Source: Jannaschia sp. Os4 (lineage in GTDB: Bacteria; Pseudomonadota; Alphaproteobacteria; Rhodobacterales; Rhodobacteraceae). Taken from it: 64,000 bases of DNA. Each line of letters begins with the position of its first letter. Positions within the stretch are counted from its first letter, which is position 1. The position numbers and the translations under genes are program-made. The notes beneath the pieces were generated by a model that worked only from the letters and a program-made list of their open reading frames with translations, made no database searches and was not told the origin of the DNA. Of the stretch, positions 1-64,000 are shown one piece after another. Location of the stretch: contig NZ_JAFCAR010000002.1 in assembly GCF_016820245.1 (NCBI RefSeq), forward strand, positions 62,001 through 126,000. Reading direction: 5' to 3'.

Positions 1-470
1 TCGGAGTCGAGCAGCGCGCCGTGGAGCGTGCGGTTGGAGTTGTCGATGCCGAACCGGCGGCAGAGCGCGTCGAGCGAGGCGGGCGAGCCGGGGAACTTGC
101 GTCGCGCGATGGCGAGCGTGTCGACGGCGCGCTCCATGGGGAGGGGGGCGAGGCCCATCCACTCCAGCTCGGCGGACAGGAATTTCATGTCGAAGGCGGC
201 GTTGTGGATGACGAGCTTGTCGTCCGCGATGAAGTCGAGGAACGCCTGCCCGACCTCCTTGAACACCGGCTTGTCGGCGAGGAACTCGTCGCCCAGCCCG
301 TGCACCGCGAAGGCATCCGCCGGCATCGACCGCTCGGGGTTGATGTACTGGTGGTAGGTGCGCCCGGTGGCGACGTGGTTCATTAGCTCGACCGCGCCGA
401 TCTCGACGATGCGGTCGCCTTCGCCGGGCTCGAAGCCCGTGGTCTCGGTGTCGAGGACGATCTCTCTCAT
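1..470 (-). CDS. dnaQ: DNA polymerase III epsilon subunit, 3'-5' proofreading exonuclease (partial, C-terminus beyond window)
   Basis: Proofreading exonuclease subunit of the replicative polymerase core. About 156 codons are present; the 3' end runs off the left edge. The protein begins [13 protein letters not shown], which is the ExoI motif with the metal-binding Asp and Glu (DTET). It continues with HNAAFD (ExoII) near residue 80 and reaches [11 protein letters not shown] and LHGALLDSE (ExoIII region, with the His and Asp). The ATG overlaps the coaE stop as ATGA, so translation is probably coupled in a maf-aroE-coaE-dnaQ operon. Family members are usually about 230 residues, so roughly the last third is missing. 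The order coaE-dnaQ is typical of alphaproteobacteria. Confidence 0.95.
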
Positions 471-1036
471 GCCCACTCCGCGATGATGCGCTCCACCATA
501 TCCTGTGCGGTGGCGCGCGTCGACGTGTCGATGATGTAGTGCGCCCGTGCCCGCTTGTCCGCATCGGGCATCTGGCGGGACAGGATGGCCGCGAGATCGG
601 CCTCGGTCATCGTGCCGCGCGCGAGGACGCGCTGGCGCTGGGTCGCGGCATCGGTCGAGACGACGGCCACGCGGTCCACCGCGGCGTCGAGGCCGGTCTC
701 GAAGAGGAGGGGCACGTCGAGGACGACGAGGGGCGCGTCCGTCGCGGCGAGGAAGGCGGCGCGGTCGGCGGCGACGAGCGGGTGGACGATGGCGTCGATG
801 CGGTCGAGCGCGGAGGGGTCGGCGGCGATGATCTTCCGGAGCGCATCTCGATCGACCGCGCCGTCCACGGTGGTGCCGGGGAAGGCCGCTTCGAGCAGGG
901 CGGGGGCGGGGCCGTCCGGGGCGTAGAGGCGGTGGACGGTGGCGTCGGCGTCCCAGACGGGGACGCCCCGGTCGCGGAACATCGCGGCCGTCGTGGTCTT
1001 GCCCATGCCGATGGAGCCGGTGAGGCCGAGGATCAC
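467..1036 (-). CDS. coaE: Dephospho-CoA kinase
   Basis: Last step of coenzyme A synthesis: ATP-dependent phosphorylation of the 3'-hydroxyl of dephospho-CoA, in the cytosol. The 189-residue product starts from GTG. It opens with a P-loop, GSIGMGKT (residues 7-14), followed by the VWDAD element and a [11 protein letters not shown] segment typical of CoaE (lid and substrate-binding region). The length is normal for the family (about 200). The GTG overlaps the aroE stop as GTGA and the TGA overlaps the dnaQ start, so it sits mid-operon. The longer open frame upstream has no support and lies inside aroE; the P-loop position fixes this start. Confidence 0.96.
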
Positions 1037-1836
1037 GCGAGGACCGCCGCGCGGAGCGCGCCGTCCACCATCGGCTCGACGCCGAACCAGCGCCGGAAGC
1101 CGGGAGCCGCTTGGTGCAGGAGCATCCCGAGGCCGTCCACGGTGCGCAGGCCGCGGGCCTTGGCCGACGCGAGGAGCGGCGTCTCGAGGGGCGCGTAGAC
1201 GATGTCGGTGACGAGCGCGTCGGAGGGCAGGGGAGCGAGGTCGAGGTCGAGCGGCGGCTGGCCCTGCATCCCCAGCGACGTGGTATTCACGACGAGGCCC
1301 GCGTCGGCGAGGTCGGGGGCGGCGAGGGGGGTCGTGGCGATGCCGCGGCCGAGCTCGTCCGCCAGCGCGGCGGCGGTCGCCTCGGTCCGGTTGGCGAGGC
1401 GGATGGCGGGGAGGCCGCGCTCCTGCAGGGCGACGAGGACGGCGCGGGCCGCGCCGCCCGCGCCGAGCACGACGGCGGGGCGGTCGGTGGGCCAGTCGCC
1501 CGCCGCGTCGAGATTGGCGAGGAAGCCGGGCGCGTCGGTGTTGTCGGCTTCGATCCCGTCGTCGGTGAAGGTGAGCGTGTTGGCCGCGCCGATGCGGCGG
1601 GCGCGGTCCGTGGCGGAGGTGGCCGCCGCGAGCGCCGCCGCCTTGTGCGGGATGGTGACGTTGACGCCCGCGAAGCCGAGGCGGGGCAGGAGGCGCAGCG
1701 TGTCGGCGAGGTCGTCGGGGCGGACGTGGAGGGGGACGTAGGCCCCGTCGATGCCGTGCCGCGCGAGCCAATGGCCGTGGAGGCGCGGCGACTTGGACTG
1801 GGCGATGGGATCGCCGAGGACGCCCGCGAGGATCAT
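1033..1836 (-). CDS. aroE: Shikimate dehydrogenase (NADP+)
   Basis: Reduces 3-dehydroshikimate to shikimate in aromatic amino acid synthesis. The 267-residue protein has the N-terminal substrate motif SKSPRLH (from residue 14), NVTIPHK with the catalytic Lys65, the N99/D101 pair in the ADNTDAPGF motif, and the nucleotide-binding loop GAGGAARA. Near the C-terminus [10 protein letters not shown] carries the usual conserved Gln. The start ATG overlaps the maf stop and the stop overlaps the coaE GTG, so expression is translationally coupled. Length and motif order are normal, and nothing suggests a quinate-specific paralogue. Confidence 0.95.
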
Positions 1837-2405
1837 GCGTAGCCCCGGATGTGGAGGTGGCGGAGCAGCGGGATCAGCGGCATCCCGAGGATGGTGAAGT
1901 GGTCGCCGTCGATGCGGTCGAAGAGGCGGACGCCCTCGGCCTCGATCAGGTAGCCGCCGACGGAGTGGCGGATGTCGTCCCAGTTGCGGTCCACGTAAGC
2001 GGTCAGCCAGTCGTCGGGCACGTCCCACATGGTCAGCCGCGCGCGGGAGACGTGGCGCCACGTCGGGCGCCCCTCCTCGACGATGACGGCGGCGGAATGC
2101 AGTTCGTGGGTGGAGCCGCGCAGGCGGCGGAGGTGGTCGAGCGCTTGCTCGGGGCTGTCGGGCTTGGAGAGGAGGCCGCCCTCGTGGGCGAGCACTTGGT
2201 CGGAGCCGAGGACGAGGGGGGCGCGGACCGAGAGCGCCTTCATCTCCGCCAGCTTGTCGGCCACGTCGCGCGGCGGCGCGCCCTCGGCCACGAGGCTGTC
2301 GCGGACCATCGCCTCGTCGATGCGGGCGGGGCGGACCTCGTGGGGGATTCGGGCGGCCTCGAGCATCTGGCGGCGGGTGGCGGAGCCGGAGGCGAGGACG
2401 AGCAT
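1833..2405 (-). CDS. Maf-family nucleotide pyrophosphatase
   Basis: Maf proteins hydrolyse non-canonical or modified nucleoside triphosphates to monophosphates. The 190-residue product begins MLVLASGSATRRQML, the family signature (ASxSxxRR), and has the conserved VLGSDQVL segment and a late DRIDGDHFTILGMPL block. The frame stays open about 200 bases further upstream, but that extension is low-complexity Pro/Arg; the signature at the N-terminus sets the start here. First gene of the maf-aroE-coaE-dnaQ operon, facing the putative origin spacer. Which Maf subfamily (dTTP/UTP versus m7GTP) cannot be decided from sequence alone. Confidence 0.92.
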   Translation of the reverse strand: MLVLASGSATRRQMLEAARIPHEVRPARIDEAMVRDSLVAEGAPPRDVADKLAEMKALSVRAPLVLGSDQVLAHEGGLLSKPDSPEQALDHLRRLRGSTHELHSAAVIVEEGRPTWRHVSRARLTMWDVPDDWLTAYVDRNWDDIRHSVGGYLIEAEGVRLFDRIDGDHFTILGMPLIPLLRHLHIRGYA

Positions 2406-2913
2406 GGGGAAAAGCCTGTGGGTCCGGGGCGGGAGAGCGTGTGGGGTTCTTAGGCCGCGCGACCCCTTGGGGAAAGCGGCGGAGTTCCGCGCGGGTTCGA
2501 GGGTGAGTCGTCCCCCCGGCGCGGGGGTGGGGGGAAGCGCGGGAGGGGGGGTGCGCGGCGGGCGGACCTCCACCGATTCCAACGAGTTCCGCACAGGGGG
2601 CATCCGGCGCAAGCCCTTGAAAAGACGTCCGGATGTTCCGATTCGCCCCCGTTCCCCGGACGTTCTCCCCCGCGCCGCGCGGGCGGGTCCGGCCCGTCCT
2701 GTTGGAAACCCGATTCCTCCCCGTTCTCCCCAGCCCCTAAATCATCATCATCCTTCTTCTTTCTCTTATATTTATGGAAGGACGGCCGGATTGACGGGTG
2801 CCCGCGCGCTGCCTAGATGCGAGGAAACGGCGGGTCGTCCTGACCCGGATGCCGTTCCCCGATGACATGACGATGCGCGCGCCCCGGGGCGGGGTGCGCC
2901 TTGGAGCACGCAT
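2406..2913. other. Candidate chromosomal replication origin (oriC) spacer
   Basis: This 508-bp gene-free region is the only spacer over 300 bp in the window. It separates leftward dnaQ-coaE-aroE-maf from rightward rho-mnmE-mnmG-rsmG-parA-parB. In a GC-rich background it carries an AT-rich tract at about 2738-2776, an inverted repeat with 9-bp arms (2624-2632 and 2656-2664, one mismatch), and four GANTC sites (2505-2509, 2575-2579, 2640-2644, 2712-2716), the target of the alphaproteobacterial methylase CcrM. Perfect DnaA boxes (TTATCCACA) are absent; only weak look-alikes are present. Gene context near parAB-parS and mnmG-rsmG favours an origin. It must also hold the promoters of maf and rho. 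Confidence 0.45.
2624..2664. repeat. Inverted repeat in candidate origin region
   Basis: GACGTCCGG (2624-2632) is mirrored by CCGGACGTT (2656-2664) across a 23-bp loop that contains a GANTC site. It could be a structural or protein-binding element of the origin, or part of the rho leader. Function unknown. Confidence 0.5.
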
Positions 2914-4194
2914 ATGCGCGACGACCACACCGAGACCCTGCACCTCCGCGACCTGAAGGCGACGCCCGCCAAGGACCTCGTGCAGATGGCCGAGGACCTC
3001 GAGATCGACAACGCCTCGACGATGCGGAAGGGCGAGCTGATGTTCTCGATCCTGCGCGAGCGGGCGGACGAGGGCTGGGAGATCTCGGGCGAGGGCGTGC
3101 TGGAGGTGCTGCAGGACGGGTTCGGCTTCCTGCGGAACCCGGAGGCGAACTACCTGCCCGGCCCCGACGACATCTACGTGAGCCCCGAGGTGATCCGGGC
3201 GCATTCGATGCGGACCGGGGACACGGTGGACGGCGTGATCCAGGCGCCGGACGACAACGAGCGCTACTTCTGCCTGACGAAGGTGACGTCGATCAACTTC
3301 GAGGAGCCGGAGAAGGCGCGGCACAAGGTGTCGTTCGACAACCTGACGCCGCTCTACCCGGACGAGCGCCTGACGATGGAGATCGAGGATCCGACGATCA
3401 AGGACCGCTCGGCGCGGATCATCGACCTCGTGGCGCCGATCGGGAAGGGGCAACGCTCGCTGATCGTGGCGCCGCCGCGGACCGGCAAGACGGTGCTGCT
3501 GCAGAACATCGCCAAGTCGATCGAGACGAACCATCCCGAGTGCTACCTCATGGTGCTGCTGATCGACGAGCGGCCCGAGGAGGTGACGGACATGCAGCGG
3601 TCGGTGAAGGGCGAGGTGATCTCCTCGACCTTCGACGAGCCGGCGACGCGGCACGTGGCGGTTTCGGAGATGGTGATCGAGAAGGCCAAGCGCCTCGTGG
3701 AGCACAAGCGGGACGTGGTGATCCTGCTCGACTCGATCACGCGCCTCGGGCGGGCGTTCAACACGACGGTGCCGTCCTCGGGCAAGGTGCTGACGGGCGG
3801 CGTGGACGCCAACGCGCTGCAGCGGCCGAAGCGGTTCTTCGGCGCGGCGCGGAACATCGAGGAGGGCGGCTCGCTCACGATCATCGCGACCGCGCTGATC
3901 GACACGGGCAGCCGGATGGACGAGGTGATCTTCGAGGAGTTCAAGGGCACCGGCAACTCGGAGGTCGTGCTCGACCGCAAGGTGGCCGACAAGCGCATCT
4001 TCCCGGCGATGGACATCCTCAAGTCCGGCACCCGGAAGGAGGACCTGCTGGTCGATCCGGCCTACCTGCAGAAGACGTTCGTGCTGCGCCGCATCCTGAA
4101 CCCGATGGGGACGACGGACGCGATCGAGTTCCTGATCGGGAAGCTGAAGCAGACCAAGACGAACTCGGACTTCTTCCAGTCGATGAACAGCTGA
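2914..4194 (+). CDS. rho: Transcription termination factor Rho
   Basis: Hexameric RNA helicase that ends transcription at Rho-dependent sites. 426 residues, the normal length. An N-terminal Rho domain (about residues 10-50) precedes a cold-shock RNA-binding domain ([14 protein letters not shown], about 60-120). The ATPase core has Walker A APPRTGKT at about 186-193, the [10 protein letters not shown] block, and the Q/R-loop region near [16 protein letters not shown]. First gene rightward of the candidate origin; only 12 bp separate its stop from mnmE. In Rhodobacterales rho commonly heads the mnmE-mnmG-rsmG-parAB run, as here. A gene-dense genome with few U-tailed hairpins probably relies heavily on Rho. 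Confidence 0.98.
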
Positions 4195-4206
4195 CGGCGC
4201 GGGCCG

Positions 4207-5484
4207 ATGGAGACGATCCACGCCCTCGCCACCGGCCGGGGGCGGGCCGGGGTCGCGGTGATCCGGGTGTCGGGGCCGTCGGCATGGGCCATCGCGGACC
4301 GGATGGCCGCGCCGCTGCCCGCGCCGCGGGAGGCGGGGCTGCGGACGATCCGGGACGGGGCGGGGACGGCGCTCGATCGGGGGCTCGTGCTGCCCTTCGC
4401 GGAGGGGGCGAGCTTCACCGGCGAGCCGGTGGTCGAGTTCCACGTGCATGGCGGGCCCGCGGTGGTCGAGGCGGTGCTGCGGTCCTTGGGCGAGCTGGGC
4501 CTGTCGCGGATGGCGGTGGCCGGCGAGTTCACGCGGCGGGCGCTCGAGAACGGGGTGCTCGACCTGACCCAGGTGCAGGGGCTCGCGGACCTGATCGACG
4601 CGGAGACCGAGGAGCAGCGGCGGACCGCCCTGCGGGTGGCCGACGGCGCGTGGTCGGAGATGCTGTCGGGTTGGCGCGCCGCGCTCGTGCGGGCGCGGGC
4701 GCTTTTGGAGGCGACAATCGATTTCGCCGACGAGGACGTGCCGCAGGACGTGCTGCCGGAGGTGCGTGACCTCCTCGTCGGGGTCCGGGACGGGATCGGC
4801 GCGCAGATCGCGGGCGCCGCGCGCGCGCGCGCGGTCCGGGAAGGTGTCGTCGTCGCCGTCATCGGGCCACCGAACGCCGGAAAATCAAGCCTTATCAATA
4901 GGTTGACGTCCCGCGACGTGGCCATCGTGTCGGATCGGGCCGGGACCACGCGGGACGTGATCGAGGCGCGGATCGAACTCGACGGCATCCTCGTGACGCT
5001 GCTGGACACCGCTGGCCTGCGGACGACGGCGGACGAGGTCGAGGGGCTCGGAATAGATCGCGCGAAGGCTCGGGCGCGGGACGCCGACCTCCGGCTGTTC
5101 CTCCGCCTCGCCGACGAGGCGCCCGACCCGGACCTGTTCCGCGCCGACCGCGACCTCGTGCTGCGGGGGAAGGCGGACCTCGGCGGGGGGGACGTATCGG
5201 CGGTGACGGGCGTCGGAGTCGATCGGATCGTCGAGTGGATCGGAAAGCACGTCGAGGACGGGGGCGTCGGGGATTCGTTCGTGTCGCGAGAGCGGGATCG
5301 GATCATGCTGGAGGAGGCGGCGTCCGCGATCGAGGCGGCGATAGACCAAGCGGGCGCGGACGAAGCGGAGCTCGTGGCGGAGGATATCCGCCGAGCGACG
5401 ACGGCGCTGGAGCGCATTCTGGGTCGCGTCGACGTCGAGGAGGTGCTAGGCGAGATCTTCTCTTCGTTCTGCCTCGGGAAGTAG
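4207..5484 (+). CDS. mnmE: tRNA uridine-5-carboxymethylaminomethyl(34) synthesis GTPase MnmE
   Basis: Works with MnmG to modify the wobble uridine of certain tRNAs. 425 residues: an N-terminal tetrahydrofolate-binding domain (METIHALATGRGRAGVAVIRVSG), a helical domain, and an inserted G domain with G1 GPPNAGKSS near residue 220 and G3 DTAGL. The C-terminal catalytic Cys motif is intact (FCLGK, matching C-x-G-K). The G4 position reads GKAD where NKxD is usual, a possible relaxation of guanine recognition. The TAG stop is directly followed by the GTG start of mnmG with no gap, so the two complex partners are co-translated. Confidence 0.96.
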   Translation: METIHALATGRGRAGVAVIRVSGPSAWAIADRMAAPLPAPREAGLRTIRDGAGTALDRGLVLPFAEGASFTGEPVVEFHVHGGPAVVEAVLRSLGELGLSRMAVAGEFTRRALENGVLDLTQVQGLADLIDAETEEQRRTALRVADGAWSEMLSGWRAALVRARALLEATIDFADEDVPQDVLPEVRDLLVGVRDGIGAQIAGAARARAVREGVVVAVIGPPNAGKSSLINRLTSRDVAIVSDRAGTTRDVIEARIELDGILVTLLDTAGLRTTADEVEGLGIDRAKARARDADLRLFLRLADEAPDPDLFRADRDLVLRGKADLGGGDVSAVTGVGVDRIVEWIGKHVEDGGVGDSFVSRERDRIMLEEAASAIEAAIDQAGADEAELVAEDIRRATTALERILGRVDVEEVLGEIFSSFCLGK

Positions 5485-7350
5485 GTGTTTCACGTGAAAC
5501 ATGATGTCGTGGTGATCGGCGGGGGTCATGCCGGCGTAGAGGCCGCGATGGCCGTCGCACGGATGGGGGGCACCGTCGCGCTCATGACGCTGCGCGGGGC
5601 CGACTTGGGCCAGATGTCGTGCAACCCGGCGATCGGCGGGCTCGGGAAGGGTCATCTCGTTCGGGAGATCGATGCGCTTGGTGGCGTGATGGGTCTGGCG
5701 GCGGACGAGGCCGGTATCCAGTTCAGGCTGCTCAACCGGCGCCGCGGCCCGGCGGTGCAAGGGCCCCGGGCGCAGGCCGACCGCACGCTCTTCGCGGCGG
5801 CCGTGCGGCGACGGGTCGAGGACGAGCCGAAGGTCGACGTCGTGGAGGGCGAGGTCGTCTCGGTCGAACCGCTGGATCGCGGCGTGATCGTCCACCTCGC
5901 GGATGGCGCCGAGCTGCAGGCCGGGGCCGTCGTGCTCGCGACGGGAACCTTCCTCGGCGGCACGATCCATATCGGGGACCGGTCCGTCCCGGCGGGACGC
6001 ATGGGGGATCGAGCGGCGACCCGACTGTCATCGTGGCTCCGCGAGGTCGTGCCCGCCGTCGGACGTCTGAAGACCGGAACGCCGCCGCGTCTCGACCGCC
6101 GGTCGATCCGGATGGACGGCCTGGACCAGCAGGTCGGAGATGCGGACCCGGTCCTGTTCTCGTTCCTGTCCGATCGTCCGGTCGCGCGGCAGGTGTCTTG
6201 CGCGATCACCCATACGAACGAGCGGACGCACGAGATCATCCGCGCGAACCTCTCCCGATCCGCCATGTATGGGGGCCATATCGACGGCGTAGGGCCGCGC
6301 TACTGTCCGTCGATCGAGGACAAGGTCGTCCGGTTCGCGGAGAAGACGTCGCATCAGATCTTCCTCGAGCCCGAGGGGCTCGATCTCGATACGGTCTATC
6401 CGAACGGCATATCGACGTCGCTTCCGGAGGAGGTGCAGGAGGATTACGTCCGATCCATCGCTGGGCTGGAGAATGCCCGGATCCTGCAGCCGGGATATGC
6501 GGTGGAGTACGACTACGTCGATCCGCGGGCGTTGGATGCTAGCCTCGCGCTGCGCGGCCATCCCTTCGTCTTCTTGGCCGGACAGATCAACGGGACGACC
6601 GGGTACGAGGAGGCGGCGGCGCAGGGTCTCGTGGCCGGGATGAACGCGCTCCGGCATGTCCGGGGGGAGGGCCCGGTGCGGTTCTCGCGGACCGAGAGCT
6701 ACATCGGCGTGATGATCGACGATCTCGTATCGCGTGGGGTGCTCGAGCCGTATCGCATGTTCACGTCGCGTGCGGAGTATCGCCTCACGATCCGGGCGGA
6801 CAATGCGGACCAGCGGCTTACTCCGTTGGGGATTGAGCATGGCCTCGTCGGTTCCGCGCGTCGTGCGGCGTTCGAAGCGAAGATGGATGCGCTTGCGCGA
6901 GGTCGGAGCGATCTTGAATCCTTGTCGGCGACGCCCGCGCAGTTGAACGCGCGTGGGGCGGACGTGCGGGAGGATGGCCGACGCCGGACCGCTTGGGATC
7001 TCTTGGGGCAGGGGGGGGACGGGATCATCGCCGTTCGGCGGGCGTGGCCCGAGACGGCGGAGATGGACGCCGACGTGGTCGCCCAGCTTCGCATCACGTC
7101 GCTCTATGAGCGGTATGAGACCCGCCAAAGGAACGACGCGGAGACGCTTCGGCGCGACGAGATGCAGGAGATTCCGCCCAATTTCGACTTCAGGATGGTC
7201 GGAAGTCTATCGGGCGAGTTGCGGCAGAAGCTGAGCGAGCGGCGCCCGCGTACGGTCGCGGAGGCCCGGGCGATCGACGGGATGACGCCGGCGGCCCTCG
7301 TGGCGGTTCTGATGGAGATGAAGAAGGCCGAGACGCGGGCATCCGCATGA
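5485..7350 (+). CDS. mnmG: tRNA uridine-5-carboxymethylaminomethyl(34) synthesis enzyme MnmG
   Basis: FAD-dependent partner of MnmE in wobble-uridine modification. 621 residues with the dinucleotide-binding motif GGGHAG at residues 12-17, the [14 protein letters not shown] signature and the C-terminal [13 protein letters not shown] region. It starts at GTG. The first codons (MFHVKH) lie inside a perfect parS palindrome, so the DNA site dictates the N-terminal peptide. The stop overlaps the rsmG start as ATGA. Length is normal (about 620-630). Confidence 0.97.
5486..5501. promoter_or_regulatory. parS: parS centromere site 1 (ParB-binding)
   Basis: TGTTTCACGTGAAACA is a perfect 16-bp palindrome identical to the canonical chromosomal parS site bound by ParB. 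It spans the second base of the mnmG start codon through codon 6, encoding FHVKH. It is 2.4 kb upstream of parA and about 2.6 kb from the candidate origin, as expected for segregation sites. Confidence 0.95.
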
Positions 7351-7940
7351 ACGTTTCACGTGAAACAACGGAACTGGAGGCCGCGTATCTCGACCTCGTC
7401 CGTCGATGGTCTCCTCGCATCAATTTGGTTTCCCGTACCGATCTTCCGCGCCTCGAAGAGCGCCATCTTCGAGACAGCCGTGCGGTTGTCGATGTCGCGC
7501 CGGTATCTGCCGACTGCTGGGTCGATCTCGGGAGCGGTGGGGGTTTCCCTGGCATCGTCGCGGCGATCCATCGCCGGTCGGAAGGAACCTCCGTACACCT
7601 CGTCGAGAGCGATGTCCGGAAGGCGATGTTCCTTCGTACGGTCGCGCGTGAGCTAGATCTGAACGTCGTCGTGCATTCGGATCGGATCGAGCAGGCCGAG
7701 GTCCCCGTGCCGGACGTGCTGTCCGCCCGCGCCCTCGCGCCGCTTCCGAAGCTCCTGTCGCTCGCGCATCTCCATTGCGGTCCTCGGACCGTCATGGTGT
7801 TCCCGAAGGGCGTCACATGGCGCGCGGAACGCGACGCTGCCCTTCCGTCGTGGCGATTCTCGCTCCAGACCCACCCCAGTCCGACGCAGCCGGACGCCGC
7901 AATCCTCGTGCTCACCGATGTCGAACCTCTCTCGTCCTAG
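7347..7940 (+). CDS. rsmG: 16S rRNA (guanine(527)-N7)-methyltransferase RsmG
   Basis: Methylates G527 of 16S rRNA using S-adenosylmethionine. 197 residues with the SAM-binding loop [15 protein letters not shown] (about residues 57-71) and the [12 protein letters not shown] segment typical of RsmG (GidB). The first residues, MNVSRET, are encoded by a second parS palindrome. The start ATG overlaps the mnmG stop; the 3' end overlaps parA by 23 bp. Part of the conserved mnmE-mnmG-rsmG-parA-parB run. Confidence 0.95.
7352..7367. promoter_or_regulatory. parS: parS centromere site 2 (ParB-binding)
   Basis: CGTTTCACGTGAAACA matches the canonical 16-bp parS at 15 of 16 bases (C instead of T at the first position, outside the 14-bp perfect core). 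It lies in codons 2-7 of rsmG, encoding VSRET. It is 1.87 kb from parS site 1 and 0.55 kb from parA. Confidence 0.92.
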
Positions 7941-8724
7941 GGTCATCGCGATCGCCAACCAGAAGGGGGGCGTCGGGAAGACCACCACCGCGATCAACCT
8001 CGGCGCTGCCCTCGCGGCGCGGGGGCGGCGGGTCTGCGTGATCGACCTCGACCCGCAGGGGAACGCCTCGACGGGGGTGGGGATCGAGCGCGAGGATCGT
8101 CGCGTCACGAGCTACGACGTGCTCCTCGAGGGGGCGGCGATCGGGGACGCGGCGCTTCCGCTCGGGACGCCGAACCTCACGCTCGTGCCCGCGACGACGG
8201 ATCTCAGCTCGGCGGACGTGCAGATGATGTCGTCCGGGCGCCGGACGCAGCATCTCCGGGCGGCGCTCCTGCGGTCGGCCCCGGATGCGGACGTGGTCCT
8301 GATCGACTGCCCGCCGTCGCTGAGCCTGCTCACGGTGAACGCGCTCGTGGCGGCCGACTCGGTCCTCGTGCCGCTCCAGTCCGAGTTCTTCGCGCTGGAG
8401 GGGCTCTCGCAGCTCCTGCTGACAGTGCGGGAGGTGCGGCAGACGGCCAATCCCGGCCTACGGCTCGAGGGCATCGTGCTCACGATGTTCGACGGCCGGA
8501 ACCGCCTGTGCCAGCAGGTCGAGGAGGATGCGCGGTCGAACCTCGGCGAGCTCGTGTTCGAGACGCGGATCCCCCGGAACGTGCGGCTAAGCGAGGCGCC
8601 GAGCCACGCGAAGTCGGTCCTGGACTACGATCCGGACAGCAAGGGGGCGATCGCCTATCGTGCGCTGGCGGGCGAGCTGCTGCGCCGTCTCGCGCGGGAC
8701 ACGAAGGAGGAAGTCGATGGCTGA
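7918..8724 (+). CDS. parA: Chromosome partitioning ATPase ParA (Soj)
   Basis: DNA-binding ATPase that moves ParB-parS complexes to segregate origins. 268 residues. The deviant Walker A KGGVGKTT is at residues 16-23 with both signature lysines (K16, K21). The DLDPQGNAS switch and DCPPSLSLLT Walker B follow. The start overlaps rsmG by 23 bp and the stop overlaps parB by 8 bp. Two parS sites are close upstream. Chromosomal-type length with no N-terminal HTH extension, unlike plasmid ParA of type Ia. Confidence 0.96.
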   Translation: MSNLSRPRVIAIANQKGGVGKTTTAINLGAALAARGRRVCVIDLDPQGNASTGVGIEREDRRVTSYDVLLEGAAIGDAALPLGTPNLTLVPATTDLSSADVQMMSSGRRTQHLRAALLRSAPDADVVLIDCPPSLSLLTVNALVAADSVLVPLQSEFFALEGLSQLLLTVREVRQTANPGLRLEGIVLTMFDGRNRLCQQVEEDARSNLGELVFETRIPRNVRLSEAPSHAKSVLDYDPDSKGAIAYRALAGELLRRLARDTKEEVDG

Positions 8725-9604
8725 CAAGACGGAACGTCGCGGCCTCGGGCGGGGCCTGTCCGCGCTGATGGCGGACCTGCCGCAGGGGGACGCCCCGCCG
8801 CGGGCGCCGGACCGGGACGTGCCGATCGCTACCGTGCGACCCAACCCGGACCAGCCGCGCCGCCACTTCGACGACGGCGACCTGTCCGACCTCGCGGCGT
8901 CGATCCGGACCCGCGGCGTGCTGCAGCCGATCATCGTCCGGACCGATCCGGCGGACGGGGCCTATCTGCAGATCATCGCGGGCGAGCGCCGGTGGCGCGC
9001 GGCGCAGATGGCCGGGCTGCACGAGATCCCCGTGCTGGTGCGCGAGATGGACGACGCCGCCGTGCTGGAGGTCGCGATTGTCGAGAACATTCAGCGGAGC
9101 GACCTGAACCCGCTCGAGGAGGCGGTCGGGTACAGGACGCTGCTCGATCGCTACGGCCACACGCAGGAGCGGCTGGGCGACCTCGTGGGACGCAGCCGAA
9201 GCCACATCGCCAACGCGCTCCGCCTCACCACCCTGCCGGACGACGTGCAGGCCCATCTCCGCAGCGGCGCCCTGACCGCCGGGCATGCGCGCGCGCTCGT
9301 CGGGGCCGACAACGCCGGCGACCTCGCGAAGCGGATCATCTCCGGCGGCCTGTCCGTCCGCGAGACCGAGCGGCTCGTGAAGTCCGACGCCGAGGGGAAG
9401 CGCGTCTCGGCGCGCCGTCCGGCCCCCGAGAAGGACGCAGATACGGCCGCGCTGGAGCGCGACCTCGGCGCGGCGCTTCGGATGCGGGTGTCGATCGACG
9501 CCAAGCCCGGCGGGGAAGGGCGCGTGACGATCACGTACAAGGATCTCGATGCGCTGGACGACCTGTGCCAACTGCTCGCGCCCGGACGCCCGGTCCAGTC
9601 ATAG
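8717..9604 (+). CDS. parB: Chromosome partitioning protein ParB (Spo0J)
   Basis: CTP-dependent sliding clamp that binds parS. 295 residues. The N-terminus has the basic ParA-interacting peptide RRGLGRGLSALMADL. The ParB/Sulfiredoxin domain includes GERRWRAAQMAGL and VENIQRSDLNPLEEA, then the HTH (QERLGDLVGRSRSHIANALRL) that reads parS, and a C-terminal dimerisation domain. I chose the ATG inside the parA 3' end because it precedes the conserved basic peptide; the frame is open earlier but lies within parA. The TAG stop overlaps the end of convergent hemW: the last ParB codon TCA is the hemW stop on the other strand. Confidence 0.96.
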   Translation: MADKTERRGLGRGLSALMADLPQGDAPPRAPDRDVPIATVRPNPDQPRRHFDDGDLSDLAASIRTRGVLQPIIVRTDPADGAYLQIIAGERRWRAAQMAGLHEIPVLVREMDDAAVLEVAIVENIQRSDLNPLEEAVGYRTLLDRYGHTQERLGDLVGRSRSHIANALRLTTLPDDVQAHLRSGALTAGHARALVGADNAGDLAKRIISGGLSVRETERLVKSDAEGKRVSARRPAPEKDADTAALERDLGAALRMRVSIDAKPGGEGRVTITYKDLDALDDLCQLLAPGRPVQS

Positions 9605-10744
9605 CAGGCGGCGCACCGCCTCGTTGAGGAGCGGGCGGCCCCGCGGGGTGGTCCGCAGGCGTCCGTCCGTCACCACGCAGAGGCCGAGATCCGTCACGTC
9701 GCGGACGCGATCGGCGTCCGGCGCCCATCCGATCCGATTTAATCGTTCTATATCAACGCCTTCCGAGATACGAAGGCCCATCATGAGGGCTTCCTCGGCC
9801 CATTCGGTCCGGGTCTCCGCGCTCACCTCCGCGTGACCCTCGCCCGTCGTCGCCGCCGCGAGCCATGCCGCGGGCGCGGCGACGTTGCGCATCTCGTGCC
9901 GCTGTCCGGCCTTTGTGAACCGCCCGACCGCGCCGGGGCCGATCCCGACCCAGTCCCCCGCCCGCCAGTAGGTCAGATTGTGCCGCGACTCCCGGCCCGG
10001 CACCGCGTGGTTCGACACCTCGTAGGCCGGAAGCCCCGCCGCCCCGCAGATCTCCTGCGTCATCTCGTAGAGGGTCGCGCCGCGGTCCTCGTCGGGCAGC
10101 CCCGGCAGGCGCCCCGCGGCCGCGCGGGTGTGGAACATCGTCCCCGGCTCGATGGTCAGCTGATACAGGGACAGGTGGTCGGGCCCCAAGGCGAGGGCGC
10201 GGGCCAGCTCGTCCGCCCACGCGACCTCGTCCTGGTGCTGGCGGGCGTAGATCAGGTCGAAGCTGACCCGCTCGAACGTGGCGCGCGCCGTGTCGAGCGC
10301 GCGCAGGGCCCCCGCCGCGTCGTGGGTCCGCCCCAAGGCGCGCAGCGCCGCGTCGTCGAGCGCCTGCACCCCGAGGGACACCCGGTTCACGCCGGCGGCG
10401 GCGAAGGCGCGGAAGCGGTCCCGCTCGACGGAGGTGGGGTTCGCCTCCAGCGTCACCTCCAAGGCGTTCGACGTGCCCCAGACGCGGCGCGCGGCGTCGA
10501 GCACCGCCTCCACGGTGGCGGGCTCCATCAGCGAGGGCGTCCCGCCGCCGAAGAACACGGAGCCGAGGGTGCGGCCGGGCAGGCGCTCCGCCCAGCGCTC
10601 GATCTCCACTACGAGGGCGGCGCGCCATGCGGCATGGTCGACGGTCCGGGAGACGTGGCTGTTGAAGTCGCAATAGGGGCACTTGGCCTCGCAGAACGGC
10701 CAGTGGACGTAGAGGCCGAAGCCTCCGATCTGCCAGTTCTCCAT
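9599..10744 (-). CDS. hemW: Radical SAM heme chaperone HemW (coproporphyrinogen III oxidase-like)
   Basis: 381 residues. The radical-SAM cluster motif CEAKCPYC (C18, C22, C25) lacks the extra downstream Cys of true HemN, which favours HemW, a heme-binding chaperone, over an oxygen-independent coproporphyrinogen oxidase. FFGGGTPSL and LEANPTS follow as usual. The HemW C-terminal domain is present. It ends in a 6-bp tail overlap with parB. It is last in the rph-rdgB-hemW run (56 bp after rdgB); older annotation would call it hemN. The ATG directly preceding ENWQIGGFGLYVHWPFC is the only sensible start. Confidence 0.92.
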   Translation of the reverse strand: MENWQIGGFGLYVHWPFCEAKCPYCDFNSHVSRTVDHAAWRAALVVEIERWAERLPGRTLGSVFFGGGTPSLMEPATVEAVLDAARRVWGTSNALEVTLEANPTSVERDRFRAFAAAGVNRVSLGVQALDDAALRALGRTHDAAGALRALDTARATFERVSFDLIYARQHQDEVAWADELARALALGPDHLSLYQLTIEPGTMFHTRAAAGRLPGLPDEDRGATLYEMTQEICGAAGLPAYEVSNHAVPGRESRHNLTYWRAGDWVGIGPGAVGRFTKAGQRHEMRNVAAPAAWLAAATTGEGHAEVSAETRTEWAEEALMMGLRISEGVDIERLNRIGWAPDADRVRDVTDLGLCVVTDGRLRTTPRGRPLLNEAVRRLL

Positions 10745-10800
10745 CCCGCCGCCCCCCGCCGCGCCTCGTCCGCCGGGCGCAGATGGGGACGCGGGGCGGA

Positions 10801-11412
10801 TCAGTCCAGCCCGAAGACCGGGGCCAACGCCCGCAGCGCGGCGCCCCGGTGGCTGCGCGCGTTCTTCTCGTCGAAGGTCATCTCGGCGAAGGTCCTCGTC
10901 TCGCCCGCGGGGACGAACATCGGGTCGTAGCCGTGGCCCACCGCGCCGCGCATCGGCCAGACGACGCGCCCCTCGCACCGCCCGTCCACGACCTCGGCGT
11001 GCCCGTCGGGCCAGAGCACGGCCATCACCGCGCGGAACCGGGCGGTCCACGGCTCCGGCACGCCGCGGTCCACGAGCTCCCGATGGGCGCGGCCCATGGC
11101 CATGACGAAGTCGCGCCCGCCGCCGGTCTCGGCCCAGTCCGCCGTGCGGACGCCGGGCGCGCCGTCGAGCCCGTCGATCTCGATCCCGCTGTCGTCCGCG
11201 AGCACGGGCAGGCCCGTCGCCCCCATCGCGGCGTGCGCCTTGATCAGCGCGTTGCCCTCGAAGGTGGATTCCGTCTCGTCCGGCTCCCCGAGGTCGAAAT
11301 GGCGGTTGGTGAGCACCGCGATCCCCGCCGGGGCGAGCAGGGCCGCCACCTCCTCGGCCTTGCCCGCGTTGTGCGTGGCGAAGAGGAGGCGGTCGCCGTC
11401 GAAGCGTCTCAC
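10801..11412 (-). CDS. rdgB: XTP/dITP diphosphatase (Ham1/RdgB)
   Basis: House-cleaning enzyme that hydrolyses dITP, XTP and ITP to the monophosphates. 203 residues. The N-terminus [14 protein letters not shown] is the family nucleotide-binding signature, followed by [19 protein letters not shown] with the metal-binding acidic residues, and C-terminal YDPMFVP and [10 protein letters not shown]. It starts at GTG, which overlaps the rph TGA as GTGA. The rph-rdgB-hemW order is conserved in related bacteria. Confidence 0.95.
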
Positions 11413-12128
11413 CCCCGCCCCGTGGCGGTCGCTTGGGCGCCGACGAGTTGGCCCACGCCGAGTTCCGCGAGGCGCAGCAGCTCGTCCAGCGTGGCCCGCG
11501 GGAAGGTGGCGCCCTCGGCACTGGCCTGCACCTCGACGATGCCGCCCTTGCCGGTCATCACGAAGTTGCCGTCCGTGCCGGCCTGCGAGTCCTCGTCGTA
11601 GTCGAGGTCCAGCACCGGCTGGCCGGCATAGACCCCGCAGGAGACGGCGGCGACGTGGTCGAGGATCGGGTCGCTCGTCAGCGCGCCCGCCGTCATCAGC
11701 GTGTCCACCGCGAGCCGCAGCGCGACCCAGCCGCCGGTGATCGACGCGCATCGGGTGCCGCCGTCCGCTTGGATCACGTCGCAGTCCACGGTGATCTGGC
11801 GCTCACCCATCGCCTGGCGGTCGATGCAGGCGCGCAGGGACCGCCCGATCAGGCGCTGGATCTCCTGCGTGCGGCCCGACTGCTTGCCCGCCGCCGCCTC
11901 GCGGCGCCCGCGGGTGTGGGTGGCGCGCGGCAGCATCCCGTACTCCGCCGTCACCCAGCCTTGGCCCGAGTTGCGCAGGAAGGGGGGGACGCGCTCCTCG
12001 ACGGAGGCGGTGCACAGCACGTGGGTGCCGCCCATGCGGATCATGCAGGACCCCTCGGCGTGGCGGGTCACGCCGGTCTCGATCGAGACCTCGCGCATCT
12101 GGTCCAGGTCGCGGTTCGACGGGCGCAT
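11409..12128 (-). CDS. rph: Ribonuclease PH
   Basis: Phosphorolytic 3'-to-5' exoribonuclease trimming tRNA ends. 239 residues, with [12 protein letters not shown] at the start, [12 protein letters not shown], the [16 protein letters not shown] block with its phosphate-binding arginines, and [18 protein letters not shown]. Two in-frame ATGs lie 6 bp apart. The AGGAGG ribosome site (12135-12140) directly abuts the outer one, so the inner ATG at 12128 with a 6-bp spacer is preferred. Divergent from hrcA across 143 bp. Full-length with intact active-site residues. Confidence 0.96.
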
Positions 12129-12134
12129 GGGCAT

Positions 12135-12140
12135 CCTCCT
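12135..12140 (-). promoter_or_regulatory. Ribosome binding site deciding the rph start
   Basis: AGGAGG on the minus strand sits immediately before a first ATG (12132-12134) with no spacing, and 6 bp before a second ATG (12126-12128). The normal spacing supports the second as the true start. Confidence 0.7.
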
Positions 12141-12201
12141 CGGGCGTGTCGCCGCCCCCGTAGCGGGGGCGCGCGGCGGGGGGCAACCCGGGCGGCCCCG
12201 A

Positions 12202-12230
12202 TTGACCCGCCCGGTCGCGCCGAATACATG
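12202..12230 (+). promoter_or_regulatory. Possible housekeeping promoter of hrcA
   Basis: TTGACC (12202-12207), a 17-bp spacer and TACATG (12225-12230) precede the hrcA start by about 40 bp. The -35 is good and the -10 weak. I found no CIRCE inverted repeat (TTAGCACTC-N9-GAGTGCTAA) here, so there is no visible HrcA autoregulation at this promoter. Confidence 0.3.
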
Positions 12231-12271
12231 CCGTCGGCCCGCGCGACCGGCGGGTTCCTGCAGAAAGCGTC

Positions 12272-13327
12272 ATGGACCAGACCCCAGACCTCCTGTCCGA
12301 GATGAACGACCGCTCCCGCGAGGTCTTCCGCCGGGTGGTCGAGGGCTACCTGTCGGACGGCGAGCCGGTGGGGAGCCGGACGCTGACGCGGAGCCTGTCG
12401 GAGCAGGTCTCGGCGGCGACGGTGCGCAACGTGATGCAGGATCTCGAGCTTCTCGGCCTGCTGCGCGCGCCGCACGTCTCGGCGGGCCGGGTGCCGACCG
12501 AGCGGGGGCTGCGACTCTTCGTGGACGGGCTGCTGGAGGCCAAGCTGGGCGAGGACGACCGCGAGGCCATCGACGCGACGATGGGCGGCGCCGCCGACGC
12601 GGCCAAGCTGCTGGACCGGGTGGGCGGGGCGCTGTCGGCGATCACGGGGTCGGCCTCGCTGGTGCTGGCGCCCAAGCGCGAGGCGCCGATCCGGCACATC
12701 GACTTCGTGGGCCTCGCCCCCGACCGGGCGCTGACGGTGCTGGTCTTCGCGGACGGGCACGTGGAGAACCGCGTCTTCGCGCCGCCGCCCGGCGCCACGC
12801 CGTCGTCGATGCGCGAGGCGGCGAACCTGCTCAACGCGCTGATCGAGGGGCGGACGCTGTCGGACCTCAAGGGGCTGATGGCAACGGACGTGGCCGCGCG
12901 CCGCCGCGAGATCGACGCGCTGGCCGCCGACCTGATCCAGAGCGGCCTCGCGGTCTGGGAGAACCGGGGCGAGCGCGAGGAGCGCCTGATCGTGCGCGGG
13001 CGCTCCAACCTGCTGGAGGCCGACGTCGAGGGGCTGGACCGCATCCGCGCGCTGTTCGACGACCTCGAGCGCAAGCGCGACATCGCCGAGTTCCTCGAGC
13101 TGGTGGAATCTGGCGAGGGCGTGCGCATCTTCATCGGCTCCGAGAACAAGCTCTTCTCGCTCGGGGCCTCCTCGGTCGTGGTGTCGCCCTACACCGACCC
13201 CGACCGCCGCATCGTCGGCGCCGTGGGGGTCATCGGCCCCACGCGCCTGAACTACGGCCGCATCGTCCCGATCGTGGACTACACGGCCCAACTCGTCGGC
13301 CGGATGCTGTCCGGCCCGCAATCCTGA
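12272..13327 (+). CDS. hrcA: Heat-inducible transcription repressor HrcA
   Basis: Repressor of chaperone operons through CIRCE operators. 351 residues. The winged-helix N-terminus includes EPVGSRTLTRSLSEQVSAATVRNVMQDLE and AGRVPTERGLRLFVDGLL; the C-terminal region has the usual IFIGSENK and YTDPDRRIVGAVGVIGPTRLNY blocks. grpE follows after 8 bp, and rph is divergent. Chaperone operons groESL and dnaKJ, the expected targets, are not in the window. Confidence 0.96.
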   Translation: MDQTPDLLSEMNDRSREVFRRVVEGYLSDGEPVGSRTLTRSLSEQVSAATVRNVMQDLELLGLLRAPHVSAGRVPTERGLRLFVDGLLEAKLGEDDREAIDATMGGAADAAKLLDRVGGALSAITGSASLVLAPKREAPIRHIDFVGLAPDRALTVLVFADGHVENRVFAPPPGATPSSMREAANLLNALIEGRTLSDLKGLMATDVAARRREIDALAADLIQSGLAVWENRGEREERLIVRGRSNLLEADVEGLDRIRALFDDLERKRDIAEFLELVESGEGVRIFIGSENKLFSLGASSVVVSPYTDPDRRIVGAVGVIGPTRLNYGRIVPIVDYTAQLVGRMLSGPQS

Positions 13328-13335
13328 GGACCATC

Positions 13336-13932
13336 ATGGCTGATCCCCGCGAGCACGACCCCGAATCCTTCCTCGACGACCCGGAGGCCGTCGAGGAGGA
13401 GGATCTGGACGAGGAGGTCGAGATCACCGGATCGCCCTCGGGCGCCCCGTCCAACGACGACGCGGCCCCGTCGGCGGCCGTCGAGGCGGTCATCGCCGAG
13501 CGCGACGAGATGCGCGACCGCATGATGCGCGCGCTGGCCGAGGCCGAGAACGCGCGCAAGCGGGCCGCGCGCGACCGCGACGAGGCCAGCCGCTACGGCG
13601 GCACCAAGCTGGCGCGCGACCTGCTGCCGGTGCACGACAACCTCAAGCGCGCGATGGAGGCCGCCGAGGGCGTCGCGGGCTCGGAGGCGATCCTCGAGGG
13701 GCTGCAACTGACGCTGCGCTCGCTGGAGGACACGTTCGAGAAGCACGGCGTGACCGTCGTGGCCCCCGCCGAGGGCGACGTGTTCGACCCCGAGATCCAC
13801 GAGGCGATGTTCGAGGCCCCGGTGCCCGGCACGGTGAAGGGCCAGGTCATCCAGCTCGTGTCCGAGGGGTTCCTGCTGCACGACCGGCTGCTGCGGCCCG
13901 CGAAGGTGGGCGTCTCCTCGACCCCCGCCTGA
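13336..13932 (+). CDS. grpE: Nucleotide exchange factor GrpE
   Basis: Co-chaperone that releases ADP from DnaK. 198 residues with an acidic, probably disordered N-terminus (residues 1-40), a long coiled coil (about 50-100, RDRMMRALAEAENARKRAARD), and the C-terminal beta-wing with FDPEIHEAMFE and GFLLHDRLLRPAKVGV. A GAGGA site precedes the ATG. The frame is open far upstream, but that is a shadow of hrcA. It is likely co-transcribed with hrcA. Confidence 0.96.
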   Translation: MADPREHDPESFLDDPEAVEEEDLDEEVEITGSPSGAPSNDDAAPSAAVEAVIAERDEMRDRMMRALAEAENARKRAARDRDEASRYGGTKLARDLLPVHDNLKRAMEAAEGVAGSEAILEGLQLTLRSLEDTFEKHGVTVVAPAEGDVFDPEIHEAMFEAPVPGTVKGQVIQLVSEGFLLHDRLLRPAKVGVSSTPA

Positions 13933-13942
13933 TCCGCCGATC

Positions 13943-13989
13943 GGGCCGTCCCGCGTCGGCAGCGCCGTGCCGACCGGCGCGGGACGGGC
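13943..13989 (+). terminator. Hairpin downstream of grpE, possible terminator
   Basis: GTCCCGCG-TCGGCA pairs with TGCCGA-CCG-GCGCGGGAC across a short loop, starting about 10 bp after the grpE stop. There is no T-run after it, so it may be a weak or Rho-assisted terminator. The remaining spacer to 14131 shows only the ribosome site of the next gene. Confidence 0.4.
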
Positions 13990-14131
13990 TTGGATGCGCG
14001 GAGAGCGGCGCAGCCGCGCGGGCCGCTGCGGCGGCGGACGGCCCATCGCGGGACGCGCGGTGGGCGCGCCTCGCGGGAGGGGGGCGGCAGCGGGTTGAAG
14101 GGCGCGACCATCCTTCAACCGGAGACCTCCC

Positions 14132-15604
14132 ATGTCCGACCGCGCCAACCTGTCCACCATCACCGAGACCGTCCTCGCCGACGAGGGGATCCAGTTCCGC
14201 GTCTCCGACGCCGACCTCGCCGGGGCCGAGGACGCCGCCGAACTGATGAACGACGTGATCGCGGCCGCGATGGCGGCCACGGGGGTCAACGACGACGGGC
14301 GGCTGACGCCCGAGGACCTCGCCGCGCTGTCCCGCCACATCCGAGCGGACGACGCGCTCTACGCCGACTTCCTCGAGGGGCACGGCGACGACGAGGGCGA
14401 CCTCGAGACGGGCTACCACCTCGTGCAGGGCGACGGGGGGACGTCGCTCTTCCAAGGGCGCCGCCTCGTCGACACGATCGGGGACGCGATCTACCACGTC
14501 GGCTTCCGCATCGTGGACGGACGCTTCCAGAACGAGGACGGGGACCAGAACGAGACGGTGGCCGACGTGGCGGGCTGGCTGAACTGGTTCGTGAACGGCG
14601 AGAACGTCGTCTACGGCTCGAACGCGTCCGAGACGCTGAACTCCGGCACCTACTCCGTCTCGCTCGCCGCCGCGGAGGACGAGGTGTTCCTCGCGGGCGG
14701 CGGCGACGACTCCGTGTGGGCGAGCTACGGCGACGACACCGTCGACGGGGGGTCCGGCGACGACGTGATCGGCGGGCAGGAGGGCGACGACTCCCTCGCG
14801 GGCGGGACGGGCGCCGACTCCATCTGGGGGGGCGAGGGCGACGACCGGCAGAAGGGCGAGGGCGGCGACGACGTGCTGGGGGGCCAAGCCGGCGACGACC
14901 GGCTCTCGGGCGGCGACGGCAACGACCGGCTCGCGGGCGACGACGGCGCGGACCGGCTGAACGGCGGGGCCGGGACCGACACGCTCTGGGGCGGGGACGG
15001 CAACGACCGGCTCGCCGGCGGGACCGGGGCGGACAGCCTCGCGGGCGACGAGGGCCGCGACCGGCTCTCGGGGCAGGACGGCATGGACACGCTCTGGGGC
15101 GGCGACGGCGCGGACCGGCTCTATGGCGGGGACGACGCGGACCGGATCGGCGGCGGCGCGGGGGACGACCGCGCGTCGGGCGGGGACGGGAACGACCTCG
15201 TGACCGGCGAGGAGGGGGACGACGTGCTGCGCGGGAACGACGGCGCCGACACGGTGACCGGCGGCGACGGGCGCGACCGGATCGACGGGGGCGCGGGCGC
15301 CGACCTGCTGCTCGACTGGGAGGAGGTGGACGCGGCGGACGTGTTCGTCTTCGGCACCGGGGACAGCGGCCTCGGGAGCGGGGCGGACACCGTGCGCGGC
15401 TTCGACAGCGGGCAGGATCAGCTGGACCTGCGCGGCTACGGCGACTTGGAGTACGCGGGCGCGGCCCTGTCGGGGTCCGGCGCGTCGGTCGCCTTCGCGG
15501 ACCGGACCCTGCAGGTCGACCTCGACGGGGACGGCGCCGCGGACGAGGTGGTGATCCTCGAATGGGTGGACGCGATCGGCGCGGACGACCTCATCCTCGC
15601 GTGA
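14132..15604 (+). CDS. Secreted RTX-type calcium-binding repeat protein
   Basis: 490 residues, no signal peptide. Residues 1-160 form a non-repetitive domain with an EF-hand-like loop (NDDGRLTPEDL, near residue 72). Residues about 185-390 are tandem glycine/aspartate nonapeptides of the GGxGxDxLx type (for example GGDGNDRLAGDDGADRL). These bind calcium and fold into a parallel beta-roll outside the cell. The C-terminal 90 residues resemble a type I secretion signal (DTVRGFDSGQDQLDLRGYG and a hydrophobic end DDLILA). Export through an ABC/HlyD/TolC-type system is expected from the family; none is encoded nearby. No enzyme domain is recognisable, so adhesion, matrix or unknown functions are all open. 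Confidence 0.85.
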   Translation: MSDRANLSTITETVLADEGIQFRVSDADLAGAEDAAELMNDVIAAAMAATGVNDDGRLTPEDLAALSRHIRADDALYADFLEGHGDDEGDLETGYHLVQGDGGTSLFQGRRLVDTIGDAIYHVGFRIVDGRFQNEDGDQNETVADVAGWLNWFVNGENVVYGSNASETLNSGTYSVSLAAAEDEVFLAGGGDDSVWASYGDDTVDGGSGDDVIGGQEGDDSLAGGTGADSIWGGEGDDRQKGEGGDDVLGGQAGDDRLSGGDGNDRLAGDDGADRLNGGAGTDTLWGGDGNDRLAGGTGADSLAGDEGRDRLSGQDGMDTLWGGDGADRLYGGDDADRIGGGAGDDRASGGDGNDLVTGEEGDDVLRGNDGADTVTGGDGRDRIDGGAGADLLLDWEEVDAADVFVFGTGDSGLGSGADTVRGFDSGQDQLDLRGYGDLEYAGAALSGSGASVAFADRTLQVDLDGDGAADEVVILEWVDAIGADDLILA

Positions 15605-15620
15605 CGGCGCGGGGCTGGCC

Positions 15621-18215
15621 CTACCCGGTCAGCCCCTTCAGCTCGTAGAGCAGGTCCAGCGCCTCGCGCGGGGACAGGTCGTCGGGGCGCAGGTCGCGCA
15701 GGCGCGCCTCGACCCCGCTGTCGCGCGGCGGGGCCGGGGCGGGGGCCGCGCGGAACAGGGGCAGGTCGTCGATCAGCGCGGCGGGCTGGGCGCCCTGCTC
15801 CCCCTCCTCCAAGGCGCGCAGCACCTCGCGGGCGCGGGAGACCGCCGCGTCGGGCAAGCCCGCCAGCTTGGCCACTTGCACCCCGTAGGAGCGGTCGGCG
15901 GCGCCCTCGCGCACCTCGTGGAGGAACACGACGTCGCCCTCCCATTCCCGCACGGCCACGGTCCGGTTCTCGACCCCGTCGAGCCGGGCGGCCAGCGCGG
16001 TCAGCTCGTGGTAGTGGGTCGCGAAGAGCGCGCGGCAACGGTTCACCTCGTGCAGGTGCTCCAGCACGGACCACGCGATCGACAGGCCGTCCCACGTCGC
16101 GGTGCCGCGCCCGATCTCGTCGAGGATCACGAGGGAGCGGTCGTCGGCTTGGTTCAGGATGGCCGCCGTCTCGACCATCTCGACCATGAAGGTGGACCGC
16201 CCGCGGGCGAGGTCGTCGGAGGCGCCCACGCGGGAGAAGAGGCGCGACACGACGCCGATCTCGGCGGCATCCGCGGGGACGTAGCTGCCCGCCTGCGCGA
16301 GCACCGCGATCAGCGCGTTCTGGCGCAGCCACGTGGACTTGCCGCCCATGTTCGGCCCCGTCAGCAGGCGGATCGCGGCGCCGCCGTCGGCGCCCATCTC
16401 GCAGTCGTTGGCGACGAAGGGCTCGCCCGTGCGGCGCAGTGCGGCCTCCACCACCGGGTGGCGCCCGGCCTCGACGCGGAAGCCGCGCCCGTCGTCCACC
16501 TTGGGGCGGCACCAGCCGCCTTGGCGGGCGAGGTCGGCGAGGGCGGTAGCCACGTCCAGTTCCGCGAGGGCGGCGGCGCAGGCGCGCAGCGCGTCGGCGG
16601 CCGCGAGGCAGGCGTCGCGGAGGCGGGCGAAGACCCGCGCCTCGATCTCGGCGGCGCGGCCCCCGGCGTTGAGAATGCGCGTCTCGAGGTCGGACAGCTC
16701 CAAGGTCGTCCAGCGCAGTTGCGACGCGGTGGTCTGCCGGTGGATGAAGGTCTCCGGCAGGGCGCGCATCGTCGCCTCGTGGGTGACGGTCGTCTCGACG
16801 AAGTAGCCCAGGACGTTGTTGTGCTTGACCTTGAGCGAGGCGATGCCGGTGAGGTCGCGGTAGGTCCCCTCCAGCGACAGGATCACGCCGCGCCCCTCGT
16901 CGCGGAGCGTGCGCGCCTCGTCGAGGTCGGCGTCGAACCCCTCGGCCACCATCCCCCCGTCGGACAGGCGCACCGGCGGGGCGGCGACGAGCGCGTCCGA
17001 GAGCAGCCCCTCCAGCGCCGCGTCCCCGGCGAGGCCGGACAGGTCGAGGAGGAGGTCCGTGGCGTCCAGCGCGCCCCGCAGGCGCGCGCCCGCCGCGAGG
17101 CCGTCGCGCAGGGCCGAGAGGTCGCGGGGGCCGCCCCGCTCGACCGAAAGGCGGGAAAGGGCGCGCTCCATGTCCGCCGTGCCGCGCAGGGCGGCGCGGA
17201 CGTCCTCGGCGCGGTCGGAGTGGTCCACCAGCCAGCCGACCGCGTCGAGCCGCGCGCGGATCTCGGCCACGTCCGTCGAGGGCGCGCCGATGCGGCGCTC
17301 CAGCAGGCGCGCGCCGCCCGCCGTCACGGTGCGGTCCACGCTGGCGAGCAGGGAGCCCGCGCGCCCGCCCTCGGGGCCGCGCACGAGTTCGAGGTTGCGG
17401 CGCGTGGCGGCGTCGATGCGCATCGACGCTTCGGCGCGCTGCACCATGGGGGGCCGCAGGGCGGGCAGGCGCCCGCGCTGGGTGGTGCGGACGTAGCCCA
17501 CGAGCGCGCCCATCGCCGACAGCATGGCGCGGTCGAACGTGCCGAACCCGTCGAGCGAGGCCACGCCGAACGCCTCGCGCAGCTTGTCCGCCCCGTTCGC
17601 GCTGTCGAAGGCGGGGGCGCCCAGTTCGGTGAGCGCGCAGCCCTGCGCCTCGGCCAAGGCGTCGAGGGGGGCCGTCGCCTCGGCCACGCAGAGTTCCGAC
17701 ACGCCGAGGCGGGCGATCTCGGGGCCGAGCGCATCCGCCGGGCAGTCCGCCACGCGGAAGGCCCCCGTCGAGATGTCGGCCCACGCCAGCGCGCCCGCGC
17801 CGCGCACCTCGCCCCACGCGGCCAGCCAGTTGGACGCCCGCGCCTCCAGGAGCGCGTCCTCTGTCAGCGTGCCGGGGGTGACGACGCGGACGATGCCGCG
17901 CTTCACCACCGCCTTGGACCCGCGCTTCTTGGCCTCGGCAGGGGATTCCAGCTGCTCGCAGACCGCGACGCGGTGGCCGCGGCGGATCAGCGTCATCAGG
18001 TAGGACTCGGCGGAGTGGACCGGCACGCCGCACATCGGGATGGGCCGGCCCTCGTGCTTGCCCCGCGTGGTCAGCGCGATGTCGAGCGTGGCCGCCGCCG
18101 CCTCCGCGTCCGCGAAGAACAGCTCGTAGAAGTCGCCCATCCGGTAGAACAGGAGGGCGTCGCCCGCCTCCTCCTTGATCCCCAGGTATTGCGCCATCAT
18201 CGGCGTCGCGGCCAT
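15621..18215 (-). CDS. mutS: DNA mismatch repair protein MutS
   Basis: Recognises base mismatches and starts repair. 864 residues, full length. The N-terminal mismatch-reading motif is GDFYELF (Phe-x-Glu, about residues 27-33). The ATPase has Walker A GPNMGGKST near 620, a signature region GRSTFMVEM, and Walker B VILDEIGRGTATWDGLSIAW. A GGAGGG ribosome site precedes the ATG at 18215; the much longer upstream open frame overlaps other genes and is not used. It ends 16 bp from the convergent RTX gene and starts 66 bp from the divergent HAD gene. Confidence 0.98.
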   Translation of the reverse strand: MAATPMMAQYLGIKEEAGDALLFYRMGDFYELFFADAEAAAATLDIALTTRGKHEGRPIPMCGVPVHSAESYLMTLIRRGHRVAVCEQLESPAEAKKRGSKAVVKRGIVRVVTPGTLTEDALLEARASNWLAAWGEVRGAGALAWADISTGAFRVADCPADALGPEIARLGVSELCVAEATAPLDALAEAQGCALTELGAPAFDSANGADKLREAFGVASLDGFGTFDRAMLSAMGALVGYVRTTQRGRLPALRPPMVQRAEASMRIDAATRRNLELVRGPEGGRAGSLLASVDRTVTAGGARLLERRIGAPSTDVAEIRARLDAVGWLVDHSDRAEDVRAALRGTADMERALSRLSVERGGPRDLSALRDGLAAGARLRGALDATDLLLDLSGLAGDAALEGLLSDALVAAPPVRLSDGGMVAEGFDADLDEARTLRDEGRGVILSLEGTYRDLTGIASLKVKHNNVLGYFVETTVTHEATMRALPETFIHRQTTASQLRWTTLELSDLETRILNAGGRAAEIEARVFARLRDACLAAADALRACAAALAELDVATALADLARQGGWCRPKVDDGRGFRVEAGRHPVVEAALRRTGEPFVANDCEMGADGGAAIRLLTGPNMGGKSTWLRQNALIAVLAQAGSYVPADAAEIGVVSRLFSRVGASDDLARGRSTFMVEMVETAAILNQADDRSLVILDEIGRGTATWDGLSIAWSVLEHLHEVNRCRALFATHYHELTALAARLDGVENRTVAVREWEGDVVFLHEVREGAADRSYGVQVAKLAGLPDAAVSRAREVLRALEEGEQGAQPAALIDDLPLFRAAPAPAPPRDSGVEARLRDLRPDDLSPREALDLLYELKGLTG

Positions 18216-18281
18216 GCGTGTCCCTCCCCGCTGCCGGTCTAGAGGGGGGGAACCGGGACCGGAAGGGCGCGTTCGGCCCGC

Positions 18282-19121
18282 ATGGCCGCCAAGCATCCCC
18301 ACATCCCCCGCATCCTGCTCGCCTTCGACTTCGACCGGACGCTCGCCACCGACAGCGTCGAGGCGATCTGCGCGGCCTACGGCATCTCGCGCGACGAGTG
18401 GGAGCAGGAGTTCGAGGCGCCGCTGGGCGACGGCTGGGACGAGATCGTGCGCCGGGGGCAGGCGCTGATCGACCTCGGGCGGGCGAAGGACCGCCCGCTG
18501 TCCAAGGCGGTGATGCGGGACGCGGCGGGGGAGATCGACCTGTATCCCGGCGTGCTGGAGATGCCGGACCGGCTGCGGCAGGCGGCCGCGGAGGTCACGG
18601 ACTGCGAGCTGGAGTTCGTGGTCCTGTCCTCGGGCTACGACGAGATCATCGCGGAGACGGGGGTGGCGGACGCCTTCGACCGCATCCTCGCCTCGGGCTT
18701 CGAGAGCGACGAGGAGGACCGCCTCTTCTGCGTCAAGCGCATCGTCGGGCACCCCGCCAAGGCGCTCTACCTCGAGGCGCTGGGCAAGGGCCTGCCGCTC
18801 GACGGGTCGAACGCGCCGGAGCGGGCGGGCGAGCGGGTGGAGGACGCGGACATGCACTGCCCGTTCGACCAGATGATCTATCTGGGCGACGGGGCGTCGG
18901 ACCTGCAGGCCTTCGCCTTCCTCACCGGGGCGGGGGGCCTTGCCATCGCGCTCGACAAGGACGGGGACTACGCGCGGGACGCGGACCCCACGCCCGCGCA
19001 AAGGGTCGATGCGGTGCTGCGACCCGACTACTCCGAGGGCGCGCCGCTCTACGAGGCGCTGCGCCACGCGGTGCTGTCCTGCGCGCACCGCATCGCGCTC
19101 CGGGGGACGGAGCGGGGCTAG
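18282..19121 (+). CDS. HAD-superfamily phosphatase
   Basis: 279 residues. Motif I is FDFDRTLATDS (nucleophile and acid Asp), motif II VVLSSG, and motif IV YLGDGASDLQAF. The insertion pattern resembles phosphoserine-phosphatase-like subclass I enzymes, but the substrate cannot be told from sequence. Divergent from mutS, and convergent with the pyrophosphatase gene with which it shares a CTAG: both genes end in TAG within 19118-19121. Confidence 0.8.
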   Translation: MAAKHPHIPRILLAFDFDRTLATDSVEAICAAYGISRDEWEQEFEAPLGDGWDEIVRRGQALIDLGRAKDRPLSKAVMRDAAGEIDLYPGVLEMPDRLRQAAAEVTDCELEFVVLSSGYDEIIAETGVADAFDRILASGFESDEEDRLFCVKRIVGHPAKALYLEALGKGLPLDGSNAPERAGERVEDADMHCPFDQMIYLGDGASDLQAFAFLTGAGGLAIALDKDGDYARDADPTPAQRVDAVLRPDYSEGAPLYEALRHAVLSCAHRIALRGTERG

Positions 19122-19642
19122 GCCTCGCCCATCGCCTCGCGGAGCATCTCGCGCGCCGCCTCGCGGTCGCCGCGGCCCACCTTGCGGAAGTCGCGCTCGA
19201 TCATCGCGTTGTAGCTGTCGAAGAACCGCTCCATGTCCCAGACGAAGCCCGAGCGCATCTGCTCGAGGTCGTCGTAGTCCGAGAAGATGCGGCTCATGCC
19301 CGCGATGGCGACGACGCGGTCGTTGCGGACCATCTCGCCGTCCTCCTCGTTCTCCATCTGCAGCACGCCGATCACCCGCGCGTCGATCAGCGCGCCGTGC
19401 GGCACCGGCCCGTCGGTCAGCAAGAGGATGTCGAGCGCGTCGCCGTCGGGGGCCTTGGTGTTGGGGACGAAGCCGAAGGAGAAGGGGAAGCGCATCCCCT
19501 CGGGCAGCGAGAGCGCGATCTTGAACAGGCCGGAGGGGTCCAGCTCGTACTTGTGGCGGCTGTCCATGGGCGTCTCGATGAAGACGTTGATGGAGCCGTC
19601 GTCGTTGAGGGCGGGCACGGATTCGAGGGCGGTGGCGAACAT
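19118..19642 (-). CDS. Inorganic pyrophosphatase family protein
   Basis: Hydrolyses pyrophosphate to phosphate. 174 residues with the type I signature: the substrate loop SRHKYELDPSGLF, and DGDALDILLLTD, matching the metal-binding D-x-D-x-x-D motif. The protein is shorter and more diverged than E. coli Ppa at its C-terminus (MERFFDSYNAMIERDF), so it may be a paralogue. A GGAG site sits 7 bp before the chosen ATG; the longer frame upstream has no site. A dispersed repeat lies in the divergent spacer toward maeB. Confidence 0.8.
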   Translation of the reverse strand: MFATALESVPALNDDGSINVFIETPMDSRHKYELDPSGLFKIALSLPEGMRFPFSFGFVPNTKAPDGDALDILLLTDGPVPHGALIDARVIGVLQMENEEDGEMVRNDRVVAIAGMSRIFSDYDDLEQMRSGFVWDMERFFDSYNAMIERDFRKVGRGDREAAREMLREAMGEA

Positions 19643-19700
19643 GGGCGGTCTCCGGGTGGGGCGGGGGTCCAATGCGCGGGACCGCCCCCCCGTTTCGCCG

Positions 19701-19765
19701 CCCCCTCATCTTGGCGGAAATACCTCGGGGGTGAGGCCGCAGGCCGAGGGGGCGGCGCCCCCTCC
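19701..19765 (+). repeat. Dispersed intergenic repeat, copy 1
   Basis: The box TTGGCGGAAATA (19711-19722) is followed by a GC hairpin region (GGCCGCAGGCC and GGGGGCGGCGCCCCC). It lies between divergent ppa-like and maeB. Read toward the ppa-like gene, the order is hairpin, box, then the start codon 68 bp away. Confidence 0.7.
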
Positions 19766-19827
19766 CGGCGGTTGCCCCCCTCGACCCCCTCGCCCATGGT
19801 GTCCGGACGGCAGGGGAGGAGACCGAC

Positions 19828-22098
<2,271 letters not shown>

Positions 22099-22102
22099 GC
22101 GG

Positions 22103-22160
22103 CAGGGGGCCCCGCCCTCGGCCCTGCGGGCCGCCCCCGGAGTATTTCTGGAACATCGAA
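22103..22160 (-). repeat. Dispersed intergenic repeat, copy 2
   Basis: On the minus strand it reads TTCCAGAAATACTCCGGGGG followed by a GC hairpin (GGCCCGCAGGGCC). It begins 4 bp after the maeB stop and ends 10 bp before the next start codon, with the box again nearest that start. Confidence 0.65.
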
Positions 22161-22169
22161 GGTGGCGAG

Positions 22170-23057
22170 ATGACGGAGACGGTGGTGGCCCTGATCGGGG
22201 CGGGCGCGATGGGGCAGGCCATCGGGGGACGGCTGTTGGAGTGCGGGGTCGGGGTGCGGGTGTTCGACCGCAACCCGCCCAAGCGCGCCGCGCTGGCGGA
22301 GAAGGGGGCGGTGGACTGCGCCTCCGCCGCCGAGGCCGGGCAGGGGGCGGACGTGGTGCTGACCTCGCTCAACTCGGCGGAGGCGGTGCGCGCGCTGACC
22401 GTGGGCGAGGACGGGGCGCTGGGCGACGCGACGATGGTGATCGACATGTCGTCGATCGATCCGGATGCGACGAGGGGCTTGGCCGAGGAGGCCGAGGGCC
22501 GAGGGGTCGCGTGGGTGGACTCGCCGCTCTCCGGGGGCGCGCCCAAGGCGGCGAAGGGGACGATGACGCTGATGCTGGGCGGGTCGGAGGCGGCCTGCGC
22601 CGAGGCCGAGCGCCGCGTGCTGACGCATCTGGGCGCGAACATCACGCGGATGGGGCCGTCGGGGGCGGGGCAGGCGACCAAGCTGGTGAACCAGGTGCTC
22701 TGCGGCATCCACTTCCTCGCCACCGCCGAGGCGACGGCCTTGGCGGAGCGGACGGGCGTGGACGCGGCGCTGATCCCGCAGGCCTTGGCCGGGGGCCGCG
22801 CGGACAGCGCGATCCTGCAGGAGTTCATGCCCCGCATGGCCGCGCGCGACTACGAGCGGACGGGGCGGATCGACAACATGATCAAGGATCTGGAGGGGGC
22901 GCACGCCTTGGCGCGCTCCACGATGACCGCCATGCCCGCGACGGCGCTGGCGCTGGAGGTGCATCGGATGCTGACGGCGTGGGGCTGGGGCGGCGAGGAC
23001 GAGGTCGCGCTGATGGAGATGTTCGGCGGCCCGGACGAGGCGCGGCGGCCGGGATGA
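22170..23057 (+). CDS. NAD(P)-dependent beta-hydroxyacid dehydrogenase (HIBADH/GarR family)
   Basis: 295 residues. The Rossmann motif VALIGAGAMGQAI (GxGxMG) opens the protein. The substrate-loop motif DSPLSGGAPKAAKGTM is at 117-131, and catalytic K171 and N174 lie in KLVNQ. Family members reduce or oxidise 3-hydroxyisobutyrate, tartronate semialdehyde, 2-hydroxy-3-oxopropionate or similar compounds. Substrate is undetermined. The ATG follows repeat copy 2 with a GGTGGCGAG site. It converges with the lactonase gene 18 bp away, so a role in sugar-acid metabolism is plausible but not shown. Confidence 0.85.
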   Translation: MTETVVALIGAGAMGQAIGGRLLECGVGVRVFDRNPPKRAALAEKGAVDCASAAEAGQGADVVLTSLNSAEAVRALTVGEDGALGDATMVIDMSSIDPDATRGLAEEAEGRGVAWVDSPLSGGAPKAAKGTMTLMLGGSEAACAEAERRVLTHLGANITRMGPSGAGQATKLVNQVLCGIHFLATAEATALAERTGVDAALIPQALAGGRADSAILQEFMPRMAARDYERTGRIDNMIKDLEGAHALARSTMTAMPATALALEVHRMLTAWGWGGEDEVALMEMFGGPDEARRPG

Positions 23058-23075
23058 GGATGGGGTTCTACCCCA

Positions 23076-23972
23076 TCATGGCCATTGCACCCCGCGGCGG
23101 GCGAGGGCGACCGAGTAGATCGAGGTCGTCCCCGTCATGTAGAGGACGTGCTTCCTGCGCCCGCCGAAGCACAGGTTGCTGACCGTCTCGGGGACGAGGA
23201 TCTTGCCGAGCAGGGTCCCGTCCGTGTCGAAGCAGTGAACGCCGTCGCCCGCCGAGGACCAGAGCAGCCCGTCCTCGTCGCAGCGGATGCCGTCGGCGAT
23301 GCCGACGTCCGGCTTGGCGAAGTCGCGGCCGTTCGCGGGGCGCCCGTCCAACATGTCGTAGACGCGGATGTGTTGGGGGTCGTCGGACCACATGCGGCCG
23401 GTGTCGGCGACGTACATCAGGGACTCGTCGGGCGAGAGGCAGAGGCCGTTGGGGCATGCCATGTCGGTGACCACCTGCTCCAGCGCGCCGGTCGCGGGGT
23501 CGAGGCGGTAGACGACGCGCGCGTTCTCCTCCTCGGCGCGCTCGCCTTCGTAGTCCATCATGATCCCGTAGTGCGGGTCGGAGAAGAACACCGTCCCGTC
23601 CGAGGCCACGATCACGTCGTTGGGGGAGTTGAGGGGGCGCCCCTCGTAGGAATCGGCCAGCACGGTGATCGTGCCGTCCCATTCGGTGCGGGTCACGCGG
23701 CGGGTCCGGTGCTCGCAGGAGATCAGGCGTCCCTGCCGGTCGCGAGTGTGGCCGTTGGCGTTGTGGGACGGGCGGCGGTAGGTCGAGACGCCCGTCTCGG
23801 GCGACCAGCGGTGGATCGTGTCGTTGGGGATGTCCGAGAAGAGCAGGCACCCCGCGTCGCCGAACCAGACCGGCCCCTCGACCCAGTCGAACCCGGTTGC
23901 CAACCTCTTGACCGGGGCGTTGCCCAGCACGAAGCGGTCGAAGCGGGGGTCGTGGGATTCGAAGAAGGCCAT
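23076..23972 (-). CDS. SMP-30/gluconolactonase family lactonase
   Basis: 298 residues, six-bladed beta-propeller family that hydrolyses sugar lactones with a divalent metal. Visible elements are DWVEGPVWFGD (metal Glu), LNSPNDVIVASDG (metal Asn) and the C-terminal TVSNLCFGG. There is no signal peptide, so it is probably cytosolic. It is the last gene of the operon LacI-controlled ATPase - binding protein - two permeases - b561 - lactonase. This suggests that the imported sugar is oxidised to a lactone and then opened here. GGAGAG precedes the ATG. Confidence 0.88.
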   Translation of the reverse strand: MAFFESHDPRFDRFVLGNAPVKRLATGFDWVEGPVWFGDAGCLLFSDIPNDTIHRWSPETGVSTYRRPSHNANGHTRDRQGRLISCEHRTRRVTRTEWDGTITVLADSYEGRPLNSPNDVIVASDGTVFFSDPHYGIMMDYEGERAEEENARVVYRLDPATGALEQVVTDMACPNGLCLSPDESLMYVADTGRMWSDDPQHIRVYDMLDGRPANGRDFAKPDVGIADGIRCDEDGLLWSSAGDGVHCFDTDGTLLGKILVPETVSNLCFGGRRKHVLYMTGTTSIYSVALARRGVQWP

Positions 23973-23973
23973 C

Positions 23974-24696
23974 TTACTCTCCGGGGTGGTGGCGGTCGCG
24001 CCGGGGCGCGCGGGTGTTGCCGGGATGGTTGGGGTCCGGCCCCCAGATCGCGCGGTAGGTGTCGACCACCATGCCGCGCCGCTGGAGCAGGACGAAGATG
24101 ACCGCGAGGCCGGACCACCACAGGCCGAGGACCAGCCACATCCAGCGCGGCGCGTTCGCCTGCCAGAGGCCCGTGGTCACCGTGACGACGGAGAGCAGGA
24201 GGACGGAGTAGCCCACCGTCTTGTGGAACCGCTCGAAGGCGAGGCGGCGGGGGGTCATGTCGTAGTGGTCGCCCCGGAAGCGCCCCCGTGGGTCGTTCGG
24301 GCCGCCCTTGGAGCCGCGGAAGAGGCCCGAGAGGCCCTGCGCCGCGCCGAGCGCGATGATCGCCCATCCGAGCCAGCCGTGCAGGTCCACCCACGCCGTC
24401 GCCGAGGGGGAGGGCGGGGCGTAGAGGACGAGCGCCATGCCGACGCCCATCAGCGCGAGCGACGTCCACTGGGCGGTCAGGTGCGTTCGCCACCAGACCC
24501 GGCTGTCGATCACCTCGGGGTAGCGCTGCCGGGGCAGCACCTTGAAGAAGCGCGCCGCGATGACGCCGATGGGGACGAGCACGCCCCATGCGAGGACCAT
24601 CGCGCGCCCGTGCCATGCGATGCCGACCGAGACGTCGTGCGGGCGCGTCGCGTCGATGGAGGCGAGCAGCCAGTCGAGGAGGGCCGGGGCAATCAC
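23974..24696 (-). CDS. Cytochrome b561-domain membrane protein
   Basis: 240 residues, multi-helix membrane protein. Four histidines lie at helix positions typical of di-heme b561 domains: H29 (IAWHGRAMV), H72 (RTHLTAQW), H106 (DLHGWLGW) and H158 (ERFHKTVGY). Family members move electrons across or along the membrane. It starts at GTG with a GGAGGC site. It sits between the ABC permeases and the lactonase in one operon, an unusual place for a b-type cytochrome. A role as electron acceptor for sugar oxidation is my inference; no dehydrogenase subunit is seen in the operon. Confidence 0.78.
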   Translation of the reverse strand: MIAPALLDWLLASIDATRPHDVSVGIAWHGRAMVLAWGVLVPIGVIAARFFKVLPRQRYPEVIDSRVWWRTHLTAQWTSLALMGVGMALVLYAPPSPSATAWVDLHGWLGWAIIALGAAQGLSGLFRGSKGGPNDPRGRFRGDHYDMTPRRLAFERFHKTVGYSVLLLSVVTVTTGLWQANAPRWMWLVLGLWWSGLAVIFVLLQRRGMVVDTYRAIWGPDPNHPGNTRAPRRDRHHPGE

Positions 24697-24739
24697 GGGC
24701 AGAGCCTCCGTGTCGCGCCTCCCGTGTGGAGCGCGCGGC

Positions 24740-25599
<860 letters not shown>

Positions 25600-25600
<1 letters not shown>

Positions 25601-26517
25601 CAGCCGACCTCCGCTTCCTTGGCCGCCGCGAGGCGGGCGGCGCGGGCGTCCGCCCACCGGGTGTAGCCGAACATCGCGATCGTCAGCGCGAGGAGCAGGA
25701 GGAGCAGGAGGTTCGACATGGCCGAGGCCACCCCGAGGTCGCGGAACTCCTGCGCCGTGCGGGCGATGCGGAGCGCGACGATCTCCGTCGACAGGCCCGG
25801 CCCGCCGTTGGTCAGCACGAGGATCACCTCCAGCACCTTGAAGGCGTCGATCAGGCGCAGCAGCGCGGTGACGATCAGCACCGGCATCATCAGCGGGATC
25901 TTCACGTGCCAGATCAGCTGCCAGCCGTTGGCGCCGTCGATGCGCGCGGCCTCCATGGCGGAGCGGGGCAGCGACTGGAGCGCGGCCAAGGCGAGGATGA
26001 AGATGAAGGGCGTCCACTGCCACACGTCGGCGATGATGATCGACGCGAAGGCCCAGTCCCCGTCCGACAGCCACGGGGCCGGGGGCAGGCCGAGGTCCGT
26101 GAGCGTGCGGTTCAGCGTGCCGACGGTGGGGTGGTACATGTAGCGCCACATCAGGCCGACGACGATCGGCGCGATCATCATCGGCAGGATGAAGACGGTG
26201 CGCAGGACGGTCATGCCGCGCAGCTTGCGGTCGAGGAGGAGCGCGAGGCCCACGCCGAGGACCATCTCGATGGTGACGACGATGGCGGCGAAGCGGATGG
26301 TGACCCAGAAGCTCTCGCGGAAGGCCGCGTCGCCCAGCAGGTACGCGTAGTTGCGCAGGCCGACCCACTCGGCCTCGCCGATGCGCTGCGAGGGGTTCCA
26401 GTCGAGGAACGAGGCGTAGATCGCGTAGCCCAGCGGGTAGAGCAGCGCCACGACCATCACCGCCACCGCCGGGGCGAGGAACAGGTAGGGCGTCAGGCGG
26501 GAGGCGTTGGCGAGCAT
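25600..26517 (-). CDS. ABC sugar transporter permease (MalF/UgpA-type)
   Basis: 305 residues, with six predicted membrane segments beginning at LTPYLFLAPAVAVMVVALLY. The EAA loop reads MEAARIDGANGWQLIWHVKIPLMMP. It pairs with the MalG-type subunit directly downstream. It is preceded by a 134-bp spacer holding two perfect stem-loops that separate it from the binding-protein gene, probably lowering permease expression relative to the binding protein. Confidence 0.94.
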
Positions 26518-26544
26518 CGAGGCGCGATCCGTACGGGGTGGGGT

Positions 26545-26642
26545 CCATCGTCCCCGGTCCCGGCCCGACGACCTCGTGGGGGCAGGCCGCGGCGGTTCCG
26601 GGGACGATGGGGGAGGGGGCCGGCCCGCTCGCGGGCCGGCCC
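26545..26642 (-). promoter_or_regulatory. Two perfect stem-loops between binding-protein and permease genes
   Basis: In transcription order, a 12-bp perfect stem (GGGCCGGCCCGC, 26617-26628, pairing with 26631-26642) begins about 10 bp after the binding-protein stop. A second structure with 13-bp perfect arms (26598-26610 and 26545-26557, 40-bp loop) follows. No T-run follows either, so partial attenuation or 3'-end protection of the upstream mRNA is more likely than full termination. Confidence 0.65.
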
Positions 26643-26651
26643 TGTCTCAGG

Positions 26652-27980
26652 TCACTCGGCGTCCTGCCAGACGTAGTAGCCGGCCTCGTCCATCAGCGCC
26701 TGCGTCCGCTCGGCCACGCCGTCCAGCGCCTCCTGCGGGTCGAGGCCCTCGGTCAGCACCTGGCTCATGGTGGTGCCGATGTCCGAGTTGATCTGACCCC
26801 AGGTCGGGATGATCGGGCGCCAGTCGGGGTCGGCGTACTTCAGCGCCTCGCCGAAGGTCTCGGCATAGGGGAAGGCGGCCTGCACCTCGGGATCGGCATA
26901 GGTCGAGAAGCGGGACGGGTTGCCCCCCTCCATCGCCACCAGCTTGTCGCCCGCCTTGGAGGTGAGCCACTGCATCAGCAGGAAGGCCGCCTCCTTGTTG
27001 GGGGCGTTGGCGGGGATGGCGAGGCCGAAGCCGCCGGTCTGCGACGCGCGCTGCACGCCCATCGGGTGGAGCGCGTAGCCGACGTTGCCCGCGACCGTGG
27101 ACTGGCTGGGATCCTCGAAGCCCGCCGCGAAGGCGATGGAGTCGAGGAACATCGCCGCCTGACCGGCCTTGAAGGCCGCCGCGGCCTCGGACGGGCCGAA
27201 GGTGGTGCCGCCCTCGGGGCCGCAGTCCACGATGGTCTTCAGCGCGTTGGCCGCGGCCACGCCCGCCTCGTCGTTGATGCGGGGCTGCCAGTTGTCGTCG
27301 AAGACGCGCCCTCCCAGCGGGGCGAGGTGCAGCAGGAAGGCGTGGGACGCTTGGTGGCCGGAGGCCGCGCGGGACGCCATGCCGCCCATGCCGGGCTCCA
27401 GCTCGGGGATCTGGCAGGCGATCTCCAGCAGTTCGTCGTAGGTCTCCGGCGCGGCGATGCCGTGCTTCTCGAAGATGTCCTTGCGATAGGCGAGGACCGA
27501 GGTCTCGGAGCCGAACGGGATGCCGTAGGCGGAGCCGAGCTGGCCGGGCAGGTAGCCCTTCTCGCCGCCCGCGACGCCGATATTCTGGACGTAGCCGGGG
27601 ATCAGGTCGCCTTGGTCGTAGGTCGGGTCGGCCAGCGCCGGGTTCATGAAGTACTTGGCGAGGTTCTCCAGCTGGTCCGCGTAGACGTAGTCCGCCTTCG
27701 AGAACACGACGTAGGAGATCAGGTCGTAGTCGCCCTCGTCCTTCGTCAGCTCGAGCGTCTGCGCCTCGCGCATCCGCAGGTACTGCAGCTGGTCGACCTC
27801 GACCTCGATGCCGGTCTGCTCGGTGAACTCGTCGAGCACCTCGATCGCCGCGTCGTAGTGCGGGTGCGCGGGGAACATCACGGTGACCGTGGTGCCGGCG
27901 TAGGGCTCGTAGGGGTTCGCCAGCGCGGTGCCGGCGAGGAGGGCCGCGCCGAGCGCGCCCCCGGTGATCGTCTTCAGCAT
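26652..27980 (-). CDS. ABC transporter sugar-binding protein
   Basis: 442 residues, periplasmic carbohydrate-binding protein of the family-1 extracellular solute-binding class. A signal peptide (MLKTITGGALGAALLAGTALA) is followed by the mature start NPYEPYAG. Later segments include GYLPGQLGSAYGIPFGSET and the C-terminal TWGQINSDIGTTMSQVL. Two ATGs lie 6 bp apart; the GGGAGG site abuts the outer one, so the inner ATG is chosen. It follows the ATPase gene by 2 bp. The ligand is unknown; the context of LacI regulator and lactonase suggests a sugar or polyol. Confidence 0.92.
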   Translation of the reverse strand: MLKTITGGALGAALLAGTALANPYEPYAGTTVTVMFPAHPHYDAAIEVLDEFTEQTGIEVEVDQLQYLRMREAQTLELTKDEGDYDLISYVVFSKADYVYADQLENLAKYFMNPALADPTYDQGDLIPGYVQNIGVAGGEKGYLPGQLGSAYGIPFGSETSVLAYRKDIFEKHGIAAPETYDELLEIACQIPELEPGMGGMASRAASGHQASHAFLLHLAPLGGRVFDDNWQPRINDEAGVAAANALKTIVDCGPEGGTTFGPSEAAAAFKAGQAAMFLDSIAFAAGFEDPSQSTVAGNVGYALHPMGVQRASQTGGFGLAIPANAPNKEAAFLLMQWLTSKAGDKLVAMEGGNPSRFSTYADPEVQAAFPYAETFGEALKYADPDWRPIIPTWGQINSDIGTTMSQVLTEGLDPQEALDGVAERTQALMDEAGYYVWQDAE

Positions 27981-27982
27981 GT

Positions 27983-29086
27983 TCATCCTCCCGTTGGATG
28001 CTGAGGGACGGCGAGGCGGCGCCCCGTCTCCCGGTCGAAGAGCAGGATCGCGTCCGGCGGCACCGCGAATGTCGCGGTCTCGCCGGGCTTGAACCTGCGG
28101 GTGCTGGCGACCTCGGCCAGCACCTCGTGGGGACCGCAGCGGGTCACGAGGACCGACTGCGCGCCCAGATACTCCGCCACGCTGACGCGCAGCTCGACGG
28201 GCGCGCCCGCGCCCATGTCGGTGGTGAAGGACGACGGGCGGATGCCGATCTCGACCTCCCGCGCCCCGCTTTCGATCGCTTGCCGCGGCCCCGCCAGCGG
28301 CAGCGCGAAGCCCTCGCCCTCGGCGACCAGCGCGCCGTCGCGCTCTTGGATCGTGGCGGGCAGGAAGTTCATCGTCGGGCTGCCGATGAAGCCCGCGACG
28401 AAGCGGTTCACCGGGTTCTCGAACAGTTCCTCGGCGCTGCCCTGCTGCTGGATCGCGCCGTCCTTGAGGACCACGATCCGGTCGCCGAGCGTCATCGCCT
28501 CAACCTGGTCGTGGGTGACGTAGACCATGTTCTTGTCGATCCGCGTCCGCATCTCGCCCAGCTCGACGCGCATCCGGGCGCGGAGCTTGGCGTCGAGGTT
28601 CGACAGCGGCTCGTCGAACAGGAACACGGAGGCGTCGCGCACCAACGCCCGCCCCATCGCGACCCGCTGGCGCTGGCCGCCGGAGAGGGCGGCGGGCTTG
28701 CGGTCGAGCAGGTGGTCGATGCCCAGCGTCGTGGCGGCCGCGTGGACGCGGCGCTCGATCTCGGCCTTGTTCTCCCGGGCGAGGCGCAGGGCGAAGGACA
28801 TGTTCTTCGCCACGCTCATGTGCGGGTAGAGCGCGTAGTCCTGGAACACCATCGCGATGTCCCGCTCCTTCGGCTCAAGCGTGTCGATGCGGCGGTCGTC
28901 GAAGCGGATCTCGCCGCCCGAGAGCGTCTCCAGCCCCGCGAGGAGGCGCAGCGTCGTGGACTTGCCGCAGCCCGACGGACCCACGAGCACGGTGAACTCC
29001 CCGTCCTCCAAGGTCAGGTCCAGCGGCGGCAGCACCTCGGTCGGGCCGAAGCTCTTGCGCACGCCGTCGAAGACGATCTGCGGCAT
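27983..29086 (-). CDS. ABC sugar transporter ATP-binding protein (UgpC/MsmX type)
   Basis: 367 residues. Walker A GPSGCGKST (about residues 36-44), Q-loop VFQDYALYPHMSV, signature LSGGQRQRV, Walker B VFLFDEP, and H-loop THDQ are all intact. A C-terminal TOBE-like domain (about 235-367) is as in sugar importers. Gene order is unusual in that the ATPase leads the operon, ahead of the binding protein. The LacI operator lies upstream of it. Confidence 0.95.
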   Translation of the reverse strand: MPQIVFDGVRKSFGPTEVLPPLDLTLEDGEFTVLVGPSGCGKSTTLRLLAGLETLSGGEIRFDDRRIDTLEPKERDIAMVFQDYALYPHMSVAKNMSFALRLARENKAEIERRVHAAATTLGIDHLLDRKPAALSGGQRQRVAMGRALVRDASVFLFDEPLSNLDAKLRARMRVELGEMRTRIDKNMVYVTHDQVEAMTLGDRIVVLKDGAIQQQGSAEELFENPVNRFVAGFIGSPTMNFLPATIQERDGALVAEGEGFALPLAGPRQAIESGAREVEIGIRPSSFTTDMGAGAPVELRVSVAEYLGAQSVLVTRCGPHEVLAEVASTRRFKPGETATFAVPPDAILLFDRETGRRLAVPQHPTGG

Positions 29087-29175
29087 CCATCCTCCCCACG
29101 GTCCCTCCCCGGACCGAATGTCGCAGAGGATGTTGCGCGGGGGGGCGTCGGGGAAGGGACTTTCGCCGCGAACCG

Positions 29176-29189
29176 CGTTAACGTTAACG
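29176..29189. promoter_or_regulatory. LacI-family operator palindrome
   Basis: CGTTAACGTTAACG is a perfect 14-bp palindrome with the central CG characteristic of LacI-family operators. It sits in the 128-bp divergent spacer, 26 bp before the regulator start and 90 bp before the ABC ATPase start, so it could control both. Confidence 0.8.
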
Positions 29190-29214
29190 TTGGGCGGGGC
29201 AAGGGACTGACGAC

Positions 29215-30237
29215 ATGGGGCGAATCCGGAACCGTCCGCCGGGCCTGCGCGAGGTGGCGCAGCGGGCGGGCGTCTCGATGATGACGGTCAGTCGCGCGCT
29301 GCGCGGGGTGGACGGCGTGTCGTCGGCCACCCGCGCGCGGATCGCGGCCCTCGCCGCCGACCTCGGCTACGTCCCCGACGGGCACGCCCGCGCCTTGGGG
29401 GCCGCCGACAGCCGGATCATCGGAATCTCCGTCCCGAACCTGTTCAACGACGTCTTCGCCCAGATCCTCGACGGGATGCGCCGGACCCTCGAGACGGCGG
29501 GCTACTCCTCCGTGGTCGACACCACCGACTATGACCTCTCGCGGGAGCAGGCGTGGTGCGACCGGATGGCGGCATGGCGCCCCGCCGCCTTGGTGCTGAC
29601 CGGCTGCGCCCACGCCCCCGCCCTGCGCGAAGCGCTGCGCGCGACGGGGCGACCGGTGGTGGAGCTGTGGGACGTGTCCGACGATCCGATCGACGTCTGC
29701 GTGGGGCTCGACCACCGCGCGGCGGGCGCGGCGCTGGCGGCGCACGTCGTCGCGCTGGGCCACCGCCGCCCGGCCTTCGTCGGCCCGCCCGAGGGGGTCG
29801 ATCCCCGGGCTGACGCCCGCTTCGCCGGGATCGCCGCCACCTTCGCGGCGGCGGGCGCGGGCGCGCCGGGGCGGGTGGGGGTCGACGACCAGTCCGCCTT
29901 CGGAGCGGGGGCGCGGGGCATGACCGCCCTCTTGGCTCAGGGGCCACGCCACGACGTGGTGTTCTTCCACAACGACAACACCGCCTTCGGGGGTCTGATG
30001 ACCGCCGAGGCCGCGGGCCTGCGGGTGCCGGAGGACATCGGGATCGCGGGCTTCAACGGCTTGGACCTGACGCGGGTGATGCCCCGCCCGCTGACCACGC
30101 TGAAGACGCCCCGTCGCCAGATCGGCCTCGTGGCGGGGCAGCACCTGCTCGCCCGCCTCAACGGAGTCCGGCCCCCCGCCCGGACGGTGCTCGCGGGGCG
30201 GCTCGTGCCCGGCGCGACGGTCGCTCCCCAGCCCTAG
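29215..30237 (+). CDS. LacI-family transcriptional regulator
   Basis: 340 residues. The N-terminal HTH (GLREVAQRAGVSMMTVSRALRG, about residues 8-29) has a hinge helix and a periplasmic-binding-like sensor domain (VIGISVPNLFND onward). Divergent from the ABC-b561-lactonase operon, with a palindromic operator between them; most likely a repressor relieved by the transported sugar or a derivative. Its TAG shares a CTAG with the convergent kinase gene. Confidence 0.92.
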   Translation: MGRIRNRPPGLREVAQRAGVSMMTVSRALRGVDGVSSATRARIAALAADLGYVPDGHARALGAADSRIIGISVPNLFNDVFAQILDGMRRTLETAGYSSVVDTTDYDLSREQAWCDRMAAWRPAALVLTGCAHAPALREALRATGRPVVELWDVSDDPIDVCVGLDHRAAGAALAAHVVALGHRRPAFVGPPEGVDPRADARFAGIAATFAAAGAGAPGRVGVDDQSAFGAGARGMTALLAQGPRHDVVFFHNDNTAFGGLMTAEAAGLRVPEDIGIAGFNGLDLTRVMPRPLTTLKTPRRQIGLVAGQHLLARLNGVRPPARTVLAGRLVPGATVAPQP

Positions 30238-33200
30238 GCGGGTCCGCCCCGCACCGGGCCGGGCGCGAAGCGCAGGCGCGCGCGGAACGCGCCGTCCCGG
30301 ATGCCGCCGTCGAACGTCCCCTGCAGCTGCCGGGTGCTGAACCCGATCAGCTTGGTGCCGAAGCCGTCCTCCGCGCCCCCGTCGGCGCCCGCGTCGCCCG
30401 GCGGGCCCTCTGCCCAGTCGAGCACCACCTCCTCGCCGTCCCACCGCCACGTCACGTCGAGCGTGCCGTCGGGGCGGGCCAAGGCGCCATGCTTCAGCGC
30501 GTTGGTCGCCAGCTCGTGCAGGAACAGGCCCATCGGGGTCAGCTTGGAGACGGGCACGTCCACGGTCGGTCCCTCGATCCGGAGGTCGGCCGTCTCCGTG
30601 TGGGCGCGCACGATGGTGTCCACGAGATCGTGGAGCGGCACGCTGCCCGCCTCGGCCTCCGCCCGCGCGAGGTCGTAGACCCGACCGAGCGCGGCCACCC
30701 GGCGGCGCAGCGGGGCCGCGAACTCCTCCGCCGTCAGGCCGTCCTTCGGCATCGTCCCGATGAGCGACAGCAGGACCGCGAAGAGGTTCTTCACCCGGTG
30801 GCTCATCTCTTGGAGGAGCACCTCGCGCATCACCATCGCCTCGCGCTGCTCGGTGATGTCGTAGTTGAGGCCGTAGATCCGCGCGGGGCCGTCGCCGCCG
30901 GCGATGCGCTTGCCGAGGCCGCGCACCCATCTCTCCGTCCCGTCCTCGGCACGGACACGGAACTCCTCGTCGTAGACCGCGCCGTCGTCGACGGCCTGCT
31001 GGAACCCCGCCGCGGTGCGGGACCGGTCCTCGGGGTGGATCCGCTCGAACACCTCCTCGAAGTCCGGCTGCCGCTCGTCACCGAGGTCGAACAGCTCGGA
31101 CACGCGGGCGTCGATGCTCGTGACCCCGGTGTCGATCTCGAACTCGAAGGCGCCGATCTCGGCGGCCGCGAGCGCGAGGGCCGAACGCTCGGTCTCGACC
31201 TTCAGGTCGTCCTCCAGCGAGCGCAGGCGCGTGACGTCGCCGAAGGTGATCGTCGCCCCGTCGACGGCGTCGTCCGCCGCGCGATACGGCAGGATGCGCA
31301 GCACGTAGATCCGCTCCCCCTCGCGGGTCCGGACGATCCGCTCGAACGGCTCGTCCTCGGCGATCACGTGGGCGACGTGGCGGGGCAGGGCGTCGAGGTC
31401 GATCCCGTGGTTCATCTCGGCGATGCCGCGCCCCCGGTCCGTGGGCTGGAGCGGGAACAGGGCGCGGGCGGCGTCGGTGTAGTGGCGGATGCGCGAGTTG
31501 CGGTCCACGATCACGATGGCGAGGTCGGTGGACTGCATGAACGTGTCGAGGTCGGCGTTCGCCACCGCCAGCTCGTCGACCTTGTTCTTGAGCTCCTCGT
31601 TCGCCGTCGTCAGCTCCTCGTTGGCCGACTGGAGCTCCTCGTTCATCGACATCATCTCTTCGTTCGACGACTTGAGCTCCTCGTTGGCGGTCTCGACCTC
31701 CTCCACGGTGGACTTCAGGCGGAAGCGGGTCGCGCGGAGGTCCTCCTCCAGTTCGGCGACCCTCGCATCGCGGCTGGCGGGGGCGACGGCATACTCGTCC
31801 ACCTCCGCCTCGAGGCGCCCGCGCGCGACGAACACGACCGCCACGGTGCCGTCCTTCATGGGATGGGCGATGACGTCGGCCGTCTGCGTGCCGAAGGGCG
31901 ACGTCGCCTCGACGCCGCGCAGGGCGACCCGCCCCCCGCCGTCGCGCGCTTGGCCCACCAAGGGGGTCAGCTTGTCGCGCAGGCCCTCCCGCGCGAGCGC
32001 GCCCAAGGTGCCCTCGCGCGTCGGCGCGGACAGCAGGAACAGCGACAGGTCGCCCGAGCTGTCCCGGATGACCCCGTCCGCGTCCACGCGGACGAAGGGC
32101 GGGGCGTAGGCCTCGTAGATCTCGCGGTTGGTGGCCTCCGCACGGGTCTGCTCGGGGAAGTCCTCGTCGCGGGGCATCACCTCGAAGCTGCGGCGCCGCC
32201 GGGCGTCCTGCCCCACGGGAAGGTCGAGCGGGTAGCGCGCGGGGGCGTCCAGCCGCCGGAAGATGCGGGCGCGACGGCTGATCGGCTCGAAGAGGTCGGC
32301 GCGGCGCGTGATGTTCTCGGAGGTGCCGAGGAACAGCGTCCCGCCCGGCTTGAGCGCGAAGTGCATCAGGGGGATCACGCTGCGCTGCACCCGGTCGCCG
32401 AGGTAGATCAGCATGTTCCGGCAGGAGATCACGTCGATCTTCGAGAACGGCGGGTCCTTGATCAGGGAGTGGACCGAGAAGCGGACCATGTCCCGGATGC
32501 GCGGCGCGATCTGGAACTGGCCGTCCAAGCCGATGGTGTAGGCCTCGCGCAGGTCCGGGGGGATGTCCCGCAGGGCCGAGGCCGAGTAGCGCGCCTCGCG
32601 CGCGGTGGCGATCATGCGCGCGTCGATGTCCGTGGCGAAGATCTGCACCTGCGGGCGGCGGGTCCGGTCCCTCAGCTCGGCGTCGACGAGCATCGCGATC
32701 GAGTACGCCTCCTGCCCCGACGAGCAGCCGGGCACCCAGATGCGGATCTCGTCGGCGGCGGTGGCGTTCTGGACCATCGGCCCGATCACCCTCTCGCGCA
32801 GTTCCTCGAAGTGCTCGGGATCGCGGAAGAACGCCGTGACGTTGATCAGCAGGTCCTCGAACAGGGCCTCGCACTCGTCGTCCGACTTGCGGATGTGGTC
32901 GAGGTACTCGCGCGCCGTGTCGACCTCGAGGATCTGCATCCGCCGCTCGATCCGGCGCTTGATCGTGGACGGCTTGTAGCCGCCGAAGTCGTGGCCCACG
33001 ACCTCCCGCAGGGTGTCGCAGATCGATCCGATCACCTCCGCCACGTCCTCTGCCTCTGCCAGTGCCTCCGGGTCGAGGCGGCGGTCGAAGAACGAGCGCA
33101 GGCGCGGGACGATGTCCCGCACCGGCAGGGCGAAGTCCACGAGCCCCGTCGCGATGGCCGCGGAGGGCATCCCGTCGTAGCGCGCCTCGTCGGGATCCTG

Positions 33201-33689
33201 GGCCACGCAGACCCCGCCCGCGTCCTTGACCGCGCGCATCCCGGAGGAGCCGTCCGCCCCGGTCCCCGACACGATCACCGAGGCCGCCATCGGCCCTTGG
33301 GCCTCCGCCAAGGACTGGAGGAAGCCGTCGATGGGCCGCCGCAGGCCCCGCGGCTCGGAGAACTCGGCGAGGACGAAGCGCCCGTCCTCGATGCTCAGCG
33401 AGCTTCCCGGCGGGATCACGTAGAGGTTGTCGGTCTCGATCGAGTCCCCGTCCTCGATCTGCCGCACCGCGAGCTGCGTCTTGCGCGACAGCAGCTCCGC
33501 CATCATCGACTCGTGGTTCGGGTCGAGGTGCTGCACCAGCACGAAGGCCATGCCCGGCGCCTGCTCGACGGCGCGGACCAGTTCGGTCACCGCCTCCAGC
33601 CCGCCGGCGGAGGCCCCGACGCCCACGATGGGGAAGTCGAGCTGCGGCTCCGTCAGCGTCGGCAGCTCTTCCGTCTGATCGTCCGGCAT
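30234..33689 (-). CDS. CheB-CheR-PAS hybrid HWE-type sensor histidine kinase
   Basis: 1151 residues in one chain. CheB methylesterase (about 18-200) has a complete catalytic triad, S27 (GASAGGLEA), H54 (HLDPNH) and D146 (GTGADGSSG), but no receiver domain. CheR methyltransferase (about 220-480) has the SAM loop VPGCSSGQEAYS. A heptad-rich coiled coil (about 663-708, repeated NEEL units) leads to two or three PAS domains, then a HWE/HisKA_2-type kinase with phospho-acceptor H964 in HRVKN and N-box HELATNALKHGA. I start at the ATG after a GGGGGAG site; an upstream extension is open but unsupported. No cognate response regulator or chemoreceptor is adjacent, so targets are unknown. Confidence 0.9.
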   Translation of the reverse strand: MPDDQTEELPTLTEPQLDFPIVGVGASAGGLEAVTELVRAVEQAPGMAFVLVQHLDPNHESMMAELLSRKTQLAVRQIEDGDSIETDNLYVIPPGSSLSIEDGRFVLAEFSEPRGLRRPIDGFLQSLAEAQGPMAASVIVSGTGADGSSGMRAVKDAGGVCVAQDPDEARYDGMPSAAIATGLVDFALPVRDIVPRLRSFFDRRLDPEALAEAEDVAEVIGSICDTLREVVGHDFGGYKPSTIKRRIERRMQILEVDTAREYLDHIRKSDDECEALFEDLLINVTAFFRDPEHFEELRERVIGPMVQNATAADEIRIWVPGCSSGQEAYSIAMLVDAELRDRTRRPQVQIFATDIDARMIATAREARYSASALRDIPPDLREAYTIGLDGQFQIAPRIRDMVRFSVHSLIKDPPFSKIDVISCRNMLIYLGDRVQRSVIPLMHFALKPGGTLFLGTSENITRRADLFEPISRRARIFRRLDAPARYPLDLPVGQDARRRRSFEVMPRDEDFPEQTRAEATNREIYEAYAPPFVRVDADGVIRDSSGDLSLFLLSAPTREGTLGALAREGLRDKLTPLVGQARDGGGRVALRGVEATSPFGTQTADVIAHPMKDGTVAVVFVARGRLEAEVDEYAVAPASRDARVAELEEDLRATRFRLKSTVEEVETANEELKSSNEEMMSMNEELQSANEELTTANEELKNKVDELAVANADLDTFMQSTDLAIVIVDRNSRIRHYTDAARALFPLQPTDRGRGIAEMNHGIDLDALPRHVAHVIAEDEPFERIVRTREGERIYVLRILPYRAADDAVDGATITFGDVTRLRSLEDDLKVETERSALALAAAEIGAFEFEIDTGVTSIDARVSELFDLGDERQPDFEEVFERIHPEDRSRTAAGFQQAVDDGAVYDEEFRVRAEDGTERWVRGLGKRIAGGDGPARIYGLNYDITEQREAMVMREVLLQEMSHRVKNLFAVLLSLIGTMPKDGLTAEEFAAPLRRRVAALGRVYDLARAEAEAGSVPLHDLVDTIVRAHTETADLRIEGPTVDVPVSKLTPMGLFLHELATNALKHGALARPDGTLDVTWRWDGEEVVLDWAEGPPGDAGADGGAEDGFGTKLIGFSTRQLQGTFDGGIRDGAFRARLRFAPGPVRGGPA

Positions 33690-33717
33690 TTGCACGACTC
33701 CCCCGCTCGGGGGAGGT

Positions 33718-33921
33718 CTAGCCTGTCGTGCGCCCTCCGCCCACCCGCGATGCGGCAAGGGCTTGGCGCACCACGTCCCGGTCGCCGACGTGGTTGGCGA
33801 GGATCAGGACCAGCCGTGCGTCCAGCGCGGCCGATTCCGCATCCGACAGGCCCGCGTGGGCGCGCAGCAGCTCGTCGTAGAACCCGTCCGGGTCGGGGAT
33901 GTTGGGCGCGGTGATCAGCAT
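33718..33921 (-). CDS. DUF2783 small protein
   Basis: 67 residues, starting MLITAPNIPDPDGFYDELL and containing the LSDAESAALDARLVLILANHVGD segment that I recognise as DUF2783. Function unknown. Family members are typically encoded just downstream of FAD-dependent aromatic hydroxylases, as here, where its ATG overlaps the hydroxylase stop by 7 bp. A small accessory or stabilising subunit is a guess. Confidence 0.75.
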   Translation of the reverse strand: MLITAPNIPDPDGFYDELLRAHAGLSDAESAALDARLVLILANHVGDRDVVRQALAASRVGGGRTTG

Positions 33922-35513
33922 CGCCCGATGGCCCCGGCGATGGCGCGGGCCACGGCCTCCGGGTCGAAGCCGGGCCAGCGCGCCACGACGTGCTGGTCGG
34001 GACGGATCAGGTAGACGGCGCACGGCGCCCCACCGAGGTAGTGGTCGCGCAGGGCCCCGGCGGGCAACGGGACGGCCCGCGCCGCGACGCCCGCGGAGAC
34101 GACGTCCTCCGCCGCCGTGCCGAGGGCGAGCAGCACCCACCCGTCCAGCCGGTCGAGGAGCGATCCGCCCTCCAAGGCGACGTCGGGGCAGGGGGCCCCG
34201 GGAGCCGTCCCCGGCGGCCCGTCGAGCGCGTCCGGCCCGAGGCCGGGGGTCCCCGCGTAGCGGCACGGCACCGACAGGCGGCCCGAGTTGATGAGCGGGC
34301 GGGCGAAGGCGTGGTCCCGCGCGAGGTGGAGCACCGCGTCGCGGTAGCGCCGCGCGGCCCCCGACTTGGGCGTCATGAAGTCGGTCGCCCGCGACGAGTT
34401 CAGGATGTTCTCGTCCGCAGCCTGCTCCCGCTCCGCGGCGTAGTGGTCGATCAGCGCCTCGGGCGCCGCCCCGCGCGCCACGAGGTCCAGCCGCCACCCC
34501 AGCGCGTCCGCGTCCTGCACGCCCGAGTTCGCGCCGCGCGCGCCGAAGGGCGACACCTGATGCGCGCTGTCCCCGGCGAAGAGGACGCGCCTGTGGCGGA
34601 AGGTCCGCATCCGGCGGCACTGGAACGTGTAGATCGACGTCCAGACGAGGTCGTAGTCCGGCACCGCGCCCAGCCGGTGGCCCAGCATCTCGTCCACGCG
34701 GGCGCGCACGCGGTCCTCGCGCAGCTCCGCCGCGCGGTCGATGTCCCAGCCCAGCTGGAAGTCGATGCGCCACACGTCGTCGGGCTGCTTGTGCAGCAGC
34801 GCGCTGGCCCCCGACCCCTCGAAGGGCGGCTCGAACCAGAACCAGCGCTCGGACGGGAAGTCCGCCGTCATCCGCACGTCGGCGATCAGGAAGTTGTCCT
34901 CGAAGACCCGCCCCTCGAAGTCGAGGCCCATCCGCTCGCGCGTGGGCGAGCGCGCCCCGTCGCAGGCCACCAGCCAGTCGGCCTCGAGGTCGTAGGGGCC
35001 GTCCGGGGTGTCCACAGTGAGGCGGACGTGGTCGCCCCGCGCCTCCTGCGCGACGACGCCGTTGGCGCCCCGGACCTCGATCGGCGCGCCCTCGGCTTGG
35101 GCCGCGCGGATGCGGTCCATCAGCGCCTTCTCGAACTTGGGCTGCTGCAGGTTGACGAAGGCCGGGTTGCGCGCGCCGGGCTGCGGCTGAAGGTCGAACG
35201 CGAACACCTCGTCGTCGCGGTGGAACACGCGCCCCACCTTCCACGTCACGCCCATGTCGGCGATGCCCCGGGCGCCCAGCCGGTCGCAGATGTCGAGCGT
35301 GCGCTGGGCGAAGCAGATCGCCTTGGACCCCGACCCCGGCCCCTCGTGGTCGTCGAGGACCAGCGCCGGCGTCCCCCGCAGCCCGAGGTCCAGCGCCAGT
35401 GTCAGCCCCACCGGCCCCGCTCCCACGATCACGACCGGGTGGCGCACCACTTCGCGCCGCTCCACCGCCGCGTAGGGGTAGAGCGTGAACTCAGTGGCGT
35501 AGCGGGCCTTCAT
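33915..35513 (-). CDS. FAD-dependent aromatic-ring hydroxylase (PheA/MhpA/UbiH-like)
   Basis: 532 residues. The FAD-binding motif VVIVGAGPVGLTLALDLGLRG is near residue 28, the DG motif is VACDGARSPTRERMG, and the GD motif is VLFAGDSAHQVSPFGARGANSGVQDA. This is class A flavoprotein monooxygenase architecture with a C-terminal thioredoxin-like domain, as in 3-(3-hydroxyphenyl)propionate hydroxylase. It uses NAD(P)H and O2 to hydroxylate a phenolic ring. It lies in the hmgA operon, so it may feed a hydroxylated aromatic acid toward homogentisate; the exact substrate is unknown. Start overlaps the MBL gene stop (ATGA). Confidence 0.87.
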   Translation of the reverse strand: MKARYATEFTLYPYAAVERREVVRHPVVIVGAGPVGLTLALDLGLRGTPALVLDDHEGPGSGSKAICFAQRTLDICDRLGARGIADMGVTWKVGRVFHRDDEVFAFDLQPQPGARNPAFVNLQQPKFEKALMDRIRAAQAEGAPIEVRGANGVVAQEARGDHVRLTVDTPDGPYDLEADWLVACDGARSPTRERMGLDFEGRVFEDNFLIADVRMTADFPSERWFWFEPPFEGSGASALLHKQPDDVWRIDFQLGWDIDRAAELREDRVRARVDEMLGHRLGAVPDYDLVWTSIYTFQCRRMRTFRHRRVLFAGDSAHQVSPFGARGANSGVQDADALGWRLDLVARGAAPEALIDHYAAEREQAADENILNSSRATDFMTPKSGAARRYRDAVLHLARDHAFARPLINSGRLSVPCRYAGTPGLGPDALDGPPGTAPGAPCPDVALEGGSLLDRLDGWVLLALGTAAEDVVSAGVAARAVPLPAGALRDHYLGGAPCAVYLIRPDQHVVARWPGFDPEAVARAIAGAIGRC

Positions 35514-36466
35514 CCCTCGCCCTGCAGCGCCGCCCACATCTCCTTGTCGCGGGCGGCGGTCCAGATGCGCGGGCGGTCCATCCCCTGCGCCTCGTCGTAG
35601 GCGCGGGCGACGTTGAAGGGCAGGCAGTGCTCGTAGATCGCGTAGTCCCCGAACTTCGGATCGCAGACCGCACGGCAGGCGGCCATCGCCTCCTGCAGGG
35701 TGCCGCCCCGGGCCGCCACGCGGGCTACGGGGTCGTAGGTGGAGCGCACGAACTCCTCCGTCGAGGCGATGGCGCGCGCCACGGCGTCGGACCCGACCAG
35801 CGCGCCGCCGCGCCCCGGCGCGATGGCGTGCGGTTTCATCGCGGCGATGCGCGCCAGCGTCCCCGGCCAGTCCGCGAAATGCCCGTCGCCGCAGTAGCAG
35901 GCCGAGCGGTCCTCCACGATGTCGCCGGTGAACAGGACGCCCGCGTCCGGCACGGAGACGACCATGTCGCCGGCGGTGTGCGCGCGGCCCACCTGCATCA
36001 GGTCCACGCGCCGCTTGCCCAGCCAGACCGACATGGAGCCGGTGAACGTCGTCGTGGGCCACGTCAGCCCCGGTATCTCGTCATGCCCCTCGAACAGCCG
36101 CGGGAAGCGGTCGAACTCGCTGTCCCAGTCCTCCTGCCCGCGCTCGGCCACCATCGCGCGGGCCGCGTCGGACATCAGCACCTGACCCGCCCCGTAGGCC
36201 GAGGCGCCCAGCACGCGCACGGCATGGTAGTGCGTCAGCGCGAGATGGGTGATCGGCTTGTCCGTCACCTCGCGCACCTTCTCGATCACCATCCGGGCGA
36301 GGCGCGGGGTCGCCTGCGCCTCGACGATCATCACCGAGTCGTCGCCCACGATGACGCCCGAGTTGGGGTCCCCCTCGGCGGTGAAGGCCCAGAGCCCCTC
36401 GCCGATCTCGTCGAACGAGACGGTCTTCTCGGACAGGTCGCCCTGCGACGCGAATGCCTTGGCCAT
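35510..36466 (-). CDS. Metallo-beta-lactamase-fold hydrolase with altered metal motif
   Basis: 318 residues. MBL fold with THYHAVRVLG where active MBL enzymes have HxHxDH: H79 and H81 are kept, but the Asp-His pair is replaced by V83-R84. Later elements resemble other metal ligands (GRAHTAGDMVV and LFTGDIVED). One metal site may be lost or rearranged, so either a one-metal or a non-hydrolytic function is possible. A good AGGAGG site precedes the ATG. It sits between hmgA and the FAD hydroxylase in the same operon, so a lactone or thioester hydrolase step in aromatic catabolism is plausible. Confidence 0.8.
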   Translation of the reverse strand: MAKAFASQGDLSEKTVSFDEIGEGLWAFTAEGDPNSGVIVGDDSVMIVEAQATPRLARMVIEKVREVTDKPITHLALTHYHAVRVLGASAYGAGQVLMSDAARAMVAERGQEDWDSEFDRFPRLFEGHDEIPGLTWPTTTFTGSMSVWLGKRRVDLMQVGRAHTAGDMVVSVPDAGVLFTGDIVEDRSACYCGDGHFADWPGTLARIAAMKPHAIAPGRGGALVGSDAVARAIASTEEFVRSTYDPVARVAARGGTLQEAMAACRAVCDPKFGDYAIYEHCLPFNVARAYDEAQGMDRPRIWTAARDKEMWAALQGEG

Positions 36467-36474
36467 CGGGCCTC

Positions 36475-37833
36475 CTATTTGCGGCCCGGGGTGCCGTCGA
36501 AGAGCTTGGGGAGGTCCGCCCACACGTCGACGTAGTCCTCCTGCAGCGGAGCCTCCGTCGCGGCGAAGCGGGTGAGGTGCTGCGGGAAGCGGGTCTCGAA
36601 CATGAAGGACATCGTGTCCTCCAGCTTCTGGGGCCCCAGGTCCGCGTTCGACGCCCCCTCGAAGGCCGCGCGGTCCGGTCCGTGGGGCATCATCATGTTG
36701 TGCAAGGACAGCCCGCCGGGGACGAAGCCCTGCGGCTTGGCGTCGTAGACCCCGTGGATGTTGCCCATCAGCTCGGACATGATGTTCTTGTGGTACCAAG
36801 GCGGGCGGAAGGTGTCCTCGGCCACCATCCAGCGGTCGCGGAACAGCACGAAGTCGATGTTCGCCGTCCCCTCGACCCCCGAGGGCGCCGTCAGCACCGT
36901 GAAGATCGACGGGTCCGGGTGGTCGAACAGGATCGCGCCCACGGGGCAGTAGGTCCGCAGGTCGTACTTCACCGGCGCGTAGTTCCCATGCCACGCCACC
37001 ACGTCCAGCGGGGAGTGGTCGATCTCCGTCTCGTGGAAGCGGCCGCACCACTTCACCGTCACGGTGCAGGGCGCGTCGCGGTCCTCGAAGGCGGCGACGG
37101 GCGCCTTGAAGTCGCGCCGGTTCGCCATGCAGTTCGCGCCGATCGGCCCGCGGCCCGGCAACTCGAACTTCTGGCCGTAGTTCTCGCAGACGAAGCCCCG
37201 CGCCGGCCCGTCGATCAGGTCCACGCGGTAGACGAGGCCGCGCGGGATCACGGCGATCTCCTGCGGCTCGAGGTCGATCACGCCCAGTTCGGTGCAGAAC
37301 CGCAGCCGCCCCTCCTGCGGCACGACCAAGAACTCGCTGTCGGCCGAGTAGAAGTAGCGGTCGCCCATGCCCTCGGTCACGAGGTAGACGTGCGCGGCCA
37401 TGCCCACCTGCGTGTTCACGTCGCCCGCGGTGGTCATCGTCCGCATGCCCGTCAGCCAGTCGAGGCCGTCCGCGTGCGGCACCGGATCCCAGCGGAACTG
37501 CCCCATGCTCACCACGTCCGCGGCCACGTCCGGCGCGGTGCGCCACATCGGCAGGTCCACGGTGCGGAACCGTCGGACGTGGCGGACCGAGGGGCGGATG
37601 CGGTAGCACCACGTCCGCTCGTTCCGATGGCCAGGCGCGGTGAAGGGCGTGCCGGACAGCTGCTCGCCGTAGAGGCCGTACTCGACCTTCTGGGGGGAGT
37701 TCATCCCCTGCGGCAGCGCGCCGGGCAGCGCCTCCGTCTCGAAGTCGTTGCCGAAGCCCGGCATGTAGCCCTCGACGGTCCCCTGCGACGGGGCGAGGGT
37801 GAGTCCGTGGTCGATCTCGGAATGGTCGCGCAT
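36475..37833 (-). CDS. hmgA: Homogentisate 1,2-dioxygenase
   Basis: Cleaves homogentisate to maleylacetoacetate in tyrosine/phenylalanine breakdown, using Fe(II) and O2. 452 residues. The start region [20 protein letters not shown] is diagnostic, and [18 protein letters not shown] carries the iron-binding His and Glu, followed by [18 protein letters not shown] site precedes the ATG. It is first in an operon with MBL, FAD hydroxylase and DUF2783 genes. The next pathway enzymes, maleylacetoacetate isomerase and fumarylacetoacetase, are not in the neighbourhood. Confidence 0.95.
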
Positions 37834-37859
37834 GGGGGCCTCCGCCCGCCGGGATAACG

Positions 37860-37873
37860 GTTGCAAATGCAAC
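37860..37873. promoter_or_regulatory. MarR-family operator palindrome
   Basis: GTTGCA-AA-TGCAAC, with 6-bp arms, lies in the 63-bp spacer between divergent hmgA and the MarR regulator gene: 27 bp before the hmgA start and 24 bp before the regulator start. It is a likely binding site for that regulator, controlling both genes. Confidence 0.75.
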
Positions 37874-37896
37874 TGTCCATCGGCACGGAAGGTCGC

Positions 37897-38346
37897 ATGT
37901 CCGATTTCCCCGCCGACTTCGACGTCGCCGACTTCCTCCCCTACCTGCTGGCCCAGGCGGCGGAGGCCACCTCCCGCCGCTTCTCCCGCGTCTACCGCGA
38001 TCGCCACGGGATGCTGCGGACCGAGTGGCGCGTCCTGTTCCACCTCGGGCGGTTCGGCGAGATGACGGCGGGGGCGATCTCCGCGCGCGCCATGATCGAG
38101 AAGTCCAAGGTCAGCCGCGCCGTCGCGCGGCTCGCCGACGGCGGGATGGTCGCCGCCGCCGCGGATTCCGCCGACCGCCGCCGGGCGATCCTCTCCCTGA
38201 CCGCGCGCGGCTTGGAGGTGTTCGCCGAACTGGAGCGCGAGGCCGCGGCGTTCGAGGCGGAGTTGCGGGCGCGCCTCGGCCCGGACGACGTCGCCGCGCT
38301 CAAGCGCTCGCTCAGGTCGCTGTGGTCCGCCTACGCGGACCGCTGA
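37897..38346 (+). CDS. MarR-family transcriptional regulator of the homogentisate operon
   Basis: 149 residues. The winged HTH spans about residues 40-110 ([23 protein letters not shown], then [15 protein letters not shown] and the wing [13 protein letters not shown]). I start at the ATG after GGAAGG; upstream TTG and ATG codons are in frame but lie inside the palindromic operator. Divergent from hmgA with a shared operator, so autoregulation and control by homogentisate or a related aromatic acid are likely by analogy. Confidence 0.88.
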
Positions 38347-38360
38347 CGCCGCCTAGCCCG

Positions 38361-39983
38361 TCACGTCACCACGTCGGGCCCGTCCCGACCCGTGCGCGCG
38401 CGTATCCCGGCCAGCGCCTCCGCCGCGTCGACGACCCCGGCCAAGGCCTCCGCCGGGTCGAGGTCCACCCGGTCCTCCGCCTGCTCGAGGTAGACCCGCA
38501 GCGTGGCCCCCTCGGTCCCGGTCCCCGACAGGCGCAGCACGATCCGTCCGCCGCCCGACAGCACGACGCGCAGGCCTTGCCCCTCCGAGCGCGACCCGTC
38601 CACCGGGTCGTCGTAGGCGAACTCGTCCGCCGCCTCGACCGTCCGCCCCGCCGCCTCGGTCCCCGGCAGGGACGGCAGCCGCGCGCGCAGGTCCCCGACC
38701 AGCGCGCCCGCCGCCTCGGCGTCCACCCCCTCGTAGTCGTGCCGCGAGTAGTAGACCCGCCCGTAGCGGTCCCAGAACTCCGCCATCAGGTCCGCGACCG
38801 ACAGGCCCGTCGCGGCCAGCACGTTGAGCCACGCGAGCACCGCCCATAGCCCGTCCTTCTCCCGGACGTGGTCGGCCCCCGTCCCGGCCGATTCCTCGCC
38901 GCAGAGCCGCACCCGCCCGTCGTCGAGCAGGTTGCCGAAGAACTTCCATCCGGTCGGCGTCTCGTAGAGGCCGAGGCCCTCGGCCCGCGCCACCCGGTCC
39001 ACCGCGGTCGAGGTCGGCATGGACCGCGCCACGCCGACCAGCCCGTCGCGGAACTGCGGGATCGCCGCGGCCCGCGAGGCCAGCAGCGCGAGGCTGTCCG
39101 ACGGGCCGACGTAGATCCCCTTGCCGACGATCATGTTGCGGTCGCCGTCCCCGTCCGACGCGGCCCCGAAGTCGGGCGCGTCCGGCCCCATCATCTCGTC
39201 CATCAGCGGCTTGGCCCAGATCGGGTTCGGGTCCGGATGGCCCCCGCCGAAGTCCTGCGACGGCGTGCCGTTCGCCACCGTCCCCCTCGCGGCCCCGAGC
39301 CGCCCTTCGAGGATCTCCGTCGCGTACGGCCCCGTCACCGCGTGCATCGCGTCGAAGCGCATGGTGAACCCGCCCGCGAAGAGCGACCGGATCGCGTCGA
39401 AGTCGAACAGCTCCTCCATCAGCGCGGCGTAGTCGGCGACCGGATCGACGATCTCGACCGCCATGTCGCCCATGCGCGCCTCGCCCGTCGTCGACAGGTC
39501 GGCGTCGTGCGCCTCGAGGATGCGATAGGACGAGATCGTCTTCGTCGCCTCGAACATCTTGGCCGTGACGTGCTCCGGCGCGGGGCCGCCGTTGGGCATG
39601 TTGAACTTGATGCCGAAGTCCTCGTCCTCGCCGCCGGGGTTGTGCGAGGCCGACAGGATGATCCCGCCATCCGTCCCCCGCCGGCGGATCAGGTTCGACG
39701 CGGCGGGCGTCGAGAGCAGGCCGCCCCGTCCCACGATCACCCGCGCGGCGCCCTCGGCGGCGGCCATGCGCAGGATCACCTGCACCGCGCGCTCGTTGAA
39801 GTAGCGCCCGTCGCCGCCCACCACGAAGGTCTTGCCCGCCGCCCCGCCGATGGCCGCGAAGATCGAGGCCACGAAGTTCTCGAGGTAGTGGTGCGCCATG
39901 AACTGCCGCGTCTTCTTGCGCAGGCCGGAGGTGCCGGGCTTCTGGCCCCCGATGGGGCTGGTCTCGACGGTGATGACGCTCAT
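38361..39983 (-). CDS. pgm: Phosphoglucomutase (alpha-D-glucose)
   Basis: Interconverts glucose-1-phosphate and glucose-6-phosphate. 540 residues. The phosphoserine loop is [10 protein letters not shown], the metal loop SDGDGDRN, the sugar loop [17 protein letters not shown] and the phosphate loop [15 protein letters not shown]. The AAGGAGA site supports the ATG. It is last in the glycogen operon, overlapping glgX, and links glycogen turnover to glycolysis. Confidence 0.96.
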
Positions 39984-42058
39984 GCGGGGTCTCCTTCTCC
40001 ATCGGCCTCTAGCACGAACGCCAGCACCGCGTCGCCCGGGCACGCGGCCGAGCCGCGCTCCGCGGTCGGGCCGTTCTCGGGCGCCGCCGTGTCGATCGTC
40101 CGCGTCCAGTGGAGGCCGTCGGGGGCGGGCGGCAGGACCACGTCCGCCGGGGGGCCGCCGTTGAACACGAGGAACAGGGCGGTCTCGCTGTCGGCATAGT
40201 CCGGCGTGCCCGACGCCATCCGCTTCTCGACGCAGATCAGGCGCCGCTCCGGGTCGGACCAGTCCTCGTCCGCCATCTCGCCGCCGTCGCCGTTCCACCA
40301 GATCAGGTCGCCGATCCCGTCCTCGGTCCGCGCGCGGGAGTGCAGCCACCGCTTCTGGCGGAGAACCGGATGCGCGCGGCGGAACGCCACCATGCGCCGG
40401 ACGAAGTCGAGGAAGCCCGGATCGGCCCCCGCCCAGTCCAGCCACGTCGTCTCGTTGTCCTGCGCGTAGGCGTTGTTGTTGCCGCCCTGCGTGTGGCCCA
40501 GCTCGTCGCCGGCGAGGATCATCGGCGTCCCCTGCGACAGCAGCAGCGTCGCCATGATGGCCCGCCGCCGCCGGTCGCGGGCGGCGTTGACGCCCTCGTC
40601 CTCCGTCGGCCCCTCCACCCCGAGGTTGTCGCTCAGGTTCTCGCCGTGCCCGTCGCGGTTGTCCTCGCCGTTCGCCTCGTTGTGCTTCTCGGCGTAGGAG
40701 ACCACGTCGCGCAGGGTGAAGCCGTCATGGGCGGTGACGAAGTTCACGCTGGCCGTCGCGGGGCGGCCCGAATGGTCGAACTGCCGCGACGAGCCCGCCA
40801 CCCGGTCGGCGAGCCCCCGCACCTTGTCCCGGTCCCCGCGCCAGTAGGAGCGCACCGTGTCGCGGAAGCGGTCGTTCCATTCGAGGAAGGGCGGCGGGAA
40901 GGCCCCCAGCTGGTAGCCGCCGGGCCCCACGTCCCACGGCTCGGCGATTAGCTTCTTCTGCGTGAGGACCGGATCCTGCCGCACCGCGTCGAAGAAGGCC
41001 GCGCCCCGGTCGAACCCCTCCGGCGTTCGCCCCAGCGTCGCAGCGAGGTCGAAGCGGAACCCGTCCACCCGCATCGTGCCCGCCCAGTAGCGCAGCGAGT
41101 CCATGATCATCCGCAGCACCATCGGATGGTCCACGTTCAGGGTGTTCCCCGTGCCCGTGTCGTTCACGTAGTGTCGCTTGTCCTCCAGCAGCCGGTAGTA
41201 GGAGGCGTTGTCGAGGCCCCGATAGGCCAAGGTCGGGCCGCGGTGGTCGCCCTCGACCGTGTGGTTGTAGACCACGTCGAGGATCACCTCGATCCCGGCG
41301 GCGTGGAAGCGCGCGACCATCTGCTGGAACTCGGCGACGTCGTTCCCGTCCATGTAGCGCGGCTCGGGCGCGAAGAAGCCCAGCGACTGGTAGCCCCAAT
41401 AGTTCGTCAGCCCCTTCGCCACGAGGAACTGGTCGTCCGCGAAGGCATGCACGGGCAGCAGCTCGATCGCGGTCACGCCGAGGCCGGTCAGATGGTCGAG
41501 GATCGGGTCCGAGGCGAGGCCGAGGAAGGTGCCGCGCGGGCGCGCGGTGGGATGGCGCATGGTCAGGCCCTTCGCATGGGCCTCGTAGATCACCGTCTCC
41601 TCGATGGGCGTGTCCGGCGCGGCGTGCTCCCCCCACGAGAAGGCCGGGTCCACCACGAGGGAGCGGGGCACGAAGGGCGCGCTGTCGCGCGGATTGGCCT
41701 CGTCCGGCGCGTCCTCCCGGTGGCCGAACACCGCGCCGTTCCACTCGACCCGGCCCGACAGCCGCTTGGCGTAGGGGTCGATCAGCAGCTTGGCCGGGTT
41801 GAACCGATGCCCCTCCTCCGGGGCCCACGGCCCATGCGCGCGGAACCCGTAGGCCTGCCCCGGGCGCAGGCCCGAGACGTAGCCGTGCCACACGTCCCCG
41901 TCCCGCTCCGGCAGCGGCAGACGCGTCTCCGCGCCGCCGTCGAACAGGCACAGATCCATGCCGGTCGCGTTCGCGGAGAAGACGGCGAAGTTCACGCCGT
42001 CGCCGTCGAAGGTCGCGCCCAAGGGCGCGGCCCGGCCTGCGGTGATGGGATGGGTCAT
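39980..42058 (-). CDS. glgX: Glycogen debranching enzyme (isoamylase type)
   Basis: Hydrolyses alpha-1,6 branches of phosphorylase-limit glycogen. 692 residues: an N-terminal CBM48 domain (about 10-110), then a GH13 barrel with [10 protein letters not shown], the nucleophile region [11 protein letters not shown], an acid in [14 protein letters not shown], and [10 protein letters not shown]. Its start overlaps the glgA stop and its stop overlaps the pgm start, so glgA-glgX-pgm are coupled. Normal length. Confidence 0.96.
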
Positions 42059-43446
42059 GCGGTCGCGCGATCCTCGAGAAGACCCGCATATAGGTCGGCA
42101 TAGGCCCGTGCCGAGACATCCCAGCCCACCGGATGCCGCATCGCCCGGCGCCGCATCGCGCCCCACGTCTCCGGGTCGCGCCACAGGCGCAGCAACTGGT
42201 CGAACGCCCGGCTCAACGCATCCGCCGTCACCGGCATGAACTGCACCCCCGTGGCGGCCTCGGCCAAGAGGCCCGCCGGCGTCGCCGGGATCACCGTGTC
42301 CACCAGCCCGCCGGTCATCGCCACCAGCGGGATCGTCCCGAACCGCAGCCCGTAGAGCTGGGTCAACCCGCAGGGCTCGAACCGGGAGGGCACGAGGATC
42401 GCATCCCCGCCCGCCATCATCCGCCGGGCCAGCGCCTCGTCGTAGCCGATCCTCACGGCGACGTTCGGATGGGCCGCCCATTCCGTCCAGCGCCGCTCCA
42501 GCGCCGCATCGCCCGACCCCAGCATGACGAGCTGCCCCCCCTCGTCCACCAGCCGGGGCAGGGCGTCGGCCAGCACGTCCAGCCCCTTCTGCTCCGTCAG
42601 CCGCGAGACCACGACGCAGAGCGGGCCGTCCGTCGCCGGCAGACCCATCTCCGCGCGAAGCGCGGCGGTGTGCCTCGCCTTCCCCTTCGCCGTCTTGAAC
42701 GGGGGCGTCCATGCTTCGAGGTCGATGCCGTTCAGGATGCCCGACATCACGTCCGCCCGGCCCCGGAGCACCCCCTCCATCCCCATGCCGAACTCGGGCG
42801 TCATCAACTCGCCCGCGTAGGTGGGCGAGACGGTCGTGATCCGGTCCGCCTGCGTCAGCCCTGCCTTCAGCGAGGAGATCTTGCCCCAATACTCGAACCC
42901 GTCCCGCGTCATCAGATCGGGCGGCAGGCGCAGCGCCTCCAGCCGGTCGGCGGGCGCGAGGCCTTGGAACGCGACGTTGTGGATCGTCATCACCGAGGGC
43001 GCGTCCGCCCAGACCGGCATGAACCCCGCTTGCCAGTCGTGCCCGTGCAGGATGTCTGGCGTCCACCGCCCCGCGCCCGTCCGCCCGATCCGCGCGGCCA
43101 CCCACGAGAGCGCCGCGAACCGCTCGGGGTTGTCGACCCAGTCGCCGTCCGGCCCCGCGTAGATGTTGCCCGGCCGGTCGTAAAGATGCGGCGCGTCCAG
43201 CACGAGCAGGTCCAGCCCCGCCGCCTTCGCCCTCAGGACGCGGGCGTCGCCGCCGAACAGCCCGCGCTCCCCCATCACCTCCTTGGCGTCGCCGAGCGCG
43301 GCCATCACCGTCGGATAGCCCGGCAGCAGCGTCCGCATCTCGACCCCGTGCGGCGCCAGCGCGGCGGGCAGGGCGCCCGCCACGTCGGCCAGCCCGCCGG
43401 TCTTGACCAGCGGCGCGCATTCGGAGGTGACGGAGAGGACCTTCAC
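42055..43446 (-). CDS. glgA: Glycogen synthase (ADP-glucose)
   Basis: Transfers glucose from ADP-glucose to the glycogen chain. 463 residues, GT5 family. The [13 protein letters not shown] motif near the N-terminus binds ADP-glucose, and [19 protein letters not shown] carries the catalytic region near residue 370. It starts at GTG, overlapping the glgC stop as GTGA. Slightly shorter than E. coli GlgA (477). Confidence 0.96.
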
Positions 43447-44696
43447 GACATGCGGTCCAGCATCTCCTGCGTGATCAGCGTGACGCCCGCGTCGGTGACG
43501 CGGAAGTGCTCGGCGTCGGCGGCATGGTCCTCGCCCACCACCAAGCCGTCCGGGATCACGACGCCCCGGTCGATCACGACGTCCGTCAGCTGCGCCTTCC
43601 GCCCGATCTGCACGTCGGGCAGCACCACGGCGCGGGTGAGCGCCGAGAAGCTGTGCGTCCGCACGTTGGTGAAGAGCAGGGACTCCCGGACCTCGCTCCC
43701 CGAGATGATGCAGCCTCCCGACACCATCGACGAGATCGCGAAGCCGCGGCGGTCGCCCTCGTCGTGGATGAACTTCGCGGGCGGCACGCTCTCCGAATAG
43801 GTCCAGATCGGCCACGACGTGTCGTAGAGGTCCAACTCCGGCGTGAAGTTGGTGAGGTCGATGTTCGCCTTCCAATAGGCGTCCACCGTGCCGACGTCCC
43901 GCCAGTAGGCCTCGGCGCCCCCGGCCCGGACGCAGCTGTCGGTGAAGCGGTGCGCCTGCGCCCGGCCCTGCTCGACCAGCGCGGGGATGATGTCGTGCCC
44001 GAAGTCGTGGGACGACCGCTCGTCCGCGTAGTCCCGCAGCAGCAGCTCGCGCAAGAACTTCCACGAGAAGACGTAGATGCCCATCGAGGCCAGCGTGCTG
44101 TCCGGGTCGTCGGGCATCCCCGGCGGATCGGCGGGCTTCTCGAGGAAGGACGTGATGCGGTCGCTGTCGTCCACCGCCATCACGCCGAAGGCGCTCGCCT
44201 CGCCGCGCGGCACCGTCAGGCAGCCGACCGTCACGTCCGCCCCGCTCTCCACGTGCTGCCGGACCATCACCTCGTAGTCCATCTTGTAGATGTGGTCGCC
44301 CGCGAGGATCAGGACGTGGTCGACGTCGTAGCTGTCGATGATGTCGACGTTCTGCGCCACGGCGTCGGCGGTGCCGCGATACCAGTTCCCCTCGTCCATC
44401 CGCTGCGAGGCGGGCAGGATGTCGAGATACTCGTTCCGCTCCGCCCGGAAGAAGGACCAGCCGCGCTGGCAGTGCCGGATCAGGCTGTGCGCCTTGTACT
44501 GCGTTGCGATGGCCATCTTGCGGATGCCGGAGTTCAGCGCGTTCGACAGCGCGAAGTCCACGATCCGCGTCTTGCCGCCGAAGTGGACCGCGGGTTTCGC
44601 CCGCCGGTCCGTCATCTCCTTAAGCCGGGAGCCCCGCCCCCCCGCCAGCACGAACGCCATCGTGCGCCCCATCATCCGCTGGGATGGTCCTGACAT
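43443..44696 (-). CDS. glgC: Glucose-1-phosphate adenylyltransferase
   Basis: Makes ADP-glucose, the committed step of glycogen synthesis. 417 residues. [29 protein letters not shown] carries the nucleotide motif and effector-site residues; GTADAVAQN and IYVFSWKFL follow, then a C-terminal left-handed beta-helix domain. A GGAGGAG site selects the ATG. It is separated from glgB by the restriction-modification pair. Confidence 0.96.
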
Positions 44697-44910
44697 GGTC
44701 GTCTCCTCCTCCGTCCGCGTCATGTGGGGCACAACTCGGGAGGTGGCGCAACGTTCATGGGGGGTGGGGGATGTTGCGGAAGGGTTTGGACGTCGGGGCG
44801 ATTGCGTTCCGATCCGTCCATCCCAACCCACGCAAGACGCGTGGATGGTGCCATCCCGTCGTCCCGCTGGGCTGCGCCGCAGCGACGCGCGGCCTTTTGG
44901 CTCTGAAATA
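44697..44910. other. 214-bp spacer between restriction gene and glgC
   Basis: Probably contains the glgC promoter. A hairpin CCCACGC-AAGAC-GCGTGG lies at about 44830-44848. TTGGCTCTGAAATA at 44897-44910, abutting the restriction gene stop, resembles the box of the dispersed repeat seen elsewhere but lacks its hairpin. Plus-strand open frames here have no family resemblance. Confidence 0.4.
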
Positions 44911-45642
44911 CTACAGCTTCCCCAACTGCCCGCCCTCGTAGAGGTAGAAGTCCGGATTCCGCACAGCGACGATTTCGATCAACTGGTCGATGACCTGCTC
45001 CATCGGAACCTGGTTATCTTTGTCGCCGACGGCGAACGCTCTGAGGCTGGAATGGGCGGCGCCGGCGTCGAGGAGCAGTAGGAAGAACCGCTCGAATTGT
45101 TCGTCGCGCCCAGCCGGGTCGTCCCGCCCGGCGAAGAGCTTGAGCCGTAGATGGGCATTCTCGAAGGTCGAACGACGCTGCGCGGTGTGGTCGGTCTCAG
45201 CGTCCTTGTCGAGAAACAGGAGCCCTGCGAGGACCGAGTAGGGGAACCGCCGGTGGAGGGTCACAGCCTCGATCAGCATGTCGCCACGACGGTTCGTTAG
45301 GTTCTTCTGAAAGTTTCCCGACTTCTTGTCCCGGAAGTTGATGGTTTTTACCGAGATGCCCAGAAGCAACCCGGACTCCTCGGTGGCCCAGGTGACATCC
45401 ACCTTCTTGGCACCGATCCCCCCGGCCATGCGCCGCTCGGCTCCTGAATCGCCTATAACGCCTGGCGGAGCGGGTCGCGCACCAGCAAGCCCTCTCTGAC
45501 GAAGCTCCTCTGCGATCGCAGCAGCCACCGCCTCGGAGATACGCTCGCTGTAGCGCTTCTTGATGGATGCCTGGGCCGTATCGTCAGGCTTATCTCCGAC
45601 TGACCTAAGGGCCTGGTCGAGAAGGTCGTCAATTCGCGCCAC
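44911..45642 (-). CDS. Probable type II restriction endonuclease
   Basis: 243 residues from a GTG that overlaps the methylase 3' end by 14 bp. I do not recognise the specific enzyme family. The segment [25 protein letters not shown] (D82, then S97-V-K99) fits the PD-(D/E)xK nuclease pattern with a Ser variant at the third position. The N-terminal helix [26 protein letters not shown] and C-terminal DFYLYEG are other notable parts. The assignment rests mainly on pairing with a DNA methylase and on size. GC is visibly low in places (28 of 60 bases in 45301-45360), suggesting acquisition. Recognition sequence unknown. Confidence 0.65.
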
Positions 45643-47254
45643 GGCCTGCCCTCGTTCGCCGCCGCTGGAACTGAACTTCACGCGCAGCCCGCAAGCCTTC
45701 GAGGTCGGACGCATCGGCTTGCGGGAATAGGATGGGATCGATCAGCCGCGTGGCGGCATCGATGTCGTTCTGCCTCAAGCATGTGCCAAGCTGAGGGGCG
45801 ACAGCCTCCAGCTTCGTAAGGTTTGCTTCGATTGCGGCCAGCGAAGGAACCGGCAAAGTATCGGCTTCGCGGGGTTCCAGCTTCAGAAGACCTCCGCCGT
45901 AGGCTCGCCCGACCATTTCGGCTCCGAGGAGCGTCACGCTGTTCAGGCAGGCAAGGGGAAGCAAGGACATTCCAACATCCCGCCGATCATCCTGTAGCTT
46001 CACGCCATAGATGGAGTTGAGGATTTGGGCCTTCGCCTCGTTCGCAACGAGGCGTGGACGGTCATGATTCATGTAGGTTAGGAAAAGGTCGGGTACGTCC
46101 ACTAAAGGAACGCGCCACCACGGCGCGCGCATCCTGGCCTTGTAGCCCTTGGAAACCCCGGCCGCTTCTCCCTGCGCGACATAGGCACGGGAGGCGTCCG
46201 AAAGATATTCATCGGAGGGTCTGAACAGATACGTCGCGCCGCCTTGTTTCGTAGCCGCTCGCCACGATGCGTCGCTGAAGACAAGACCCCGCAGATGCCG
46301 GGCGCCGGGAGGCGAGATGCGAACTAGGTCGGAGCAGGGAATGCCGTGCTCCACGACATCTGCCTCCTTCAGACTGAAGAACCGATTATTCCCGGTGACA
46401 GCCCCGAGATACGTTCGGCCCCAGGCAGCAAGATCCTCACAGTTCGCGTCCTGAAGTTGCCGATAAATGGCGAAGGCATCGCTCGCCACGAGAGCAGGCG
46501 TCCATTTGGCGCCATCGTCGGGGCTGTAGGCTGTCCAGGCGGCGGCGTCGGTCAGAAGCGTCTCGGCGTTCCGCGTCTGGTGTAGTTCGAAGCAACTTGC
46601 ACCACCCGTTCCTTCGGCCAAGAGCAAGACGACGTCTTCGAGGACTCCTGGGAAAAGGCGCTCCTCGAAGGCGACGAGCTTCAGGGAGGCGAACCGGCGC
46701 AAAAGAAAGCGCCTGACCTCGGCGGCGTAAGACACGCTCAACAGCTCCGCAGGAAGAACCAGTGCGAGGCGTCCTTGCGCAGTGAGATGCTGGGCCGCCT
46801 TCACGACGAAGGCGGCCCAAGAGCTGGACAATCCAGAGAGTCGGACGCCCTGAGCCAAGGCAGCCTCCAGGCTACGGGCGCGGGCGGGACCGGAAAAGTC
46901 CTGATACCGGACGAAGGGGGGATTCCCCAGGATCACGTCAAACACACGCTCGGGCTCATGCTCGAAGAAGTCCCCGACGTGGATGTCGGCAGCCTCACCG
47001 GCGTCCTCGAGGATCGTCCTAGCAGTAGCAGCGGAGGCTTCATGCAACTCGACGCCGTGCAAGCGGCAGGCCCCACCCTCTGACCCGACCTGCGACAAAC
47101 GGCGGGCAGCCGCAGACAGAAAAACGGCCTCACCGCAGGACGGCTCCAGCACATGGTCGCTCTCGGATCGAATGGCCCAATCCGCGAGGTACTGCGCGAT
47201 GGCAGGCGGCGTGAAGAAGGCACCGCGCGCCTTCTGATCGGGGGTTCCCGCCAT
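45629..47254 (-). CDS. Type II N6-adenine DNA methyltransferase
   Basis: 541 residues. The N-terminus KARGAFFTPPAIAQYL is typical of adenine methylases in restriction systems. SAM motif I is VLEPSCGEAVFLSAAARRL (about 37-55), and catalytic motif IV is ILGNPPFVRYQDF (NPPF). The C-terminal half is a TaqI-like recognition region (ending ADTLPVPSLAAIEANL). I chose the ATG at 47254 because GGTGGAG lies 9 bp before it; a farther ATG (47320) lacks a ribosome site and has a palindrome behind it. It methylates host DNA to protect against the nuclease encoded next to it. Confidence 0.85.
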   Translation of the reverse strand: MAGTPDQKARGAFFTPPAIAQYLADWAIRSESDHVLEPSCGEAVFLSAAARRLSQVGSEGGACRLHGVELHEASAATARTILEDAGEAADIHVGDFFEHEPERVFDVILGNPPFVRYQDFSGPARARSLEAALAQGVRLSGLSSSWAAFVVKAAQHLTAQGRLALVLPAELLSVSYAAEVRRFLLRRFASLKLVAFEERLFPGVLEDVVLLLAEGTGGASCFELHQTRNAETLLTDAAAWTAYSPDDGAKWTPALVASDAFAIYRQLQDANCEDLAAWGRTYLGAVTGNNRFFSLKEADVVEHGIPCSDLVRISPPGARHLRGLVFSDASWRAATKQGGATYLFRPSDEYLSDASRAYVAQGEAAGVSKGYKARMRAPWWRVPLVDVPDLFLTYMNHDRPRLVANEAKAQILNSIYGVKLQDDRRDVGMSLLPLACLNSVTLLGAEMVGRAYGGGLLKLEPREADTLPVPSLAAIEANLTKLEAVAPQLGTCLRQNDIDAATRLIDPILFPQADASDLEGLRAAREVQFQRRRTRAGRGAN

Positions 47255-47320
47255 GCTGATCGTCTCCACCCATACGTTCCGAACGCGCCGCTTCGGAAGG
47301 GCAGCACTTTCCGTGAACAT

Positions 47321-47336
47321 TAGGTGAAGATACCTA
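47321..47336. promoter_or_regulatory. Palindrome upstream of methylase gene
   Basis: TAGGT-GAAGAT-ACCTA, 5-bp arms, about 67 bp upstream of the chosen methylase start and downstream of glgB. It could be an operator for self-control of the restriction-modification genes, which often regulate their own timing. No controller (C) gene is visible. Confidence 0.3.
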
Positions 47337-47383
47337 GGATGTCTCGGGTCATCTCACGCCTTGGGTTCAGATGAATGTACACG

Positions 47384-49567
47384 TCACTCCCCCACCGGCA
47401 TCAGCATCACCGTTGACAGCGGCGGCAGCGTCAGCACGGCGTGGGCGGGTTGCGCGTGGCGGCCCTCCCCGACCGCCTCCACGCGTCCCATGTTGCCCCG
47501 GTTGCCGCCTCCGTAGAGGTCGGCGTCGGTGTTCATCACCTCGCGCCACGCGCCGCCCTGCGGCAGCCCGAGGGCGTAGCCGGTCCGCTCCACCGGGGTC
47601 ATGTTGCAGACCACCACCACCGGCGGGTCGCCCTCGGCGCCGCGCCGGACCCAAGCGAAGACGCTGTTGGCCGTGTCGTCCCCCACGATCCAGTCGAAGC
47701 CCTCCGCCTCGCAGTCCCTGACGTGCAGCGACGGCGTCCCGCGGTAGAGTGTGTTGAGGTCCCGCACGAGCCGCTTCAGCCCCCCGTGCAGCGGGTCGTC
47801 CAGCGCGCCCCAGTCCAGCTCCGCGTCGTGGTCCCACTCGGCCCACTGCCCGAACTCCTGCCCCATGAAGAGCAGCTTCTTCCCCGGATGCCCCCACATG
47901 AACCCGAAGTAGGCCCGCAGGTTGGCGAACTTCTCCCACCGCTCGCCGGGCATCTTGCGGATCATCGACCCCTTCCCGTGCACCACCTCGTCATGGCTGA
48001 TCGGCAGGATGAAGTTCTCGCTGAAGGCGTAGTGCAGGCCGAAGGTCATCTGGTGGTGGTGGTGCCGCCGGTGGATCGGCTCGCGCGACATGTAGTCGAG
48101 GGTGTCGTTCATCCACCCCATGTTCCACTTGTAGCCGAAGCCCAGCCCGCCCGCGTCCACGCGGCCGGAGACCTGCGGATAGGACGTCGACTCCTCGGCC
48201 ACCGTCATGATGCCCGGCACCTCGCCATAGGCCATGACGTTGGTGCCCTGCAGGAAGCCGATCGCCTCGTAGTTCTCGCGCCCGCCGTCCTTGTTGGGGA
48301 TCCACTCCCCCTCCTGGCGGGAGTAGTCGCGGTAGAGCATCGAGGCCACGGCATCCACGCGCAGCCCGTCGAGGTGATACTCCTCCAGCCAGTAGAGCGC
48401 GTTGGCCTGCAGGTAGTTGCGCACCTCCGCGCGCCCGTAGTTGTAGATCAGGGTGTTCCAGTCCTGGTGGAACCCCTCCTTCGGGTCCGCGTGCTCGTAG
48501 AGATGCGTCCCGTCGAACAGCGCCAGGCCGTGCGGGTCGGTCGGGAAGTGCCCCGGCACCCAGTCGAGCAGCAGGCCGATCCCCCGCGCATGCGCCGCCT
48601 CGACGAAGGCGCGCAGCTCGTTCGGCGTCCCGTAGCGGATGGTCGGCGCATAGAGGCCCACGGGCTGGTAGCCCCACGACCCGTCGAAGGGATACTCGCT
48701 GATGGGCATCAGCTCGATATGGGTGAAGCCCATGTCGGCCACGTAGTCCACGAGGTCCGAGGCCGCCTCGAGGTAGGACATCCGCCGCCCGTAGGGCCGC
48801 CGCCACGATCCAAGATGCACCTCGTAGACGCTGATCGGCGCGGTCCGGGCCTGCCGGTCGGCCCGCACGCCCATCCAGTCGCCGTCGGCCCAGTCGTGCC
48901 CCGACAGGTCGCGCACCACCGACGCCTGCTCCGGCGGATGCTCCGCCCCGAAGCCCACGGGGTCCGCCTTCAGCGGCTGCGCCGTGCCGTCCGGGCCGGT
49001 GATCGCGTACTTGTAGAACGTGCCCTCGCCCACGCCGGGGACGAACACCTCCCACACGCCGGTCACGCCCCGCCGCCGCATCCCGCCGCGCCGCGGATCC
49101 CACAGGTTCCAGCCGCCCACCACGGCCACGCGCCGCGCGCTGGGCGCCCAGACGGCGAAGCGCGTGCCTTGGACGCCCTCGTGCTCCATCGGCTTCGCGC
49201 CCAGCACGTGCCACAACCGCCGGTGCGACCCCTCCGAGATGAGGTACTCGTCGACCTCGCCCAGCACGGGGCCGAAGCGGAACGGGTCGTCCGCCTCCCA
49301 CGCCGCGTCGCCGTTCGTGCCGGCCAAGCGGTAGTCGCGCGACGGCACTGGCCCCCTGAACACCCCGTCGCCCTGCGGCGCCAGCGGATGATCCGCGCCG
49401 TCGATACGCGCCGCGAGCGCGGTCGCGCCGGGGTCGAAGGCGGTGACGTGGAGGATGCCGTCGATCTCGTGCGGGCCGAGGATGGCGAAGGGGTCGTCGT
49501 GCGTGCCCTCGACGATCCGCGCGGCCGCTTCGGAGGGGACGGGCGGAACGGGGGCGTCGGCTGTCAT
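47384..49567 (-). CDS. glgB: 1,4-alpha-glucan branching enzyme
   Basis: Creates alpha-1,6 branches in glycogen. 727 residues: N-terminal CBM48-type domains (GTHDDPFAILGPHE and the VFVPGVGEGTFYKYAI region), then a GH13 barrel with LLDWVPGHFPTDPHGL, DGLRVDAVASMLYRDYSR (nucleophile region), TVAEESTSYPQVS (acid) and PISHDEVVHGKGSM. The start is uncertain: an ATG 27 bp further upstream is in frame, and neither has a convincing ribosome site. Directly follows glgP. Confidence 0.95.
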   Translation of the reverse strand: MTADAPVPPVPSEAAARIVEGTHDDPFAILGPHEIDGILHVTAFDPGATALAARIDGADHPLAPQGDGVFRGPVPSRDYRLAGTNGDAAWEADDPFRFGPVLGEVDEYLISEGSHRRLWHVLGAKPMEHEGVQGTRFAVWAPSARRVAVVGGWNLWDPRRGGMRRRGVTGVWEVFVPGVGEGTFYKYAITGPDGTAQPLKADPVGFGAEHPPEQASVVRDLSGHDWADGDWMGVRADRQARTAPISVYEVHLGSWRRPYGRRMSYLEAASDLVDYVADMGFTHIELMPISEYPFDGSWGYQPVGLYAPTIRYGTPNELRAFVEAAHARGIGLLLDWVPGHFPTDPHGLALFDGTHLYEHADPKEGFHQDWNTLIYNYGRAEVRNYLQANALYWLEEYHLDGLRVDAVASMLYRDYSRQEGEWIPNKDGGRENYEAIGFLQGTNVMAYGEVPGIMTVAEESTSYPQVSGRVDAGGLGFGYKWNMGWMNDTLDYMSREPIHRRHHHHQMTFGLHYAFSENFILPISHDEVVHGKGSMIRKMPGERWEKFANLRAYFGFMWGHPGKKLLFMGQEFGQWAEWDHDAELDWGALDDPLHGGLKRLVRDLNTLYRGTPSLHVRDCEAEGFDWIVGDDTANSVFAWVRRGAEGDPPVVVVCNMTPVERTGYALGLPQGGAWREVMNTDADLYGGGNRGNMGRVEAVGEGRHAQPAHAVLTLPPLSTVMLMPVGE

Positions 49568-49658
49568 GTCGGGCGCTATCGGCGGTGGCGGCATCCCGAG
49601 TCAACAACGGGGTGCGACACTCCGTTCCCCCGCCCCCGGGACGATGCGTCCGGGGGCG

Positions 49659-51992
49659 TCACCCGATCGCCTCGATCCCCCAGATATCGGCCATGTAGCC
49701 CCGGATCGTCCGGTCCGACGAGAACCAGCCCGACCGCGCCACGTTGCGCGCCGCCATCCCGGTCCAGCCGTCCCCCGCGAAGGCCTCGTCCGCCGCCCGC
49801 TGCGCCCGCCAGTAGTCCGCGAAGTCCGACGCCACGAGGAAGTAGTCCGGCCCCGCCACGTTGTCCGCGATCCAGCCGTGCCCGTCGCCGAACGCCCCCG
49901 AGCGCACGGCGTCCAGCGCGCGGGCCAGCCGGGGCTCGTCGGCGATGGCCTTCGCCGCGTGGTGGTCGACGGCGCGCCGCGCGTCCACCTCGTCGGCCTT
50001 CAGCCCGAACAGGAAGAAGTTCTCCGCGCCCACGTGCTCCCGGATCTCGACGTTGGCGCCGTCCAGCGTCCCCACCGTCACCGCGCCGTTGAGCGCGAAC
50101 TTCATGTTGCCGGTGCCCGACGCCTCCTTTCCGGCGGTGCTGATCTGCTCGGACAGGTCGGCGGCGGGGATCAGGCGCTCGGCCAGCGTCACGTTGTAGT
50201 TGGGCGGATAGACCACCTGCAGCAGGTCGCGCGTCACCGGGTCCGCGTTGATGACCCTAGCGGCGTCGTTGATCAGCCGGATGATCCCCTTGGCGAAGTG
50301 GTAGCCCGGCGCCGCCTTGCCCCCGAACACCTTCACCCGCGGCGTCCAGCCCGCCCCCGGATCGTCGCGCATCGCCTGCCACAGCGCGACCGTCTCCAGC
50401 AGGTTGAGGTGCTGGCGCTTGTACTCGTGGATGCGCTTGATCTGGACGTCGATCATCGCCGCCGGGTCGATCCGCACGCCCGTCCCCGCCAGCCACGCGG
50501 CGAGGTCGGCCTTGTTCGCCCGCTTCACCGCGTCGAACCGCTCGAGGAAGCCCGCGTCGTCCACCGGGAGGTCCGCGAGGCGTTCGAGGTCCGCCTGCCA
50601 GCCCTCGCCCACCGCCTCGGTCAGCAGCGCGGCGAGGCGTGGGTTGCATCCTTGGATCCACCGGCGCGGCGTGACCCCGTTCGTCTGGTTCACGATCCGG
50701 TCCGGGTGCAGCCGGTGCAGTTCGGCGAAGACGGACCTGGTCATCAGGTCCGAGTGCAGCGCCGACACCCCGTTCACCTTGTGCGCCATCACGAAGGCCA
50801 GCGGCCCCATGCCCACTTGCCCGTGCTCGCGGATGGCGACCTTGCGGTCCGGCGCCCGCGCCGCATGCCACTCGTCGATCATCGCGATGATCTCGGCATG
50901 GCGCGGCAGCAGGTGCGCCATCAGCCCCTCGGACCACCGCTCCAGCGCCTCGGGCAGCAGGGTGTGGTTCGTGTAGGCGAGGCAGCGGCGCGCCACGTCC
51001 ACCGCCTCCTCGAAGGACAGCCCCCGCTCGTCGTGCAGCAGGCGGACCAGTTCCGGCCCCGCGATGGCCGGGTGCGTGTCGTTGAGCTGGACCGCCACGC
51101 GGTCGGGCAGGTCCTCGGTCGCGATCCCGTCGGTCAGGTCCGCGAGCGCGGCGGCGGTGAAGAAGTATTCCTGCCGCAGGCGCAGCTCCTCGCCCGCCGG
51201 GTTGTTGTCGTCCGGGTAGAGCACCCGCCCGATGGCCCGCGCCGCCATCTCGCCCGACTGCGCGCCGACGTGGTCGCCGCCGTTGAACCGCCCGAGGTCG
51301 AACGGATCGACCGCGCGCGGCTGCCACAGGCGCAGCACCGCGGCGTGCTGGCCGCCCCAGCCCGGCACCACGAGGTCGTGCGGCTCGGCCTCCAGCACCT
51401 CGGCGGGGCGCCAGCGCGCGCGGTCCCCGTGCTCGACATGGCCCCCAAAGCCCACCATGCGCCGCGCGGCGGGCTGCTCGACGGCCCAGACCGGGCGGCG
51501 GCGCAGCCAGTCCTCCGGCTCCTCCACCTGGTGCCCGTCCTCGAAGCGCTGCCGGAACAACCCGTGCTCGTAGAGGATGCCGTGCCCCATCGCGGGCGCC
51601 CCGATGGTCGCCAGCGACTCGAGGAAGCACGCCGCCAGCCGCCCCAGCCCGCCATTGCCCAGCGCCGGGTCCGGCTCCTCGTGGAACACCGCGTCGGGCG
51701 CGAAGCCCAAGGCCTCGATCTGCGCGCGCGCGTCGTCCAGCAGCCCGAGGTTCGACAGCCCGTCCTCCAGCACCCGGCCCACGAGGAACTCCATCGACAG
51801 GTAATGCACCCGCTTCATCGTCCCCGCCGCGTCGTCCGTCGCCAGCCGCAGCGCCGCCAGCCGGTCGTTCAGCGCCAGCGACAGCGCCACCCGCACGTCG
51901 TCCGGCGAGGCCGTCGCGGGCGTGGCGTGGACGCGGGCGAGCGCCGCATGGAGGTCGAGCGGGGCCGTCGTCACGGGGGCATGGGCGTTCAT
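49659..51992 (-). CDS. glgP: Glycogen/starch phosphorylase
   Basis: Releases glucose-1-phosphate from glycogen ends. 777 residues. The pyridoxal-phosphate lysine lies in EASGTGNMKFALNGA, with RVHYLSMEFLVGR near residue 60 and PDPALGNGGLGRLAACF after it. VQIKRIHEYKRQHLNLL is the other signature. Slightly shorter than E. coli GlgP (815) but complete. It has both degradation (glgP, glgX) and synthesis (glgA, glgB, glgC) genes downstream on the same strand. Confidence 0.96.
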   Translation of the reverse strand: MNAHAPVTTAPLDLHAALARVHATPATASPDDVRVALSLALNDRLAALRLATDDAAGTMKRVHYLSMEFLVGRVLEDGLSNLGLLDDARAQIEALGFAPDAVFHEEPDPALGNGGLGRLAACFLESLATIGAPAMGHGILYEHGLFRQRFEDGHQVEEPEDWLRRRPVWAVEQPAARRMVGFGGHVEHGDRARWRPAEVLEAEPHDLVVPGWGGQHAAVLRLWQPRAVDPFDLGRFNGGDHVGAQSGEMAARAIGRVLYPDDNNPAGEELRLRQEYFFTAAALADLTDGIATEDLPDRVAVQLNDTHPAIAGPELVRLLHDERGLSFEEAVDVARRCLAYTNHTLLPEALERWSEGLMAHLLPRHAEIIAMIDEWHAARAPDRKVAIREHGQVGMGPLAFVMAHKVNGVSALHSDLMTRSVFAELHRLHPDRIVNQTNGVTPRRWIQGCNPRLAALLTEAVGEGWQADLERLADLPVDDAGFLERFDAVKRANKADLAAWLAGTGVRIDPAAMIDVQIKRIHEYKRQHLNLLETVALWQAMRDDPGAGWTPRVKVFGGKAAPGYHFAKGIIRLINDAARVINADPVTRDLLQVVYPPNYNVTLAERLIPAADLSEQISTAGKEASGTGNMKFALNGAVTVGTLDGANVEIREHVGAENFFLFGLKADEVDARRAVDHHAAKAIADEPRLARALDAVRSGAFGDGHGWIADNVAGPDYFLVASDFADYWRAQRAADEAFAGDGWTGMAARNVARSGWFSSDRTIRGYMADIWGIEAIG

Positions 51993-52100
51993 CGGGCAGG
52001 TCCAGCGAAGGGGGGTCGGATTGCGCTAACGGGCGGCGGCGCGGGGCGGAAGGGCCAAGCGACGGGAGCGGCGGGTTTCCCCGACCCCGTCGCATCGACG

Positions 52101-53711
52101 TCACGTCGTGGCGGGCACGTCCCCGTCGAGATAGGCGTGGCCCGAAGGCGGCAGGGTCAGCACCCCGTCCGACAGGTCCGCGTGGCGCGGCCCGGTCAGC
52201 GCCGCGTCGCCCACCGTCACGGCCTTCGCCTCGCTCGACAGGTTGAACAGGCAGGTCAGCGCCGCGCCGTCCTTCTCCCGCACGAAGCCGAGCAGCGGCT
52301 CGGGCAGGTCGAGGAAACGCGTCGTCCCCAGCCGGAGCACCTCCGACCCCTGCCGGAACGCGATCGCCGCGCGGTAGGCGTGCAGCACGGAGTCGTTCGA
52401 CGCCTCCTGCGCGTCCACTGCGCGCGCCGCCTGCTCGGGGCGGACCGGCAGCCACGGCGTCCCCCCGGAGAACCCGGCGTGGTCGGCCCCGGCCTCCCAC
52501 ACCATCGGCGTCCGGCACCCGTCGCGGCCCTTGATCTCCGGCCAGAAGCGCAGCGCCTGCGGGTCCGTCAGCTCGCCATACTCCAGCTCGGTCTCGGTCT
52601 GCCCGACCTCCTCGCCCTGGTAGATGCCCACCGACCCCTCGAAGGCCATCAGCATCGCCACCGCCTGCTTGGCCACCGCGTCCACGCTCTCGCCATGCGC
52701 CGCCCAGCGCGTCGCGTGCCGCACCACGTCGTGGTTCGAGAACGACCACGACGGCCACCCGTCCGGCGCCAGCCGCCGGAACCCCTCGATCTGCTTGCGG
52801 AAGTGGGCGGCGGTGAAGTCCCAGCCCAGCATCTCGAAGCTGTAGGTCATGTGCAGGCGGCCCGGCTCGGTGTACTCGGCCATCAGCTCGATGGCCTTGT
52901 CCCCGTCGTCGCCCACCTCGCCCATCAGCGCGCGGTCGTCGTACTCGTCCGTCATCGCCCGCATCCGCTCGAGGAAGGGGACGTTCTCCGGCTGGTTCTT
53001 GGAATGCACGTGGGTCTGGAACCCGTAGATCGTCATGGCCCGGTCCCGCTGCGCCTGCGGGGCGGGGGGGTCGGAGCGCAACCGCGCGTCGTGGAAGTAG
53101 TAGTTCACCGTGTCCAGCCGGAACCCGTCCACCCCCCGCTCCAGCCAGAAGCGCATGGTGTCGAGCATCGCGGCGCGGACCTCCGCGTTGTGGAAGTTCA
53201 GGTCCGGCTGCGACGCGAGGAAGTTGTGGAAGTAGTATTGCCGCCGCGCCGGCTCCCAGTCCCAAGCCGGTCCGCCGAAGATGCCCGCCCAGTTGTTCGG
53301 CGGGCTGCCGTCCTCCTGCGGGTCGGCCCAGACGTACCAGTCCGCCTTGGGGTTGTCGCGCGAGCGGCGCGACTCCTCGAACCACGGATGCCGGTCCGAC
53401 GAGTGCGAGATCACCTGGTCGATCACGACCTTCAGGCCCAGCCCGTGCGCCCGCGCCACGAGCGCGTCGAAGTCCGCCAGCGTGCCGAACAGCGGGTCCA
53501 CGTCGCCGTAGTCGCTGACGTCGTAGCCCATGTCGTCCTGCGGGCTGGTGAAGAACGGCGACAGCCAGATGCCGTCCACCCCCAGCGAGGCCACGTGGTC
53601 CAGCCGCCGCGTGATCCCCGGCAGGTCGCCCACCCCGTCGCCCGTGCTGTCCTGGAACGAGCGCGGGTAGATCTGGTAGATCACCGCGCCCCGCCACCAT
53701 TCGTCCGCCAT
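52101..53711 (-). CDS. Alpha-glucosidase (GH13)
   Basis: 536 residues, oligosaccharide hydrolase. WWRGAVIYQIYPRSFQDSTGDGVGDL opens the barrel. GVDGFRLDTVNYYFHD has the nucleophile Asp, LMGEVGDD the acid Glu, and FSNHDVVRHATRW the transition-state residues. The ATG is 7 bp after GAGGAG; a GTG directly before it is less well spaced. It heads the glycogen operon (108 bp before glgP). The family cleaves terminal alpha-1,4 or alpha-1,6 glucose from maltose or isomaltose-type sugars; it is not trehalose-specific on visible motifs. Confidence 0.92.
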   Translation of the reverse strand: MADEWWRGAVIYQIYPRSFQDSTGDGVGDLPGITRRLDHVASLGVDGIWLSPFFTSPQDDMGYDVSDYGDVDPLFGTLADFDALVARAHGLGLKVVIDQVISHSSDRHPWFEESRRSRDNPKADWYVWADPQEDGSPPNNWAGIFGGPAWDWEPARRQYYFHNFLASQPDLNFHNAEVRAAMLDTMRFWLERGVDGFRLDTVNYYFHDARLRSDPPAPQAQRDRAMTIYGFQTHVHSKNQPENVPFLERMRAMTDEYDDRALMGEVGDDGDKAIELMAEYTEPGRLHMTYSFEMLGWDFTAAHFRKQIEGFRRLAPDGWPSWSFSNHDVVRHATRWAAHGESVDAVAKQAVAMLMAFEGSVGIYQGEEVGQTETELEYGELTDPQALRFWPEIKGRDGCRTPMVWEAGADHAGFSGGTPWLPVRPEQAARAVDAQEASNDSVLHAYRAAIAFRQGSEVLRLGTTRFLDLPEPLLGFVREKDGAALTCLFNLSSEAKAVTVGDAALTGPRHADLSDGVLTLPPSGHAYLDGDVPATT

Positions 53712-53794
53712 CACCGCGCTCCTCGCTCCGCACCCGAAGCGCCCCTATCCCCGCGGGGTTCCCTCCGGAAGCGCTTTCAAGCGAAACGTGACCT

Positions 53795-54811
53795 TCAGCC
53801 CCAGAGCGCCGCCTCCGGCACCGACACCGTCCCGTCCACCGCGACGATCCCCGGCGCCTCGTCCTCCGCCAGCCAGAGCGGCCCGTCCAAATCGACCGGA
53901 TCGGCCCCGGCGGCCGCCGCCAGCACCGCCCCCGGCGCCATCGCCAGCGACGAGCCCAGCATGCAGCCCACCATGACCGACAGCCCCGCCGCCCGCGCCG
54001 CCGCCGCGTCCACCAGCGCCCGCGTCAGCCCGCCGGTCTTGTCCAGCTTCAGGTGCACCGCGTCGTAGGCCCGCGCCAGCGCCGCCATGTCGGCGTCCTT
54101 GCGGCACGACTCGTCGGCGCAGAGCACCAGCCCCTCCAGCGCCCCGTCGGCCCGCAGCCGCTCCAGCATCGGCTCGGACCCCTCCGGCACGGGCTGCTCC
54201 ACCAAGTCGACCCGCGCCGCGCGGCAGGCGTCGAGCAGGTCGTCCAGCTGCCCCTCCGGCGTCCCCTCGTTGGAATCCGTCATCAGCCACGCCTCCGGCC
54301 GCGCGTCCCGCACCGCGCGGATGCGGTCGCCGTCGCGCCCGTCGCCTTGGCCCAGCTTCACCTTGATCGCGTCCGTCGGCAGGGTCCGGGCCGCGGCGGC
54401 CATCGCCGCCGGATGGTCGATCGACAGCGTCAGCACCGAGCGCATCGCCCCCGGCGCGGGCACGCCCGCGATCTCCCAGACGCGCCGCCCCTCCAGCTCG
54501 GCCTGCAGGTCCCACAGCGCGCAGTCCAGCGCGTTGCGCGCGGCGCAGGGCGGCGCGGCGGCCAAGAGACCTGCCCGCGCCGTCTCCGGCCCCTGCCGCA
54601 GCGCGTCCGACAGCCAGCCCGCCATCCCCTCGACCTGCGCGGCCACGCCCTCGGGCGTCTCGCCGTAGCGGGCGTAGGGCGCGCACTCCCCGCGCCCCGC
54701 CGCACCCTCCCATTCGACGCGGCACCGCACGACCGGCTGCTCGGTCCGCGCGCCCCGCGCGATGGCGAAGGTCCGCGCCAGCGGCAGGCGGTGGACCGCG
54801 ACGCTCAGCAT
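53795..54811 (-). CDS. Enolase-superfamily epimerase, DgcA-like (N-acetyl-D-glutamate racemase / dipeptide epimerase family)
   Basis: 338 residues. Enolase superfamily barrel with catalytic IKVKLGQ (KxK), metal ligands in MTDSNEG, VEQPV and LCADES, and HLKLDKTGG (KxxK). This pattern is classed as dipeptide (Ala-D/L-Glu) epimerase. Located directly after a DUF1611 gene, it matches the dgcN-dgcA pair described for marine Proteobacteria, in which D-glutamate is N-acetylated and then epimerised to N-acetyl-L-glutamate. Its ATG overlaps the preceding stop by 7 bp. Ordinary annotation as a cell-wall dipeptide epimerase is the alternative. Confidence 0.78.
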   Translation of the reverse strand: MLSVAVHRLPLARTFAIARGARTEQPVVRCRVEWEGAAGRGECAPYARYGETPEGVAAQVEGMAGWLSDALRQGPETARAGLLAAAPPCAARNALDCALWDLQAELEGRRVWEIAGVPAPGAMRSVLTLSIDHPAAMAAAARTLPTDAIKVKLGQGDGRDGDRIRAVRDARPEAWLMTDSNEGTPEGQLDDLLDACRAARVDLVEQPVPEGSEPMLERLRADGALEGLVLCADESCRKDADMAALARAYDAVHLKLDKTGGLTRALVDAAAARAAGLSVMVGCMLGSSLAMAPGAVLAAAAGADPVDLDGPLWLAEDEAPGIVAVDGTVSVPEAALWG

Positions 54812-55806
54812 CTCTGCAGCTCGGCCACGATGGCATCGACGCCGAAGCGCACCGGGTCCGTGGTCGGCAGCCCGTGCTCCGCCTCGATCCCGGCCAGCAC
54901 CTCGCGCGCCTCCGCCTCCGACAGCGCGGCGGTGTTCACGCAGATGCCAGCGGGCGCGATGTCCGGGTTCGTCACCCGTCCCATCAGCACCGTGGCGTCG
55001 ATTACCTGCCGGATCGTCGGCAGCGGCGCCTCGACGCCCCGCATGTGCGTCCGCGTCGGCTCGTGGCACACGACGAAGCGGTCCGGCTGCGCCCCGTGCA
55101 GCAGGCCCAGCGTCACCCCCGCGAAGGACGGGTGGAACAGCGAGCCCTGCCCCTCCACCACGTCCCAATGGTCGGGGTCCGCGTCGGGCGTCAGCCATTC
55201 GGCCGCGCCCGCGATGAAGTCGGCCGCCACCGCGTCCACGGCCACGCCCCGCTCCGCGATCAGGCGCCCGGTCTGGCCCGTCGCGCGGAAGTCCGCGTCC
55301 ATCCCCGCCGCGCGCATCCCCTTCTCCAAGGCCAGCGCGGTGTACTTCTTGCCGACCGAGCAGTCGGTCCCCACGGCCAGCACCCGCTTGCCCGACCGCT
55401 TGGTCCCCTTGCCGGTGGCATAGACCCGGTCGGGCAGGCGCAGGTCCGTGAGGTGCCGCCCCTGCCGGTCCGCGATCTCGCCGAGGTCGGCCACGTCGCG
55501 CAGGCGCACGTGCATCCCCGCCGCGATGTCCAATCCCGCATCCAGCGCCCGGCGCAGGTCGTCGATCCACGCCTCCGGCAGCACCCCGCCCGCGTTGACC
55601 ACGCCGACCACCAGCGTGCCGACGCCCGCCGCCACCGCCTCCTCCGGGGTCATGTCCGGCAGGTCCAGCCGCACCTGCGCCCCGTCGCGCCGCCATTGCG
55701 CCGCGCACCACTCGGGGCGCCAATCGAGCACGCCCTGCCCCATCTTCAGGGCCAGCTTGTCCGGCGCGTCGCCGAGATACAGCAGGTAGGGCTTCGTCAG
55801 GCTCAT
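54805..55806 (-). CDS. DUF1611 protein, DgcN-like D-glutamate N-acetyltransferase
   Basis: 333 residues. An N-terminal Rossmann-like domain (about 1-130) precedes a P-loop-like domain beginning ILAVGTDCSVGKKYTALALEKGMR-type sequence (about 145-165). Also present are WDVVEGQGSLFHPSFAGVTLGLLHGAQPD and VCHEPTRTHMRG, both characteristic of DUF1611. In marine Proteobacteria DUF1611 next to an enolase-superfamily epimerase has been assigned to D-glutamate N-acetylation (DgcN). It lies in an array with TRAP transporter and D-amino-acid dehydrogenase-like genes. Not experimentally tested here. Confidence 0.75.
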   Translation of the reverse strand: MSLTKPYLLYLGDAPDKLALKMGQGVLDWRPEWCAAQWRRDGAQVRLDLPDMTPEEAVAAGVGTLVVGVVNAGGVLPEAWIDDLRRALDAGLDIAAGMHVRLRDVADLGEIADRQGRHLTDLRLPDRVYATGKGTKRSGKRVLAVGTDCSVGKKYTALALEKGMRAAGMDADFRATGQTGRLIAERGVAVDAVAADFIAGAAEWLTPDADPDHWDVVEGQGSLFHPSFAGVTLGLLHGAQPDRFVVCHEPTRTHMRGVEAPLPTIRQVIDATVLMGRVTNPDIAPAGICVNTAALSEAEAREVLAGIEAEHGLPTTDPVRFGVDAIVAELQRC

Positions 55807-55858
55807 CGGATCCTCCGCGCGGGTCGCCCCCGCGTCCTGCGCCCGCCCCGCGCGGCGA

Positions 55859-56863
55859 TCAAGCGCCGTCCGCGACCACCGCGCGGGCGATTTCGTCCAT
55901 CAGGCCGACGAGGTCGCCGAAATATCCGCCCGAGCGCGCGGGCCGCGTCGGGTCCGAGGTGATGGCGACCGTCAGCCCGAGGTCCGGCACCACGGCCAGC
56001 ACCTGCCCGCCATAGCCCCGCCCGTAGGCCGCGAAGCGTCCGCCCAGCCGGGTCAGGAACCAGCCGTAGCCGTAGGAGTCGCCCGACCACGGGGACCGCG
56101 CGCGCGCCTCCCACGAGGTCCGCAACCACGCCGCCGGCACGACCCGCGCGCCGTCCCACGTGCCGCCCTGCCGCACCATCTCGCCCACGCGGGCGAGGGC
56201 GCGCGGCGTCAGCGCCATCTGGTTGCCCCCGAGGTAGCGCCCCTGCGGGTCGCGCTCCCAGCGCGGCAGGTCGATCCCCAGCGGCGCCGCAAGCCAGTCG
56301 GTGGCGAGGTCGTGCAGGTCCCGCCCCGTCGCCTCCGCCAGCACCGCGCCCAGCACGTGCCACGTCCCCGTCGAGTAGGTGAACCGCCCGCCCGGCGCGC
56401 CCGTGGGCTCGGCGTCCAGCACGTAGCCCACCCAGTCGTCGCTCCCGACCCACGCGCCGTAGTTCGGCCCCGAGGTCGAGGGCAGCCCCGTCCGCATCGA
56501 CAGCAGGTGCCCGACCGTCAGGTCGTCGCGCGCGTCCCCCGCAGGCGCCCGGCCCAGCAGGGGCAGAACCCGCGCCTCCGGCCCCGCCAGATGCCCCCGC
56601 TCGATGGCGATCCCGGTCAGCAGCGCGAGCAGCGTCTTGGACACCGACTTCACGTTCGCCACTCGGGCAAGCCCCGGCCCGCGCGGCGCCGTCGCCAGCA
56701 CCTCCGCCCCGTCCCGCATCACGATCAGCGCGTGCAGTTGCTCCAGCCCCGCCGCCCGCGCCGCGACCCCCTCCAGCGCGGCCCCCTGCGCGCGGAGCAG
56801 GGAAGGCGCCACGACGGGCGCGGCGAGGAGCGGGGCGAGCAGGGCGCGGCGGGACAGGGTCAT
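55859..56863 (-). CDS. Exported serine hydrolase of the beta-lactamase/D-aminopeptidase (S12) family
   Basis: 334 residues. A twin-arginine-like N-terminus (SRRALLAPLLAAPVV) suggests Tat export. Active-site SxxK is S73-V-S-K76, followed by HLLSMRTGLPS, the Y163-S-T element (Tyr kept, Asn replaced), and a Gly-rich GRGYGGQ near 285. The family includes beta-lactamases, D-Ala-D-Ala carboxypeptidases, esterases and D-aminopeptidases. Its neighbours handle D-amino acids, so D-amino-acid release from peptides is an attractive but unproven role. It starts 117 bp downstream of the dctM stop, with dispersed-repeat copy 3 in between, and 52 bp before dgcN-like. Confidence 0.75.
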   Translation of the reverse strand: MTLSRRALLAPLLAAPVVAPSLLRAQGAALEGVAARAAGLEQLHALIVMRDGAEVLATAPRGPGLARVANVKSVSKTLLALLTGIAIERGHLAGPEARVLPLLGRAPAGDARDDLTVGHLLSMRTGLPSTSGPNYGAWVGSDDWVGYVLDAEPTGAPGGRFTYSTGTWHVLGAVLAEATGRDLHDLATDWLAAPLGIDLPRWERDPQGRYLGGNQMALTPRALARVGEMVRQGGTWDGARVVPAAWLRTSWEARARSPWSGDSYGYGWFLTRLGGRFAAYGRGYGGQVLAVVPDLGLTVAITSDPTRPARSGGYFGDLVGLMDEIARAVVADGA

Positions 56864-56919
56864 CGCGGGGAGGTGGGGCCGGGGTCCCCGGATGGAAAGG
56901 ACGCCCTCACGGTATCGTC

Positions 56920-56976
56920 ACCCCCCTTTCTTGGCGGAAATATCCCGGGGGTCCGGGGGCTGGCCCCCGGCGCCCC
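56920..56976 (+). repeat. Dispersed intergenic repeat, copy 3
   Basis: The box TTGGCGGAAATA (56931-56942) is followed by a perfect 8-bp stem CCGGGGGC-TG-GCCCCCGG (56953-56970). It starts just after the dctM stop in transcription order; read toward the serine hydrolase, the order is hairpin, box, start codon 67 bp away. Confidence 0.75.
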
Positions 56977-56979
56977 CCG

Positions 56980-58284
56980 CTACCGCTGCCGGATCGTCTC
57001 CGGCAGCCACGTCGCCAGCTGCGGGAACGCCACGAGGATCACCACCATCAGCAGCATCAGCCCCACCATCGGCAGCGCGACGCGTGCGATGTAGCCGATG
57101 TCGTGCCGCGTCATCCCCTGCAGCACGAAGAGGTTGAACCCGATGGGCGGCGTCACCTGCGCCATCTCCACGACGACGACCACGAAGATGCCGAACCAGA
57201 TCAGGTCGATCCCCGCCTGCCGCACCATCGGCTCGACGATGGCCATGGTCAGCACGACGGACGAGATGCCGTCGAGGAACATGCCGAGGATGATGTAGAA
57301 CACCGTCAGCGCCGCGATCAGCGTGATCGGCGACAGGCCCATCCCGTCGATCCACGCCGCCAGCGCGCGGGGCAGGCCGGTGAACCCCATCGAGAGCGAC
57401 AGGAACGCCGCCCCCATCAGGATCAGCGCGATCATGGCGCTCGTCCGCGTCGCCCCCATCAGCGCCGTGGCGAAGGTCGTCCAGTTCAGCGACCCTTGCG
57501 CGAAGGCCAGCACCAGCGCCCCGATCACGCCCACGGCGGCGGCTTCGGTCGCGGTGGCGTAGCCCAGATACATGGACCCGATCACGGCCGTCACCAGCAG
57601 CAGCACGGGGATCAGGAAGCGCGACTCGGCCAGCGTCTCGCCCCAGCCCATGCGCGGCTCGGGCGCGGGCCGCTGGTCGGGCCGCACGTAGTGCCACCCC
57701 ACGATGTAGAGCGCGAAGAGCGAGGCCAGCACGAGGCCGGGGATCACCCCCGCCATGAAGAGCTGCGTGATGCTCTCGTTGATCGACACCCCGTAGACGA
57801 TCAGCGTCAGCGAGGGCGGGATCATCAGGCCCAAGGTCGCCGCCCCCGCCAGCGTCCCGATGATCATCGGCTCGGGATAGCCGCGCCGCCGCAGTTCCGG
57901 GATCGACATCTTGCCCACCGTCGTCAGCGTCGCCGCCGACGACCCCGACACGGCCGCGAAGATCGTGCAGCCCGCGATGTTGGTGTGCAGCAGCCCGCCC
58001 GGCAGCCCGCGCAGCCACGGCGCCAGCCCCCGGAACATGTCCTCCGACAGCCGCGTGCGATACAGGATCTCGCCCATCCAGATGAACAAGGGCAGCGCCG
58101 TCAGCGTCCACGACGAGGACGCCGCCCAGATCATCGTCACCATCGCGTCGCCCGCCGGCCGCGTGGTGAACAGCTCCATCCCCACCCACGCCACGCCCAT
58201 CAGCGCCAGCCCGACCCAGACGGACCCGCCCAAGAGCGCGAACAGCACGAACAGGAACACCGCCGTCGCCATCAACTCGGTCAT
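56980..58284 (-). CDS. TRAP transporter large permease (DctM)
   Basis: 434 residues, about 12 membrane segments; the DctM/DedA-type large subunit of a Na+-driven TRAP importer. Segments include GCTIFAAVSGSSAATLTTVG, LGLMIPPSLTLIVYGV and the C-terminal VTPPIGFNLFVLQG. Its start overlaps the small permease stop (ATGA). Together with DctP and DctQ it imports an organic acid; D-glutamate or another acidic amino acid is suggested only by neighbours. Confidence 0.95.
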   Translation of the reverse strand: MTELMATAVFLFVLFALLGGSVWVGLALMGVAWVGMELFTTRPAGDAMVTMIWAASSSWTLTALPLFIWMGEILYRTRLSEDMFRGLAPWLRGLPGGLLHTNIAGCTIFAAVSGSSAATLTTVGKMSIPELRRRGYPEPMIIGTLAGAATLGLMIPPSLTLIVYGVSINESITQLFMAGVIPGLVLASLFALYIVGWHYVRPDQRPAPEPRMGWGETLAESRFLIPVLLLVTAVIGSMYLGYATATEAAAVGVIGALVLAFAQGSLNWTTFATALMGATRTSAMIALILMGAAFLSLSMGFTGLPRALAAWIDGMGLSPITLIAALTVFYIILGMFLDGISSVVLTMAIVEPMVRQAGIDLIWFGIFVVVVVEMAQVTPPIGFNLFVLQGMTRHDIGYIARVALPMVGLMLLMVVILVAFPQLATWLPETIRQR

Positions 58285-58973
58285 TCCACCACCTCCCCGC
58301 GGATCGCCGTCTCGCGCGTGGCCAAGAGCCGCGTCAGCATGTCCCACAGGCACGCCGCCAGCAGGATCGCCCCCGCCGACATGGCCAGCTGCGGGATCCA
58401 GATCGGCGTGTAGACCCAGCCCTCCGCCGCCCCGATTCCCGCGAGGTCCAAGGAGAACAGCGCCACCACCCATTCCGGCAGGTAGTCCTGCCCCTGCGTC
58501 CGGTCGTTCAGCATCTCCGACAGGATGTTCGCCTTCACCGCGAACCGCGCGAAGTAGGTGGCCGTGAGCGCGGCGATCCACGTCGCCACCGCGTCCAGCC
58601 CGTAGGTGAAGCGGGGGCTCGGCACGTTCAGCAGGATGCCCACCCGGATATGCGCCCCCCGCGTCAGCGCGTGGGCCAAGGCGAAGAACGACGTCGCCGC
58701 CATCGCGTAGCCCGCGTAGTTCGTCGACCCCGAGAAGGTGATTCCCGCCCAGCGCGCGATCATCTGCGCCACGATCAGCCCGAGGATCGTCACCATCCCG
58801 CAGGCCGCCACCACGCCCGCGGCCAGGTAGACCCGGTCCAGCACCCGCCAGACGGGCCGCAGCGCGGCGGCCATCGGCCCCGGCGCCACCGCGCAGGCGA
58901 CGGCCAAGAGCGTCGGCAGAACGAATAGCCACGCCCACAGCGGCAGCCCCAGCCACGGTTGCCAGTCCCTCAT
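58281..58973 (-). CDS. TRAP transporter small permease (DctQ)
   Basis: 230 residues, with about four membrane helices in the core (LDRVYLAAGVVAACGMVTILGLIV, SGSTNYAGYAMAATSFFALAHAL with the usual RGAHIRVGI loop) and an extra N-terminal helix. Longer than the typical 160-180 residues because of that extra N-terminal segment and a C-terminal extension. It precedes dctM with a four-base overlap. Three hairpins separate it from dctP. Confidence 0.9.
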   Translation of the reverse strand: MRDWQPWLGLPLWAWLFVLPTLLAVACAVAPGPMAAALRPVWRVLDRVYLAAGVVAACGMVTILGLIVAQMIARWAGITFSGSTNYAGYAMAATSFFALAHALTRGAHIRVGILLNVPSPRFTYGLDAVATWIAALTATYFARFAVKANILSEMLNDRTQGQDYLPEWVVALFSLDLAGIGAAEGWVYTPIWIPQLAMSAGAILLAACLWDMLTRLLATRETAIRGEVVE

Positions 58974-58996
58974 GCGACCCCTCTCATGCGAACGCC

Positions 58997-59125
58997 CCGG
59001 CCCCCGGGCCGGAGCCTCCCTCGAACCCCTGCGCCATCCTCGCGGAGCGGGAGGCGTCTGTCGATGGAGGCCCCGGCCCGCGGCCGGGGCGTGTGGTCCC
59101 GCGGCCCCGCATGGGGCCGCGGACC
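58997..59125 (-). promoter_or_regulatory. Hairpin-rich spacer between dctP and dctQ
   Basis: In transcription order after the dctP stop: a stem of 13 pairs with one bulge (59095-59125, loop GCAT), a perfect 9-bp stem GCCCCGGCC/GGCCGGGGC (59070-59090), a GCCTCCC/GGGAGGC pair (59014-59020 and 59049-59055), and CCGGCCC/GGGCCGG (58997-59012). No T-run follows. It probably attenuates transcription or stabilises the dctP 3' end, as in the ABC operon spacer at 26545-26642. Confidence 0.6.
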
Positions 59126-59127
59126 GG

Positions 59128-60099
59128 TCAGTTGCCCATGTACGCGTCCATGATCGCCTGTCCCGCCTCGCCCGTGTCGGCCAGCCACTGCTCCTGCATC
59201 GACGCGCCGATCTCCTGCAGCTGGTCCGCGAACGCGCCGCTGGCGTCCGTCACGGTCATGCCGTTCTTCTCCAGCTCCTCGAAGTAGAAGTTGGTCAGCT
59301 CCTCGGACTTGGCGCGGCACGCCTCGCCCGTCTCGGCGGCGGCCTGCTCCACGCCCGCGCGCACCTCGTCGGACAGCTCGTCCCACGCGCCCGCGTTCAC
59401 CATGACGTAGTTGCGCGGCATCCACGCGTTGACCTTGTAGTAGTGGGACAGGTGCTCCCACACCTTGCGGTCGTAGCCCGTCGCGCCCGACGAGATGAAC
59501 GCCTCCGCCACGCCCGTCGCCAGCGCCTGGGACAGCTCGGCGGCCTCCACCTGCACCGGCACCATGCCCAGCGCCTCGGCGAAGGTCGCCGTCGCCGTGT
59601 TGTAGGAGCGGAACTTCACGCCCTGCGTGTCGTCCGACGACTCCACCGCCTTGTTGAAGTAGAAGCCCTGCCCCGGCCACGGACAGGTGTAGAGCACCAC
59701 GAGGTTCTGCTCGCCCAGCACCTCCTCGACGGTCGGCTTGGCCGCCTGCCACAGCGCCTCGTTCTCGTCGAAGGAGGTCGCCACGAAGGGCACGTTGTCC
59801 CACGCGAGGATCGGATCCTCGTTGGCATGCGCCGACATCAGGCGCTCGCCGATCGGCACCTGCCCGGTCTGCACGGCGCGCTTGATCTCGCCGCCCCCGA
59901 ACAGGCTGCCGCCCGGATGGACCGTGATGTCCAGCGCGCCGTCCGTGTACTCGCGCACCTTGTCCGCGAACTCGACGCCCATCTCCGAGTGGAAGTTGGA
60001 GGCCGAGTAGGCCATCGGCATGTCCCACGCGGTCGCGTGCCCGTCGGCCAGCGCGCCGGTCGCCACCATCGCCAGAGCGGCGGTCATCATCGTCTTCAT
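59128..60099 (-). CDS. TRAP transporter substrate-binding protein (DctP)
   Basis: 323 residues. A signal peptide (MKTMMTAALAMVATGALA) precedes the mature start DGHATAWDMPMAYSASNFHSE. The DctP fold includes ITVHPGGSLFGGGEIKRAVQTG and VKFRSYNTATATFAEALGM, with the conserved Arg for carboxylate binding. It lies 31 bp after the FAD dehydrogenase-like gene on the same strand, so co-transcription is likely. Substrate undetermined. Confidence 0.93.
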   Translation of the reverse strand: MKTMMTAALAMVATGALADGHATAWDMPMAYSASNFHSEMGVEFADKVREYTDGALDITVHPGGSLFGGGEIKRAVQTGQVPIGERLMSAHANEDPILAWDNVPFVATSFDENEALWQAAKPTVEEVLGEQNLVVLYTCPWPGQGFYFNKAVESSDDTQGVKFRSYNTATATFAEALGMVPVQVEAAELSQALATGVAEAFISSGATGYDRKVWEHLSHYYKVNAWMPRNYVMVNAGAWDELSDEVRAGVEQAAAETGEACRAKSEELTNFYFEELEKNGMTVTDASGAFADQLQEIGASMQEQWLADTGEAGQAIMDAYMGN

Positions 60100-60130
60100 C
60101 GTTTCTCTCCCCGTCGGACTCGGTTCGGTC

Positions 60131-61363
60131 CTAGACGAACCTAAGCGGATCGAAGGGCGCCCTGTCCACGTTCGATCTTCGCCCCGCGATCACGTCCGCC
60201 ACCATGCGCCCCGTCTTCGGCCCCGCCGTCAGGCCGACGTGATGGTGCCCGAAGGCCGCGATCACGCCCGTCTCCCGCACCTCCCCGATCAGCGGCAGGC
60301 TGTCGGACGGCGCGGGACGGAAGCCCAGCCACGCCTCGTCCGGCTCCGCCGTCAGGCCGGGGAAGGTTTCCCGCACCCGCCGCCTCATCAGGTCCAGCGC
60401 GGGCCTCGACCGCGCGCCGTCCATGCCCCCCAACTCCACGATCCCCGCGCAGCGCAGCCCCGCCGCGACGGGGGTGGCGACGAACTTCGCCCCCGCCAGC
60501 ATCAGCGGGATCGAGGGCCGCACCTCCGGCGCGCGCCACACGAGGTGATACCCCCGCTCGGCGGCCAAGGGCACGTCGATCCCCAGCCGCATCATCAACG
60601 GCCCCGACCACGCCCCCGCGGCCACCACGACCCGGTCGCAGGGGATCGGCCCCTCCCCGGTCTCGACCGCCACGACGCGCCCGCCCTCCAGCGTCACGTC
60701 CCGCACCTCCGCGCGGCGCACCGTCCCGCCCTCGCGCTCCAGCTGCGCGGCCAAGGCGGCGACGTAGCCGCCGGGGTCCAGCACCATCCCATGCTCGCGC
60801 AGCACCGCCATCAGCCCCGCCGCCGGCCCCAAGGACGGCTCCCGCTCCCGCACGGCGGCGCCCTCGACGATCTCCGGCACGAACCCGGCTGCGGCGCGCA
60901 GGCCCCAGCCATAGGCGTCCGCCTCCCACGCCGCCCGGTCCGCATAGACGTAGGCGTAGTCGCAGGCCGCGAGGTATCGCGCCGCCTCGGTCCCCGCCGC
61001 CAAGGCCTCGTGCTGCTCCACGCTGTCGGCGACGACATGCGCCAGCCCGTCGGCGATCCGCGCCGTGTCGGCGGCGTTCGCGTGGGACAGATACCGCGCC
61101 AGCCACCCCGCCATCCCCGGCAGCTTGGCCCAGCGCAGGAACAACGGCTCGCTAGGGTCCAGCGCCATCCGCAGCCCCCGCCGCATCAGCCCCGGCGTCG
61201 TCACCGGCACGACCGAGCACCGCGCGAGCACCGCCCCGTTGCCGTAGGACGCCCCCGCCGCCGGCCCCTCGCGGTCCACCAGCACCACCTCGTGCCCGTC
61301 CCGCCGCGCCCAGAGCGCCGACGCCACGCCCACGATCCCCGCCCCGATCACCACGACCTTCAT
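60131..61363 (-). CDS. FAD-dependent D-amino acid dehydrogenase-like oxidoreductase (DadA family)
   Basis: 410 residues. MKVVVIGAGIVGVASALWARRDGHEV is the FAD-binding start, RGYHLVW and AFGHHHVGLTAGPKTGRMVADV are typical of DadA/DAO-fold amine oxidases. Family members oxidise D-amino acids to 2-oxo acids with release of ammonia and pass electrons to the membrane quinone pool. It heads the array dadA-like - dctP - dctQ - dctM - hydrolase - dgcN - dgcA, divergent from an Asp/Glu racemase gene. Sarcosine or glycine oxidase activity remains possible. Confidence 0.85.
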   Translation of the reverse strand: MKVVVIGAGIVGVASALWARRDGHEVVLVDREGPAAGASYGNGAVLARCSVVPVTTPGLMRRGLRMALDPSEPLFLRWAKLPGMAGWLARYLSHANAADTARIADGLAHVVADSVEQHEALAAGTEAARYLAACDYAYVYADRAAWEADAYGWGLRAAAGFVPEIVEGAAVREREPSLGPAAGLMAVLREHGMVLDPGGYVAALAAQLEREGGTVRRAEVRDVTLEGGRVVAVETGEGPIPCDRVVVAAGAWSGPLMMRLGIDVPLAAERGYHLVWRAPEVRPSIPLMLAGAKFVATPVAAGLRCAGIVELGGMDGARSRPALDLMRRRVRETFPGLTAEPDEAWLGFRPAPSDSLPLIGEVRETGVIAAFGHHHVGLTAGPKTGRMVADVIAGRRSNVDRAPFDPLRFV

Positions 61364-61397
61364 GGGCCGACGCTGCCGCCCGCCCCGCGCACCGTCC

Positions 61398-61446
61398 ACC
61401 CCCCTTTCTTGGCCGAAATATCCCGGGGTCCGGGGCAGCGCCCCGG
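61398..61446 (+). repeat. Dispersed intergenic repeat, copy 4
   Basis: TTGGCCGAAATA (61409-61420), then CCGGGGC-AGC-GCCCCGG (7-bp perfect stem, 61430-61446). It lies in the divergent spacer between the FAD dehydrogenase and racemase genes; the box is 45 bp from the dehydrogenase start, with the hairpin on the far side. Confidence 0.75.
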
Positions 61447-61493
61447 TCGCCCTCCGCCTTCCCGAACGGCCCGGAATCGCGCACACCGCCCCC

Positions 61494-62192
61494 ATGATCG
61501 GCATCCTCATGCTCGACACGCGCTTCCCCCGCCCGCCGGGCGACGCGGGGAATCCCGCGACGTGGCCCTTCCCCGTCACCATCCGCCGCGTCCCCGGCAC
61601 CACGCCCGAGGCCGCCGTCCGCCGCGACCCGGACGCCCTCCTCGACGCCTTCGCCGCCGAAGGCCGCGCGCTGGTGGCCGGGGGCTGCGCCGGGCTGGCG
61701 ACGACCTGCGGCTTCCTCGCCCCGCTCCAGTCCCGCCTCGCCGCCGCCTGCGGCGTGCCGGTCGTCGCCTCCGCGCTGACCCTCTGCGCCCCCTTGGCCG
61801 CGACGGTCCCCGGCGGGCGGGTCGGCATCCTCACCATCGAGGCCGCCTCCCTGACCCCCGCCCACCTCCACGCCGCCCGCGTCCCCGAGGGCACCCCCGT
61901 CGAGGGCCTCGACGGCACCCACATGGCCGACCGCATCCTGTGCGATTCGCCCGACCTCGACGTCGCGCGGGCCCGCGTCGAGATGGTCGCCGCCGCCCGC
62001 CGCCTCGCCGCCCGCGCGCCGCTCGGTGGGATCGTCCTCGAATGCGCGAACATGGGCCCCTACGCGGCGGACGTAGCCGCCGCGACCGGGCTGCCGGTCC
62101 ACTCGATCCTGACCGCCGTGGGGTGGCTCCACGCCGGGCTGCGGCCCAGTGCATGGGCGCATCCGCCGGGGGTGCCCCTCGTTACAAGGTAA
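61494..62192 (+). CDS. Aspartate/glutamate racemase-family protein
   Basis: 232 residues. Two catalytic-type cysteines are placed as in this superfamily: C72 in ATTCGFLAP and C184 in LECANMGPYA. GRVGILTIEAASLTPAHL separates the two halves. Cofactor-independent racemases, hydantoin racemases and maleate isomerases share this fold, so the substrate is open. It is divergent from the DadA-like gene, consistent with amino acid stereochemistry as the theme. The start is the ATG of MIGILMLDTRFP; an upstream open stretch has no support. Confidence 0.8.
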   Translation: MIGILMLDTRFPRPPGDAGNPATWPFPVTIRRVPGTTPEAAVRRDPDALLDAFAAEGRALVAGGCAGLATTCGFLAPLQSRLAAACGVPVVASALTLCAPLAATVPGGRVGILTIEAASLTPAHLHAARVPEGTPVEGLDGTHMADRILCDSPDLDVARARVEMVAAARRLAARAPLGGIVLECANMGPYAADVAAATGLPVHSILTAVGWLHAGLRPSAWAHPPGVPLVTR

Positions 62193-62213
62193 CACCCGCT
62201 CCGGCCCGGACCG

Positions 62214-63056
62214 TTACAGTATCACAGGGCGCATCGCCTCCAGCACCGTCTCCGGGGCCTCCTCGTGGGCCAGATGCCCCAGCCCACCGAGCACCTGCAG
62301 CGAGGCGTCGGGCAGCCGCGCCAACATCTCCCGGCTCACCTTCGGCGGCACGGTCCCGTCCCTGTCGCCGGCCAGCAGCAGCACCGGCGCCCCGTGCCGC
62401 GCCGCGTCCCGGTGCAGCCGCCGCAGGTCCCACGACGCCATCTTCGCGAGCGCCCCGGACACGTGCGCCCGGTCCGACAGCAGCGCGTGATAGAGGCGCA
62501 GCCCCTCCTCGTCGATCCGGCTCCCCGTCCGCTCCAAGAGCTGGCGCGTCCGCCGCGGCGACGACATCGCGGTGAACAGCGGGACGGTCAGCGGGTTCAC
62601 CGCCAAGGCCTTGGCCATGAAGGGAAACAGCCACGCCGCGAAGCCGTCGAACAGCGCCCACGCCCCGTTGATCGCCGCCACGGGCCGCGGCCCCCGGTCG
62701 AGCGACAGCCGCAGCGCGACCGTCGCTCCGGCTGAGTGCCCGACGAGGGCGGACGGCTCCACCTCCAGCACGTCCAGCAACGTCCCCAGATCCTCCGCCA
62801 TCGCGTCCAGCCCCGCCCGCCCCGGCACCGACGTGGTAAACCCGTGCCCCGGCAGGTCGACCGCGATGCAGTCGTGCGTCTCGGCCAAGAGCGGCATCAG
62901 GCCACGCCACGAATGCGTCGCCGCCCCCGCCCCGTGCAGCAGCAGCAGCACCGGCCCCTGTCCCATCCGCTGCACGTGCCACCGATGCGGCCGCGCATCC
63001 ACGAAGCGGCTGTGCGCGGCGTGGGGCCAGCGGTCGGCCCACTCGCTCCAGTTCAC
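62214..63056 (-). CDS. bchO: Alpha/beta hydrolase BchO (magnesium chelatase-associated)
   Basis: 280 residues, alpha/beta hydrolase with nucleophile S108 (VGHSAGATVAL), the HGAGAATHSW oxyanion loop, acid in AGDRDGTVPP and His in GGLGHLAHEE. The identification as BchO rests on its position directly after bchD, with a GTG start overlapping the bchD stop (GTGA), and on the BchO-like N-terminus NWSEWADRWPHAAHSRFVDA. Its exact biochemical role in bacteriochlorophyll synthesis is unsettled. Last gene at this edge of the photosynthesis cluster; convergent with the racemase gene, 21 bp away. Confidence 0.88.
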   Translation of the reverse strand: MNWSEWADRWPHAAHSRFVDARPHRWHVQRMGQGPVLLLLHGAGAATHSWRGLMPLLAETHDCIAVDLPGHGFTTSVPGRAGLDAMAEDLGTLLDVLEVEPSALVGHSAGATVALRLSLDRGPRPVAAINGAWALFDGFAAWLFPFMAKALAVNPLTVPLFTAMSSPRRTRQLLERTGSRIDEEGLRLYHALLSDRAHVSGALAKMASWDLRRLHRDAARHGAPVLLLAGDRDGTVPPKVSREMLARLPDASLQVLGGLGHLAHEEAPETVLEAMRPVIL

Positions 63057-64000
63057 AGCGCGTCCACCAGCCGCCCCTTGTCCGCGCGCGGCAGCGGGAT
63101 GCACGGCCCGTCCATCAGGCCCGCGAGGTCGCGCAGTTGCGGCGTCGGGCGGGTGCCGGTGTCGACCACGAGCGCGGGCACGCCGCGCGACCGGACGAGG
63201 CGGGACATGGCCTCGGCGTCGGACCACGCCTGCGGGCGGCCCGGCGTGCCGTCGCGCGCCACGTTGGGCCGCCCGTCGGTCATCAGCACCAGCGCGGGGT
63301 CGAGGCCGTGGCGCCGGGCCTGCAGCGAGAGCGTCAGCGCGGCCTCCAGCCCCGCAGCCAGCGGCGTCCCCCCGCCGCCGGGCAGCCCGGCGAGGCGGCG
63401 CTTGGTGCGCACGAGCGAGCGGGTCGGCGGCAGCAGCACCTCGGCCCCGTGCCCCCGGAAGCCCACCAGCGCGACTTGGTCCCGCTTGGCGTAGGCCTCG
63501 GCCAAGAGCAGCTCGACCGCGCCCTTCGCCTCGGCCAGCCGGTGCGCGGCGGCGGAGCCGGAGGCGTCGACGACGAACACGACCAGCCGCTCGGAGCGGT
63601 CCTCGTGGCGGCGCCAGCGGAAGTCGGCGGCCCGAACCTTGAGGCCCGCCTGCAGCGATCCGCCCCGCAGACGCTGCCACGGGGCCGCGGCGCGCAGCGT
63701 GGCGAGCAGGTCGAGGCGGCGCCCGTCCCGGCGGCCCGGACGCGGCGGAAGCGGTCGGCCCCGCTTGGCGTCCCGGCGCGCCGCGCCGGAGCCGTCGCCC
63801 GAGGAGCGGTGCGTCGAGGCGAGGCGGGCGAGCAGGTCCTCGGGCAGGACCGCGCGGGCCGCGTCGAGCAGGCGGTCGGGGGCGGGGCCGGTGGCCTCGG
63901 CGCTCTCGCCTCCGGCCTCGCGCGGCTCGACGGGCGGGGGAGGGGGCGCGTCGGCCTCCTCCGCCTCCGGGAGGCGGGTGGCGCGCGGGGCGAGCACCGT
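63053..64000 (-). CDS. bchD: Magnesium chelatase subunit D (partial, N-terminus beyond window)
   Basis: BchD works with BchI and BchH to insert Mg2+ into protoporphyrin IX. About 315 C-terminal codons are present; the 5' end runs off the right edge. A Pro/Glu-rich acidic linker (PPPPPVEPREAGGESAE) precedes a von Willebrand A domain with MIDAS motif VVFVVDASGSAAAHRLAEAKGAV and the second MIDAS segment GGGTPLAAGLEAAL. The N-terminal AAA+ domain must lie beyond 64000. With bchO it shows that the organism makes bacteriochlorophyll. Confidence 0.93.
   Translation of the reverse strand, partial: TVLAPRATRLPEAEEADAPPPPPVEPREAGGESAEATGPAPDRLLDAARAVLPEDLLARLASTHRSSGDGSGAARRDAKRGRPLPPRPGRRDGRRLDLLATLRAAAPWQRLRGGSLQAGLKVRAADFRWRRHEDRSERLVVFVVDASGSAAAHRLAEAKGAVELLLAEAYAKRDQVALVGFRGHGAEVLLPPTRSLVRTKRRLAGLPGGGGTPLAAGLEAALTLSLQARRHGLDPALVLMTDGRPNVARDGTPGRPQAWSDAEAMSRLVRSRGVPALVVDTGTRPTPQLRDLAGLMDGPCIPLPRADKGRLVDAL

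Follow-up and report, generated by a model that had tools for sequence, protein, structure and literature searches.

An island in Jannaschia sp. Os4 where a TRAP importer of the pyroglutamate subfamily and a matched racemase-dehydrogenase pair adjoin S12 and dgcN-dgcA genes

Gene content and layout

The window, a stretch of 64,000 nucleotides from Jannaschia sp. Os4, carries an island of eight genes (Table 1). A preliminary description had predicted all eight with their families, and each is present and scores above its own Pfam cut-off.

Table 1 Genes of the island, with families that score over their Pfam cut-offs and other supporting matches
Gene	Product or family	Position	Strand	Evidence
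Race-1	Two-cysteine Asp/Glu/hydantoin racemase superfamily (PRK07475), divergent from cassette	61494..62192	+	PF01177 (Asp_Glu_race), NF005679
DAO type I	FAD-dependent amino acid dehydrogenase/oxidase, glycine oxidase/DadA-like	60131..61363	-	PF01266
DctP	TRAP solute-binding protein, pyroglutamate (DctP6/DctP7) subfamily	59128..60099	-	PF03480; PDB matches
DctQ	TRAP small permease	58281..58973	-	PF04290, 46.6 bits
DctM	TRAP large permease	56980..58284	-	PF06808; TIGR00786, 360 bits (cut-off 268)
S12	Class C beta-lactamase-like serine hydrolase	55859..56863	-	PF00144
dgcN	D-glutamate N-acetyltransferase family (DUF1611)	54805..55806	-	PF07755, PF17396, NF041892
dgcA-like	Enolase-superfamily (MR_MLE) N-acetyl-D-glutamate racemase (putative)	53795..54811	-	PF02746, PF13378, NF042940

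The seven co-directional genes described earlier are separated by short gaps (DAO-DctP 31 bp, DctP-DctQ 154, DctM-S12 116, S12-DgcN 52) or overlap, by 4 bp where the DctM ATG at 58284 meets the DctQ stop and by 7 bp for DgcN/DgcA. However, this run has no natural left edge, since genes for an alpha-amylase-type glycosidase, an alpha-glucan phosphorylase and glgB carry on along the same strand 80 bp past DgcA. The racemase-family gene is indeed divergent from the cassette, but its start is more likely the ATG at 61494 (232 residues) than 61362, which makes the divergent spacer 130 bp; homologous ORFs at loci L066, L069 and L072 have 226-228 residues. Scanning the island gave no promoter-like sites (0.3 expected) and two terminator-like sites, within chance (mean 1.5 in shuffles); any joint transcription is presumed. 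In a high-GC genome, genes that run in one direction do not necessarily make up a module, and the island is probably three side-by-side units, DAO-DctPQM with the divergent racemase, S12, and dgcN-dgcA, rather than one conserved module.

Counts of Pxp genes near close-clade DctP, of DAO and dgcNA genes near DctP, and of racemase-DAO pairing, rest on tblastn tags, and those of S12 neighbourhoods, transaminase genes after dgcA and Rid-like genes on ORF clusters; ORF calls were mis-framed in very GC-rich loci. The clades comprise 88 close-clade and 37 mid-clade DctP loci, and dgcNA linkage was counted over 141 other tagged loci. Co-occurrence statistics cover 248 Rhodobacteraceae genomes (genus representatives) and are uncorrected for phylogeny.

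The TRAP binding protein and its likely cargo

PDB matches of DctP include 6wgm (490 bits; 213/298 identities, 71%), 2pfz (259 bits; 124/299, 41%) and 2pfy (231 bits), with full-length similarity to the latter two. The entry 6wgm is, we assume, pyroglutamate-specific; a literature search for 6WGM turned up a single paper, on an unrelated subject. Across the window DctP, 6wgm and 2pfz, 106 positions are identical, including the aromatic residues Y31, W141 and W226 and also R164, which the alignment suggests is the conserved TRAP arginine. The protein of 2pfz is a Bordetella pyroglutamate receptor. PMC3454389 describes 2PFZ and 2PFY as crystallised with pyroglutamic acid, and PMC13274462 gives DctP7 a KD of 0.3 uM for 5-oxoproline and a 5-oxoprolinase gene close by. 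The transporter had been proposed to import D-glutamate, which is not supported because DctP groups among receptors for pyroglutamate; we dropped D-glutamate and C4-dicarboxylates as first-choice cargo on the same matches. The likely cargo, judged from these similarities, is pyroglutamate (5-oxoproline) and not free D-glutamate. Since this DctP family occurs in 117 of the 248 Rhodobacteraceae genus representatives, 5-oxoproline offers a concrete, testable substrate for a widespread set of binding proteins, and our literature search found no paper joining pyroglutamate, TRAP transporters and Rhodobacterales.

In at least 27 other genera, the 5-oxoprolinase gene pxpA is found at a distance of 1.9-5.2 kb from the dctP homologue. 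Of the 121 places compared, at least 27 show this linkage, where about 0.6 would be expected; the DctP identity is 50-59% in 15 of these and 37-44% in 12. Operons of the order DAO-DctPQM-c5mem-PxpBCA were tagged at relatives' loci. The source genome keeps its own PxpBCA on another contig (C5), not adjoining the island, and profile searches found no 5-oxoprolinase genes among the island genes, so the single cluster of a 5-oxoproline utilisation operon is missing here. None of the 27 pxpA-linked loci belongs to the window's own DctP clade, where tagged Pxp genes are nearby in only 3 of 88 loci, and across the 248 genomes the presence of PxpA shows no correlation with that of DctP (odds ratio 1.44, p 0.22). 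These results, which we counted against the explanation favoured below, suggest that the ligand may have shifted. Like Bordetella pertussis DctP6/DctP7 (2pfz, 2pfy), the window protein belongs to the same subfamily over its full length, keeps the TRAP arginine and has a genomic link to 5-oxoprolinase, in relatives; it differs in being 41% identical to 2pfz, in sitting with DAO and a racemase, and in having its 5-oxoprolinase elsewhere in the genome. The PxpABC clusters of E. coli (pxpBCA) and C. glutamicum (pxpTABC) resemble the operons of more distant relatives in joining a transporter to 5-oxoprolinase, but there TRAP replaces PxpT and DAO and racemase are added, and the window itself has no pxpBCA next to these genes.

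A matched racemase and flavin dehydrogenase

Race-1 scores over the cut-offs of PF01177 (36.3 against 31 bits) and NF005679 (234.5 against 231), and C73 and C185 are invariant in 20 aligned homologues, which places it in PRK07475; the Race-2 proteins of relatives reach 130 bits on that model, under the cut-off. Searching the PDB with the single Race sequence gave no match at E 1. The neighbouring gene had been called a DadA-like dehydrogenase. Membership of the FAD-dependent DAO family stands (PF01266, 171 bits), but an identity as DadA itself is not supported, with 173.3 bits on NF001933 against a cut-off of 383. In the tree the window DAO falls in the type I group (22 rows, 100/100), on a long branch and with unusual composition flagged for its row, features that we also set against the favoured explanation, as we did the fact that lactam oxidation is not expected of a DAO.

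Tagged DAO genes accompany DctP at 77 of the 88 loci in the close clade and at 35 of the 37 in the mid clade, and the proposed unit of DAO, TRAP transporter and racemase proves to be a conserved, common cassette in marine Rhodobacterales. Our clearest new observation is a near-strict pairing of types: by tblastn tags, type I DAO occurs with Race-1 in 35 loci and with Race-2 in one, while type II occurs with Race-2 in 36 loci and with Race-1 in none. Since the two types vary together, the enzymes probably act on related compounds. The trees are discordant at this point, with the window transporter grouping with congeners that have the type II pair, yet the window carrying a type I pair. DadA and DadX form an alanine dehydrogenase-racemase pair; the window likewise couples a racemase with a flavin amino acid dehydrogenase, but its racemase is of the two-cysteine superfamily and not a PLP enzyme, and its DAO fails the DadA model.

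S12, dgcN-dgcA and competing explanations

The S12 protein scores 96.4 bits on PF00144, has SVSK from residue 73 and best matches Lsa45 in the PDB (67 bits); an SRR motif from residue 4 suggests that it is possibly Tat-exported. The predicted dgcN-dgcA pair holds, with DgcN passing the curated NCBIfam equivalog cut-off (NF041892, 496.9 against 480 bits) and adjoining a DgcA-like protein with motifs KVK149, EQP204, ADES231 and KLDK254. On its best model, NF042940, the latter reaches 376 bits, under the cut-off of 400 and well above the L-Ala-D/L-Glu epimerase model (215); as the J. aquimarina protein reaches 415, the lineage is borderline. The window resembles the DgcN-DgcA D-glutamate pathway, except for this DgcA score and for the D-amino-acid-transaminase-like gene that follows dgcA in 23 of 28 family loci (ORF clusters) and is not adjacent here. 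The literature search found no paper pairing DUF1611 with D-glutamate.

A single scavenging module, as first proposed, would have S12 free D-glutamate from peptides and the TRAP transporter import it, with breakdown left to DgcNA, DAO and the racemase. The DgcN score, the co-directional genes (all but the racemase) with short gaps, and two co-occurrences of DgcN over the 248 genomes, uncorrected for phylogeny, one with DctP (odds ratio 5.2, p 2e-6) and the other with S12 (odds ratio 3.65, p 0.03), fit this reading; the first of these associations we counted against our own. DgcN is also present in 11 of 11 close-clade genera (the match in G136 being weaker), and in one other genome, G152, dgcNA follows dctM at a distance of about 4 kb (L081). 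Against it stands the pyroglutamate subfamily of DctP; in addition, none of the 80 named DctP loci carried a tag for DgcN, DgcA or S12 within flanks of up to 10 kb, some of them ended by contig edges. Moreover, dgcN and dctP are on separate contigs in both other congeners with true DgcN, and five congeners have no true DgcN yet retain DctP at 74% or above. As for S12, its 12 neighbourhoods share no other gene family (ORF clusters, at the thresholds used) and its co-occurrence with DctP is flat (odds ratio 0.89, p 0.86), so we rejected it as a conserved partner. Such a module is improbable, and its gene set is not conserved as a whole in other Rhodobacterales: among 141 other tagged loci, one has dgcN-dgcA close to its dctP homologue, and the pair looks like a local addition, almost always missing there in the relatives examined.

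We consider it fairly probable that the island comprises two neighbouring uptake and catabolism units and one orphan gene, S12, the first unit serving pyroglutamate uptake with the Race-1/DAO pair. Race-1, DAO and DctPQM would then correspond to the first part of an operon for using pyroglutamate (5-oxoproline). DctP would catch periplasmic 5-oxoproline and DctQM import it on an ion gradient, to which TRAP transporters in general couple import. PxpABC, whose genes come next downstream in many more distant relatives, would open the ring to give L-glutamate, and the matched Race-1 and DAO would most likely racemise and oxidise the imported compound or glutamate made from it. In the second unit, dgcN-dgcA, D-glutamate would be acetylated and the product racemised to N-acetyl-L-glutamate. 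The slot downstream of dctM holds S12-dgcN-dgcA in the window and c5mem, c5mem-pxpBCA, Race-2 or none of these in relatives.

A D-5-oxoproline/D-glutamate pathway is rather doubtful. In it, Race-1 would racemise 5-oxoproline for ring opening by a presumably L-specific PxpABC, and D-glutamate would go to DgcNA and DAO; the position of dgcNA beside the importer would then have a function and not be a matter of chance. The co-variation of racemase and DAO and the DgcN-DctP association agree with this, and PMC5339696 reports a mammalian enzyme that cyclises D-glutamate to 5-oxo-D-proline. Among the weak PDB profile matches of the racemase are hydantoin and allantoin racemases (E 0.016 and 0.048), below arylmalonate decarboxylase (E 0.0016), but matches of this strength cannot identify a substrate. 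Stretches from Ruegeria pomeroyi, Caballeronia, Chelatococcus and Agrobacterium carry Race-1 homologues but not this TRAP, and dgcNA linkage is rare. We give a similarly small chance to a broader form, in which Race-1 and Race-2 are 5-oxoproline racemases and marine Rhodobacterales use D-pyroglutamate from cell-wall D-glutamate with the co-evolving dehydrogenase, the window pair having been swapped as a unit and dgcN-dgcA being a second D- to L-glutamate route. Use of D-5-oxoproline would mean that a compound formed from cell-wall D-glutamate is recycled in the sea by this route; in the literature on D-pyroglutamate or its racemase, 'pyroglutamate racemase' and '5-oxoproline racemase' were absent among the matches listed.

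The scarcity of Pxp genes around the window's clade would also suit an importer shifted to another cyclic amino acid of the proline/hydroxyproline type, converted directly by racemase and DAO, a usual enzyme logic for such acids. A Rid-like gene cluster near 6 loci (ORF clusters; one member 66 bits, below the cut-off of 106) points the same way, but the 71% identity of DctP to 6wgm and the residues common to both and 2pfz stand against the shift, which is quite unlikely.

The importer and its likely ligand

The genome measures 3.54 Mb, and the window belongs to its contig C2. Gene calls and profile models recovered every gene of the preliminary description in the family it had named. The island's strand runs on past dgcA into the genes for an alpha-amylase-type glycosidase, an alpha-glucan phosphorylase and glgB. 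At the other end, bchO scored 302 bits against a model cut-off of 173 and the bchD copy is incomplete, the window's end cutting the gene; a photosynthesis gene cluster probably has its edge here.

Comparison of DctP, the TRAP binding protein, with the PDB gave 490 bits for 6wgm, which we take to be a pyroglutamate-specific protein from a marine metagenome, 259 for 2pfz and 231 for 2pfy, against 64 for the next best structure. Identical residues occupy 213 of 298 positions with 6wgm and 124 of 299 with 2pfz. According to excerpts of the sources, pyroglutamic acid (5-oxoproline) is present in the 2PFZ and 2PFY structures (PMC3454389), and DctP7 binds 5-oxoproline with a KD of 0.3 uM and has a 5-oxoprolinase gene close by (PMC13274462); the conserved TRAP arginine residue and pyroglutamate receptors are also treated in parts of PMC4646407, PMC11574862, PMC5812351 and PMC3610893. 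These matches suggest a pyroglutamate importer cassette standing beside dgcN-dgcA, whereas the island had been proposed to form one D-glutamate module.

We surveyed 248 genomes, each representing a different genus of the family. At a threshold of E 1e-60 these yielded DctP homologues at 121 places in 117 genomes; the 5-oxoprolinase subunit PxpA is present in 170. Judged by coordinates, the distance between PxpA and a DctP homologue is 1922-5237 bp in at least 27 genera; about 0.6 would be expected by chance, for 121 places and 20 kb out of an assumed 4 Mb. The operon order in fetched loci such as L229, L230, L233, L242, L245 and L248 is DAO-DctP-DctQ-DctM-c5mem-PxpB-PxpC-PxpA, DAO being the FAD dehydrogenase. 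In many 5-oxoproline operons the hydrophobic protein c5mem (about 310 residues) is encoded at this place, with dctM on one side and pxpB on the other; its L062 copy matched nothing in Pfam or NCBIfam, and its L066 copy nothing in NCBIfam. On an annotated Leisingera caerulea plasmid, the TRAP genes are followed first by a pair of genes annotated as allophanate hydrolase subunit 1 and urea amidolyase, then by PxpA.

The window's own DctP clade holds none of the 27 PxpA-linked places, whose identity to the window's DctP is 50-59% in 15 and 37-44% in 12, and Pxp genes lie within 8 kb in only 3 of 88 loci of that clade (DctP identity at least 66%). PxpA and DctP co-occur no better than chance (both in 85 of 248 genomes, odds ratio 1.44, p 0.22). 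The PxpBCA genes of the window's genome sit on contig C5, and a hydantoinase B/OplAH-like gene (locus L105), near which a tricarboxylate-type binding-protein gene was recognised by eye, may offer a second route for lactams.

Coordinates of features in the window, its genome and the compared loci
Feature	Position	Strand	Remark
glgB, alpha-glucan phosphorylase, alpha-amylase-type glycosidase	window 47384-53714	-	80 bp from dgcA, same strand
bchO and C-terminal part of Mg-chelatase subunit D gene (bchD)	window 62217-63997	-	beyond divergent racemase gene
Hydantoinase-B/OplAH-like gene	G000:C3:636443-637975 (L105)		contig C3, window's genome
c5mem	L062:12556-13503	+	about 310 residues, hydrophobic
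c5mem	L066:6357-7337	-	
c5mem	L229 near 11.1 kb		
Muconate-cycloisomerase-like enolase-superfamily gene and acetolactate-synthase-like TPP enzyme gene	L077:11820-14638	-	also L254, L270
Gene resembling hydantoin racemases (by eye)	L088:7358-8026	+	J. aquimarina, convergent with dgcA

A dehydrogenase-transporter-racemase unit

Among the 80 named DctP loci and the further ones fetched, the usual tblastn tag pattern is DAO-DctP-DctQ-DctM with a racemase-superfamily gene of type Race-1 or Race-2. Counting within 8 kb, with the window excluded and eight duplicate-DctP loci and the identical contig L171 dropped, clade A (n = 88) has DAO in 77 loci, Race-1 in 33 and Race-2 in 41. Clade B (n = 37) has DAO in 35, Race-1 in 22, Pxp in 16, DgcN in one and S12 in one (L236, 31% identity), and the more distant clade C has DctP and DctM with PxpBCA in 12 of 16 loci and no DAO tag, the Pxp fractions of both clades being inflated because 26 of the 40 later-fetched loci were selected for PxpA linkage. 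In mid-clade operons, the muconate-cycloisomerase-like and acetolactate-synthase-like genes recur upstream of DAO.

Each DAO was given the type of its best-matching reference, the references having been picked from the tree and being included in the counts themselves. Type I DAOs are accompanied by Race-1 in 35 loci, Race-2 in one and neither in four, and type II DAOs by Race-2 in 36, Race-1 in none and neither in two; DAOs of other types stand with Race-1 in 18 loci and with no Race gene of either type in 17. In the DctP and DctM trees, the window forms a group of 4 rows (support 99/100 and 99/97) with three congeners, which have a type II DAO and Race-2. The window's racemase is Race-1, and its DAO belongs to the 22-row type I group of the DAO tree (support 100/100), a placement made less secure by its long branch (0.95) and by a composition flag on this DAO and four others, the three congeners among them. 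The simplest reading is that DAO and racemase were swapped as a matched pair while the transporter was retained.

The dehydrogenase is not supported as a true DadA, as DAO fails the DadA model; its profile comes nearest to glycine oxidase (DadA and D-glutamate are treated in part of PMC6131576). Both racemase cysteines are invariant in an alignment of 20 proteins. The Race profile found only weak PDB matches (arylmalonate decarboxylase, hydantoin racemase and allantoin racemase, E 0.0016 to 0.07), so no substrate can be assigned from them, and one Race-2 protein scored 130 against PRK07475, below the cut-off of 231, and had no Pfam match. Away from this TRAP, a FAD-dependent oxidoreductase gene directly follows the Race homologue on an Agrobacterium plasmid, and FAD oxidoreductases lie several kb from it on Caballeronia and Chelatococcus plasmids. 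The Ruegeria pomeroyi DSS-3 homologue has neither DAO nor TRAP within the stretch shown; that of R. conchae lies inside a full TRAP-DAO cluster.

The dgcN-dgcA pair and the S12 hydrolase

Of the proposed dgcN-dgcA identity, DgcN stood (497 against an equivalog cut-off of 480), and DgcA fell short (376 against 400), a cut-off that J. aquimarina DgcA passes with 415. Excerpts of PMC10845958 and PMC11747546 describe DgcN-DgcA of Shewanella, along with their counterparts in an isolate of the Rhodobacteraceae that grew on D-glutamate; D-amino acid use by Nautella is covered in part of PMC4836201. Family dgcN loci carry a D-amino-acid-transaminase-like protein cluster after dgcA in 23 of 28 cases, a similar protein in L103 having been identified as D-amino-acid transaminase-like, whereas the window has no such gene there.

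A single D-glutamate module draws support from co-occurrence across the 248 genomes, in tests that ignore phylogeny: DgcN is present in 195 genomes overall, in 107 of 117 DctP-positive vs 88 of 131 DctP-negative ones (odds ratio 5.2, p 2e-6), and in 35 of the 38 with an S12 homologue (odds ratio 3.65, p 0.03), and a DgcN match is present in each of the 11 close-clade genera. As a conserved part of the importer locus, DgcN/DgcA found no such backing, being tagged in 0 of 80 named DctP loci; DgcN is tagged in 1 of 141 loci, about 4 kb downstream of dctM in L081 of genome G152, which had been selected for its dgcN-dctP linkage. Within the genus, only 3 of 20 genomes have true DgcN (at least 76%), five other matches being 31-34%. 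In the two other congeners with true DgcN, dgcN and dctP lie on separate contigs and neither fetched flank has the other gene, some flanks ending at contig ends; five congeners without true DgcN keep DctP at 74% or more. By eye, the window's S12 gene is the only one within 20 kb of any listed DgcN or DctP place, and 12 S12 neighbourhoods had no other gene family common to at least three loci.

The co-occurrence of DgcN with DctP and S12 leaves room for pyroglutamate and D-glutamate to be metabolically linked. An excerpt of PMC5339696 describes a mammalian cyclase converting D-glutamate to 5-oxo-D-proline and human excretion of far more D- than L-5-oxoproline. If the importer or Race accepted D-5-oxoproline, the pyroglutamate cassette and dgcNA would both lead to L-glutamate.

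The J. aquimarina gene resembling hydantoin racemases has no NCBIfam match and stands behind ABC transporter-like genes.
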